A stretch of 64,000 nt of DNA, taken from positions 27,038,492 through 27,102,491 of the forward strand of contig NC_056004.1 in NCBI RefSeq assembly GCF_018446385.1, given 5' to 3'. The position numbers were made by a program, and so were the translations under genes. Shown piece by piece: positions 1-64,000 of this stretch. The notes below the pieces were generated by a model. It was not told where the DNA came from. It saw only the letters and a program-made list of their open reading frames with translations, and did not search any database. This stretch comes from Zingiber officinale (Eukaryota > Streptophyta > Magnoliopsida > Zingiberales > Zingiberaceae). Within the stretch, counting starts at the first letter, position 1. The number at the start of each line of letters is the position of its first letter.

Positions 1-2029
1 ATAAACTTTCCATTATTGCCTTCTTGATAATGAATGAGCGTTGGCATTACTGTTTAGAATATTAAAGTAGTCTGAGCAATTTATGTGATCAAATATAGGT
101 TATTCTTGATTTTGAAGAAAGAGTGGATTTTACTTAAAGGTTCATTGACACAAAAGTTCACCAGCAACAATACAATAGCAGTTTCCCAAGTAAGCTTCTC
201 AGCCTTTTTCTTATTTTGTGTCTGATTTGTGAAGCAATTATGGTAATCACTGTATGTAATTCTTATTTATCGTATGATGTTATTTGTAATTTTTAATTAT
301 GATATGTGTGTGCTGGCACATACAATTGAAAAATTTGCTAGCATGATTTCTTTGGTGCTTATTCTATCTCATCTATGTATAGCATAACTTTTCTAAATAT
401 AACAATACCTGCACCAACCATATTAAGATGAACACATAAACTATAATACCCATCCATCACAATACCTATCTCATCTATATAATATTTTATCTGTTTAGAA
501 AAATTTTCGTTGTTTATGCGTAAATGGTTTTTCGTTGTTTATTTTGATATTATTTATTGTTTGATGTGCCATAATGAATTGGAGTTTTCTTTCTTGTAAG
601 CTATGTTTTTTGTGAGATTATAATTATCTTGAGTTAGCCATTTATTGATTTCTTGTAAGCTATGTTTTTGGTAAAAATTTTCGAGCTTGTTGATTTTATT
701 CAAAATTTTCCTTCTGCTCTTTTGCCAATTCACTTGTTTGTATCCCTTTAATATTTCATTTGCACGTCATATTTCTTGAAGAGAGAAGGATGGTGTGGTG
801 TCACGTCCACAACTATCAATGTTAAGTTTTTAAATATAAAGCACTTTGCAGCTTGATATATATCAATTGTAGCTCTAATTGGATGTAACATAAGCACTTT
901 GCAACCATAAAGTTTGGAGTTTGCTTTCTTGTGAGCTATGTTTTGTGTGAGATTATAATTATCTTGAGTTAGCCATTTATTGATTTCTTGTATGCATTTG
1001 AATTCTTGCAATTAATTCATTCTTTGTATTGCTGCTTATTGTGAGAAGTTGGGAATTCAATTAAATTGAGTGATAATGTATAATCTTATTTAGCATAATT
1101 GTTGTTGCTGATGGTATGCCATGTTTGTTTTCATTAGAACCTTCTCTTTTGCATTGCCAGATTGGATGTTCTATCTCGATTAAATGTCTATTTAATTCTA
1201 CGAAAATTGTAGCAAAAAGAGTTGTTCGTAGCATGGACCAGAATACTGAAGTAGGAAGACAGGTGTTGGGACCAAATTGGTGTGAAATACAAGTTCTAGT
1301 TGTCCTAGAATGGGAAGAGTGCTTGATTAGGCCATATGATCTTTTATAAAGGTTTAAGGATGCACTTGGAAGAATGATAGCTTGACCTTGTTATCTGGTA
1401 TGATATGTAACTTTTTAATTAATTACTATTTATTATATATATCTATCATGTTAGTGTCTTTTTAAACTAATATCAATTATATTTGCAATTAACAGTTAAT
1501 GAAGTAGACTTCTCTACTAGGTGCTTTTGGAGTTTTGTGGCACAATAGCAAGGTAAATGCTAGTGTCTTTTTAAAACAATTATATTTGATGTTGTGGAGC
1601 TTTTCTAATTTATCATTTGGTAAATATTCACTAGTTCGAATTGAATTTTAATCTCTTTATTTTATGCTTCTTTAATTTTATTTTATTTATACAAATATAT
1701 GAATTTTTATTGTAGGTGATAAGAATATTGGATTTTGTTTAAGATGTGCTGGTTGAAGAATGAAGATGCACCACAAGTTTGGTTACGAGACTTAATTTTT
1801 CACTAGTTCTTAAACTAAATACATTAGGTACATTTGTAATTGGTATATAAATATTTTTTGAGGTGATAAATTTATCAGCCTTCTGGATTGCAAAATTAAT
1901 GATAATTATTGATTAGCACTTTAATTTCTATTTTAATACTTTTTATTTGTGTTTATTTTCATATATCATGAAAATATTGAAAATGAAGGACATATTTTAT
2001 AATATATGACATTTTAAAAGTCATCATAA
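1..2029. other. AT-rich DNA, no supported gene; probably interior of a CACTA element
   Basis: I see no convincing coding exon here; the short open frames lack recognisable motifs and codon structure. The stretch lies inside the CACTA end that terminates at 2,491, so it is most likely its 3' non-coding interior. An imperfect direct repeat of about 80 bp occurs at 581-660 and 916-995, both containing the phrase ATTATCTTGAGTTAGCC. Element membership is inferred, because the other end is off the window. Confidence 0.4.
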
Positions 2030-2491
2030 ATAATTATTAATAATAATTGTTAATGTCCTTATAGACTAGTATAGAAGATATTTGTAAGTGTCACTACAAA
2101 TTACATAATGGGGCATTTTAAATTAACCTTATAAATTATCATTAGTGACATTTTTTATTGTCACTATAAATAACATACAAGACACTTATAGTTGTCCTAC
2201 TAAATAATTTTAAAGGACATATAAATTTGTCATCATTACTATAATAACAAGGCATGCATAAATGTCTTTACAAATCTTATAGTGACATTTTTTTTGTCAC
2301 TATAACAATTATTTATGATATCAGTGGTGTGACTATTTTTATACTATAGTGACACTAAGAAATGTCATAAAGCTTTAGACGACATCACTATAGAGGACAT
2401 TTTAACTTAATGTCACTATATCAAAAGTGTCAGTATGAGTAGTATATGATGACACTTTTAAATGTCACTAAAAGCATATATTCTTGTAGTG
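2030..2491 (-). mobile_element. CACTA (En/Spm-type) transposon terminus with subterminal repeats
   Basis: Read on the minus strand from 2,491 the sequence begins CACTACAAGAATATATGC, which has the CACTA core of this superfamily. Behind it lie about 450 bp of short reiterated motifs of the type TGTCACTA and AGTGACAT in both orientations, the classic subterminal transposase-binding repeats of CACTA elements. The terminus directly abuts GC-rich gypsy coding sequence at 2,492, so the element appears to have inserted into that retrotransposon. The other terminus and the 3-bp target duplication are outside the window. Confidence 0.7.
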
Positions 2492-3976
2492 ATTCCCGAT
2501 CGATCGCGATTAACATTGTGGCCTCCGTCCGGCTCTGGTGGAGTTTAGACTGCTCTTTTCTTCGTAGACCCATCCCTGAAGCTCCTTGGTGACAGCGTTC
2601 ACCTCCAAGCGTGGATTCTTTCGAGCGCTTCTCGCTTCAGACTTGACCATCTCTACATAGCATCGTCGAGCGGTAAGTTGATCGCCTTTGACTTCACCCA
2701 CCCGGTCGTCCACCAGGAACTTGATCTTTTGGCAGTACATAGACACCATTGCCCGAAATGCATTGAGGGTCGGTCGGCCCAAGATGATCGATGTTGTAGG
2801 CTGATGGTGTGTCCACTACGATGAAGTTTGTGGTCCTGGTTCTCTTTAATGGCTCTTCACCGAGCAAAACGGTCAATCAGGCCTGTCAGTGCAGCAGTAC
2901 TTCATTACTCGTGAAGCCGTACAACGGAGTCGTCATGAGCAACCGCTCACTTCGATCAATTTGTAACTGATCGAACGTCTTCTTGAAAATAATGTTCACC
3001 GAACTCCCTGTATCAACAAAAGTCCAGTGAATAGTGTAATTGACGATTACCGCTTCGATGATCAGCGCGTCATCATGAGAGATCTCTACTCCCTCCAAGT
3101 CATTGGGGTCAAAGCTGACCTGGGGCCCTTCGACCTTCTCCTTGCTGCATCCCACAACGTGGATCTCTAACTGTCGAGCGTATGACTTCCTAGCTCGGTT
3201 GGATGCACCGCCGGTTGACCCTCCGCGATCATGCCTATCTCTCCTCAGGAAGAGTTGTTCATGTTTTCTTCTTCTCGAGCGGAGTATCTGTTTCGCCCGG
3301 CCGGGACTCGAGAGGGGTCGGTGTCGTCCCTCCGTTGATGGTGATGGCGCTCGGACTACTTTCTTTCTTCCTCTCGTCATCCGATCGATCAATGCCTTTA
3401 TCGCCGATCGGGAGAAGGAGATCAGTGATGATATTCGCGCAGAGTTGATCGACTTACAATTAGTGTCAGGTCGCGACAATCACGTGCGTTATGGGTCAGC
3501 GATTGGTGAAAGGAGCAGAACATGGGCGTCCACCCCTTGACTCTAGTCGTCTTCGGCTGTCCGGAGGCCACATGCTGTACGGCATGTGTCCTAGCCTCCT
3601 GATATAGCCGTGCTCCTTCGCCCCTTGACCCCTTTGACGGTTGATGGTTGCTTGTCGGACGCCGCTCGAGTGCTAGTGTGGGCTCGACAGGCATTTCATT
3701 CTTCCTTGTCGCTTGGGCTTCTTCCATATTTATGTACTCGTTGGCCTTTCTGAGCAGGTGGTCGAAGTCCCTGGGTGGCTTCCTGATGACCAATCGGAAG
3801 AAATCTCCTTTGGTGAGCCCCTGAGTGAAGTCATTCATCATGATCTCGGACAAGACCGAAGGGATGTCCATGGCCACTTGGTTGAAGCACTGAATGTACT
3901 CTTAAAGCGCTTCCTTGGGCCCTTGCTTCAGGGCGAAGAGGTTGACGCTCATCTTCTGGTAGCGCCGGATGCTGAC
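2492..3976 (-). pseudogene. Ty3/gypsy gag-protease remnant (3' portion of the split element)
   Basis: Minus-strand frames encode, in order, a gag capsid-like segment (3,976 to about 3,480), a degenerate zinc-knuckle-like CxxH...C segment near 3,500, and an aspartic protease with the active-site motif FVDTGSSVN (about 3,015 on the minus strand). The pre-reverse-transcriptase linker starting MGRPTLNAFRA (2,782 downwards) follows. The frames are interrupted: an in-frame stop near 3,903, frame changes near 3,480 and 2,880. Reverse transcriptase, RNase H and integrase are missing because the CACTA end at 2,491 cuts the element. It continues upstream at 7,494-8,293 across the solo LTR. It is non-functional. 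Confidence 0.85.
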
Positions 3977-3981
3977 GAAAT
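3977..3981. repeat. 5-bp target-site duplication GAAAT, left copy
   Basis: GAAAT directly precedes TGTTAGGATG, the LTR start, and recurs immediately after the LTR end at 7,489-7,493. Five base pairs is the usual duplication made by LTR-retrotransposon integrase. Confidence 0.85.
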
Positions 3982-5348
3982 TGTTAGGATGTATACTAAA
4001 AGCCTAGCTTTTTGTATGAACATTTATTTTGAAATGAGAATCACATTGGTCAAATGTCTGCATTTAGTTAAAATGCAGTTGTCCATTTAATTTATATTGT
4101 AAATAATATGGTGTGTGGTGTCACACAGAAGATCATGTTATCAGTACCTTATAAATTATAAATAGTAGCTCACAACCAAGATGGATTGGGGTAAGCCATT
4201 GGAATGATTGTAGTGCAATTTGTACTAGTTTATCTTGACTATAAAATTACACTAGTATATTATGTGTGTATTGAGCAGGACCATGTGAGGTTGTTTCTTT
4301 TTATACTAACTGTATAAAAGAACAAAATCTCTGTTATTATGGATGTGCGTACTCTTAATCCCGATATAATAACAAGCACATATACTTAGTATTTATTTCT
4401 TTAATTTATCAATGAGTGAGATTTATTCGTTAAATCAATAGGCCCGATAAGTTGGGAAATAATATTATTTAAATTGTGTATTGTTGATTATAGAAGGAAA
4501 CTGTGTCATAGTTATCTAGGTTGATGATGCCCCTTGAGAAGCTTATAAGGATTATCATGTAAACCCTGCAGGTGGACTTAGTTCGGCATGATAATAAAGT
4601 TGAGTGATACTACTCTTGGAGCTAGATATTAATTAAGTGAGTTGTCAGTAACTCATTTAATTAATGGACATTCGATATCGTAAACATAGGGAGATTAATG
4701 CACTCATGATAAGAAGGAGCTCATAATGTAATATGGGATTAGTGCGACAATTCAATAATGACTCTTTAGTGGTATGAGTTGTTATTGATGAACTTAAGTT
4801 GGGTGTTCGGGTCGAACACATGAAGCTCAAGTCCATCAGGAGGTCAAAATCAATTCCTCCTCTAGGTCCCTTTTGTAGACTCTTATTAAAAGTTTTTTTA
4901 TCCACCAAAGCCCAGCTTCTTACCCAAACTAGGGGTCGGCCACATCCTTGCTTGGTGCCCAAGCAAGGGGCTGGCCAAGCCCATCTTGGTATCCAAGATG
5001 TGGTCGGCCAAGCCTTGCTTAGTGACCAAGCAAGGGGTCGGCCACTAAAGAAATAAAAAGAGATATTTTAATTTTTTAAAATCTTTCCTTTTATAGCAAT
5101 CTACAAAGGATTAAAAGAGAGATTTAATTTTAAAATATTTTCTATTTTGAATTCATCCACATGGTTTTAAAAGAGAGTTTTAAATTTTAAAATTTTTCCT
5201 TTTTTGTTGCCATCTATAATGGTTTAAAAAGAGAGATTTTAATTTTGATAAAATTTTCCTTTTTTGTAACCATGATTTAGAAGAGAAGTTTAATTTTAAA
5301 ATCTTTCCTTTTTTAGACATCTACAATGTTTAAAAGAAAGAGATTTTA

Positions 5349-6462
5349 GGGAGTGTTTGGTTTAGGGGAATAGGAGTAAGGAATGGGAATGAGAATCATT
5401 GATTACCATTGTTAATGTTTGGATTATAGGAATAGGAATAAGGGAATGAATCCTTGAAATTGGGTAATAACTCATTCCCATGTACCTCCCTTTCAATGAG
5501 TCATTACCCTATTTTCATCAATCAAAATATTCTCTTATTCCAAAAATACCCTTGACCTAAAACTAAAATTTTCTCCCTTAATATCAAATATCAAAATTTA
5601 TTTATTTTTTCTTCATATCACTTCTCTCTCCTTGTTCTCTCTCATCATATTTTCTCTCTCATCATTTTATCACACACTTTCTCTCTCCTATCACACTCTC
5701 TTTTCTCTTTTTTCTCATTACACTTTCTCTCTCATCATACTTTCTCTCTCCTCAATCTCTTCCATCACACTCTCTTCTTTTTTTCATCATACTTTCTCTC
5801 TCATGATACTTTCTCTTTCCTCAATATCTCTCATCACACTCTCTTTTCTCTTTTTTTTCTCATCACACTTTCGCTCTCATCACACTTTCTCTCTCCTCAA
5901 TCTCTCTTGTCACACTCCCTCCTTTTTTTCCTCAACACACTTTCTCTCTCATCATACTTTCTCTCTCATCATCTCTCCCATCACACTCACTGTTCTCTTT
6001 TCTCTCATCATACTTTCTCTCTCCTCAATCTCTCTCATCACACACTCTCTCTCCCTTCATTTTTTCTCATTACATTTTCTATCTCTTCATCCTCTCCCAT
6101 CATAATTTCTCTCACATCATATTTTATCTCTCATCATGCTCTCTTCTATCACACTCTCTTTTTTCATTTTCTCTCATCACACTTTTCTCTCTCTTCATTC
6201 TTTCTTATCACATTTTCTCTCTCATCATAATTCTCTCTCATCATTCTCTTTCATCATATTTTTCTCTCACATTCATCTTTTCTCACATCTATTTTTTTTC
6301 TCTTATTTTCCTTTAAGGGTAAAAAAGGAAATATTAATTTATTCCGATAGAAAATATGCAACTAACCAAACATTGCTTTTACCATGCTCATACTCATTCT
6401 CATTCCACAATACAATGATTCCCATTCCGATTCTCATTCCCATGCTCATACCAAACGCCCCC
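5349..6462. mobile_element. Tourist/PIF-Harbinger-like non-autonomous element, TTA target duplication
   Basis: The left end reads GGGAGTGTTTGGT and the right end ACCAAACGCCCCC, an imperfect 13-bp terminal inverted repeat of the GGGNNTGTTTGGT type. TTA flanks both sides (5,346-5,348 and 6,463-6,465), the duplication characteristic of PIF/Harbinger. The interior has no transposase. Its arms just inside the ends repeat GGAATGGGAATGAGAAT-like words and their complement. The centre is a long pyrimidine-rich array (next entry). Confidence 0.8.
5620..6300 (+). repeat. Pyrimidine-rich (TCTCATCA/CTTTCTCTC) low-complexity array
   Basis: About 680 bp of almost pure C/T with periodic A, built from variants of TCTCATCACACTTTCTCTC with a period near 17-20 bp. 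It is the core of the Tourist-like element. Open frames through it read as Ser/Leu/His/Phe low-complexity strings and are not proteins. Confidence 0.85.
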
Positions 6463-7488
6463 TTAATTTTTTAAACTTTCCTTTTGTAGCCATCACAATA
6501 GGAAATTTAAAAGAGAGAAATTTTAATTATTATTAAAATTTCCTTTTATGTCATGACCAAGGATTATAAAAGAGAGATAGAGGGTGCCTTATGGGAATAA
6601 CACATCTCCATATTTCTCTTGTTCCCGTAGGGGCGAAACCTAAGCTTTCCCTCTTCTCTTTTCCTTGGTGGTCGGCCCTTCTCTCTTTCTCTTCTCCCTT
6701 TGTTTTCTTCTCTTAAGGCCGGCAGCACATCAAGCTCCATCTTTTTGTGGCTAGTTTGCTTGGAGGGGAAGAAGAAGAGAAGGAAGTTTCCTATTTTGGC
6801 ATTCCTTCGGTGGCCGAAACTTGTAGGCAAAGAAGAAGGTTTGGGTGGATTTTGTCTTGGTAGATCGTCGCCCACACGATGTCTAAGAAGAGGAGAGGAA
6901 TACAGCAGAAGATCAAGAGGTCTTTAGATACAAAGAAAGGTATAACTAGTTAATTGTTTCCGCGGTGTACTAGTTTAGTTTTTCTTTGTATGGATCCTGA
7001 AATACCAACACAAGAGGCAAGCGATTTTGTGTTTCGATTTTTTGCTTCGATTTTATGTTTCGATCTTGTGTTTCGATTGAGGTTTCTTTAGTTAAACCTA
7101 GTGTTTACTGTGAGGAGTTTAAATATTCAATTTCTTTGAAAAACTTTGTCTAGGAAGTGGTGGATGATCCCCTAACCAAGAAGGTCGAGTGTCTCGCCAA
7201 CGACCTGGAAGCCAATCCTTGAAATAGATATTTAATCAACTTCTGTAATATGGTTTAACTTCTGATGAGCACATGGGTTGAATTTGGATTAATAATGTTA
7301 AGTTTTGTTTGCAATTCAAGTTTAACTTCTGAAGATCACATGGGATGAACTTGGATTAATAATGTTAAGTTTCGTTTGCAATCCAAGTTTAACTTATGAA
7401 AAAGCACATAGGTTGCTAGGAATAGTTCTGTGCTTGTACAAATTTTTGTACAGGGGGAACAGAATGGAATTCCGAGTAGCACCCATCA

Positions 7489-7493
7489 GAAAT
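7489..7493. repeat. 5-bp target-site duplication GAAAT, right copy
   Basis: Direct copy of 3,977-3,981, following the LTR terminal CATCA. Confidence 0.85.
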
Positions 7494-8293
7494 GATGTTG
7501 GAACGCAGCTCGAAAATCTTTAAAGCTTCGTATTGAGCCGTCTAGCAGTCTTCGAAACCATCTCTGCACCGACCCGGAGAGGGTTGTGTGGAAGACTCGA
7601 CACTTTACCACATCTGTGTACTAGTGAATTGTGGCCACATTGTCAAACTTATCCAGATGATCGTCTGGATCAGTCGACCCATTGTACTCTCCAATCGCCA
7701 ATGGAGTATAATGCCTCAATAGGGGGTCTTGCAAGATTTCCTCGGAGAACTGTCGGTTCATCCGTTCAGGCGACGCAGTGCCTCGGGGTGCCTTGTCTTT
7801 TCGTGCATCCCGAACGGGAGCGTCATCCGAGGATGATCCCCTCTTTTGGTTCGCTTGGGCTATCTCTAAGGGGGTTTGGAATAGGGCGCGGTGGAAGGGG
7901 ATTGGCGCGGGCAGCGCTTCCCCTAGCGTACCGATCAACCTTCTATTCTGTCCCCATACAGAGAGCTGTTCTGCTCGGTCTTCTGCCCTGCTCGTCCTAT
8001 AGCTGATGTCGCGGGTTGTGGCGCTAGCCGATCGGCTAACGCTTGTTGTTGTTGCTGCTTGATCATTTTTGCCGCTCGGGCTTGCACGATCATATCGAGC
8101 TCTTCTTGGGTGAGCGTCACAGTGGTTAGTCGTCCAGCGTCGTCCATCTTCTCGGCTCTGATGCAGGCAACGTTTCCACAAACAACGCCAAATATGATCT
8201 TGTCTGAAAGTCGATGAGATAGATGCTGGGGATATGACGCTCCCGCTGACCTCCTATAGACTTTGCTTCGACCTACAATACAAGTGGCGTCAG
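7494..8293 (-). pseudogene. Ty3/gypsy leader and gag remnant (5' portion of the split element)
   Basis: On the minus strand an ATG at 8,147 opens a gag frame beginning MDDAGRLTTVTLTQEELDM with a short glutamine run. The frame shifts near 7,990 and continues through a proline/charged linker to a capsid-like motif (YNGSTDPDDHLDKF, near 7,660). It then meets a stop at 7,621 and resumes in the same frame to the solo-LTR insertion at 7,493. The segment 8,148-8,293 is the non-coding leader between LTR and gag. It has at least one frameshift and one internal stop, so it is dead. Confidence 0.8.
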
Positions 8294-8563
8294 TGTCGTG
8301 CCAGGGAAGGGGTCCCCGGCGATGGCCCTCTGACGCTCAAGTCAGTCTCCGACGAAGAAGAAGAAGAAGCAAAGAACGAAGCAACAAGAAGACTGTAGCG
8401 CAACCGTAAAATATCGCATACCTTCGCCGATGCTTAGACCCCCCTTTATATAGAGCTCCTATAGCATGCAGGCATGCTTCCTAAGGTGGGCAAGTGTCTC
8501 TAAGTTTTTCTTGAAAAGACTCGTCAATAAAGTGTCTCTGACATAGTACCTTAGCAAGCCGAG
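8294..8563 (-). mobile_element. Truncated gypsy LTR
   Basis: This piece resembles the LTR at 24,467 onwards: both share GGTCCCCGGCG/GGTCCCGGCG-type words, a GCATACCT...GACCCCCC core followed by TATATAGAGC or CATATAGTAC, and CATGCAGGCATGC-type DNA. On the minus strand it carries a TATA-like CTCTATATAAAGG near 8,450, a plausible LTR promoter. Similarity stops near 8,563 where unrelated repetitive DNA begins, so the outer part of the LTR is missing. Confidence 0.65.
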
Positions 8564-9185
8564 GGAGTCCAATATCGGGTAAGTTGAATGTGATTATGTC
8601 ATGTCTAATTTGCTATGTCTGCTCATGCTATGTTGATATACAAGTTTATGCTTAAACTTATGTTATGAATTTGCACGTAAGTTTATGTTCATGTTCTTCG
8701 TATGTATGATTATGATACCTTAAAATAATAATGATAATGATAAAGATTTAATAAGGATACCGTAAGGGAAAAGGCCCCAGAGGGACCCCGTTTAAGAGAT
8801 AAAGCCCCAGAGGGAGCCTAATATCGGGTAGGTTGACTATAACAAAGTGATAATGATAATAATAAAGATTAAATGAGGATATCGTGAGGGAAAAGACCCC
8901 TAGAGGGAGCCCAATATCGGGTAAGTTGACTGTGATGAAATAATTATGATAATAATTTATGGGAATACTGTGAGAGAGAAGGCCCTAGAGGGAGCCCATG
9001 CCAACACTAAATTTTCATAGGCCACGGCCCAATGACAAACGGGTTGTTGGAGACCCCGCTAACTATAGGCCAAGACATAGTAATGGAAAAGTGGTTGTTG
9101 ATGTCCCGCCGCCTGGTACCATGATTTTACAGCTGAGATTGATCAATCGATCATATGATGATAGTTAGTCACTTTCAACGATCCT
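8564..9185. repeat. Reiterated LTR-like sequence (AATATCGGGTAAGTTGA units)
   Basis: At least three copies of GAGGGAGYCYAATATCGGGTA followed by RGTTGA occur (near 8,566, 8,812 and 8,909), separated by AT-rich spacers such as AATGATAATAATAAAGATT. Related CCCCAGAGGGA words lie between them. No coding capacity. It is probably part of an older retroelement LTR, but I cannot name the family. Confidence 0.55.
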
Positions 9186-9189
9186 TACC

Positions 9190-9850
9190 TTAAAAAGATT
9201 TTATGATAAATTATGCTTATGTTATGCTTATGTACATACTCATGATTATGTTTGTTCGTATGATTATGTTTATGCTTATGTACATGCTCATATTTATGTC
9301 TGATCGTATGATTATATTTATGCTTATGTACATGCTCATCATTATGTTTGTTCAGATGCTTATGTTATGCTTATATACATGATCATGATTATGTCTGTGT
9401 GTTTATGCTTATGTACATACTCATGATTATGTTTGTTCATATGCTTATGTTATGCTTATATATATGGTTATGATTATGTATGTGTGTTTATGCTTTATGT
9501 ACATTCTCATGATTATGTTTGTTCATATGCTTATGTTTATGCTTATGTTATGCTTATATACATGCTCATGATTATGTCTGTATATTATGCTTATGTGCAT
9601 ACTCATGATTATGTTTGTTCGTATGTTTATGTTTATGCTTATATTATGTTTACATATATGTTTATGATTATATTTGTTCGTATGCTTATATTTATTTCTA
9701 CGTTATGTTGATGTATATGCTTATGATTATGTTTGTTCGTATGCTTATATTTATTTCTACGTTATGTTGATGTATATGCTTATGATTATGTTTGTTCGTA
9801 TGCTTATATTTATGCCCTCATGCTTATGTTGATGTTTATGCGTATGTTCA
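9190..9850 (+). repeat. Minisatellite of TTATG/CATGATTATGTTTGTTCGTATG units
   Basis: About 660 bp of tandem, imperfect units made of TTATGCTTATGTACATACTC and ATGATTATGTTTGTTCGTAT. The compound period is roughly 50-65 bp, with near-identical successive copies at 9,700-9,815. Frames through it give Tyr/Val/Met strings and are not genes. Replication slippage is the simplest origin. Confidence 0.8.
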
Positions 9851-9959
9851 TGGTATGTTAGTAGGAGGGTCCCTAGTTACCTAGAACATGATTTCCCTTA
9901 GTACACTAGATTATATGTGCTAATTGTTGCATGACATAATTTTGAATATGTTGAGTTTC

Positions 9960-10801
9960 TCGACTCACAGACTTTAACCCTTTTTTTCAGACAATGGAAC
10001 AAATGAGACGGGAGATATTGACTAGTGAACCAACTCAGAACAATGACAGTATAATCCAAAGATCCTCCAGTTTAATTTGTGCATTTAACTATCTTATTTT
10101 TCTAACCGTATAATTTTATTTAAATTAAGAAATTGCTATGGAAGCATGAGCAAGTGACAATCACAGTTACATTTATGAATGGTAAAACAAAAAGGAAAAC
10201 CTAGGAATGTTGCACATGGCATGTGTGGTTAATTGAAATCGGGATTGTATTATATGATACTTTTGCATGTTAATTGTATAATATTTTTTATTAGAAATTA
10301 ATTATATTTATTTCAATGTTATTTGTGTCTTACTTTTACATTAAAAAGTGTTTGTTTTAAATATTTTGAATTTGTTTGAAAGGTGTGATTGTTTATTATG
10401 TAAATGAGGGATATAAAAAATATAATATAATATAAATTTAGTGATAAATTTAAAAATAAATTTATATACGAATTTATAAATAGATTTATAAATATATTAA
10501 AATTATATTTATTATTTAATTTGAGATGGATTAATGATGAATCTAAAATAAAATTAGAAACATAATTTATATTTGAAATTTAAAATAAATATATTTGGTA
10601 AAATTAAAAATAAATTTATAAATAATTTTTTAATTATTTTTTAAATTAGTGACGGAATATTTCCGTCTTAAAATTAGTCATGGAACTTTCATTAACGAAT
10701 TTTTGAGATAAAATATTCTATCTCAAATATTATTTAGAGAGAGAAAAATAATTTTTAGAGATAAAATTTTTCATCTCTGAAGTCATGTTTTTTTGTAGTT
10801 G
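9960..10801 (-). mobile_element. Probable second CACTA-type end
   Basis: On the minus strand from 10,801 the DNA reads CAACTACAAAAAAACATGAC, one base away from a CACTACAAAAAAA terminus. It is followed by alternating GAGATAAAAT and TTTCCGTC motifs in both orientations, as in subterminal regions. A short plus-strand frame at 9,993-10,060 (MEQMRREILTSEP) after a splice-acceptor-like TTTTTTTCAG might be the tail of its transposase, but it is too short to assign. The left end is not seen. Confidence 0.4.
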
Positions 10802-12242
10802 TCGTAATTGCTATAATATGAATATTAAATAAGTTGAATCTACATTGTAGCCATTATAATTTTGTAATTGCTATAATATGAATGTTAGATGAATATATTA
10901 ATCTATATTATAGTAGTTATAAAATTATATGTGTTATAACGTAAATATTTTTAAATACGTGTTATAATAGTTATTAAATTGGAGTTACTATAATATGCTT
11001 AACAATTATAATTTTATTGTTATTGTAACAGGTCTCTTTTACGATTTTGATTGAAAATATAGACGAAACATAATAATAAAAATAATAAAACAGAATAGTT
11101 GAGTAATTATTCCGCTGTGATCATGGAATGAGTTTTTTATTGCAAAAATTAAAATGCGATAGGCCTTGTGATTCCACCAAAATAAAAAAGTTTTTTTTAA
11201 AACTTTTGCACTTTAATAATTGTAGTTGTCCTTATCCAAAATAAATTCAATCCACATCGAGGTACACTTTGCCTTCCCCCATGCAAAAAAATATAATTTT
11301 TAAGCCGACGATCAGTGGGCAGACTAAATACCAATTCAACACACGCTTTTGCGACACATCAGCAGAAAGTCTACTTGCAGTTGCACAAACACCGCCCACT
11401 CGTATGACTCCACGTCACGCGTCACGCGCAACCCAATTACGTTCGGCAATGTCCTCCAGCTCGATGTCCTATTCAATTCGTCTGATCGGAATCGCGATAA
11501 GATGCTGACGTGTTACGATGCCGCGAGATTCTTTATTCGACCGCCTTGTAATTTAAGTATAATAACGTAATTAATTATACTCTTCAAAATATGAACTAAG
11601 AAATTACATATTAGGTGATTACAGAAAAAAAAAAAAAATACACACACGCAATAATTTGGATGTGTTTTAAGTTTTATCATACGAATCGCCAGCTATTTGT
11701 CCACCCCACATCACTGCATCGAACTTTGTCGAATGGGCGTGCATTATATGACGATATATATATAATATACATGCACGATCCGACCAATTGTTTATTCGGC
11801 ATTATTTGTTATTATTATGGTAGAGACTGCAATAATGTCGCCCTTTTCGACTTTGAATATTAATCTCTAGGGCACGCTGAAAAAGGAGGGGGTCCAACCG
11901 CCCAAGTGAAGTGAGTAGCTAGCTGTAATGAAATGCCTGTGGCAGGAGATAATCCTAATCCTAATCTTAATTAAAGATTACTCTTTTAATTGAATTCCAT
12001 AAGACAACAAGGCGGGGATAAGCTTGCCGCCTCTCGAGGAAGTGGAGTGGTTGTCACATCGATTCGTGGAGGTGGCGGAGCAGCTTAATTAAGATGCGGA
12101 ATTAGTTAATAATTAATCAATTAAATAATTAATTGTTGCTGTAAGGATGTCCTCTCGTGGATTGATTCACCTCCGGCTCTTTGAATATTATTTTCAATGG
12201 TATCTCTTTTCTTGTATCGGCTAAATTTCAAAATTATTTGGC
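10802..12242. other. AT-rich intergenic DNA, nothing recognised
   Basis: A 24-bp phrase containing TTGTAATTGCTATAATATGAAT occurs in variant form near 10,805 and 10,862. A less AT-rich patch at 11,260-11,520 has open frames but no conserved motif. A homopolymer A run lies at 11,625. No gene or RNA could be supported. Confidence 0.5.
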
Positions 12243-12592
12243 CTTTACAGCCTCTATGCTCCGTTGCTGCTCCGATCACCTGGGTAATTACGACCAATCG
12301 AAATAGGACTCAGTCGAACCCAATTTTCGACCTTCTCCTCGAGCAGGCTTCCGCTCCGGCTTCTCGTCCCTCGAACGTCGCGCGTATTTTTCTCGTCCAT
12401 AGGTGTACTCTTCCGTAGCTTCTCGTCCCTCGAACGCTCCAAGCCCATCGGCTCTCTCTCTACCGTCCTTCTCGTTAGTCGCGTCTTCTACTCGACTTTC
12501 TGTGCTCCTTCACACTTAGACACAGGGATCAAAACCAAACAAGACCTAACCTAACTTAGTTGATCATATCAAAAAAACCATAGGATTTAACA
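12243..12592 (-). repeat. Truncated 3' LTR of the copia element
   Basis: About 350 bp closely similar to 15,229-15,590 (shared CTCTATGCTCCGTTGCTGCT and CTTCTCCTCGAGCAGGCT). Similarity stops at 12,243, so about 600 bp of the LTR and the flanking target duplication have been lost. The GGCGCC-rich block of the other LTR is absent. Confidence 0.85.
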
Positions 12593-13099
12593 ATCTCCCT
12601 CTTTTTGATATACATCAACCCAAATTCAAGTTAAGATAATAACAAACAAGTAGTAATAAAAGAATTTGTAAATAAAATATTTTAAGTATAAAGTTTGCAA
12701 TAAAAGGAATTGCAACACTAAGTATGAAGTAAACTAATTTAACAAAATTCAAACTTATAAAATAGAGTTAGCAAAAATTCAGAATTTTGATAAAATCCTA
12801 ACTTCCCCTAAACTTATACATATTCCCCCCCCCCCCCCCTTTTTCTTTTATCACATTAAAAAGAGGGTAATTTTTTAAAAATATCTAAGTTATAAAGTTT
12901 TCGAATAATTGACAAACATCGAAAACAATATCTTAATTAATTGCACAAGCTTATCAGTTGTCAATTAAATATTCAGTTCAATAATCGGCTTCTAGGCTGT
13001 AGCGAGGCACTAGGCCTTCTTGGTTATTGGATCATCAACCACTTCTAGACAAAGTCTTTTAAAAAATTTAAACATTTAATTTTTCTGAAAGCCTTAAAT

Positions 13100-14568
13100 T
13101 AAAAAAGAATTTAATCTAAGTAAGACTTTGAAACCCAATATAGGTTTCTTCCTACTGGGTTAATTAAGAATTTAGGGGGTACATATCCTCTAAGAATTTT
13201 TCTTATTTGTCCCTGGTGATGTCTAATATACCAATTTAATCTACTATAAATTATAAGTTTTGATTTTTGAAAGTTATTTTGTTTCAAGCATGCATGGTCA
13301 TTTTTCAATTTTTCGATTTCTATTTTTAATTTTAGATTATCATACAATTCTAGAGGGCATGCCTTTGCTAAGTTCAATTTTAACTCAGTATTTTACTTTT
13401 CTAATTTCACTAGATCTTTAGTAAGAATTTTAATAAAATTAAAGGATTGCTTGGGAGATAGAGCGCGTACCTCACTTACCTCAATTTATGATGCTCTCCT
13501 TTCATCGCTGCTTTCTTCCGATGATCCTCCCCCTTCATCTATGCTCATCTCTGAGCTGATCTCATCTTCTTCTTGATGGATTGTCGTTAGGGCTAGTCCG
13601 ACATATGCTTTGATTTCAGATTCGGAGGATGATGACTTGTCCCACGTGACTTTGAGATTATGTTTGGGCTGAGCTGGCTTCTTATTCTTTTCCTTGTCTT
13701 TGTTCTTTAGTTTCGAGCAGTTATCTTTGATGTGCCCTTCTTCGTTGCAATTGTAGCATCGGACGATCCTAGCTTCTATTTCGAAGATGTTTTCTCATCT
13801 ACGATTTAAATTTATTAGATTTAATAAATTTATTGAACTTTCTTACCATAAGAGTCGCTTCGACTTCATCGATGGATGCTTCGAAGTCTTGATCTTCCAT
13901 CTTTGCTTTTAGGGCAATATTGAGATTTGTCTTTTCTATTTCTTTACTATATGCAATTCGAGATTCGTGAAGTTCAAAAGTGGAAAACAAGTTGTCTAGC
14001 GTACTTACCTCAAGATCCTTAAAGATGTAGTATGCATCTACTAAGGATGTCTATTCTGAAGTTCTTGGGAAGGCATTGAGCGCATACCGGATTGAATCTA
14101 TGTTTGTTATCAATTCTCCGAGATTGTTTAAATGAGTAATCAGTTCCTTGATTCATGCTTCGAGTTGCGATACCTTTTCTCCATTGTTCATTCTCAGGGT
14201 TGTTAGCTGGGTTCGGAGTATATCTCGCCTTGCTAACTTTGCTTCCGATGTGCCTTCGTGAAATTCTAGAAACTTCTCCCAAAGATCTTTGGTAGAGTTG
14301 TAGCTGCCGATTCGATTGACCTCCTGGGCGGAAGGACGTTGAGCAGATGGAACTCTGCTTTACTGTTCGCCACAAAGTCCGCTTGCTTCTTCTTCGTCCA
14401 CTGATATTCTTCTTTCTTGGCTCCATGCTGATCTGAATGTGCTACAAAACTGTATTTCATTATTAACAGAATTTCGAAATCTGTTTTGAAGAATACCTCC
14501 ATCGGACGTTTCCATTGTACGAAGCCTCCCTCGAATTTTGGTGAGTGAATGTTTGTGTCGGTCATCAT
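13100..14568 (-). pseudogene. Copia gag remnant with CCHC zinc knuckle
   Basis: On the minus strand a gag frame starts at 14,568 (MMTDTNIHSPKFEGGFVQWK), typical of the UBN2-type gag N-terminus, and is broken by frameshifts near 14,400 and 14,300. Further on, near 13,760-13,715, it encodes a retroviral-type zinc knuckle CYNCNEEGHIKDNC followed by a lysine-rich and then acidic/serine-rich tail. No protease follows. It is a decayed nucleocapsid gene of a non-autonomous or dead element. Confidence 0.75.
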
Positions 14569-14617
14569 CTTGATCTTGATGCTTCAGTCGACAGTTAGTC
14601 CTTCTGAGGTGGTTGGG

Positions 14618-14629
14618 CTCTGATACCAC
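14618..14629 (-). other. Copia primer-binding site
   Basis: Minus strand TGGTATCAGAGC, complementary to the 3' end of plant initiator methionine tRNA, four bases inside the LTR boundary. It fixes the orientation of the element. Confidence 0.85.
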
Positions 14630-14633
14630 TTAT

Positions 14634-15590
14634 TGGCGCAGCGGCGGGGTCGGTCAGAGAGCGCAGCGTCTGTAAAAGAAAAATATTTTCTCTGTTTTTC
14701 TAACTAAGATTAGTAGCACTATCACAATAATTATAATCTTAAAAATGAACAACTAATAAAAAAAAGAGGTAAACATATTTGACTTGGTTACAACCTAGGT
14801 GGTTGTTAATCCAAGACGGTTGCAAAGCTCTACTAGAAATATCTCCTTTGTGTAGGTGGAGAAACCTCTTACACTCTTTGAAAAGCTCAGAAAATCTCTA
14901 GAAAATGATTACAGTAGTTGTTCTCAAGTTGTTCTTGATTTCCTAGGTTCAGGGGTCTTTTTATAGCCCCTGAAAAATCTCATCCGAAGCTTGAGGGCGC
15001 CTCCAAAGGCTTGGAAGGTGCCTCCAGCGTGACGCAGTGGATAAAACTTTATTCACTGCAAACGGCTAGTTTGGCTAGGTCGAGGGCGCCCTCCATACTC
15101 ATGGAGGGCGCCTTCCATGCTTATGGAGGGCGCCCTCCGCCTGCAGATGGCGGAGGCGCTGGCGCGCCTCGGAGGTGCTGGCGCGCCTCGGAGGCGCCCT
15201 CTATTCCCATAGAGGGCGCCTTCAGCATCCTTTACAACCTCTCTATGCTCCGTTGCTGCTCCGATCGCCTGGGTGATTGCAGTCAATCGAAATAGGGCTC
15301 AACCAAACCCAATTTCCGACCTTCTCCTCGAGCAGGCTCCCGCTCCGACTTCTCATCCCTCGAACGTCGTGCACATTATTCTCGTCCACTGGTGTACTCT
15401 TCCGCAGCTTCTCGTCCCTCGGACGCACCGAGCCCGTCGGCTCTCTCCCATGTCGTTCTTCTCATTAGCCGCGTCTTCTACTCGACTTCCTGTGATCTTA
15501 AACTCCTGTACACTTAGACATAGAGATCAAAACCAAACATGACCTAACCTAACTTAGTTGATCACATCAAAATAACCACGAGATCCAACA
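14634..15590 (-). repeat. 5' LTR of the copia element (957 bp)
   Basis: On the minus strand it starts TGTTGGATCTCGTGG at 15,590 and ends GCTGCGCCA at 14,634. Positions 15,080-15,225 form a GC-rich block made of GGAGGGCGCC words and their complement, with high hairpin potential and lacking from the truncated partner LTR. Confidence 0.85.
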
Positions 15591-16898
15591 CATTAAAGTT
15601 GCGTTGATTTTTGAAATACAATACTACATTAAAGCACTATTATTTAAAAACCAATATTACAATAATATTGTTTAAATACTATATTGATTTATGGGAGAAG
15701 TAAATGAAAAATAAATGTATCTTCTGCAAAATCTGAAAGTTAGATACTTTTAGAAATTTTATAATTTTAAATACGTCCTTGATTAATTGTTTCTTAAACT
15801 ATGATTATGTGTAATTAAGTTTTTGCGATGGTTTGATTTCTTTGCTAATGACACTGATATAAGAAATAGAGCATATTAATGCAAATAATTAAAATCAAAC
15901 CCCGCCTAAACTAATAATATTTCAAATGTTTTATAATCGATTAAATATAATATATTAGTGTCAATAACTAGGAAATAATAAAATCTGATTAAATAAATAT
16001 TTTAAATGCTTTCCTAATATAGTTAAGTTTTTTTTATGGTCGTTTGATTTCTTGACTTCCGCCCAAAAAGACCAAGAGGAAAGGATGAATTATATGAGAA
16101 TTAAGATTTTTCTCTTTATTTATTTAATATAAAAATAATCTATAGATAAATTTAGAACTCATTTATAAATTATTTTTCGACTATTTAAAATGGAATGGAT
16201 TGAATTTTTTTCGTTTCCTGTTCAAGTAAGGATGCCAATTTTCCCTAGACTCATGATAAAAATAAAAAATATGGTGAGTTTGGAAAGTGTTTTAAATCCC
16301 CGTAGATAAATAAGGTAAGTATGGGATGCTATCCACATCCGAATCCATCATATAAAGTTTAATATTATTAAATAATGTTATTCTATATATGTATTTATTA
16401 ATTAATGTTACTATTTATTTTTGTATTAGTGAAGCATGGTAGATTGAATTTTAAATCATGAATTTTTACTAGATCCAATCCCTATTATATTAGAAAGATT
16501 GTGCGTCTATGTTATATCTTGAGGATTGAATTCTTGTTTTAATATTTTTACGAAAGAGGTTGAAAAATTAAACCTTTTTATTAAGTTTGATAATAAATAT
16601 TTTAAATCGGAGATGGGAATAAGGATAGAGATGAGAATAGAGATTTAATTCCTACCGAATCGGGGGATGAGGAGTCCCTCATTAGACATCGCGGATGAGG
16701 GCGAGAATGTAATTAGGAGACGGAGATTGGATGACAAATCTCGCCCCAGCTCCATTACCATTTCCTGTTTCAAGTGATCCAGCCAATAGGAGGAACTGGT
16801 TCGGCCGATCATAGTTCCACTTAACTTACCACTGGCGTCAAGTCACCGGCTGGCACCGACACCTGTCCCATCTCTAAACAGCTGCCCCTCTTGCATTC
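15591..16898. other. Intergenic DNA upstream of the copper amine oxidase gene
   Basis: AT-rich to about 16,600 with no gene. At 16,220-16,760 a segment with words such as GGAGATGGGAATAAGGATAG and its partial complements resembles an old transposon fragment, but I could not classify it. The last 150 bp are less AT-rich and lead into the core promoter. Confidence 0.5.
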
Positions 16899-16899
16899 T

Positions 16900-16907
16900 C
16901 TATAAAT
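16900..16907 (+). promoter_or_regulatory. TATA box of the copper amine oxidase gene
   Basis: CTATAAAT, 281 bp upstream of the start codon and followed by a C/T- and GC-richer leader, predicts transcription start near 16,930. Prediction from sequence only. Confidence 0.5.
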
Positions 16908-17119
16908 TCACGTGAAAAGGGCAGGCGTGTCTGATCTCCCCGGCCTCGACCTTTCGTATCGCCACCGTCTCTCTCTATCCACCGGCCCATCTTGCAGCAA
17001 AAGCCACCAAATCGATCGCCGTCCCTCCTTTCTCCCCAGTGTTCTATACCATCAAAAGGGAAAGGTTAACGGAGAAAGGAGCGAACAGCGGGAGGTGCAG
17101 GACAACGGAGGTTTGCTGC

Positions 17120-17287
17120 ATGTCAGATCGTGGCATCGGCGGTGAGGGTTATTACGGCGGATTCGGTGAGCTAGTTAATCCCCTGCAATGGCCACAACTG
17201 AGGAAAAAACGGCGCCCTGCTGTGCCCCGCGTCTCCTCCCTATCAAACCCGGCGCTTCGGCCGTTGCCTCCAAGGCGGGATGGATAG
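17120..17287 (+). CDS. Upstream ORF overlapping the copper amine oxidase start (55 aa)
   Basis: The first ATG after the predicted transcription start is at 17,120 (context TGCATGT, weak Kozak). Its frame MSDRGIGGEGYYGGFGEL... runs to a TAG at 17,285-17,287, 100 nt past the oxidase ATG and in another frame. Ribosomes would need leaky scanning or re-initiation to reach the main start. Such an overlapping uORF usually lowers translation. No family is recognised for the peptide, and it may be regulatory only. Confidence 0.4.
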   Translation: MSDRGIGGEGYYGGFGELVNPLQWPQLRKKRRPAVPRVSSLSNPALRPLPPRRDG

Positions 17288-20200
17288 CGGAGGATGGAAC
17301 TAAGAGATCCGCTGCCGTAGCAGTAAGCGCCACGACGGCCATGACCTCGCTCATCGACCCTGTCGAGGATATCGAGGATCCGTATGCTGCAAAGGCTTCT
17401 GCCAAGGGTATCTATCCTTCACCCTTTTACTTCCAGTCATCATCTTGTTTATATGCGATGTTTGTATCGTTTTGTATTATGGATCATGTTTTTGTCGGGG
17501 TTATCGATGCTATACATTGTTGCCATGCTACTGATCGGGCTTTACGAATTTTGGAGGACAGAGGATAAAGACTTTAATGTGAGTAACATAGAAAATAAGT
17601 CAAGCACCAAACAAGTTAATCCAATCTTTTCTTTGCAGGTTTACTATGTAATGTTTGCCAAGGCACGCAATGAGATGGGAAAATAATAAAAAAAGATGTC
17701 TATGATAAGAATCTTGATATAATAAAAATATGGATAAGGCAATGCCTGAAATGTTTTTTATTGAAAAAGGTATTATGGACACATGTTGCTTAACTAATGT
17801 TTCGCAAGGTATTTAGGGAAATAGTTAATAAATGTTCTCCTTGATATTGATTTGGTAAAGGAAACTAGCTATTGCCTGACATATACTTTCTCTCCTGCTA
17901 GAGTACTGTGGTTGTGAAATTCACCTGCATTTATGCTAGCAATGGATTAGTTTTCCAGCTAGGCACATTGATATAGAACAAGTTGAGCAATAAGTACGGA
18001 ATCTTAGAATTAAAATAATTGTGGGATCTAGCAAGGAATTTTACCAAAGCATTTAAGTAACGTTATGAGATTGATCAACTTGTTATGTTGTGTCACATGG
18101 GTGGTTTGAACCAATCCATTGTTGATTTGCCAAACTCCACAGTATTCATCAAATCCCAGCAGTAATTTTGTTCCCAAGTGAAGTTCCACTACTTCACAAT
18201 GTGAACTTTACAGTAAGTTTTCAAATGCATATTTCAATCAAGATTCAAACCAATTTCAAAATCAAGTGGCCTGACCAGCTCAGATCTGATAAGCCATATG
18301 ATGCTTCAATGGGCTTGTTTAGTTCAACCTTATAAATTCCTGTACTTTTTTTCATTTTATTCATGCACTTGACCTGAAGCAGCATATGAATCTCTATACT
18401 CCAAAATGTCCCATGTCCAGTAAATCAAGGTGTGTTTCTTTTCTGTCTCAAGGCCACAATCAGGTGTTGGTCATGAGTAGAATACATGTAGGTGACCTTG
18501 TTGCGCTAGATACCAGGAAGTCAACCAGAGATAAATAGTGGGGGCACCAAACTGTTACCAATCTTGGATAGATATGTTGAAGAGGAGGTTCGAAAAAAAA
18601 GAACTTGGATAACCAGCTCCACTATTTTTGTGTTGATTACCACATATATAATCACATAATAGATAAGAAGGCAGGAAGGATGGATAAATGTGAAGGTATA
18701 AGCAGGATAAATATGAGCTTCACACTTGCCGTGGATAATGGATAAATCACCACCAGTGGCCTCTTGCTTGATATGGTATCCTCACACCAGCAATGTAGAA
18801 TGAGAGGGGCTACTCAATACAAATCATCATCCACAATCATAATGAAGAAACCCATTTACAGGGTTCCATTTTACTATCAAAATTCCATATCTTTTAACTT
18901 TGCAAAATCTCCTAATTAAATTAAAATTTCGAGTCACTAATCCTATTACTTAAAAAAATCAACTCATTTGGGCCTATAAGCAAATCTAGAGAATTAAGAA
19001 CCAAAATAAACGTTAGAGAACAATTAAAAATGTAAAATTGACAATTCAGTTCATTTTAGTGTTGCAGCTTGGTGGGCTAGTTCAATTGTCAAACCTCATA
19101 ACACATCATGAATCATGATACACAAAGGCTCTTCTCTGGCCTTTGGCGTATCAATTTCTTCATTTCCTGGACTCTTTGTAATGGAGATTGTATTAATTCT
19201 CATGACAAAAATTCTGCTCTAGCTTCTATTTTCTATTTCCTATTCATGCTATGTTGAATTTTGCTCTGCACATTCATTAGTCTTGCTTTACTTGATTCTG
19301 ATGTCTGATGTTTCACACAAGGGACCCCCATAATGATGAGGGCTCAGTCAAGACACCCTCTTGATCCATTATCTGCTGCTGAAATCTCTGTTGCAATAGC
19401 AACTGTTAGGGCTGCTGGTGCAACCCCTGAGGTTTGATACTGTACTCTGTTGATGCTCGCCAGACTTTTGCTATAATTTTTTCTTTGTTTGATAAAATTT
19501 GATTACTTTTGTGCTACTTAGTATTATCTCATTGCAGGTCAGAGATAGTATGAGGTTTGTTGAAGTTGTTCTATTGGAGCCTGAGAAAAGTATTGTGGCA
19601 CTAGCTGATGCCTACTTTTTCCCCCCTTTCCAACCATCTCTACTTCCCAGAGCAAAAGGTGCTCCTGTCATCCCAAGCAAGCTTCCTCCTAGGAGGGCTC
19701 GGCTTATTGTCTATAACAAAAAGTCAAATGAAACCAGCATCTGGGTTGTTGAACTATCTGAAGTCCATGCTGCTACTCGTGGTGGTCATCATAGAGGGAG
19801 AGTCATCTCGTCTGAAGTTGTTCCTGATGTACAGCCTCCCCTGGTATGTGCTCACGCAGAAGTTAATTGTGTTAGTATACATCCATAGAAATAACCAGGT
19901 TGAGGGCCTCCTTGGTTTTGTTGTGAACAAAATCTTTGTTCCACCTCAGCATCTAATTTCAGTTTATTTTCCAAATTTGTGTCCAATTATTTTTCTCCCT
20001 TTGAAGAAGAAAAGTGCTATTAACTGTTGCATTCTTGTAAACATCTTGCTGCTAGTATTTACTGAAGTGTATCAGCTCAGTTCCTTCAGTTGATTGTTTA
20101 AATATTTTTATTTTATGTTATTCTCTTAACCTGTTAATGCATACATAAGAGCTACTCTGTTTGATATGTGTAAACAGAAATTGGTTTGGTATGACGACTC

Positions 20201-23200
20201 TTTTTTGCTAACCAATTCTGCAATTTTGACATTTTTAGTCTTCTGGTACCTTCCATTGACACTAGTATTGGCAACAGGCTTGTTCCTCAGTCACTGGTTA
20301 TGACTTATGAGCACAATATATTTTAATCATTTCTCTTACCTCTCAACTTCAGGATGCTATAGAATATGCGGAATGTGAAGCTGCTGTTAAGAGCTATCCT
20401 CCATTCATTGAAGCTATGAGAAAGAGAGGAGTAGATGATATGGATCTTGTAATGGTTGATACATGGTATGCTGTTCTTGTTCTAGTTAAACCTCCTTTTA
20501 GTGCCCAGCTAGTAGAATTGTTCTTTTATATATGAGTTCTTTATATGGCATTCACATTTGCTAGGTGTGCTGGTTATCATAGTGATGTTGATGCTCCTAG
20601 CCGTAGACTTGCAAAACCACTAATTTTTTGCCGAACTGAAAGTGATTGCCCCATGGAGAATGGTTATGCACGTCCTGTTGAAGGCATCTATATTCTTGTT
20701 GATATACCGAACAATGTGATAATTGAGTTTGAAGATAGAAAATTAGTACCTCTGCCTCCAGCAGATCCATTGAGAAACTACACGGCGGGAGAAACTCGTG
20801 GAGGTGTTGACAGAAGTGATGTGAAACCCCTGCAAATTATTCAGCCTGAGGGGCCAAGTTTCCGCGTAAATGGGTATTTTGTGGAATGGCAAAAGGTATT
20901 AAGTCTTTCGTAGCATCTTTTGGTTTAGTCTTTGTGAAATCTATCAAATACAAATTTCTTGCATTTCTGCTTACCAGTGGAGCTTCCGTATTGGTTTCAC
21001 ACCAAGGGAGGGCTTAGTAATGTACTCTGTAGCATACATTGATGGCACTCGGGGTAGGAGACCTATTGCACATAGATTGAGTTTTGTTGAGATGGTAGTT
21101 CCATATGGAGATCCAAATGAGCCGCATTACCGCAAGAATGCATTTGATGCTGGTGAAGATGGTCTTGGGAAAAATGCTCACTCTCTTAAAAGGGTAGATT
21201 TTCTATTTTTGAAATGTTTGTTTCTGCTTTCATCATCCACCATTTTTTCTTTGTTTTTATTTTCTGTTAATTGTTTAACAACCATTGATGATCCAGGGTT
21301 GTGATTGCTTGGGTTACATCAAATACTTTGATGCTCATTTTACTAACTATACTGGCGGTGTTGAGACCATTGAAAATTGTGTCTGTTTGCATGAGGAGGA
21401 CCATGGAATCTTATGGAAACATCAAGATTGGCGAACAGGCTTAGCAGAAGTTAGGCGATCGAGGAGGTTAACTGTTTCTTTCATATGTACTGTTGCTAAC
21501 TATGAATATGGTTTTTTCTGGCACTTCTATCAGGTACGTTCCATAAGGAAATATGCTGTATATGCGCATTATCTTTTCATGTTTTATTCTATATTTTACT
21601 ACTTTTTCCCCTTTGTCTAGAGTAAGTATTTCTGCTAAAAGTTTATTGGAGTCCTAATCAGGTTCATAGTTGTTGTGATGCCTGCCAACCTTTATTGTTG
21701 AAATTGAAGTTATTCTTCATTATAGCTATTCTTATTGCATGTTTCTAGCTTCTTTGTCTTAAAATGATATGTTTTGTCGATCATCAATAGTATCTTGAGC
21801 AGCAGTTATTACTCATTACTTACCCCTATTCCTCCTTGGTAATTTTCTTCTCTGCCAAGGATCAACATGAAAACATTGTATATACATATGAAAGTATTAT
21901 ATATATTCATTTACAAAAGGCATGTGAGAAAACTAAGGTTTTTTTTGCCACTGAGAATGATAGGATTTAGCTATTCCTACTGAGATAGGTGCTTCATTAA
22001 AGCTCTTAACAGAACTAAATGACTTAAGGGCTTCTGTTTGTAAAAAGTACATCATTCTAATGCATGTTAAATGAATTTTTTATTTGATTTACATGGTAGT
22101 ATGTGATGGATTCATGTGATAACAGGTTTTAGATACAATTCAGGATGAATAAACAGGGAACTAATTGAAAAACGGACTGAAATTTGGTGCAGGATAGCAA
22201 TGAAGTTCTGCACTTATAGAGATGCAGTGCAGCAGGACGTAGGCCTGCACTGGTCTATTAGAAGAGACAGATTTCTATGGCTATAAAATTAGGTTTTTGG
22301 GATTCTGGGGGTTTCTAATTTGAATTTAGGCAGTTTGTTGTCTTATGCATTTGATTTTGCGGTAATTCTGGTCTGTACACCTTAGTCAACTACTGTTACA
22401 TGAATGCAGGATGGTAAAATTGAAGCTGAAGTAAAATTGACTGGTATATTAAGCTTGGGAGCTTTGCAACCTGGCGAATCTAGAAAATATGGGACAACCA
22501 TTGCCCCTGGGTTGTATGCACCAGTTCATCAACATTTCTTTGTTGCTCGTATGGATATGGCTGTTGATTGCAAACCTACTGAAGCATTTAATCAGGTTTG
22601 TTTTATTGATTGAATTTTCATTTGCATTGCCAAAAAATTATAAGGTTGAATCCCATGTCTAGTAGGTTGCTTAGCACATATGATAGCCAAATCATATCCA
22701 AGGAAATACCATATTATTTCATGAACTGTCCATGTACATCCAACATATTGCAAGTCTTTTTCAATTTTTTCCGTGGGGAAGAGGTATTGGTTAATAGGTT
22801 AACAAGACGGTGCTATATTCTTTTTCCTTTAGGTGGTTGAGGTGAATGTTAAAGTTGAAGAGCCAGGCCAAAACAACATTCATAACAATGCTTTTTATGC
22901 TGAAGAAAAGCTTCTAAAATCAGAACTGGAGGCTATGCGGGATTGTGATTCTTTATCTGCACGCCATTGGATTGTAAGGGCCATATTGTTTTCTCACAAG
23001 CTTCTCATTCTTCTGATTTTTTATGTGGATAGTACAACATATTCATATCAGCCTGTATTACATATTGCATGATCTTATTTTAGTGAAGGACAACATTCTG
23101 TATGCAAGCCTTGTTGCCTGATAAGATTGGGGTGTTGAATTAACTTATAGCCTTGTCCCTTCCTAGTCTCCTAGTTGATAATCTCATGATTTACTTTTTT

Positions 23201-26200
23201 CATCCTTGTATATTGGGTGAGATTGAGTTAGATTGGCCGGTTATTTAGTCATTTCTTATTGCTAATTTTGCAATTCTTGAGCATGTGGTGTATCCCTTAG
23301 GTGATATTTTTCTTTTCACCATCCTATCACTTTTTTTTCTTTAAATATAAACAATTTTACTGATAAAACCTTTAATGATTTCCAGATACGGAACACAAGA
23401 AATGTAAATCGAACAGGCCAACCTACAGGCTATAAGCTTGTGCCTGGTCTGAATTGCCTCCCATTAGCTGGTCCAGAAGCAAAGTTTTTGAGAAGAGCTG
23501 CCTTCTTAAAGCATAATTTATGGGTCACACCTTATAATCGTGATGAGATGTTTCCTGGAGGAGAGTTTCCCAATCAAAATCCACGCGTAAATGAGGGATT
23601 GGCAACATGGGTTAAGAAGAATAGGTCCCTTGAGGAAACTGACATCGTCTTATGGTTAGTTTCTGGAACTGTCTCTAAATTTAATACTTCATATAGTCAT
23701 CTAGTGTCTATCCTCATCTGAATACTTGTCATACATGTGCATAGTACTTTTTGACCTGTCTCAGGTTGATTCCCTTAAAACTTTTGAAGCTCGTGTTTCT
23801 CAATCATTTTATCCGGGCTTCAACTATCATCCAGTTTTTATTCTTGATCAGTTGTTTTCTTATTCGTGGTCTTCAATTGCAGGTATGTGTTTGGTGTCAC
23901 TCACATACCCAGGTTGGAGGATTGGCCTGTCATGCCTGTGGAAAGGATAGGCTTTATGCTCATGGTATTTTTTGTTCATTTGCATGACTTTAGATCTGTT
24001 TTGTTGAGCTGGTATGTTTCCTCCTTGTATGACTGCATAATCATTGTTATATATAGTAATTGGAAATCCTTACTGCAGATGTTCTAAAGATTTGAAGTCC
24101 TTAATTCTCACGCCCTATGTGGCTATCAGTCTAATTATTTGAGATTTGCTAAATACCAACGCTGACAATCAACAAGCTTTCCCAACAGTTACAATCTTAT
24201 TTGAAACCATATTATGGTAGTCTGGCCTAGACCTTGAATTTAATAACAGAATATTATAAAAAAAAAAAAAAATAATAATTAGAAAATCTGAAATATTAAA
24301 ATAATAATTAACTACTTTAATCTAATTTAATATGATTTTAAAATTGTTTTAGAGATAAAAAAGCAATATGTGAATGATCCTGTCCGAAAGCAGTGAAGAT
24401 AGCTAGCTGGGGATGTGGCTCAGTTGACAGTGTGAAGACTCCGCTCCACTCTACAAAACCAAGAATGTTAGTGCCGGGCTAGGGAAAGGGTCCCGGCGTT
24501 GGCCCTCGCTTAAATCAGTCACCGAAATAGTAGAAAGACGACAAAGAGAACTGTAATAACAACAGGAGTCTACTCACAAATAACGCATACCTCCGCTGGT
24601 GTATGGACCCCCCCACATATAGTACTCCAATAGCAGACATGCACACTCCTCAAGGCACGTGCACGTTTTCCCAACTGTCCTATGAAAAGATATGTCAAAA
24701 AAATGTCTTTGACATCATTCCTTAATAGAGCGTGCAAATTCCTGACATGGCAGTGGAAGTTTCCGTCGTACGATTTGCCTGTTGACCTTGCTCTACTGTC
24801 AACGACACCAACTTCCAAAAGAATACAATGAGCTAAGCAAGGGGTCCCACTGTTTGGCCGAGCGGGGGTGCCGCTCGGCCGGGATTCCCTGCCATGTCGA
24901 TCTCAGTTGTTCTTCTCCATTGTCACTCGGCTCGATAGGTTGTTCCTCGCACGACCGGACATGCGGTCCGGTTGTACTAGCCCTTGTAGGGTCGTCCCAG
25001 TCGTGAGCATCTAATGTCCTCTCTATAGTCGTCCTGATCGGACGAGCGATCTGCTCAGATGATCCTCCAAGTCAATCAAACCCTTCAGGCCCGCTAGGCT
25101 CGTTGCCACCAACTCGGCTAACTTTGGTGACCTAACAATTCTATACCTTTGACGAGATCAAATCCTCTGTCCCCAGATTCTTGTGTCCCCGTGTCTCATC
25201 GTCGATCGAACGGATTAAATCACATTTCAAGGATGCAGTGCACATCACAAGGCTGTTTAACCCATCCGATCGACAATGAGACACGGGGACACGAGAATCT
25301 GGGGACAAAGGATTTGATTTCGCCTTTGACCACCTAGACCTCGACCGCCACGTCGGCTACTTGACATACCTTTGACTCGTCCTTGGTGGACTCCCTTTAC
25401 TACTGCATCAGTGAATATTTTATAGAAAAATTTAGAATATTGTTTATGGGCTTATGCCCAACACATGTGAGCTGAAGAGTTGCACTCAGACCCATGGCCT
25501 TGCGGCTTAGTTGTGAGTTGCTGCTAGTGACACAGATGTTAAGAACTTCTGTTTCAAGAAACACAGATGTTAATTTCTTTCATGTTTAATTCAAAGGGCT
25601 TGCTAATTACTGTCGCTTGTTTGCCATATCAATGCTAGCTTTGTTATGTTTAATCCTAGTGCAAACACTTGGCAATGTATATTCTGGTCGTCAAATACCG
25701 ACATGATTATCAGCAAATGTCCCATATCATATCTAAAATCATACTGACGTGATTATTAGTGAAATTTTCCATATTATAGCCAGAAACAGGTTGAATCTGG
25801 AATCATCTGGAAGCAGTCAAACCCAAACAGACTCGTTGATTTCTAGTTATATCAGCATTTTTTTTTCTTCTGAAGCTATAGGAAATTAGTTAGGAGACGT
25901 AGCACATGGATTTCGCATGCCATTCTCATTTCTGGTTGTTAACAATCCAGTGATTTCTTGTAGTAGTTTAGTCTTATCTTCTTCCAAGAAGATAAACATA
26001 TAGAAAATGATAATTTAGCAGAATGTCAACGCTTGATAAATCAACTAACAACTTTAGTTCTTCAGGCACTATTAGTCTCTAAACTTTAATAATTCTGCAA
26101 GGTTAGTACACAACTAATCATTGTTCTGGCTACTTGTAGATTGGTATTAAGCAGTATCATATATTTAAAAAAATAAATAAATTCTTACTACATACCCTTC

Positions 26201-26430
26201 AGTAACTAGTTTTCTTGCCCTTTTAAGATTTCTGATGTCACTTGACAGTTTCAAATATTCTATTAATTATAAATTTATGCCGTGCTTGACATGTTTTATG
26301 TACGCTGCAGCCACATGGTTTCTTTAACTGCTCCCCAGCAGTTGATGTGCCACCAAGCACTAGCGAGATGGAGAAGGATGTTGGATCACCAAAGCTGGCA
26401 TCCAGCACTGGATTGCTTGCCAAACTTTGA
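17188..26430 (+). CDS. CuAO: Copper amine oxidase, peroxisomal type (12 coding exons, 776 aa)
   Basis: Quinone enzyme that oxidatively deaminates primary amines (putrescine and related polyamines) to aldehyde, NH3 and H2O2. Coding exons: 17188-17407, 19322-19431, 19538-19843, 20353-20465, 20565-20895, 20978-21193, 21297-21533, 22410-22595, 22833-22973, 23386-23654, 23883-23964, 26311-26430; all introns are GT-AG and phases join without a stop. The motif VANYEYG gives the topaquinone precursor Tyr501. Copper ligands are His551 and His553 (VHQHFF) and His717 (GVTHIPR); Asp444 in YFDAHF is the probable catalytic base. The protein ends AKL, a type 1 peroxisomal signal, with no N-terminal signal peptide. 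Length and C-terminal [15 protein letters not shown] match the Arabidopsis At2g42490 type. All active-site residues are intact, so it looks functional. The last intron (2.3 kb) holds transposon insertions, and an overlapping uORF precedes the start. Confidence 0.95.
17408..19321 (+). other. First intron of the copper amine oxidase gene
   Basis: 1.9 kb, donor GTATCT and acceptor CACAAG, phase 1. No element, RNA or second gene recognised. Confidence 0.7.
24467..25408 (-). mobile_element. Gypsy-type LTR fragment or solo LTR inside the last oxidase intron
   Basis: The block begins TGTTAGTGCCGGGCT on the plus strand and shares its core with the LTR fragment at 8,294-8,563 (GCATACCT...GACCCCCCC, promoter-like ATATAGTAC). 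On the minus strand it would start TGATGCAGTAGTAAAGG at 25,408 and end GGCACTAACA at 24,467. The 5-bp flanks (AAGAA and GTGAA) do not match, so the ends are provisional; an alternative right end is TGTTAGGTCACC at 25,138. GC-rich palindromic words such as GCTCGGCC near 24,855-24,880 are included. A foldback MITE sits at 25,154-25,322. Confidence 0.65.
25154..25322. mobile_element. Foldback MITE (169 bp) with 8-bp target duplication
   Basis: The two arms are inverted copies of about 60 bp: both contain TGTCCCCAGATTCT and GTGTCCCCGTGTCTCAT when read inwards. CCTTTGAC flanks it on both sides (25,146-25,153 and 25,323-25,330). Eight base pairs suits hAT-type transposition, but the terminal sequence is not diagnostic. 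No coding capacity. It could fold into a long hairpin within the intron. Confidence 0.8.
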
Positions 26431-27315
26431 ACGAAGATGATTTACTAAAACTTCCTGTGAATTGATATTGACTGGATTGTGTTTGTTTAGTGTTGTGATC
26501 GTGTGTGTCGACTACTATTTTGCAAAGACTATGAAAGATGATTTGATGGATATATATTGTTGCTCTATTCTCTGATTTATTATTTGAGTTAATATGTAAA
26601 TATAGCAAATGATTTAGGGCTATTTTCAAATTTAGTTCAAACAAAATATTAAGATTTAGGTTATGCTAAATTTAAGAATAAGTTTAAACTTTGCTATATT
26701 TTATAATTAACTCTTAGGTATTTTGAGCTTAATTAGTATTCAGTTCTCTTTGTTATTCTCTTTATCTTGCTTTAATTTATCAAGATATGATGATGTCTTG
26801 TGGTTGTCGCTGTAGGTTTCTTCTGTGTTATTAATCCTGGTGTTCCCTTTAAGTTTTTTTTTTGTTATATGTTCTGTTACATTCTGAAATGAAACAAAAC
26901 TCTCAAATGGTTGTGCATAGAGTTTAATTTTGCACCACTTTTTAAATTTTTCCATAGGAAAATAAAATCAGAAAAAAATGAAAGAAGATAAAGAAACAAC
27001 CTTTTCATAAATGAAAATAGTGAATAAAAGCCATGCACTTTATTATGAATATGCAAACTAATTTTCACAACATTTTGTTTACATTCGTATAAAAGAATAT
27101 GCTATTTTGAACTTCTTCACAACTACTAATCCTGATGTTTCTGTATGAATTTGAAATTTACACCCATCTTTAACTCGTCGAGCCTGATTAATTCCTAGCA
27201 ACTTCAGCAGATCAGATTCATAACAAATGAACTATCAGTACAATTTACATGAAGAAGCAATCAATAATCCACACGCCTTTTTGCAGGCTGCTCCAGTCCA
27301 AGCGACGAGTTTCAC
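26431..27315. other. Convergent intergenic region between the oxidase and E3 ligase genes
   Basis: About 0.9 kb, AT-rich, holding both 3' untranslated regions. No further gene recognised. Confidence 0.6.
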
Positions 27316-30172
27316 TCACACATCGAAGCCTGAATGGTTTGGAATTATATATCCATCAACTTCACAAACTGCTGGAGGAACTACCTCAAACGGGTTCATA
27401 CACAACTCAGATCCACAAGCTGTGGCAAATGAATTCTGACAGCGTCCATGAATGAGACCGTGGCACTTGCCGCAGAGGCCAATGTCTTGGCCTGCCTCGA
27501 TCTCATTTGTCGGCAAGCTTACAAAAGACACAATCCCAGCCCTACAGAGAGGGCATGGGACTGAACCAGGTGGTGCTGACATCTCAGAGTTAATGCTGCT
27601 CGTTGAGCAAAGACACAGTGCACATTTTGTGCAGAGTTCATGACCACAGCCTGTCAATCAAGAGAAGAAACTCATCGCACATGGAAGTGACCTACTGTTC
27701 TCTTTGATAGAGATTTTTCTTTTTATGTGTGATTGTTTACCTGCAGCAGCTACAGTGCAGGTTCTCTCCAAACAAACAGCACATAGATCACTCTCGTCAC
27801 AAGAGGAAGTTGAAGAATTCAAACCATTCACTCTGCATGAATGTAAATGTAAATGTATATCATGCCTCTCCATATTCTTCCAGATAAAAAATTATGGTCC
27901 AGTGCTTTTAAGAGCATAAGAGGGTTTTCTTTTAAAAGATCTTATTTGTTTGTTTTTACCTACAAGTGGAAGGAAATCTATGAGATTTGGAGAAAATCTT
28001 CTACTTCTGAAGTTCAAGATAATTGTTAGATTTGCAGCGGGCTAGTGAATAATTAATTACCTTGCTATTTGCAGGATGCTCATGAGAGGCAAAGGCAAGT
28101 AGTTTGATGGAGGAAAAGCAGGAACAAGTTGGCTAGAATGGGGTGTTAACAAGGGTATAAGCCGATGAGATCCCCGACTCCTTGCAACATCAACTGGAAG
28201 CCACCTGAAAAAATTTATATATACAATGCTGAAAAAAACTATAAAAAAGAAAGAGAAAAAACATCATGAGGTGTTTATTTTAGTTTAGAGAGCATCCTAG
28301 AGAGACTTACCCATTGGAATTGATTGTCGATCTGTCTGCTCCTCGAGAAAGAAGGATCTATACATGAGCAAAATACTTCCAACTTTAGCCACAATTATAG
28401 TTAATGATCTAAGTAAACAGTTTGAGTTAGTTTGCCTGGCAGCACTTGAGGTTTCCACCACATGCGGCATAATGCAAAGGTGTGCTTCCTGTCAAACAAA
28501 TTGCAGGCTGATTGCTTTAAAAAAATTCCAAGAAGTCCAACTTTTAACAATGTAAAATGAATCCGAAAACCTATTGTTATTGTCGACGATGCACAAGATA
28601 GCGTCATGGCTGAGATATTAGCATTTAGATCAAGTAGCAGATGAACGCAATTCGAATGCCCATTTAGAGCAGCAAGGTGGAGGGCGGTTATACCACCCTT
28701 TGCTGCCTTGTTAATGAACCTTGTGAGTGCTCTATGAGAAACAAAGAGGACATGTTGATTAACACAAACCAAACTTAAAGCTGAATATTCAGATTAGGCC
28801 AAAAAATGATTCTAAATGATCTAATTGCAACCTCAAATTCATGAGATACACTGAAAGTGATTAACTTTTAGCAAAAAAAGAGGCTTGAATTCTACTTGTT
28901 TATGTTGGTCAGGAATTTAATCAAACACTTACAGTGGATCATAATGTTTTGCTGACAGAGACTTGTGCTGATCTCCCACTTGTTCAACCTCTGAGGAATT
29001 GGTTATTGCAGAAAGAGGAAAACCAGGATAAACATCTGCAGCCAGTAATCTAATGCATCGAGCGTGTCCACCAGCAGCTGCAAAGTGAAGTGCCGTTCTA
29101 CCACTTAAGAACTCCACTTTTGATACCTTTTTCGGACCCCCCAAAAAAAAATCATGACTCTAAAAAATCAGCAATTGAGGATGGAAGAGAACATGAATCA
29201 ATGCTTACTAACACATACATTGCATCTGTACAGTAGTAGAGTCTGCACTACCTCCCATCGACCACTGCAGCATGCTTCCATCAATGGAGTCTATTTATTT
29301 TTTTTGAGAAAAGAAATAAGAAAACAGTAATCAGTGAGTCTTGTTAAAGTGGGCTAACAGTTGGTAACACAGTGGTTAACGATGCTCACTTGGCCACAAA
29401 TGTTCCTCAAGTTCAAGTCTGCTCCCTTCTCCAGCAACATCATCACAATCTGGAATACAGAATAAAGTAACTCTCTCTGCATATATATCAAATTACTCGA
29501 AGGCACAAATCGTCTGTTGTTAATTATGCATAAGATTTCAGTATTCGTAAGGATTTTAGTGCAATCCTATATTGATATTGATCTATCTCATGCTAATCAT
29601 CCCATGGTAGAATTAAGGAGCCATCTTTCTCCAGATTTTGAAAGAGAAGAAAAAATATTGGGAAACAAAAAGGAACTTGTTTGCAGAACACCAGATTTTG
29701 GAACTTAAATAACTATTTCCACAAAAGAAGAAAGATTTAGTCTGTTCCCCAGCCGAAATCCAACAACTCCTAAAATTGTAAAAGATTTTACTAAGCCACT
29801 ACTCAGAAAAGGATCAAATTTTATATTACAAGTCATCCTTTTGCCTACCTAATCATCATAATTGGATCTATTTCTTCGCATATTTTGCTCTGTCGTTCTG
29901 TTCGCCAAAATTTTCACTCCTAAAATTTTTTATGAATTGTTTTTACCAGGAAATATAAATCAAAAGAGACCAATTAATATAAAGGAAGACATCACCTCAG
30001 CATGGCCTCTGGCGGCGGCGGCATGCAACGGCGAGCTGAGACCTGCGAACGTCGAATATCTAGCGAGGCCAGGATTCATCTCCACCAGCTTCTGCGCCTC
30101 AATTACGTCGCCGTCCCTCGCCGCCGTCACCAACCGTTCCCCGGCTGCTGAGCACCCCAGCAAGTTCCCCAT
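27316..30172 (-). CDS. XBAT32: XBAT32-type ankyrin-repeat RING E3 ubiquitin ligase (10 coding exons, 444 aa)
   Basis: Transfers ubiquitin from E2 to substrates; Arabidopsis XBAT32 targets ACC synthases and so limits ethylene and affects lateral roots (family knowledge). Exons on the minus strand: 30172-29996, 29449-29390, 29290-29219, 29126-28933, 28731-28571, 28488-28436, 28357-28311, 28204-28061, 27832-27741, 27650-27316; phases join cleanly. The N-terminus [14 protein letters not shown] offers a possible myristoylation/palmitoylation site (Gly2, Cys7). Ankyrin repeats fill about residues 45-260 ([44 protein letters not shown]). A C3HC4 RING follows: C320, C323, C335, H337, C340, C343, C366, C369. 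The tail after the RING (about 65 aa) is shorter than in Arabidopsis XBAT32. The start is the ATG at 30,172. Intron 6 has a GC donor. XBAT32 is chosen over other XB3-family members for the CSAAGERL and RYSTF motifs. Confidence 0.92.
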
Positions 30173-31855
30173 CACCCACCCTTTAGTTTACTCTCCTAGA
30201 ATAAATTAACAAGATAAACAGGTGGAGAACGAGACAGAAAAGGAAGATTCTCCGGGGCGTTATTATTAGAATGTAGAATATTGCATCTCGGGCGATCCAC
30301 CAACACTTGCGGAATTAAGCAAACGCCAGGTGAATCGAGAGGAGCCAATGAGAAAGGAAGGAGAGAGGGGTACGCAAAGATTAATATAACATGGATGTTG
30401 TCCCTACGCAAGAAAATCTGGTTTAGTTTCACGACTCCAATCATTGATCCGTGAAACTGTTCCTGGTATACGCGTGCACTTTGGGATTGGAAGAAGCAGT
30501 TGTTTCAGTTGATCTGACACAGACAAAATGGCTGATATCTAAGTGATGCTTGCTTGATTGACTACATGAACGAATGCGATGTGTCGGCCAACCAGATGTT
30601 TTGACTAGTTGCCTCTGTTGGATTTCTTGTACGATTCCTTTTGTGTGGGCGTAAATGGGCCTGTCTAACCTACAATTTGGATTGAATTGGAAATTTTCCA
30701 ATCCGCTCCGGTCGAAGACGGGTTTGCCTACCCATCGCTCTCCTCTTTTGACAACACTAGAATTTCATCTTGCTTTCATCTTCATTTTCTGCTTTTTCTT
30801 TTTCTTTTTCTTTTACCTTTACGAAAGGTATTATCTTTATGTTTAATTGCTCTCGAGGATAATTAACTGTTTCACGGCATTCTTTCCCATTTTTTTTTTT
30901 GTGTTTTATTTATATAAACAATAAATAAAATGAATCAATATATATCAAACTATATATTATTATTATCTATCTGGTTATCCACAAATAAAATTTTCTTATT
31001 GAACTTTTAAAACGTTTCATTTTAAATTAGTTTATTTTTTAATGAAATAAAAATAAAATAAAATAAAATAGATTAAGGGCTGATGTAAACATATATTATA
31101 TTCATTATCCAATTTATTCCCAACAAGCTCTTGTGATACGCTGGTTCATGTGAGCCTTCCCATGGCATTGGCAAGAGATTAGAGCTTCAATACACGACGT
31201 TTGGGATTCTCTGCCGCAAATGTATCCTTTGTAGTTGGCCACTGTATTTCTTCACGGCGTCGACAGCTTTCAGCTATGCCCTTTGAATTATACTTTTTAA
31301 TTCACTCTTGATAGAGCAAACAAAAGTACTCTTCATTAAAAATGAAAAAGAAAAGAATAGAAAAAATGAAGAATAAAAATAAGTGAGAATGGTTTATTTT
31401 AAAAAATAATAATTAAAAGAATGTCCCACATTTAGTTTAACAAATCATCCTTTGTACGTCCCTTTTATAAAAACATCAATTGGATGTTATATCATATATT
31501 TTATCCTCAAAATATCTTTACTCTTAGTAATATTGACAATTATTAACTAGTCGCTATAAAAAAAAATAAAGTTCTTTTGATAAGTTAAGATAATTTTAAT
31601 AAAATTTAAATAATTTTGATAAATTGCTAAAAATATATTTTAATATAATAGTATTCAATATATAATAATTTTAATTAGAATGAAATATTAGCACCTATAA
31701 TAGCTGATATACTTTATAGTAATTAGTCCTAGTTATTATAATAGTGCTGAATTTTTTTTTTAAATAAAAATATATAATGAAATGTGTATTAATGATTTTT
31801 ATTGAAGGTTACTCATTTTTATGAATGAATGATGGTTTGTTGGCAATTTTTTATG
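30173..31855. other. Upstream region of the E3 ligase gene and intergenic DNA
   Basis: No gene found. A (TAAAA)n microsatellite lies near 31,045-31,070. The interval 30,200-30,700 is the likely promoter of the minus-strand ligase gene, with no TATA box I would trust. 30,850-31,855 is AT-rich. Confidence 0.5.
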
Positions 31856-31864
31856 CGTTCGAAC

Positions 31865-32035
31865 CAGCAGGGATCTCCTGGTCCGCAAATTGCGGACCAA
31901 GGGATGGTCCACTGATCTGGACCTTTGATTTGAATGGACCCCATCTTTAAATAAGTAGGGTTCATTCAAATCAAAGGTCCATGTGTAGTGGACCATCCCC
32001 TGGTCCGCAAATTACGGACCAGGAGATCTGCTCTC
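31865..32035. mobile_element. Mutator-type MITE copy 1 (171 bp) with 9-bp target duplication
   Basis: CGTTCGAAC flanks both ends (31,856-31,864 and 32,036-32,044), and 9 bp is the Mutator hallmark. The ends read CAGCAGGGATCTCCTGG and, inverted, GAGAGCAGATCTCCTGG. The interior is palindromic: GGTCCGCAAATTGCGGACC near each end and TTTGATTTGAATGGACC with its complement toward the middle. The end resembles the start of the large MULE at 32,126 (CAG, GGATC, CTGG, CC in the same order), so it may be a non-autonomous relative. A second copy is at 48,882. Confidence 0.85.
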
Positions 32036-32125
32036 CGTTCGAACAAGATACTTTAGGTTCCAATCTTTGATCAAATTGACAAAAAAAAAAATATGCTTAT
32101 GTGGCTTCCTGTATGTGTGCTAATT

Positions 32126-33100
32126 CAGTTTGGATCCTCTGGACCAGTTTTCCCTGGACCATCCCTGGACCACAAAACTACATTTAAAAGACTATCACGT
32201 GCATTGCGCGTGCACGTGGAAACACAACTCACGCAGCAACGCGCCCAAACACGAAGCCCTAACCTCTCGTCATCTTCCACCTCCGCGATCCGCCGGCGCC
32301 ATCTTCCACCTCGCCCAATCACTAACTTCTCGCCATCTTCCACCTCCGCTGTCCGTCGGCACCATCTTCCACCTCGCCCAAGGCCTAACCTCTTGCCATC
32401 GTCCACCTCCGCTATCCGCCGCCGCCATCGTCCAACTCGCCCACAAATTTCATAGCCCTAACCCCTCCCCGACGGCCTCTAGCGTCCCCGACGGCCTCCA
32501 GTGTCCCCGACGGCCTCCAGCGTCCCCGACTCACGCAGAGACCCACCGCGATCCGGCGACGACGACCAGCCCTACCCACGACCGACGACAGCCCAAGCTT
32601 TGTCGCCGTTTCTGCGTGAGGTCAACTGTTGGTGTGAACAACTTTGAGCTTTCCTTTAATTCTTCCTTATTTAATAGTTTGAATTCCAGATTTACAATTT
32701 CCCCAAACCAAAAGGCAGATCACCAATCTCAACGCAGAAACCAAAAGGCAGATTATTATAACTTGAACAAATTGAAAATTCTTGTAGAAAATAGAATATA
32801 GTTACAATTTTAGTTCATTTTAATGTTGAATTTGCTCATTTGATGTTGAATTTGTTCATTTTAATTCCCCAGCATGTAAGCACACTGTTGGTTCATCTGT
32901 CGATGTGAGCAACTTTTAGCTTTCTTTTTCATCTAATGTACTTAACTACGTGTTTCAGAGCTTATTTCAAAGTGGAACAGATTGAACTTTGAAGTTATAA
33001 TAATTGCTTAGGCATAATAACATATTGGAACTTTGAAGTTATAAATAAGCTTATTTCTTTGATGTTGATGTTGAAGTTATAAGAACAGATTGAAACTTGA
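32126..33100 (+). repeat. Left terminal inverted repeat of MULE copy 1
   Basis: About 975 bp matching the inverted complement of 40,262-41,187. The outer part is GC-rich and contains three tandem units of about 63 bp (32,258-32,450; each with CATCTTCCACCTCCGC or a variant). Four units of 19 bp follow (CCCCGACGGCCTCYAGYGT, 32,465-32,535). The inner part is AT-rich with repeated ACTTTGAAGTTATAA. The open frames here are products of the repeats. Confidence 0.8.
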
Positions 33101-33388
33101 TGATTGGAAATAATTTGAATTCAGAGTGCACCACTAGTTCAAGGCATAATATTGTTGAAGACATTAGACATAATAACTTTGAATTATGCATTGAACTAGT
33201 ATTGCACTCTGAATTCAAATTCAACATCAAGTACCAATCTGTACTCAACATCGAGTTACTTATGACATCAACTTTAAATTATAACTTTGAGCTTATTTTT
33301 TAAAAAAATTTATTTAGCATACAATCTATGAACATTAAAAAATATTTGGACTTAAGTAATTCTTATTTGCTTAATAGGTTGGTATTTC

Positions 33389-33526
33389 ATGGCATCATCA
33401 AGTTACAATTCCATCGACAATACAAAATTTGAACATATACCATGCAGGGACTGCAGACGAAGAACATTGGTATGTGTTTCTAGATCGAGCAAAAATCCCG
33501 GAAGGAGGTATTATCGATGTGGGTAG
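33389..33526 (+). CDS. Small GRF-type zinc-finger ORF in MULE copy 1 (45 aa)
   Basis: ATG at 33,389 opens a frame MASSSYNSIDNTKFEHIPCR... with the pattern CRDC at residues 19-22, then C33, then KNPGRRYYRC ending at C44, and a TAG after Gly45. CxxC...NPGRRYYRC is the signature of the GRF zinc finger, a nucleic-acid-binding module that in plants is often found in transposon ORFs. A full protein would normally continue after the finger; here the frame stops at once, so it may be truncated or be one exon. It is identical in copy 2 (42,456-42,593). Confidence 0.65.
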   Translation: MASSSYNSIDNTKFEHIPCRDCRRRTLVCVSRSSKNPGRRYYRCG

Positions 33527-33987
33527 CATGGCTGGCAAAAGTGGGTGGTAGCCGATACTTTATCTGATTAAGACAACAATGAAATATGTCGTGGAAGGTT
33601 AGGAAGAATAGAGTCAAAGTTAGGAAGTGAACCCATTTCTTCTCGTGGACATAATCTAGGAAATTCAAATATACCATCAGTGGTTTGGATATTAGTTATA
33701 GTGAATCTGACACTTTTGGTTGTTTACCTTATTACTTTGTTGGTTCGGTCTTGTTAATTAGTGTTGAGTAATATTGTTGTTGTAATATGACGGATTAACT
33801 ATTTGTAAGAACGAGCTGAAGGCTAATTGGTTTATTAGTTCAGGTGGTTAATTAGTGTTGACTAATATTGGTATTGTAATGTCATAGGATATTTAGTTTT
33901 TTTTGTTAAATGGATGTTGTGGAACGTGTTATATAATGGTTTGAAAATTTTGTAATGATTTATTCTATGTTGTTCTTCTTTCAGGAT

Positions 33988-34275
33988 TTAGTTCTCATCT
34001 CTGTAATGTTCATCAAGGGTTGATTGGTTCGCTTGTGTTGCAATGGTTGCTTGCTCAATCACAGCTCGAGAGTCAACAGACTTGGAAGCATCAAGCAGGA
34101 CAAACTCTCTTATAGAATCAAAACTATCGTACAGCAAGCTCTTCACCTCACCAAGTGCAACATTCAACTGACCGAAAACATTTGAGATCAACTGATGCTG
34201 CTTGCACTTGTTTCTAGAGTTGTGCCAAAATGTGTTTTTCTTCTTGGATCCATCTATGGAGAATATAGTGAACAT
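33988..34275 (-). other. Unassigned minus-strand ORF in MULE copy 1 (up to 95 aa)
   Basis: The frame contains KKKNTFWHNSRNKCKQHQLI and then an acidic, helical-looking tail ending LDEHYRDEN. It is conserved with one substitution in copy 2 (43,055-43,342). I do not recognise a family. It could be the last exon of a second MULE gene. A 22-bp unit (TTGATGTTGGAGGTACTAG core) is duplicated just upstream at 34,291-34,335. Confidence 0.3.
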
Positions 34276-34379
34276 GCACTCCAGATTGTCGATGTTGGAG
34301 GTACTAGTTGTTGATGTTGGAGGTACTAGTTGTGTTCAATGGCTTGTTTACTCTTGGGAATGATTTATCAATTTGTAGT

Positions 34380-35006
34380 TCACCAGAATAGTGACCAGGT
34401 AAGGCTGCAACTTTCCCAGTCGAATGAAGGTTGTTCTTTGGCTTCATTATCGGATCTAGTAGAAAGTTTTGAGGGACTTTGTCTACCTTTGCTATTCCTG
34501 GTTACTTGCTCTCCATGGGAATTGTACAGAAAATAGATCGACTCGAATAGTTCTTTAGATGAGCCAGCCTTCAAACTAGAACTCCTGCTCATCCTATTTG
34601 CTTCAGTGCTAGATGGATAAACTGTCGACTTCTTCCCTGCTGAAGCAATTGCTTTGGCTTCAAATTTTCTTAGTTTCTGGGTAGTACAAGACTCAAGTTT
34701 CTCACAAGAAGCACTAGGAATGCCCCCATTTCCTTAAACTGGTTTATCAGTTGGTGCCACACCTACTGATGGAACATTGCACGACACATCGGGTTCATGA
34801 TTCACAATGGCTAGAGGAAGCGGGCATGAGTGAGGAACCTCAGAAAATCTATAAATTATCTCAAAATCCTCAACCAGATTACCTGAATGGTTTTTGCTGT
34901 TTAACTCGTTTTGCCGGCAGTCAATGGTTATTGTAGATCTAGAACAAGGCTGTTTACCATCTGCACTATGTTGAAGGATTGTTCCATGCACAAAGATAAT
35001 GATCAA
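34380..35006 (-). pseudogene. Unidentified gene-like fragment with internal stop, MULE copy 1
   Basis: On the minus strand one frame runs from about 35,006 to 34,380 with a single stop near 34,735. It encodes a serine/lysine-rich protein segment including KLRKFEAKAIASAGKKS and NRMSRSSSLKAGSSKELF. Codon-like composition and conservation between the two copies suggest a captured host exon or a second element gene. I do not recognise it. Confidence 0.35.
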
Positions 35007-35589
35007 CCATCAGAGTAGATATTAAAATAACTCACATTCAATCTGAACACCTCATGAATACTTATTCCATTTATAGAGTTAAATTTGTCATTTTCTAGAA
35101 AGTCAAAAGATGAAGTTGTCAATCTTCAGAAACTAACAAGATTTTTCAAACAAATAGTAGACACATCTCCATTGCCAAAAGAGGAAGCTTTAAATGTTAA
35201 ATATATAGTTCAATCTCAGCGTTGTCTTCCATTTTCGATGTGGATCTATAGTAACAAGCATGAGGACCAGTTGGGCAAAAGCCAAATGACTCATAAAGCA
35301 TTTGGAACCTGTCAAGAAAGAAAATCATATCAATAAATTAACTAGCATTTCAAGTGCACATATAAATAAACATAGACACATACGAGATCGTTGATGTCTA
35401 AGGGGAGGAGGCCGCAGGAGGTAGTCCAGCAAACTGCACAAATGGGAATTGCACCTATAACAGTAAACAACTGTAAACTATTAAACAAATAAGCTAAAAG
35501 ACTAAATAGAAAAGGAACATGCATGTTCTTTGAACAACAAAGGCAAAGAAAGTTTGAATAACAATAATGCTTGGAGCCAACCTGCAAAA

Positions 35590-36000
35590 TCTCAAGAAAA
35601 AATCAATCAGATCTGCAATGACAAGAACAATGTAACAGCTGGATGAGAGATGTCAAAACTTTCTACCAATAATGCTGGAGGAAGCTGGAATATGGATAAT
35701 GCTAAAAAGGATAGTGTATGTTCTTGGGACAATAAAGAGAAAGGAAATAGTGACAATGATTGTTTGATTCAAGTTGCAAAACCTCAAAGGAAATGAAAGG
35801 GAAGTGGTGGTTTACAGAATAACTATGGGAAGAATTTTAACCAACAAAGAGATATTGATGGGACTACTCAAAGTAATTGGGGAAGAGGAAGAGGTCGAGA
35901 TGGCTCAAAGGGAAGTGGTGGTTTTAATGAAGTTGATAATGAGCAAACAGATGTTGGATTCATTAAATATCAAAGCTATCAAAACAAGCTTACCAACATA
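35590..36000 (+). pseudogene. WG/GW-rich fragment inside MULE copy 1, antisense to a transposase intron
   Basis: In one plus-strand frame the sequence reads as a Trp/Gly/Ser/Asn/Lys-rich chain with spaced tryptophans (GGSWNMDN, CSWDNKEK, SNWGRGRGRDG) ending in an RG-rich stretch. Such spacing is characteristic of Argonaute-binding (AGO hook) regions like the C-terminus of SPT5L/KTF1 or NRPE1; that match is inference. Copy 1 has a stop replacing Trp in the AGW motif (near 35,645) plus a TGA near 35,795. No start codon is in frame nearby, so it is a fragment and not a complete gene. Confidence 0.4.
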
Positions 36001-36285
36001 ACCAATAAAACCTCATCAACTTCTGATCAAAATAAATCATAGCTTTTTATTCAAAAGAGACAGTGTTTCTATAACTAAAATCCAACAATCAATAAGTAGT
36101 ATCTATTATAAATTTCAATCAGAATTAAAGAAATTTGTGATAACTAAGATGTATATATACCTGAGAAAGTTGTGATGCCAATAATGGTGGAAATTGAGTC
36201 TCAGTCATATTGAAACTACCAACAGAGCTACCAATTGTTGGCACAGAGTTTATAGGCTAAAACAAAAAATTAAAATACAATCTTA

Positions 36286-37650
36286 GGGGGGTGTATTCAA
36301 TGTTGGACTTTTAATTACTTTGAATGACTTTTATGGATTTTAAAAGTCTATATGTATTCAATCTAGACTTTTATAAACTCTATAGAAATCTAATGGTATC
36401 CAAATTGGATTTTTATAGAGTTTTAAAAAGTCATGTGGTATTCAAACACGACTTTTTAAAACTCCATGAAAATCTTTTGGTATCCAAAATTTTAATAGAT
36501 TTTCATGAATTCTTTTAGAATTCCTTGGATATAAATTTTAACCAATGAGAGCTCTCCAAAATACTTGGTACAAGTTTAAATATAAAATAAAAAGTTTTCT
36601 CCTCACCCTTGAGATTTCTATAGACTTCAAATCATTTTAATTTTTTTACGAATAAGTCCTTTCTCTTTCCGCTCCTCGATTTTGATTATTTCTTTGAGCC
36701 CCGTCCAGAGCCTACCAATACAATAGTATACAGTCCAACTTGACGCATATTCAACAAAGAATCTTCACCACCTTGATCAAATTTAACACTGTTCTCGATG
36801 TTATTCCTTTGCTACCTTGATCACATCGACGGTCTACCATAGAGATTACTTTAGGGGTGTGTTACCCTCTGTTACAAAACTAACCATACATATTTTTTTT
36901 TAACTTTATTATTATTATTATTTTGAATTTTATGCTTTGCTCTATTTTTTTTGTTTTTAAAGTTTACGTTTTTTTTTATTTATGTTTTTTTTGTAGTTTA
37001 TGTTTTTTTTTTTAAGTTTTGACTTTACGTTTTTTTAGTAAGTTTTTTTTAAAGTTTATGTTTTTTTCTTTACATTTTTTTTTTAAATTTACGATTTTTT
37101 TAGTTTATGTTTTTTTTTATTAGTTTACCGTTTTTTAATTTTTCTTTAATTTTTTTTAAAGTTTACAGTCTTTTTTAAAATAAAATTTTTAATATAAAAA
37201 ATTTGGTTTGTGCCGAATTGCATAATTTTCTTCGCAAGGAGTGTCGTTCTGATGAATTTCTAGTTGAACCAGATAATGAAGTTTCATCATCCTTATCAGA
37301 ACAAGTTCATAGTGTCGATTGCTTTGATCAATTATTTGATACTCAAGAACAACAACGAGCAAATGTCAATGCATGGAGAGATACAATAGCGGATCGAATG
37401 TGGAGTGATGTTTATCATATTGGCAATAACGAAACGAATTTTTCTTTCTCATAAATCCACAAGTTTCCATGAAAAAGTTTATAAAGGTCTGTAAAAGTCT
37501 TGCAAAAAAGTCTATAGAACTCCATAGAATTCTTTTCACAACTACGCGAGATTCCATACAAGTTAATAAAAATCAATCAACTCCACAAAAGTCTATCATT
37601 AAAAAAAAGTCAATGAAAGTCATTCAATCTCTTGATTGAATACACCCCCC
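36286..37650 (+). mobile_element. PIF/Harbinger element inserted in MULE copy 1
   Basis: Perfect 16-bp terminal inverted repeats GGGGGGTGTATTCAAT and TTA duplications at 36,283-36,285 and 37,651-37,653. The corresponding place in copy 2 (45,350-45,352) has a single TTA, which proves the insertion. The interior is AT-rich with long T-runs (36,895-37,200), repeated TTTTATAGA-like words near the ends, and a transposase tail (next entry). It is non-autonomous. Confidence 0.92.
37203..37454 (+). pseudogene. C-terminal fragment of a PIF/Harbinger transposase
   Basis: The frame contains CAELHNFLRKECRSDEF followed by an acidic linker and QQRANVNAWRDTIADRMWSD. This is the end of the Harbinger DDE nuclease (cd/DDE_Tnp_4 type), where A-LHNFxRKE and W-R-xxIAxxMW are conserved. 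The catalytic DDE core is missing, so it encodes no active enzyme. There is no ATG at its head; it begins inside the deletion scar. Confidence 0.75.
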
Positions 37651-40261
37651 TTAGATAGTTAAAACATAAATTATCTTATATTAACATAAATAAAACAAAT
37701 ACCAACTTGATGAATGATCCGGTCACATTGTACGCTGGCCACGCTGGAAATACTTTGATCTACACCCTGTGTTATAAAAAAATAGAATGATTTAAGTTAT
37801 TCGAATTTAACAACAAATAATACCAAATAAACAAAATTTGTGAAGTTATGGAATAGAAACCATTACAATTGTTGAAACTTGGTTTGTTTTCCTCGCTGCT
37901 TTTCTTTTCCTTGAAATCTTCTCTAACCCACCTTCAACCTCTTACCTGACACCATTTTTTTCTTCATTCTAATCCCTTTCACTCCAGTAGAGTTCCCTTC
38001 ACCATAATCAAATTCCCAGGATGCTTGGCTCATATTTGATTGTTGGACATTTGATTCATTACCTTGTAACTTATCATCCACTATCTTACACAAGCTCAAC
38101 ATAACATCTTTAACAAACATGTAAGTGTCATCCCTTTTTGTTGCCTTGGTAACCAATTAAACATTCAACCCACACAACTCTTTGTAACGCATGTTTTGAA
38201 GTACTTTTGGATCCAAACTAGCATTGTTGGCCATTGAATCATTAACTCCAAAATATCCAATTTTTGCTTTTCTTGTCCACCTTTTCAATACATAATCACT
38301 TGGGATCTTTATGATTTTTTTCACGTAAATATTTTCAGAATATGAGAATACAAAATTTCAGCAAATTCATATTTTCTACAGCTACACTCAATTTTTTCAC
38401 ACTTCTTATCAAGTGTAACTATATGATGATTTTTCTTTTTGTGAGGAGTAACTTTATATGTTGTAAATGTATCAACATCCTGACAAATTTCTAGATTAGA
38501 ATCATGAGATAAGCACTACTCTTGTTGAAAACACTTGTATACCTCAGGAGTATAAATTTCACTAGCATGCTTTAAAATCTCAATTGGAAACATTAAATAG
38601 GGAACAATTATATTTGATTTGAAATCAGCTTTTAATTCCTCATATCGACGATCATTAAGAAGTCTTTGGAAGTTACTGAAGAAGTCTAAAAACTTGTGTT
38701 TATAAGTGACATACTTTTTCACAATACTATTCATGCTCTCACTTCTTTGGGTTGTAGTCATATCCTCACAAAACATTTGTCGTCCATATACTAAAGCCCA
38801 TTTTTCCTTGATGTTGTACATGCGCCTCAACCAATCATTGTCTTCAAGTGCATACTTGGCTAATATCATGTTCCATGCTGAAATAAAATCTTCCTCTTTA
38901 TCAAAATCATATATACATGAGGCAAAATCTTTAGCAAAGTCTCTAAACATAGAAAAAAGTCCGTTCAAATGTATGACATCATTTTGATAAATATGCCAAA
39001 TGCACAAACGATGATGTGTTTCAGGCCATCTGGAAGTTAACGCCTTTGCCATTGCTGCTGCATCTTGATCTGTAAAAATAGTAGTTGGCTTTTTCTCACC
39101 CATAGATCTAGTAAATGTATCAAATAACTACTCAAAAGTCAAATTGGTTTCATCATATAATAAAGCGGCACCAAAAAAGTATGAATTGTTTATGATGATT
39201 AACACCTACAAACAATGCAATTGGCCGACCTTCATTGTTCTTTCTGTAGGTTGTCAAAACAAACATCTCCAAAATTAGCATAATCAGCTCTCATCTTAGC
39301 ATCAGACCAAAAAATATTAGTAATCAAATCATCTTCATCAACTTGGATAGCATAAAAAAAATTAAGATCATTGAACTGCATTTTCTGTAGATATTCCAAT
39401 ACACCCCCTGTATCCCCAACTCTCATATTTATTGTTCTTTTGGATCACAAGTAGTTTTTATAATCCTCAGGAATAAATCTTAAATTCTCCCTCCCACCTA
39501 CTTGCCTCACCATAAGATCATAAGATGCTTTTGGGGGGATTCCCACATCACCTGCCATCTCAATCTGTATCGCTGCAGAAGAAGATATATTCCTATGACT
39601 TCTATAGAGGTGCGTTTTGTTTGGACTTGAGAGATAATGATTATGCTCTTTAACAAACTGCACCATAGTAAACTTGTTTTTTTCCGATTACAAATCTTCA
39701 TTTTAGCCTCACAACTAAACTTTGTTTCATCACGACTTGCTTTGACATAAAGATCTCGTTTGTCTTTTTCTCTTTTACCTTGGGCACAACAATAAAAAAT
39801 CCTATCAAGTAATTTATCCGATTCATCCTTGTGGATTCTATCTCTCCTTACACCAAATCAAACCTTTTTAGCATATGCCAAATAAAATTGATATGCATCT
39901 TCTTCTATCTCAAATTCCAATCCCATTTGTGGTATATCCAAATCTGTTTCAATGTTCAAGCCTACATAATCAAACAAACAAAGCAAGATGGCTAAAAAGG
40001 AAAATTTGATATACTGAATCTCAATACATTCCCAATATGATTCTTATTACTTTCGTCAATGACATCAAAGTCACCATCTAGAATATCTTCATTTCCTTCA
40101 AAATTCAAATGACGACAACTTGTAGATTCACCCTCCATAATAATTACTTTGATCCTATAATAAAATTATATTTAGGGTAAAAAAAAAATAGTCATAAAAG
40201 AAGCATCTAAAAACAACATCAAAGAAATAATTAAGCTTATTTAACATCAAAGAAGCATCTA

Positions 40262-41187
40262 ATTCAACATCAAGTTCCAATTTATTCTTATAACTTCAAC
40301 ATCAACATCAAAGAAATAAGCTTATTTATAACTTCAAAGTTCCAATATGTTATTATGCCTAAGCAATTATTATAACTTCAAAGTCCAATCTGTTCCACTC
40401 TGAAATAAGCTCTGAAACACGTAGTTAAGTACATTAGATGAAAAAGAAAGCTAAAAGTGCTCACATCGACAGATGAACCAACAGTGTGCTTGCATGCTGG
40501 GCAATTAAAATGAACAAATTCAACATTAAAATGAACTAAAATTGTAACTATGTTCTATTTTCTGCAAGAATTTCTAATTTGTTCAAATTATAATAATCTG
40601 CCTTTTGGTTTCTGCGTTAAGATTGGTGATTTGCCTTTTGGTTGGGGAAATTGTAAATCTGGAACTCAAACTATTAAATAGGGAGGAATTAAAGGAAAGC
40701 TCAAAGTTGTTCACACCAACAGTTGAACTCACGCAGAAACGACGACAGAGCTTAGGCCGTCGCCGGTCGCGGGCAGGGCTGGTCGTCGTCGCCGTCGGAT
40801 CGCGGTGGGTCTCTGCGTGAGTCGGGACGCTAGAGGCCGTCGAGGAGGGGGTTAGGGCTCTGAAATTTGTGGGCGAGTTGGACGATGGCGTCGACGGACA
40901 GCGGAGGTGGAAGATGGAGAGAGGTTAGGGCTTGGGCGAGGTGGAAGATGGCGCTGGCGTACAGTGGAGGTGGAAGATGGCAAGAGGTTAGTGATTGGGC
41001 GAGGTGGAAGATGGCACCGACGGATCACGGAGGTGGAAGATGGCGAGAGGTTAGGGCTTCGCGTTTGGGTGCGTTTTTGCGTGAGTTGTGTTTCCACGTG
41101 CACGCGCAATCCACGTGATAGCCTTTTAAATGGAGTTTTGTGGTCCAGGGATGGTCCAGGGGAAACTGGTCCAGAGAATCCGAATTG
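40262..41187 (-). repeat. Right terminal inverted repeat of MULE copy 1
   Basis: Inverted complement of 32,126-33,100 with roughly 85-90% identity by eye. It has lost some of the 19-bp units. Together with the left repeat of copy 2 it forms a giant inverted repeat centred near 41,190. Confidence 0.8.
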
Positions 41188-41192
41188 GTGCC

Positions 41193-42167
41193 CAGTTTGG
41201 ATCCTCTGGACCAGTTTTCCCTGGACCATCCCTGGACCACAAAACTCCATTTAAAAGACTATCACGTGCATTGCGCGTGCACGTGGAAACACAACTCACG
41301 CAGCAACGCGCCCAAACACGAAGCCCTAACCTCTCGCCATCTTCCACCTCCGCGATCCGCCGGCGCCATCTTCCACCTCGCCCAATCACTAACTTCTCGC
41401 CATCTTCCACCTCCGCTGTCCGTCGGCACCATCTTCCACCTCGCCCAAGGCCTAACCTCTTGCCATCGTCCACCTCCGCTATCCGCCGCCGCCATCGTCC
41501 AACTCGCCCACAAATTTCATAGCCCTAACCCCTCCCCGACGGCCTCTAGCGTCCCCGACGGCCTCCAGTGTCCCCGACGGCCTCCAGCGTCCCCGACTCA
41601 CGCAGAGACCCACCGCGATCCGGCGACGACGACCAGCCCTACCCACGACCGACGACAGCCCAAGCTTTGTCGTCGTTTCTGCGTGAGGTCAACTGTTGGT
41701 GTGAACAACTTTGAGCTTTCCTTTAATTCTTCCTTATTTAATAGTTTGAATTCCAGATTTACAATTTCCCCAAACCAAAAGGCAGATCACCAATCTCAAC
41801 GCAGAAACCAAAAGGCAGATTATTATAACTTGAACAAATTGAAAATTCTTGTAGAAAATAGAATATAGTTACAATTTTAGTTCATTTTAATGTTGAATTT
41901 GCTCATTTGATGTTGAATTTGTTCATTTTAATTCCCCAGCATGTAAGCACACTGTTGGTTCATCTGTCGATGTGAGCAACTTTTAGCTTTCTTTTTCATC
42001 TAATGTACTTAACTACGTGTTTCAGAGCTTATTTCAAAGTGGAACAGATTGAACTTTGAAGTTATAATAATTGCTTAGGCATAATAACATATTGGAACTT
42101 TGAAGTTATAAATAAGCTTATTTCTTTGATGTTGATGTTGAAGTTATAAGAACAGATTGAAACTTGA
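41193..42167 (+). repeat. Left terminal inverted repeat of MULE copy 2
   Basis: Nearly identical to 32,126-33,100 (a handful of substitutions seen) and inverted relative to about 47,950-48,881. Contains the same 63-bp and 19-bp tandem units. Confidence 0.8.
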
Positions 42168-42455
42168 TGATTGGAAATAATTTGAATTCAGAGTGCACCA
42201 CTAGTTCAAGGCATAATATTGTTGAAGACATTAGACATAATAACTTTGAATTATGCATTGAACTAGTATTGCACTCTGAATTCAAATTCAACATCAAGTA
42301 CCAATCTGTACTCAACATCGAGTTACTTATGACATCAACTTTAAATTATAACTTTGAGCTTATTTTTTAAAAAAATTTATTTAGCATACAATCTATGAAC
42401 ATTAAAAAATATTTGGACTTAAGTAATTCTTATTTGCTTAATAGGTTGGTATTTC

Positions 42456-42593
42456 ATGGCATCATCAAGTTACAATTCCATCGACAATACAAAATTTGAA
42501 CATATACCATGCAGGGACTGCAGACGAAGAACATTGGTATGTGTTTCTAGATCGAGCAAAAATCCCGGAAGGAGGTATTATCGATGTGGGTAG
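42456..42593 (+). CDS. Small GRF-type zinc-finger ORF in MULE copy 2 (45 aa)
   Basis: Same 45-codon frame as at 33,389, with the CRDC...C...NPGRRYYRC finger intact and TAG following. No substitution was seen between the two copies. Function within the element is unknown; binding of single-stranded nucleic acid is the family expectation. Confidence 0.65.
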   Translation: MASSSYNSIDNTKFEHIPCRDCRRRTLVCVSRSSKNPGRRYYRCG

Positions 42594-43054
42594 CATGGCT
42601 GGCAAAAGTGGGTGGTAGCCGATACTTTATCTGATTAAGACAACAATGAAATATGTCGTGGAAGGTTAGGAAGAATAGAGTCAAAGTTAGGAAGTGAACC
42701 CATTTCTTCTCGTGGACATAATCTAGGAAATTCAAATATACCATCAGTGGTTTGGATATTAGTTATAGTGAATCTGACACTTTTGGTTGTTTACCTTATT
42801 ACTTTGTTGGTTCGGTCTTGTTAATTAGTGTTGAGTAATATTGTTGTTGTAATATGACGGATTAACTGTTTGTAAGAACGAGCTGAAGGCTAATTGGTTT
42901 ATTAGTTCAGGTGGTTAATTAGTGTTGACTAATGTTGGTATTGTAATGTCATAGGATATTTAGTTTTTTTTGTTAAATGGATGTTGTGGAACATGTTATA
43001 TAATGGTTTGAAAATTTTGTAATGATTTATTCTATGTTGTTCTTCTTTCAGGAT

Positions 43055-44074
43055 TTAGTTCTCATCTCTGTAATGTTCATCAAGGGTTGATTGGTTCGCT
43101 TGTGTTGCAATGGTTGCTTTCTCAATCACAGCTCGAGAGTCAACAGACTTGGAAGCATCAAGCAGGACAAACTCTCTTATAGAATCAAAACTATCGTACA
43201 GCAAGCTCTTCACCTCACCAAGTGCAACATTCAACTGACCGAAAACATTTGAGATCAACTGATGCTGCTTGCACTTGTTTCTAGAGTTGTGCCAAAATGT
43301 GTTTTTCTTCTTGGATCCATCTATGGAGAATATAGTGAACATGCACTCCAGATTGTCGATGTTGGAGGTACTAGTTGTTGATGTTGGAGGTACTAGTTGT
43401 GTTCAATGGCTTGTTTACTCTTGGGAGTGATTTATCAATTTGTAGTTCACCAGAATAGTGACCAGGTAAGGCTGCAACTTTCCCAGTCGAATGAAGGTTG
43501 TTCTTTGGCTTCATTATCGGATCTAGTAGAAAGTTTTGAGGGACTTTGTCTACCTTTGCTATTCCTGGTTACTTGCTCTCCATGGGAATTGTACAGAAAA
43601 TAGATCGACTCGAATAGTTCTTTAGATGAGTCAGCCTTCAAACTAGAACTCCTGCTCATCCTATTTGCTTCAGTGCTAGATGGATAAACTGTTGACTTCT
43701 TCCCTGCTGAAGCAATTGCTTTGGCTTCAAATTGTCTTAGTTTCTGGGTAGTACAAGACTCAAGTTTCTCACAAGAAGCACTAGGAATGCCCCCATTTCC
43801 TTAAACTGGTTTATCAGTTGGTGCCACACCTACTGATGGAACATTACACGACACATCGGGTTCATCATTCACAATGGCTAGAGGAAGCGGGCATGAGTGA
43901 TGAACCTCAGAAAATCTATAAATGATCTCAAAAATCCTCAACCAGATTACCTGAATGGTTTTTGCTGTTTAACTCGTTTTGCCGGCAGTCAATGGTTATT
44001 GTAGATCTAGAATAAGGCTGTTTACCATCTGCACTATGTTGAAGGATTGTTCCATGCACAAAGATAATGATCAA
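43055..44074 (-). pseudogene. Unidentified gene-like fragments of MULE copy 2
   Basis: Counterparts of 33,988-35,006 in copy 1: the 95-codon frame at 43,055-43,342 and the serine/lysine-rich frame at 43,447-43,804. The further upstream part carries an extra base near 43,931, so it is frameshifted relative to copy 1. Family not recognised. Confidence 0.3.
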
Positions 44075-44465
44075 CCATCAGAGTAGACATTAAAATAACT
44101 CACATTCAATCTGAACACCTCATGAATACTTATTCCATTTATAGAGTTAAATTTGTCATTTTCTAGAAAGTCAAAAGATGAAGTTGTCAATCTTCAGAAA
44201 CTAACAAGATTTTTCAAACAAATAGTAGACACATCTCCATTGCCAAAAGAGGAAGCTTTAAATGTTAAATATATAGTTCAATCTCAGCGTTGTCTTCCAT
44301 TTTCGATGTGGATCTATAGTAACAAGCATGAGGACCAGTTGGGCAAAAGCCAAATGACTCATAAAGCATTTGGAACCTGTCAAGAAAGAAAATCATATCA
44401 ATAAATTAACTAGCATTTCAAGTGCACATATAAATAAACATAGACACATACGTGATCGTTGATGT

Positions 44466-47400
44466 CTAAGGGGAGGAGGCCGCAGGAGGTAGTCCAGTAA
44501 ACTGCACAAATGGGAATTACACCTATAATAGTTAACAACTGTAAACTATTAAACAAATAAGCTAAAAGACTAAATAGAAAAGGAAAATACATGTTCTTTG
44601 AACAACAAAGGCAAAGAAAGTTTGAATAACAATAATGCTTGGAGCCAACCTGCAAAATCTCAAGAAAAAATCAATCAGATCTGCAATGACAAGAACAATG
44701 TAACAGCTGGATGGGAGATGTCAAAACTTTCTACCAATAATGTTGGAGGAAGCTGGAATATGGATAATGCTAAAAAGGATAGTGTATGTTCCTGGGACAG
44801 TAAAGAGAAAGGAAATAGTGACAATGATTGTTTGATTCAAGCTACAAAACCTCAAAGGAAATGAAAGGGAAGTGGTGGTTTACAGAATAACTATGGGAAG
44901 AATTTTAACCAACAAAGAGATATTGATGGGACTACTCAAAGTAATTGGGGAAGAGGAAGAGGTCGAGATGGCTCAAAGGGAAGTGGTGGTTTTAATGAAG
45001 TTGATAATGAGCAAACAGATGTTGGATTCATTAAATATCAAAGCTATCAAAACAAGCTTACCAACATAACCAATAAAACCTCATCAACTTCTGATCAAAA
45101 CAAATCATAGCTTTTTATTCAAAAGAGACAGTGTTTCTATAACTAAAATCCAACAATCAATAAGTAGTATCTATTATAAATTTCAATCAAAATTAAAGAA
45201 ATTTGTGATAACTAAGATGTATATATACCTGAGAAAGTTGTGATGCCAATAATGATGGAAATTGAGTCTCAGTCATATTGAAACTACCAACAGAGCTACC
45301 AATTGTTGGCACAGAATTTATAGGCTAAAAAAAAAATTAAAATACAATATTAGATAGTTAAAACATAAATTATCTTAGATTAACATAAATAAAACAAATA
45401 CCAACTTGATGAATGATCCGGTCACATTGTATGCTGGCCACGCTGGAAATACTTTGATCTACACCTTGTGTTATAAAAAAATAGAATGATTTAAGTTATT
45501 CAAATTTAACAACAAATAATACCAAATAAATAAAATTTGTGAAGTTATGGAATAGAAACCATTACAATTGTTGAAACTTGGTTTGTTTTCCTCGCTGCTT
45601 TTTTTTTCTTGAAATCTTCTCTAACCCACCTTCAACCTCTTACCTGACACCGTTTTTCTCTTCATTTTAATCATTTTCACTCCAGTAGAGTTCCCTTCAC
45701 CATAATCAAATTCCCAGGATGCTTGGCTCACATTTGATTGTTGGACATTTGATTCATTACCTTGTAACTTATCATCCACTATCTTACACAAGTTCAACAT
45801 AACATCTTTAACAAACATGTAAGTGTCATTCCTTTCTGTTGCCTTGGTAACCAATTGAACATTCAACCCACACAACTCTTTGTAACGCATGTTTTGAAGT
45901 ACTTTTGGATCCAAACTAGCATTGTTGGCCATTGAATCATTAACTTCAAAATATCCAAATTTTGCTTTTCTTGTCCACCTTTTCAATACATAATCACTTG
46001 GGATCTTTATGATTTTTTTCACGTAAATATTTTCAGAATATGAGAACATAAAATTTCAGTAAATTCATATTTTCTATAGCTATACTCAATTTTTTCACAC
46101 TTCTTATCAAGTGTAACTATATGATGATTTTTCTTTTTGTGAGGAGTAACTTTATATGTTGTAAATGTATCAACATCCTGACAAATTTCTAAATTAGAAT
46201 CATGAGATAAGCACTACTCTTGTTGAAAACACTTGTATACCTCAGGAGTATAAATTTCACTAGCATGCTTTAAAATCTCAATTGGAAACATTAAATAAGG
46301 AACAGTTATATTTGATTTGAAATCAGCTTTTAATTCCTCATATCGATGATCATCAAGAGGTCTTTGGAAGTGACTGAAGAAGTCTAAAAATTTGTGTTTA
46401 TAAGTGACATACTTTTTCACAATACTATTCATGCTCTCACTTCTTTGGGTTGTAGTCATATCCTCACAAAACATTTGTCGTCCATATACTAAAGCCCATT
46501 TTTCCTTGATGTTGTACATACGCCTCAACCAATCATTGTCTTCAAGTGTATACTTGGCTAACATTATGTTTCATGCTGAAATAAAATCTTCCTCTTTATC
46601 AAAATCATATATACATGAGGCAAAAACTTTAGCAAAGTCTCTAAACATAGAAAAAACTCCATTCAAATGTATGACAGCATTTTGATAAATATGCCAAATG
46701 CACAAACGATGATGTGTTTAAGGCCATCTTGAAGCTAACGCCTTTGCCATTGCTGCATCTTGATCTGTAAAAATAGTAGTTGACTTTTTCTCACCCATAG
46801 CTCTAGTAAATGTATCAAATAACCACTCAAAAGTCAAATTGGTTTCATCATATAATAAAGCGGCACCAAAAAGTATGGATTGTTTATGATGATTAACATC
46901 TACAAATAATGCAATTGGCCGACCTTCATTGTTCTTTCTGTAGGTTGTCAAAACAAACAACATCTCCAAAATTAACATAATCAGCTCTCATCTTAGCATC
47001 ATACCAAAAAATATTAGTAATCAAATCATCTTCATCAACTTGGATAGCATAAAAAAAATTAGGATCATTGAACTGCATTTTCTGTAGATATTCCAATACA
47101 CCCCCTGTATCCCCAACTCTCATATTTATTGTTCTTTTAGATCGCAAGTAGTTTTTATAATCCTCAGGAATAAATCTTAAATTTTCCCTCCCACCTACTT
47201 GCCTCACCATAAGATCATAAGATGCTTTTGGGGGGATTCCCACATCACTTGTCATCTCAATCTGTATCGCTGCAGAAGAAGATATATTCCTATGACTTCT
47301 ATAGATGTGCGCTTTGTTTGGACTTGAGAGATAATGATTATGCTCTTTAACAAACTGCACCATAGTAAACTTGCTTTTTTCCGATTACAAATCTTCATTT

Positions 47401-47835
47401 TAGCCTCACAACCAAACTTTGTTTCATCACGACTTGCTTTGACATAAAGATCTCGTTTGTCTTTTTCACTTTTACCTTGGGCACAACAATAAAAAATCCT
47501 ATTAAGTAATTTACCCGATTCATCCTTGTGGATTCTACCTCTCCTTACACCAAATCCAACCTTTTTAGCATATGCCAAATAAAATTGATATGCATCTTCT
47601 TCTATCTCAAATTCCAATCTCATTTGTGGTATATCCAAATCCGTTTCAATGTTCAAGCCTACACAATCAAACAAACAAAGCAAGATGGCTAAAAAGGAAA
47701 ATTTGATATACTGAATCTCAATACATTCCCAATATGATTCTTATTACCTTCGTCAATGACATCAAAGTCACCTTCCAGAATATCTTTATTTCCTTCAAAA
47801 TTCAAATGACGACAACTTGTAGATTCACCCTCCAT
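44466..47835 (-). pseudogene. FAR1/FHY3-related MULE transposase gene, copy 2 (broken)
   Basis: Same gene layout as copy 1: ATG at 47,835, intron donor GTAATAAG, FAR1-type domain (AKKVGFGVRRGRIHKDES, here without the stop seen in copy 1), then the MULE core with TIFTDQDAAMAKALASRW. The 3' exons end at 44,466. It shares with copy 1 the A-run frameshift (near 47,382) and the 2-bp deletion after CFD (near 46,950). Its SWIM region has lost the first two cysteines (EYSYRKYEF) but keeps the last Cys-x-His (LCSH), the reverse of copy 1. Not functional. Confidence 0.8.
44638..45069 (+). pseudogene. WG/GW-rich fragment inside MULE copy 2
   Basis: Less damaged version of 35,590-36,000: AWSQ, TAGWEMSK, GGSWNMDN, CSWDSKEK, then one stop at 44,862-44,864, then SNWGRGRGRDG. 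The Trp missing in copy 1 is intact here. The frame extends upstream to about 44,598 without an ATG. Resemblance to an AGO-hook region is inference from composition. Confidence 0.4.
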
Positions 47836-47949
47836 AATAATTACTTTGATCCTATAATAAAATTATATTTAGGGTAAAAAAACAGTCATAAAAGAAGCAT
47901 CTAAAAACAACATCAAAGAAATAAGCTTATTTAACATCAAAGAAACATC

Positions 47950-48881
47950 TAATTCAACATCAAGTTCCAATTTATTCTTATAACTTCAACATCAACATCA
48001 ACATCAACATCAAAGAAATAAGCTTATTTATAACTTCAAAGTTCCAATATGTTATTATGCCTAAGCAATTATTATAACTTCAAAGTCCAATCTGTTCCAC
48101 TCTGAAATAAGCTCTGAAACACGTAGTTAAGTACATTAGATGAAAAAGAAAGCTAAAAGTGCTCACATCGACAGATGAACCAATAGTGTGCTTGCATGCT
48201 AGGGAATTAAAATGAACAAATTCAACATTAAATGAACAAATTCAACATTAAAATGAACTAAAAATTGTAACTATGTTCTATTTTCTGCAAGAATTTCCAA
48301 TTTGTTCAAGTTATAATAATCTGTCTTTTGGTTTCTACGTTAAGATTGGTGATTTGCCTTTTGGTTTGGGGAAATTGTAAATCTGGAACTCAAACTATTA
48401 AATAGGGAGGAATTAAAGGAAAGCTCAAAGTTGTTCACACCAACAGTTGAACTCATGTAGAAACGACGGCAGAGCTTGGGCCGTCGCCGGTCGCGGGCAA
48501 GGCTGGTTGTCGTTGCCATCGGAATGCGGTGGGTCTTTGCGTGAGTCGGGGACGCTGGAGGCCGTCGGGGAGGGGTTAGGGCTTTGAAATTTGTGGGCGA
48601 GTTGGATGATGGCGCCGACGGACAGCGGAGGTGGAAGATGGAGAGAGGTTAGGGCTTGGGCGAGGTGGAAGATGGCAAGAGGTTAGTGATTGGGCGAGGT
48701 GGAAGATGGCACCGACGAATCATGGAGGTGGAAGATGGCGAGAGGTTAGGGCTTCGCGTTTGGGCGCGTTTTTGCGTGAGTTGTGTTTCCACGTGCACGC
48801 GTAATGCACGTGATAGTCTTTTAAATGGAGTTTTGTGGTCCAGGGATGATCCAGGGGAAACTAGTCCAGAGATCCGAACTG
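47950..48881 (-). repeat. Right terminal inverted repeat of MULE copy 2
   Basis: Inverted relative to 41,193-42,167. It has fewer 63-bp units than the left repeat and an expanded (ATCAAC)n tract near 47,985-48,012. Confidence 0.75.
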
Positions 48882-49052
48882 CTGCAGGGATCTCCTGGTC
48901 CGCAAATTGCGGACCAGGGGATGGTCCATTGATCTGGACCTTTGATTTGAATGGACCCCATCTTTAAATAAGTGGGGTTTATTCAAATCAAAAGTCCACA
49001 TGTAGTGGACCATCCTCTAGTCCATAATTTGCGGACCAGGAGATCTGCTCCC
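48882..49052. mobile_element. Mutator-type MITE copy 2 (171 bp), abutting MULE copy 2
   Basis: Same length and palindromic structure as 31,865-32,035 (GATCTCCTGGTCCGCAAATT at the left end). It begins at the base after the MULE terminus and shows no 9-bp duplication. It may have inserted at the MULE end or be part of a composite boundary. Confidence 0.75.
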
Positions 49053-49910
49053 CCAATTAACTCTTACGGATTGACACAGTTATAAAAACTAATTAGGTCT
49101 AAGTAATATTGAATCTGATGGATGGTCAATTCAATCATAAAAACTTTTCAGCGACCATTATAATAATAAATAAGTGCACATAGATGTCTATCTATTCTCA
49201 GGCTACTATTCGTTAAAAGGAAAATATTTAATAATACACTTGTCCCTTAATTTATTACTCGAGGGGTTAGCATAGTGAAAATTATATATATATATGGATG
49301 ATTGCTCTAATAATCGGTGTTTGGATAATCGGATGGATTTGGATAAAATCTAAGTAAAAAATATTATAAAAATATGTTAATTTAGACCCGACCCAAATTT
49401 AAAATCCTAAATTTGAATTCATCTGAATAATTCATCCAACCTGAAATATTTTTTTATATATTTTTTATAATTCTTTATTTTTTAATATTTTATCATTATT
49501 ATATTAACATTATTATTTATATTTATAAAATATTTTAATTTTAAAAATAAAATATAATTTAATTCTAAAAAATTCAGAAAATTTAAATTGGAGCCTAATC
49601 CAAATCTAAACCAATTAAAAAAAAAAATCCCTTCAACCCGACTCGGATCGAATTGACGGTCAGGTCCATTTTTACAGCCCCACTTCTAGCGTGATCACCA
49701 ATCACCACTGGTTTTTTTTTCTCTCTCACGTGCGGTCACGCCATTGGTACCTACGCTGCAATTCAATTCGAACTAGAATAGAATATTAAACATTCGCCAC
49801 CTCCACCGTCACCGCTTCCTTCCCACCTCCTCGAATCTTATTTCTATTTGGGGGAACGCTCCAGAAGAAAGCGAAGGATCAGGGAACCGGGAGCGAAGGG
49901 AGATCCAGAG
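49053..49910. other. Upstream region and 5' UTR of the Sec14-like gene
   Basis: An (AT)n run sits near 49,286. The stretch 49,300-49,680 contains GACCCGACCC-like words and their partial complements and may be an old transposon. The likely promoter and leader lie at about 49,690-49,910, with no clear TATA box. Confidence 0.5.
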
Positions 49911-52900
49911 ATGGTCCGCGCAATGTTCTCTTTCTCGTCGAGGGGCAGCACCCCTGATGGTGTGAGGAGGAGGGGAGGAGGGAAAAGGCCCGAGCTGCCA
50001 GCCACCATCACAGAGGAGGAGGAGGAGGAAGATGAAGATTATTCGGAATGTATGGAGGCCTTCCGGACTGCCTTGATCGAACAGAATCTGCTTCCGCCTC
50101 GCCACGACGATTACCCCACCTTGATGCGGTCAGTTTCGATTGCTCTAGCTCCTCCCCCCATTCAAATCATATTTCTTGAACGAATCTATCGTTGGAATTC
50201 ACTTCGATGATTTTTTTTTTGGATTTTATTTAAATTTTCAATGCAAGTATCAGGTCTGACCATTGGAATATGTTGTGAACGGATGATAGAACAATAAGGT
50301 GCTTGAATGCGATAAGTTTGCTGCAATTGGAGATATTTGAGGTGCGAGTGATGTCTGTGAGAATAACATCTGCGTTGAATTATTGCAAATGCAATGGAGG
50401 ATTTTGCAACCTCTTAATTCAGCCACTCAAGGTGGTGTTAGAATATTGTTAGGATTTCAAGTGTCCTGAGATCACTTGTTGGAGATGGAGATATGTCTAA
50501 TATCCCTTGCCAAAATCCACCCTCCCAAAACATCCTCTAATCCAATTCAGTATCTCCAGAACATAAAATCATCTCCAACAGAACCTTCTTCTCCGTGGTA
50601 ATTTAGCGTGAAGACTCAAAAAGGAACAAGGGCAATTTAATGTGGTTTGTCATAATCCGACTCCATGGAGATAATTCAAACCTATATAATATTAGACATA
50701 AAACCGGATAAATTGTTTTCCATACCTTTTATAAAAACCCTTTCAATCCAGTTAATGCTCCATCATAGATGGAGAAAATATGAAAAAAAATTCATTTTTA
50801 GCCCGTGTAGATTCTAAAAGCTCTCCTTGAAAAGGAAATCCTCCTCTCAACAAGTAATATGGTATTCCACAACCTCTATACACACCCCATGTTCTCTAGC
50901 TTTTGAAATGCTCCACGTGTAAGAAAACCAACAATCCATCAAAATTTCAATTGTTACTTGTGTTATGTTATGTTAACAATCATATAGAATAATCCTAAAA
51001 CATAATTTATTGATTAACTAGCCCTAAATTGAGCCGGTTAAGTTTGTGTGACACACTTGGAAGCGTTAAGCCACGAGTTAGGTCATTAAACCAACAACTC
51101 AACAACCTATAGAATTATTGGTGAAATGATGCTCTATCTAGTGCTCCAAGGTGATGCTCCAGAATAGTCATATTCCTCTTGGATTACTCTATCACTATAT
51201 ATACTAAAGTCATGATCCATGTCCTAACTTTACCTCACCCAACCCCATATGTATTGATCTACTTGTCATAAAGGAAATCTCTTGAACCACTTCATCCATA
51301 GATAATTAGAAAATCTGTTCTTTTGTTCGTTTATTGTGTTGAGGTGCATTGAGTCTTTGTACTCATTACCTACCTCATACATCCTATGTACAACTTTCCT
51401 ACCATGATTTTTGTGTCACAAGATACCCTAATTAGTTTATAATTTCCTAATTGTATTTATCTAAATCTAATATATTTATTGAAATTAGATCCTTCCTTAT
51501 CTTTAGAATAAAGTCCACCTGCTTTAATGTTGCCCTACCACATAAACTCTTCTTGATTCTTCCATTGCTCTTGACCTCCACCTTTGAGTCATCTCCCAAA
51601 TTTATAGTCTAACCAAGTATACACAACAAGCTAAATCTAAATGTCAAACAGTAAAATGTGTGTTTTCTTCCACTGGGGTGCAAGAACAACAACATATTGT
51701 TCATTGATTATTTGTATATTGCCTTGATTCTCATTTTCATCTGTCCTTTAGTAATATGCCTTGCACCTATAACATTAGATATTCTCAAAAACTTGGATCT
51801 AAGTTTACATTGTTGAGATCCGTACCTATGTGATTGTCCCTTCTTGTCCCCACTTTGTGTAACTAGTGAACTCCTACTTGAATATGAAATAATAAATCTC
51901 CTTCTTAAGCAACATATGCAATTATATTATTAGTCACATCTTTGAAAGTCATCTTGCTTCTCTTGCCAATTAGGAGAATCTTCATAAAAGGGTTCAAATA
52001 AATCAAATTGTGAAGTAGTAAAAGTTTGTACCAAGTTGATACTTGAGATCTTTTCTCTAACCTTGATCAACTCATACATAGGACCTTAAAATATGTTTAG
52101 ATGCTTTATCATGTTTTTGTTTTTACCATATGGTGCATATAACCTCCTAAGATGGATCTTGTTAGTGGCATTATTAGCCATGTAACACTCCCCTAACATT
52201 TGCATGATACTTTGTGTTATAGCGTGATTGATCATCATATAAACCACACTATTTGCAAGACACAAGTCCTATTGTATCAATAGATCTCTCATTCTTAATT
52301 GTCATAAAGAGAAACTAGATCTCCTATCACACCTCTAAAACCCCTATAATGTTTATTAAAGTCCTTGTCATCTTTATAAATAATTTATGTTTTGATATGG
52401 TGGAACTTTGCTGCGAAGGTGAAATATTGAAATGGATGACTGTGAGATGAAGGTTGGATGATGTGGAGACTTTTGAGGTGGAAATCACTGAGATGAAGAA
52501 GTAGACTTCTAACCTGAGCACACAAGGAAGAGCGTATGAGGGAATCCTTATGATGCTTAAGTTACACAAGAGTGAATTGTAAAAGAAATAAAAAAATGAT
52601 AGAGAGTTGTTTAAGAATGCAAACCTCTTTTCCTGTGGATATACCTATGAGTATTTATAGATAAAGGTAGGTGAGAAGCCATTCTTGGGAATGGTCTATG
52701 GGTTTGACCTATAATAACAAAACCCATGGCACAGCGGGCCAGACTGTCAAAAATCCATCATATGCGGAGCGAGGTGGGTTGGGTTGGGAAATCCCCAACC
52801 CAACCCAAGGCGGATCGCGGATTAGGCGGACCAACCGACGAGCCTGCCAAAAATATATATATATAGAAAAGATTGAAAATTTTAAGTTTGGGTTGGAAAT

Positions 52901-55900
52901 TAGGCGGGTCAAGCTCACGAGCCATTAAGTTTTCCACTTTAATTTTGAATTTGGGAAAAAAAATTCTCAATTTGTAGGTTAAGCCGAGCCCTCCATAGGC
53001 CGGCCTGCCTGCTTGGGCCCGTGAGCCCGTGAGCCCGCCTGAATCCATCTTAAAATAGGTTGATAACATTTCAACCCAACCTGCTTAAATTGTTTGGCGG
53101 GATGGCCCAACCCGATGGACCCAACCCAAATTGACGAGTCCAACAGATGACATGGGAAACCATACTCGGATAAGGCTAATATTTGTGGGGAGCCATGTTT
53201 GGGAATGCAAAGATAGGCAATATGGAGATACATACTTGAGGATGGATTAGAGAGTAGCATTGAGAGTTTAGGAGAACTCAGAGAAGAGAATTCGATTGGG
53301 GAGAGCTTGAGCATTAGAGAGGGGAGCTTGCTGAGTAATCGAAGAAGAGCTCAAGAAGCTTTGAGTAGTTGAAGGATAACTTAGGGAACTTCTGCACATT
53401 TGGAGGGAGAGTTCAGGGAGCTCTGAGTAATACCCATTTGTCTTTATGAGATGCCGACATGTTGACCTGGTCGAAGGTCGACTCTTGAACCAAAGGTCCT
53501 TGGCCAATTGGCTAAGGTGGAAATAAAGCCACATGTGCCTGGTTGGCTAATTGGAATATGGTCCACATCATGGGATATCATGTTTGATTGCTCGACATAG
53601 AATGAAATGCTAGATGTAATACTCTAAGATCTAACAACTTTGCTGGGATCACATTCCTCTAATACCACCTGTTCACCACTTGCTACAACTTATTGTCTCA
53701 GACCATGTAGATATTATCTTGTGCTTTAAAAATGTAGAATCACCTCCACCACATGTCCATGTTGTGGGATCTTCATCTCTTAAGGTTGAATAACACAATC
53801 ACAGTAAAAGGAACAAAATCAATTTAATATGGTTCGAAGTAAGCTCACAACATTTGAAGCCAGATTCGGTCCAAGTGTGATTGTGTTCTTGGTTATTATC
53901 ATAAACTCTTTTTAGTCTATGAAAACCATTTGTTGTCGTTGTCTCTCCACATTTGCTCATTTTCTCTCAATATTAAGTCTTAGATGTTGGAATCCTGATT
54001 TATTTATTTCATTTGGCAACATCTCACAAGTTATGATTTTATCCTCAACAACAACAACAACCAAGCCTTATCCGACTAGGGCTATTATCATTTCATCCTC
54101 ACAAACTTCAAAATCCACAATTCATTAAATTTGAAGGGAAGTAAAAGGAAGAAGATCGCCATAAACCTCAACCAATCATCAATGCAAGGTTGTTGTGCTA
54201 GTTTTGGCATTTTCATTTTCATTGTTATCATGTCTCAGTTCATTTTATCTTTTTCTTCTGTGAGATCTTGTTTAATTTACATAATAAGCTGGATATAGAT
54301 ACCATTTATATTATAGCTTGAGGAGGAGGACTGTGTGACATAATATAATTTTTCATTCCTCTCAATAGTTGGTTAATCCTACTTGGACAAGTTCACACTC
54401 AGGCCTTAAAGCATCTAGACCAATTGATCATGACTTAATTACATGTGGTTTTTCATTGGAATCTATTAACCACCTACTCATCAACTCTTATTGCTTCTCA
54501 AGGATTGAACACACTTAAGGATGTCAGAATGATCTATCAAATGCATCTAATTTTAGTGTAAGATTATGATTTATCATGCTACACATTTTCTTTTGAACCT
54601 TTGACTTATCATTTCCAGATTTCTAAAGGCACGAGGGTTCAATATTGAAAAAGCTACTCATATGTGGTCTGAGATGCTCCAGTGGAGGATCAACTTTGGT
54701 GCTGATACTATCATTCATGTGAGATTAGCTAATGTACATTTTCCTTTCCTACTTTCTTGTAGCAAAAGTAATGAGCACAGTCAAGAGCTTCCACTAATGA
54801 TTTACAGGTTAATAGCTTGGCATGGTTTTGAACTTTTTTTTCCCTTAAGGCTCTAAAGTTCTCTAGGCTTTTGACTGGAAGTCCCACATTGGGCTTTAGA
54901 TATTATCAGTGAAGTAATGTGCCAAGCTACATGGTATAAATTCTGGATTTAACCTGGAAACGTGCTATGTAGAATTTTGAGTTTTAGACTTATTACAAAG
55001 TCTTGCATACCTATATCTATGTTGTGAGTACTTGTGGTTCAAATGCTAAACCACTCATGGGGAAATCTGAATGAAATAGAACAAACCTTGCCCTTAATTA
55101 AAATGTGTTCCACTTGTTATTTGATTGATAATTCTGTCCTAAAGATGACATTTGACAACCACAAAGCACATTAAAATAAATTCATAGTTGGAAATAATTC
55201 CAACAGAAACTTGGTTTGGAATATAAATCTCATAAACCTCATATATACTTGTTTTTTTATCTTTCACTACGAGATGTCACCACACTGCATTGGATATGAG
55301 AACGACAAGGTTAAAAACTCACATATACATTGTTTGATATTTGAAGAGTGATAATTTGAGTTTAGAGTTTACCAATGTTTCAAAAGGTTATTATGCCTTC
55401 CATTTTCTAACAGATTAAGTTTACTTAGGATTTTGTATTTGATGAACTCGACGAAGTCCTCCATTATTATCCACACGGTTTCCATGGTGTTGATAAAGAT
55501 GGAAGACCCCTATATATAGAAAGACTTGGGAAAGTTGAATCCAACAGACTTCTGGCCGTCACAACTGTTGAAAGATTTCTTAAGTACCATGTTCAGTGCA
55601 TAGAGAAGATGCTTACTGAGAAGTTCCCAGCCTGTTCTGTTGCAACCCAAAGACACATTGATATGATGATAACAATTTTAGATGTACAAGGAGTGGTATG
55701 TGGTTCTTTTTTTTACTTTAATATTTGAATTTGAGCTCACACTATTCATGTCAGTGCAGTTTGCTGACAAATTTATTATGTAGAACTGGATTAGTGTTGG
55801 CAAATTAGCTCGTGATGTTGTTGTTCAGATCCAGAAAATCGACACTGACAATTACCCTGAGGTGATACCTGTCAGTCCTTATACATAAGTAATTATTATG

Positions 55901-58900
55901 TCACAGTTTGGCATAACCAAATCAACGTGTTTCTTCCTATATTTTGGCAGATATTATACAAGTTGTTTGTTATAAATGCCGGTAGTGGTTTCAGATTACT
56001 TTGGAATACTATAAAGGGCATAATTGATCCACGAACAGCAGCCAAGATTGTGGTAGTCTGTTGATGTATAAAACCTATAATCTTATGCACCAAGTTTACA
56101 CTTTCATCTAATTTTGCAGGTGTTAGGAGAACGATATCAAAATACGTTACTTGAATGCATTGAGATGAGGTTTACATATTCATTTTTTGTGAATTTAGTC
56201 ATGCCTACAAAAGGCCCTGTGGTTTGATGATCTCAACTATTGCTATCTACTTCCTTGTTATTGATGACAGTGAACTACCTGAGTTTCTTGGTGGATCTTG
56301 CACTTGTTCTGATAAGGGTGGATGTCTTCGATCCAATAGAGGACCATGGAGTGAGCCTGAGATTATAAATGTCAGCATAGAAATTTTTCTATTTGTCTTT
56401 AAGTTAGAAGAATAAATTTCTTATGCTCAGTCTTCAATGTTGCTTTATTTTATTCCAGTTAGTTCAGGAAGCCAAACAGATGAGTCCAAGTAGCAGAGGT
56501 AATGTATTGTATGGTGAGAAATTGAATCAGCAGGTTAGGAACTATGTTATCTTAGGCGGGGTATAAATTCCATTCTTATAGGCAGATCAGCTATGTTAAT
56601 TTTGAAGGATGTAATCATAATTGCAGGTGAGAATGTTTAAAAAGTCCAACATGAATGAGAAGTCATATAAAGAATCAGTCTCTCATACTGGATCCGTTCT
56701 ACAATTTGCTACCCAGTCAACTCCGGTTCATGAAAATGTTAGTTATCTTTAACCAGCTCTCTGCATTCTATGATTGCATTGATTGTTTATGTCTGAAATT
56801 CTAACTTCTGCATGCAATTGTTTAGCTAACATAAACATGTGTACTACAAGTAACAAAGGCAAAGTTAATGCTGCACTAAACATTTGTGTACTTAAGCATC
56901 ATAAAGGATTTTTTTTTCATGTGGTAACAGTTTGATGGACGTTTATGTGCTTGTTCCTGACCGTTTCAATTTTTGAATCATCTCTATGATAGACGCCCAA
57001 GCTTAAAAGAAGTTCAATGTTTATAATCCAGGTGTTTCTAACTAGAAAGTTACCAATAGTTTATGCTTTTCCATCTTTCTGCTCCTTCAAAGAATTTGGT
57101 TGAACTTAAATCTAGCGTCCTTTGTTTAATCATTTCTTTCCATTATCTCTAACAATAGTAAGATGCTTAAGGAGAAGACTACAATTAACAAGTAACTAGG
57201 CTCTTAGCTTCAGGATCTAATCCGTGTGTGGCTGTGTGTGACATGACATGACAGCCCAGTATTACCACCATTGTAGTAAAGTGGTATCAGCAAGAGTGCA
57301 ATCAGTATCATGAACATCATCTGATTGTTAGAATAGAAGGTTGAAATTGTCAAAGACTCAAATATAAATATGTAGGGATCTAACTACGAATTTATTCTCC
57401 ATGGCTGTTTAGTAGAGTTACAATAAAGTATTATATATATATAATACTAGAAAACCATAGTTTCTAGGTTGAGTGTAGAGGTCAAACATAGGACAATGAA
57501 ACAATTTTATAATACTTAAATTGCCGTTTATTTTGTCTCAATTTTAGTAAATATATAAAGATCTATTCTCACTTCATTAAGATTATTTCCTAGCTTTAAA
57601 TAATCAACAAAGCTCACTAAAATGTGAGTGAAGGTTTCTCTAGTGCTATTCGAAGGTGTCAGGCATCAATTCTAGTAATAATTAATTCCCGGGCAGAAAG
57701 TTAGTTGAGTCTTAATGATCTTGATAATGAAACTAAGTTAACGCGGATGCTTATTTGTTGGTAGTTGCTATCTACAAGGATCACCTGTCCATTAACTATT
57801 ATTCAAAAATTCACTTTAGAAAACTTTCTTGGATATATATTTTTTTTATCTTTGCACTGGGAGGAGTGTTTTGGCTTTTATCCTGCTAGGGAGAATAAAG
57901 GGATGTATGTGTGATCCGCAGAATCGAGAGAGTAAATGCTGCTGCAAGTCTATAACAATATAAAGACCTCAATGAAACCATTGTATTTGGAAGAGTAGCC
58001 TTGTATTTTGAAACACCATGCACAAACCTAAAGAGATTCACATTTTCTGAAACCTCTAGTTGTCAGATTATCTATGAATTTTATATTCCAACAGAACTAC
58101 TGACTTGGAGACGACAATATATGATGCGATAGTAGAGCCATTTGTTCACGGTCATCTGTGAATTGAATCCCTTTGACCCTTTGCTGCTACAAAATAATCA
58201 ACTCAATTCCAACTCTAGAAGCATCAATAACATTTGGTGCCTCTCAAGAGAGTTTTTTTCCCCTTCTAATGTCAATCTCAATGTTCGTTCCTCTGGATTT
58301 CCTACTCCTTTCCTGAGTTTCTCCAACCAGTATCCAGCTTTTAAAATTCTTTATTCTTTTTTTTTTATTTTTTTAAAACTCTTTATTGCTGGTACTTGAT
58401 GTAGAAGCTATCTTGCATTAATGCCTGATGCCAAAATTTAAACAAATATTTAATATCAGTGAGATGGCAGTAAAATAAGTCATGTCATGTGACTACAGAG
58501 TGATGCATTAAATAAGGAATTATTAGTTTATGGGTCTTATTTTCTCGATGTGCACATGATTATTAATGCTAAAGTTCTACAAATTATTATTTCACTCTGT
58601 CATTGTCGCCAGGGCATAGAAAACGAGATACGTGAAGACGTTCCTTCCGACAACTCAGATGGTGAAACAATAATGTGTGATAAATTTGAAGGTACATCAT
58701 TTTTCACTCTGATGAACATTGTTTTCATCCCGATGTTTGTAGGTTTAATTCTTTGAAGTTTCATTGATATTTGTCAAATGCTTTTTATGTTGCATACTGG
58801 TCACAGATTAGTGTATGCTTTGCAAGTATCTTTCACCTCGTGCTTGGTGACTATTAAAAGCTAATCACGCTATCAGTTTTGGTTCTTGGTGACTATGCAC

Positions 58901-60244
58901 TTATACATTGGCTACTCATGGATATGGTCAAATCTAGGGCTAGTGTTTTGACTAGGTAGTGCTTGAACCCTCTACAACAACAATAAGAATATGCTCTGAG
59001 TCACATCTATCCAAAGTCAACTACATGCATTTTATCTCTATGTGGCAATATGCGGCTACATCAAGGGTGCATAAAAAATTACATAGAATAACAATAAACT
59101 GCAGATGATGCACAAATAATCATTTGAAGAATTATTATAGTGGATATTTTTTTTTTAAAAAAAAAGAAAAGTTGTTCATTGAATATCAATAAACTACCGG
59201 AGTGCACATATGATTTACCCTTACTAAATAATTGAAATTCTGCATATGATAGTGAATTACACACGGGTTCTTTAATTGATAATCTACTAGCTATAAGTAT
59301 TATTTGTTGATATAAATATTTAATATAAAATTTAAATTGTTAAAATATTTTTGATAATTGTTAGTTTGCTAAACCTAAATCGTATCTATATATATTTTCC
59401 TAGCATATCTACCCATATTTCAAGTCTCTTTGCTAGAGATGTGAGCTTTACAGCTACGCAATTTTAAGTTTGTTTCTGGCATTGCATCTTATTTCTCTTG
59501 ATAAAAAATTTTCTGTGGCAATATGTATAACCAATGAACTTTTTGCAGATTGCTTGATAAACGATTCCAACCCAAAGTCTTCATTATCAAAATTCCTTGC
59601 GCTAGCGATGGGAGCTGTTGGCAATTTCGTTATGAAATTGCTTGCCATTTTCTTTTTGTTCTTTGGGTTGAAAAATGGACGTTTCGGCAATAGAAATGTC
59701 CAGTCATCGGGTCATCATGGGATAGAGCCAACCAATGAGAATTCCATGAACAACTTGATTTATCACGATGCCGCAGAAGAAGACCCTATCCTACCGTGCA
59801 TGGAGAAATTCCAGAAGCTTGATCAATTAATTGACTTAGACATGGAACCTATGGGGATTTCTGAAGAAAATGGTGGCGTTTTTGTAGATTCACCAAATAG
59901 TTTGGAATCTCTAAAGCATGAGTTACTGGAAGAAAACAATGTGAGTGCTTTTTAGTTGTTATTTGAGAAGTACATCTTGGCAGACTATTATGGATTTTTG
60001 CAGGTTACACGAGAGACCTCAGAAAAGCAAATTCAAGTTTCAGATGCAAGAATCACAGGAGACATCAACAGACGTTCCAGTAGAAGAAGGTTCCTTTTAG
60101 CTTTGATAATGTCCTAAAATGAGCATTAGGCTGACACTTTTCCTTTCTGATGATCTCGCTTTGCTGATTTATATATGCAGAGCAAGTCTTTCTAAATTGA
60201 GGAGCACAATTAGTTCTTGGAGGATGACTTACAGATGTTCTTGA
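49911..60244 (+). CDS. SFH: Sec14-like phosphatidylinositol transfer protein (13 coding exons, 573 aa)
   Basis: Binds and presents phosphatidylinositol/phosphatidylcholine to lipid kinases at membranes (SFH family). Exons: 49911-50128, 54619-54718, 55429-55695, 55784-55861, 55951-56052, 56120-56169, 56271-56370, 56459-56533, 56627-56737, 58613-58691, 59549-59940, 60004-60089, 60181-60244; all GT-AG and phase-consistent. Order: acidic run (residues 35-43), CRAL-TRIO N domain (about 45-105, [27 protein letters not shown]), Sec14 lipid-binding lobe (about 107-285; [42 protein letters not shown]). Then comes a low-complexity linker and a hydrophobic segment (about 409-434, [11 protein letters not shown]) like that of SFH proteins, and a basic C-terminus. 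The C-terminal nodulin coiled coil of long SFH proteins is not evident. The start is the first ATG in frame with the conserved domain. The 4.5-kb first intron contains repeats. Confidence 0.9.
52670..53150. repeat. GGGTTGGG/CCCAACCC-rich repeat block in the intron
   Basis: Contains GGGTTGGGTTGGG immediately followed by CCCCAACCCAACCC (52,766-52,806), repeated GTGAGCCC, and later CCCAACCCGATGGACCCAACCC. The block is flanked by variant direct repeats (AGCCATTCTTGGGAATG and AACCATACTCGGATAAGG). It looks like a degraded transposon, class unknown. Confidence 0.4.
54046..54084 (+). repeat. SINE-like short repeat fragment
   Basis: CAACAACAACAACAACCAAG followed by CCTTATCCGACTAGGG. I know this phrase as a dispersed plant short repeat (typical form ...CCTTATCCCACTAGG...). 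Only the fragment is present, with no A or B box. Confidence 0.35.
56738..58612 (+). other. Intron 9 of the Sec14-like gene
   Basis: 1.9 kb, AT-rich, donor GTTAGT and acceptor GTCGCCAG. No gene or classified repeat seen. Confidence 0.6.
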
Positions 60245-61030
60245 ACAAATAGACGAATGAATATTGAAGAGGATGAGACCATTGTAATACGTGCTCTTAC
60301 ACCTGTAATGTAAACTGATCCAATGCTTTAAATATACATCTTGGCCAACGACACTGAAGTGTCATTTTATCAGGGGAAAATGGGTCTCCAGTTCTCCATT
60401 TTCATTTGATAAATGGTTATTCAATATATTTTCTGATAATTTTTAAAAAATTATTTTTCGTATTATAAGAATTAAGTTAAGTTGGTAATTTTTTTTCTTT
60501 GAAAAGATAAGTTTGAAACAGTAAACAAGAAAAATTATTGATTATAAACATCTGCCTACTCATACACCATTGGATATTGCTACTAGAATTTTCTCCCTTC
60601 TACAAATATAGGTAAAAGGAAAGTTAATGCATTATCTATCTTTTGTTCTTATCGTGTTGAAGAGACTGTGACAAATCATTTCTTTAAGAGTATAATCTAT
60701 GTATGATATACAATCTTTAAATCCTTGATATGAATTAAGGAATTCAAAATAAAAAGGATTATGAAAATATAAGTCGCATCAGCATTACCGATTAATAGTC
60801 GATCGATGATAACCAGGGCAAATCTTCCCTCACTAACTTCTCTTTGTTTTTCACTCTCCTGCACATCCAAGACTCACTCTCTAGTGGCTAGTGCAATGCT
60901 CTGCTCTCTTGTTGCCTTCAACTCACGCCACGGAAATCTCTAAGCCAATTAATTAAACAATTACGAGCCGCAAATGCCCTCGCCATCATCTCAAATCCAA
61001 TCAATTAAATTAATCCACCGCTGGAGAACA
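60245..61030. other. 3' flank of the Sec14-like gene and promoter of the next gene
   Basis: The 3' UTR probably ends before about 60,450. The remainder is AT-rich intergenic DNA. No gene seen. Confidence 0.5.
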
Positions 61031-61040
61031 CTATAAATAG
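61031..61040 (+). promoter_or_regulatory. TATA box of the small gene
   Basis: CTATAAATAG, a near-perfect plant TATA box, 82 bp upstream of the start codon. It predicts transcription start near 61,065 and a 5' leader of about 50 nt. Confidence 0.7.
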
Positions 61041-61112
61041 CATCCGAGGCCAGAAACCAAAACATCGTCGAAACACAGAGGCCGAGCGGCGGCAGAAGCA
61101 GCGCCCGCAGAG

Positions 61113-61433
61113 ATGATGGCCGCCGGAGCAAACTCGCTGCTCCGTTGCATCTTCGAGGGCTGCATCCAGGCCAGGTGCTCCGACATCGACCAGCGCCCCT
61201 ACCACCGTAACTGCAAGTGCGCGCTGCACCGCCGCCGATTCGCCAACCCCGGCCCGCGCCCCAACATTTCCTACCCGACTCGACGACCACGCCGCCTCCG
61301 CCACGGCCTCAGCTTGGCGGCTGACTCCGCCAGCCCGGATCTTCTCCTGGACGGCGAGAGAAGCCGCCGCCATCGACCCGTGGAGGCGGCCGAGGATATC
61401 ATCGATTTCAGTTCGTGGGAAGCAGTGCCTTAG
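61113..61433 (+). CDS. Short conserved plant protein of unknown function (106 aa, single exon)
   Basis: The frame MMAAGANSLLRCIFEGCIQA... has no intron. Its pattern of an N-terminal LLRCIFEGCI helix, then RPYHRNCKCALH and NISYPTRR, fits a small angiosperm family whose members carry YHRNCxCALH; the role of that family is not known to me. It is rich in Arg (over 15%), and the conserved cysteines and histidines hint at metal binding (speculative). There is no signal peptide or membrane segment. The start could be either of the two adjacent ATGs; the second (61,116) has the better context (ATGATGGCC). A good TATA box precedes it, and the high GC matches other intronless plant genes. Confidence 0.75.
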   Translation: MMAAGANSLLRCIFEGCIQARCSDIDQRPYHRNCKCALHRRRFANPGPRPNISYPTRRPRRLRHGLSLAADSASPDLLLDGERSRRHRPVEAAEDIIDFSSWEAVP

Positions 61434-63040
61434 TTCGTACGATTGAATGCGCGCGTTTGATTTGTATTCCTGCACTTGTCCTTTGAGTTTACTTAGTCGA
61501 TTCAGAAACGAAAATAAACGAGAGAGCCGCCCGGAGAGTTGAGATGGCGGTGCCCGAGTGAAAAATGGAGTTTGAGAAATATTGTTTCCCATGTTTCTGT
61601 ATGAGAATTTCATCTCCAAATTGAATACCAGAGTCTTTCTTACTATCAAAGTGGCAAAGTCCAGCCACGAGGAAGGCATGCTCGGACAATCTTATTACTA
61701 TCATGCATAATTTAAAGCAGTACTATAGTACGTACGTCATTTTAGAAATGACGATAGAAATATACAAAATATACAACTGTAAAAATGGTAAATAAGATCA
61801 ATAAATAATAGTAACTTTTTAAAGTTGGTATCCAATTTCTAACTTGTGCCAATTAATTCAATCTAGTCCTACTAAAATTTCTTATCGGCCGCTAAAATAA
61901 ATTAAGAAGTGATCTTAACGGATGGTTCATCAACCTAACATTTTTAGGTTAATCATCCATTAAAAAAAATTTATCCGTTAATTCACTACTCGCGATTCTT
62001 AGATACTTAAAAAATTAAAAAGACATCCTTCGTTACATCATTCAAAACAAAAGAAGCTAATTCATAGAATTTACAACTCTTTCTTCGCAACAAAGATGCT
62101 AATGTTATTCTCCTATACTGGTTATTATCCTCGAGAGTAGAGTTCCTCCTTCATGCCACTTAATCTGATGAGTTGGTGAAAAGTAATTGTCAAGGAGAAG
62201 ATTGCAAGTGACATAATAGTGAGGGGGTTATGAAAAAGAGTCTACAAGCACTCATCAAAAGATTAGAATAAGTGTTGAGTTTGAACTCGAGGTGATCACT
62301 TCAACACTCAAGTTAGCACCGAGGTTAGGAGAAAATGAAAGTGGTGGAGTAGAGGAGTCCAGATAATTGTGGGTGCATATATGCACTCGTGAGAGAGAAC
62401 AACCTTTTATAGAGTTATAACTATACCTTTGCGTTCTCCATGTATTTCGAGATTACTATAATAAATTTGACTTTTCGTAGCATGTATCTCATGTTGCACA
62501 ACTTCAAGTTGTTAAAAGTCATAAAACATTGACAGTGCGCATTGCGTGCTGTTGTTAATTGCATTTGCAGCGCGCAATTGAGCATTGCAAATGCTATTAT
62601 CTGAAGAGAATGATTGAGCACTGCGGATGCATTAACCACACCACCTAGCCACACACTGCGAATAATAACATCCACAGTAGCATATGCGCGTTGTAAATAA
62701 TAACATCCGCAATGCTCAATCGCACGTTGTTGTTAGGGTATGATAGTAACCTCATACACTTACAATCTTATATACACATACCATACAATTATAATACCAT
62801 AGATAATGTAACCATCAACACCACACTTTATCAAAATAATAATTCACCTAATAAGAGAAAATAATCCAAACTAGTCATATAAATTCACTTAATAATATGA
62901 TTTCTTTCTTCAAAAAGTATATGATAAAATCAGTAACTTAGTCACAAAACACTATGAACTTAGATAATCAACCAATTGTACTTTCTATTACATATTTAAG
63001 AAAAAATATTTCATAATTCGATCGAATTATGCCCACTTTT
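61434..63040. other. Intergenic AT-rich DNA
   Basis: No gene seen. At 62,530-62,745 there are repeated GCATTGC/GCAATGC words and two copies of AATAATAACATCC (62,660 and 62,698), suggesting an old inverted-repeat element of unknown class. Confidence 0.5.
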
Positions 63041-63673
63041 TTCACTGATCTTGTCTGGAATCTGAGTCAGATGGATCGCCGGGTGAGGTGGATGAAATGT
63101 TGACCGAGTCGCGATGTCTCAGAAGGGGGGGGTGTGCTAAGATGACTTCCGTGTTGACCAAGTCTTCAGAAGTCTTCTGGTCAATGCTACCTGCAGCTAG
63201 CGACTGGGTCGCCTCGATCCCTGGTACCCCGAGGCTCGAGGAGGATCCAACAAATAGATAAATAACATGCTAATAATATAATAATAAAATAAATGAGGTG
63301 CGAGTACGGAAAATGTACCCTGGCCCAGGGGGGCACATTCGGATGGGATGCTGCTCAAGTTGTCGCAACTCGGAAGGGTAGATGAATGTGTCGGACGAGG
63401 AGCTGGATTTGACGACGCGGAGCCGAACACGGTGGCACGAAATCGGATGTGACCTCGGCACGCAGGCCGAGATAAGACATCGGTACGTAGGCCGAGATAC
63501 AAATATCGACGCGTAGGCCGGAATACAAATATCAACACGCAGGACTGATAATAATAGCGGCACAAAGACCAACAAATGACACACAAACCAGCTTAGTGCG
63601 AAGGTCAAAACACAGCATACAGGACAATTCGACGTGAAGGTCGGAACACAATGGAAGTGGAGACAGTCGTATC
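63041..63673. mobile_element. Unclassified LTR-retrotransposon fragment
   Basis: GC-richer than its surroundings, with an LTR-like end on the minus strand (TGTTGGATCCTCCTCGAG at 63,252) and no intact frame. The tandem repeat at 63,451-63,560 lies inside it. The retroelement assignment rests on composition and the TGTTGG end only. Confidence 0.35.
63451..63560 (+). repeat. 26-bp tandem repeat, about four units
   Basis: Units start at about 63,451, 63,479, 63,505 and 63,531 and follow the pattern CGRYRCGYAGGCCGAGATAC then AAATAT or similar; the last unit is degenerate. No coding potential is expected. Confidence 0.6.
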
Positions 63674-64000
63674 TGTTAGAGTGTATACTAAAAGTCTAGC
63701 TTTTTGTATAAATATTTATTTTAAAATAAGAATCGCATTGGTCAAATGTCTACATTTATGCTAAGTGTAGTTGTCTATTTAATTTATATTGTAGATAACA
63801 TGGTGTGAGGAGACACACAGAAGATCATGTTATCAGATCCTTATAAATTATAAATAGTAGCTCACAACCAAGATGGAATGAGACAAACCATTGGAGTGGT
63901 TGTAATGTAATTTGGTATTAATTTATCTTGACTATAATATTACACTAATACACTATGAGTGTATTGAGTAGGACCATTTGAGGTTGTTCTTTTTATACTG
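63674..64000 (+). mobile_element. 5' part of an LTR, same family as the solo LTR at 3,982; runs off the window
   Basis: Begins TGTTAGAGTGTATACTAAAA and follows 3,982-4,310 base for base with scattered differences (shared CTAGCTTTTTGTAT, AGAAGATCATGTTATCAG and TAAATAGTAGCTCACAACCA). The window ends before its 3' end, so a full element and a solo LTR cannot be told apart. Confidence 0.85.

Follow-up and report, generated by a model that had tools for sequence, protein, structure and literature searches.

Mutator-like elements (MULEs) with extra terminal inverted repeats (TIRs) are known, and the cited part of the paper by Ferguson and Jiang (2012) leaves a recombination origin for them open (PMC3310237). 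As described there, those elements resemble the structure reported in the present work in having more than two long TIRs, and they have an outer target site duplication (TSD) and no full TSD at the internal TIRs; in ginger the outer TSD is present but changed and split by a MITE, and a partial TSD separates the internal TIRs. The elements described are mostly non-autonomous, some with TIRs in tandem at each end (types 1-2) and others with a single additional, solo TIR (types 3-6), whereas the ginger structure consists of two complete 7.7-kb units arranged head to tail for which a single-copy allele is known. The SaTar arrays of non-autonomous MULEs in guayule and rice are likewise joined end to end rather than nested, with flanks unlike those of cut-and-paste transposition, but in the cited account they combine unrelated elements at microsatellites (PMC5907723), while the ginger array consists of sister copies which share one TSD, and neither its flanks nor its spacer are microsatellite sequence at the junctions. 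The reversed-ends transposition of Ac/Ds also produces transposon-linked tandem direct duplications in which sister chromatids are involved, but according to the cited part of the source it involves two elements close to each other, whose termini are used in reversed orientation, and it copies host DNA and leaves an 8-bp TSD (PMC3744419). In ginger the duplicated unit is one resident element itself, without host DNA beyond five TSD bases, and the other haplotype carries one element.

Two further systems are more distantly comparable. In maize, Mu killer, which is a rearranged MULE containing TIR and transposase sequence in inverted form, silences the family to which it belongs; a long hairpin was proposed for it, though the cited part of the paper describes short antisense transcripts rather than proof of such a hairpin (PMC3440606). 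Mu killer duplicates part of mudrA, whereas in ginger only two of the TIRs form a palindrome, which is known from the DNA alone. Tandem structures of LTR retrotransposons, as outlined in PMC11899658, share with the present case the tandem arrangement of transposable elements in plants, but belong to another element class. In the literature searched, which does not prove absence, neither a tandem dimer of full-length long-TIR MULEs nor a complete long-TIR element doubled within its own TSD was found.

Ginger has a haplotype-resolved assembly of 3.1 Gb with 11 chromosome pairs and chromosomes of 88.69-194.39 Mb, according to the cited part of its description (PMC8342452). The window, by which is meant the whole stretch of 64,000 nucleotides that was analysed, is C19:27038492-27102491, and the homologous site lies on C20. 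The original prediction, made from the window by itself, was a direct tandem of two long-TIR MULEs with only the bases GTGCC between them, and self-BLAST and alignment bear this out: the copies stand head to tail with a repeat offset of 9,067 bp (Table 1). The TIRs in both copies are 920-977 bp long and 85-88% identical, and each pair encloses its own complete internal region, so that the locus is not one element with tandem TIRs at both ends. Together R1 and L2 make up a palindrome of 1.9 kb around a centre of five bases, and in their alignment 863 of 981 columns are identical and 65 are gapped.

Table 1. Features at the MULE dimer on C19, in positions of the window.
Feature	Position	Strand	Remarks
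Left MITE	31865..32035	.	same family as the MITE at R2; not on C20
Left TSD on C19, GTGCTAATT	32117..32125	.	one change from GTGCCAATT
MULE copy 1	32126..41187	+	9,062 bp including the 1,365-bp Harbinger-like insert; self-BLAST and alignment
L1, left TIR of copy 1	32126..33102	+	
Harbinger-like insert, copy 1 only	36286..37650	.	1,365 bp; 16-bp perfect terminal inverted repeat
Broken FAR1/MULE transposase gene, copy 1	37709..40150	-	PF10551; alignment to P0001
R1, right TIR of copy 1	40268..41187	-	
Spacer GTGCC	41188..41192	.	TSD bases 1-5 of 9
MULE copy 2	41193..48881	+	7,689 bp; self-BLAST and alignment
L2, left TIR of copy 2	41193..42169	+	pairs with R1 in the palindrome
Broken FAR1/MULE transposase gene, copy 2	45408..47847	-	PF03101; alignment to P0001
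R2, right TIR of copy 2	47958..48881	-	
MITE adjoining R2	48882..49052	.	171 bp; not on C20; boundaries placed with the left MITE as guide
CCAATT, last six bases of the right TSD	49053..49058	.	followed by AACTC as on C20

The combination of a 9-bp TSD, long TIRs and a MULE transposase with a FAR1 DNA-binding domain identifies the element as a FAR1-type MULE. Its minus-strand transposase has 83% identity to the ginger protein P0001, with a match to PF10551 (E 1e-9) in the transposase region of copy 1 and to PF03101 (E 6e-13) in that of copy 2, and 12 annotated ginger proteins of the MULE transposase family appear among the 120 protein matches listed. Neither copy retains an intact transposase, as the alignment to P0001 contains stops and frameshifts in both. 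Four of the inactivating changes (three frameshifts and one stop) are common to copy 1, copy 2 and the C20 copy; three of these four occur in none of the four relatives compared (L012-L015), and the other is present in L014 and missing from L012, L013 and L015. The differences between the two copies are spread over codon positions 1, 2 and 3 as 27, 22 and 17 in 747 codons, which indicates neutral decay after the death of the gene. The terminus of the element is set by the relatives, which start with CAG and end with CTG; three of the four have a perfect 9-bp TSD (L014 has no perfect one), and since L012 and L013 have one TSD in common, the relatives provide two independent cases. In a search that excluded proteins much longer than the query, no protein matched the left half as a captured host gene.

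The origin of the tandem is most directly indicated by the other haplotype. The C20 site (stretch L009-L011) aligns to window positions 30002-31012 and 31391-31867 on the left and 49053-51000 on the right, with flank divergences of 31/997 and 66/1,933 (3.1-3.4%), and it contains one MULE copy with the perfect 9-bp TSD GTGCCAATT directly on either side, from which it follows that one ordinary insertion took place. Two inserts, each bounded by long direct terminal repeats, lie within the C20 copy and interrupt it, and a comparison of its left and right TIRs for exchange between them gives a mixed signal. On C19 the left TSD is changed at one base, and on the right side copy 2 is followed by a 171-bp MITE, which splits the right TSD, and then by CCAATTAACTC, made up of the six final TSD bases and C20-like flank. 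The spacer between the internal TIRs is derived from the TSD, of which it is the first five bases (the chance of such a match by composition is 0.0004). Because the C19 flanks and the spacer are all pieces of the C20 TSD, the whole dimer sits within the TSD of one insertion.

The C20 site also clarifies why no 9-bp TSD had been seen at any junction in the window. On C19 alone there is indeed no full TSD, the best pair in a scan having 6/9 matches, a level which random pairs also reach; the duplication was nevertheless present in hidden form, intact on C20 and in pieces on C19. A hidden TSD had been named in advance as the result that would reveal two ordinary insertions, but the one that was found indicates a single insertion, and the earlier view that the tandem is unlike two ordinary insertions is upheld by the single C20 copy and the one shared TSD. 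A scheme of two arrivals at one hot spot, in which copy 1 entered GTGCTAATT next to a MITE already present and copy 2 was captured in the 12 bp separating the two, was considered and rejected, because C20 is without the MITE and its TSD is GTGCCAATT.

At the junction itself, GTGCC is joined to the exact left terminus CAG. The bases beside the two breakpoints differ (C versus T before, A versus C after), so that there is no microhomology of the kind that would mark a template switch, and the junction resembles blunt end joining. A genome-wide pattern search for canonical ends abutting tail to head within 15 bp, which can detect only ends that match the pattern, returned one match, the R1/L2 junction; the reversed control also returned one. 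Of the assembly searches that had been proposed, the one for single copies yielded, among the candidates listed, the C20 copy at the homologous site, while the one for other tandem junctions yielded this junction only, at the same count as its control.

A divergence profile of copy 1 against copy 2, which had been called for alongside the claim that they are near-identical, gives 142 substitutions over 7,650 aligned bases, unevenly distributed. Near-identity holds for the left half, with 34 substitutions in 4,155 sites (about 0.85%), but not for the right half, with 108 in 3,495 (about 3%), which is close to the divergence between the haplotypes. The first 1.6 kb has 3/1,600 substitutions, the next 1.6 kb 14/1,600 and the segment 35326-36287 17/955, and in the right half the transposase part has 76/2,606 and the right TIR 32/889. 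Uniform divergence is rejected (KS p 2e-12), and a single change-point raises the log-likelihood by 32.4, compared to a maximum of 8.6 in 500 permutations. Private sites in the left half (4,097 sites) number 15 in copy 1, 19 in copy 2 and 105 in C20, against 42, 63 and 64 in the pooled right pieces (3,486 sites), a left-right contrast with a Fisher p of 3e-11. The best reading of these unequal halves is that the left half was homogenised by gene conversion after the duplication, its leftmost 1.6 kb long after it.

The relationship of the copies was evaluated by counting informative sites with the relatives as outgroup, four variable columns at which the outgroups differ being dropped from the transposase pieces. 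The grouping of copy 1 with copy 2 is favoured by 15 sites in the left piece, against 1 for copy 1 with C20 and 0 for copy 2 with C20, and by 7 against 1 and 2 in the transposase pieces; its tree support is 100 in the left half and 86 in the right half. An alignment of 1,079 bases separates the three copies of the locus from six relatives with a support of 100, but copy 1 and copy 2 group together with a support of 56, and in this piece copy 2 is nearer to C20 (97.1%) than to copy 1 (96.5%), which counts against the reading preferred below. Support in the right half for the two copies as sisters is, on these sequence comparisons, modest. The branch lengths are 0.0127 and 0.0173 for the copies, 0.0162 for C20 and 0.0027 for the internal branch, which dates the duplication to about 0.85-0.9 of the age of the haplotypes.

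The possibility of a third locus as the source of copy 2 was addressed with two queries. Among the best 40 of 243 candidates for the TIR query, full-length matches (at least 85%) are present only at the C19 and C20 sites, and consist of the window's four TIRs and two long C20 matches at 89%, one of which reaches into the left flank; the other matches are partial and at most 370 bases long. The right part of copy 2, used as a query, matches copy 1, C20 and at least 37 other loci over more than 1 kb (best 40 of 547 candidates), with a transposase identity of 91-95% at these other loci and TIR pieces of up to 296 bases among the matches listed. The matches listed for these 40 candidates omit the right TIR which exists on C20, so this listing can miss a TIR; the TIR query, having listed all six TIRs of the C19 and C20 sites, is the better test for a third locus.

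The reading that probably applies is a local tandem duplication of a dead resident MULE on one haplotype, with an exact end and a trimmed TSD, followed by gene conversion. The closest competitor, though an unlikely one, is unequal exchange or replication slippage between the 9-bp TSDs, which would give element-GTGCCAATT-element and would require AATT to have been lost later. It too is local and leaves a TSD between the copies, and the spacer is a prefix of the TSD, but the homology available for the exchange is 9 bp long, and a deletion that ends exactly at the element terminus would have to follow, as the spacer now has 5 of the 9 bases. Only slightly less credible is a dimer which predates the haplotype split and was reduced to one copy on C20, when its two direct copies recombined with each other. 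Such a collapse would leave what C20 shows, one MULE between undamaged outer TSDs; the AU test does not reject the topology ((c2,C20),c1) (0.17), and copy 2 is nearer to C20 than to copy 1 in the 1,079-base piece. Over the whole transposase pieces, however, it is copy 1 that is nearer to C20 (2.7-2.9%, compared to 3.0-3.5% for copy 2), and the informative sites favour the pairing of the two C19 copies. The single copy on C20 is taken as the older state.

The remaining alternatives carry less weight. Circular MULE forms with filler have been proposed for end-to-end MULE arrays, in the portion of the source cited (PMC5907723), and an excised circle of the element, closed with five TSD bases as filler, might have undergone homologous recombination with the sister chromatid's copy; this is improbable, as two events are required, filler need not equal the TSD prefix, and no circle has been observed. 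Two independent adjacent insertions of family members with trimmed TSDs are more improbable still. The related transposase at the many other loci marks a once-mobile family, but the locus copies separate from the six relatives, full-length TIR matches are confined to the two haplotype sites among the candidates listed, the spacer comes from the TSD of the copy already in place, and placement of copy 2 outside (copy 1, C20) in the right half is rejected by the AU test (p 0.019), though not by KH (0.076) or SH (0.079). The trees and the TIR matches likewise disfavour the earlier suggestion that one copy was inserted into the terminus of the other. No greater probability attaches to an assembly error, whether false duplication or misjoin: long inverted repeats are difficult to assemble, but a false haplotype duplication would bring flank along, the junction falls exactly at the element end and inside the TSD, and the copies differ by their substitutions, by a private insert and by several private indels. 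Recombination between the inverted repeats, which had also been put forward as a source, is set aside, because it inverts the intervening DNA and does not generate a duplication in direct orientation.

Under the preferred reading of local duplication in place, GTGCCAATT would have received a single insertion of a FAR1-type MULE prior to the separation of the ginger haplotypes, by which time the transposase gene of this MULE would already have been non-functional. In the C19 lineage, a chromosome end with the element and, beyond it, the right TSD's first five bases would then have joined a second copy at the exact left terminus, and the product would have been TSD-element-GTGCC-element-TSD. This step was most likely a break repair between sister chromatids; the sister chromatid is proposed as the partner because neither copy is clearly closer to C20. 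As its own transposase was dead, the element could not supply the enzyme itself, and transposase from relatives, acting in trans, may have cut the dead element, after which one broken end would have been extended by copying from the sister, across the element and as far as the fifth TSD base, and then end-joined to a cut element terminus. A transposase break is argued for because one break lies at the exact left terminus and the other five bases past the right terminus, positions where random breaks would rarely fall; the role of the transposase and the repair pathway are both inferred. Excision of transposons in rice mostly leaves deletions or filler, with 8 of 94 events perfect in the cited part of that study (PMC4423477). 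Later events would include the gene conversion of the left halves, the entry of a MITE into the right TSD and that of the Harbinger-like element into copy 1. Replication-based amplification, named among the possible sources in the original prediction, falls within the class of explanations that survives the single C20 copy and the one TSD.

A doubled dead MULE on one ginger chromosome copy with a single one on the other suggests, as far as sequence can indicate, duplication in place rather than a second jump. The locus thereby suggests that a transposon whose own transposase is dead can still increase in copy number with no new insertion, and that gene conversion then makes one end of the two copies look younger than the opposite end. 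It also suggests that recombination is poorly diagnosed by a missing TSD, because the outer TSD persists when the duplication lies between the TSDs. Since single and doubled states coexist in one plant, the recombination origin left open for extra-TIR MULEs in the cited part of PMC3310237 becomes directly testable.

A more far-reaching proposal, which is tentative and rather doubtful as a whole, is that dimerisation in place is a regular by-product of abortive MULE excision, with joint consequences for mobility, for multi-TIR elements and for silencing. If it were true, transposase acting in trans on a dead element would yield TSD-element-(trimmed TSD)-element-TSD on sister chromatids; the dimers, because they keep their outer TSDs, could move as a single unit, and their internal deletion could yield multi-TIR MULEs. 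The central TIR palindrome could, by analogy with the proposal for Mu killer, seed family-wide silencing.

Smaller elements have also entered the locus. The Harbinger-like insert is flanked by a TTA duplication (36283-36285 and 37651-37653), and copy 2 presents the empty site; a reading frame within the insert has no Pfam match, so that its classification rests on the ends and the TSD. The left MITE is flanked by its own 9-bp TSD CGTTCGAAC (31856-31864 and 32036-32044), and the corresponding site on C20 is empty, with one CGTTCGAAC. While the two ginger units are close copies of one element, the MITE adjoining R2 is another element, and the right junction is thus of the different-element sort. 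A scan for the MULE/MITE terminal motif gives 14/20 at 31865 and 13/20 at 48882, but also 15/20 at 55828 and 14/20 at 59898, so that no shared end is claimed from it. To the right of the dimer, the blocks of an SFH9-like gene are 100% identical to the ginger protein P0121 in 6 of 11 cases and 65-93% identical in the remainder.

The two haplotypes differ in the sequence beside an SFH9-like phosphatidylinositol transfer gene: the window carries the dimer together with MITEs near the gene, while the homologous site of the other haplotype (C20) carries a single copy of the same MULE into which two LTR-type inserts, both absent from the window, have been placed. Given this difference beside the gene, the SFH9-like gene is a candidate for allele-specific expression. 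A segment of about 380 bp to the left of the dimer (31013-31390), which is present in the window and absent from C20 and at which the aligned blocks overlap briefly, is, as judged from the alignment, a further haplotype-specific insertion or deletion. At the right edge of the dimer, a MITE (48882-49052) directly adjoins R2, the right TIR of copy 2, and lies inside the TSD; a 9-bp duplication of its own was looked for at its edges, and none was seen.

Features of the two haplotypes at the MULE site
Feature	Position	Strand	Remarks
Insert in single C20 copy	8060-12288 (relative to L009-L011, the C20 stretch)		direct terminal repeats of ~1.1 kb, 93% identical
Insert in single C20 copy	13136-19678 (relative to L009-L011)		direct terminal repeats of ~1.6 kb, 92% identical
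SFH9-like phosphatidylinositol transfer gene	49911-60241	+	starts ~1 kb right of dimer
Frame with GRF zinc ribbon match and W/G-rich stretch	42423-42590 and 44574-45107	+	MULE left half (copy 2)

Among the 120 matches listed of 1,089, the top non-ginger matches to the transposase of copies 1 and 2 are from Impatiens, Salvia and Coffea; these span the greater part of the query at 54-67% identity, versus 40-46% for other monocots. This closer similarity to the three genera could reflect either horizontal transfer or patchy loss, which are both candidate readings. The plus-strand frame in the left half of the element is possibly a captured host fragment; its match to the GRF zinc ribbon (PF06839) is weak, at 18 bits against a cut-off of 25.9, and its W/G-rich stretch may resemble WG-repeat silencing proteins.

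Two full-length relatives of the element, L012 and L013, lie 33 kb apart on C13. Because they have an identical TSD and near flanks in common, they look like the product of one segmental duplication rather than of two insertions. Elsewhere in the window, self comparison reveals clustered, overlapping direct repeats at 9201-9860, most of which are 70-75% identical.
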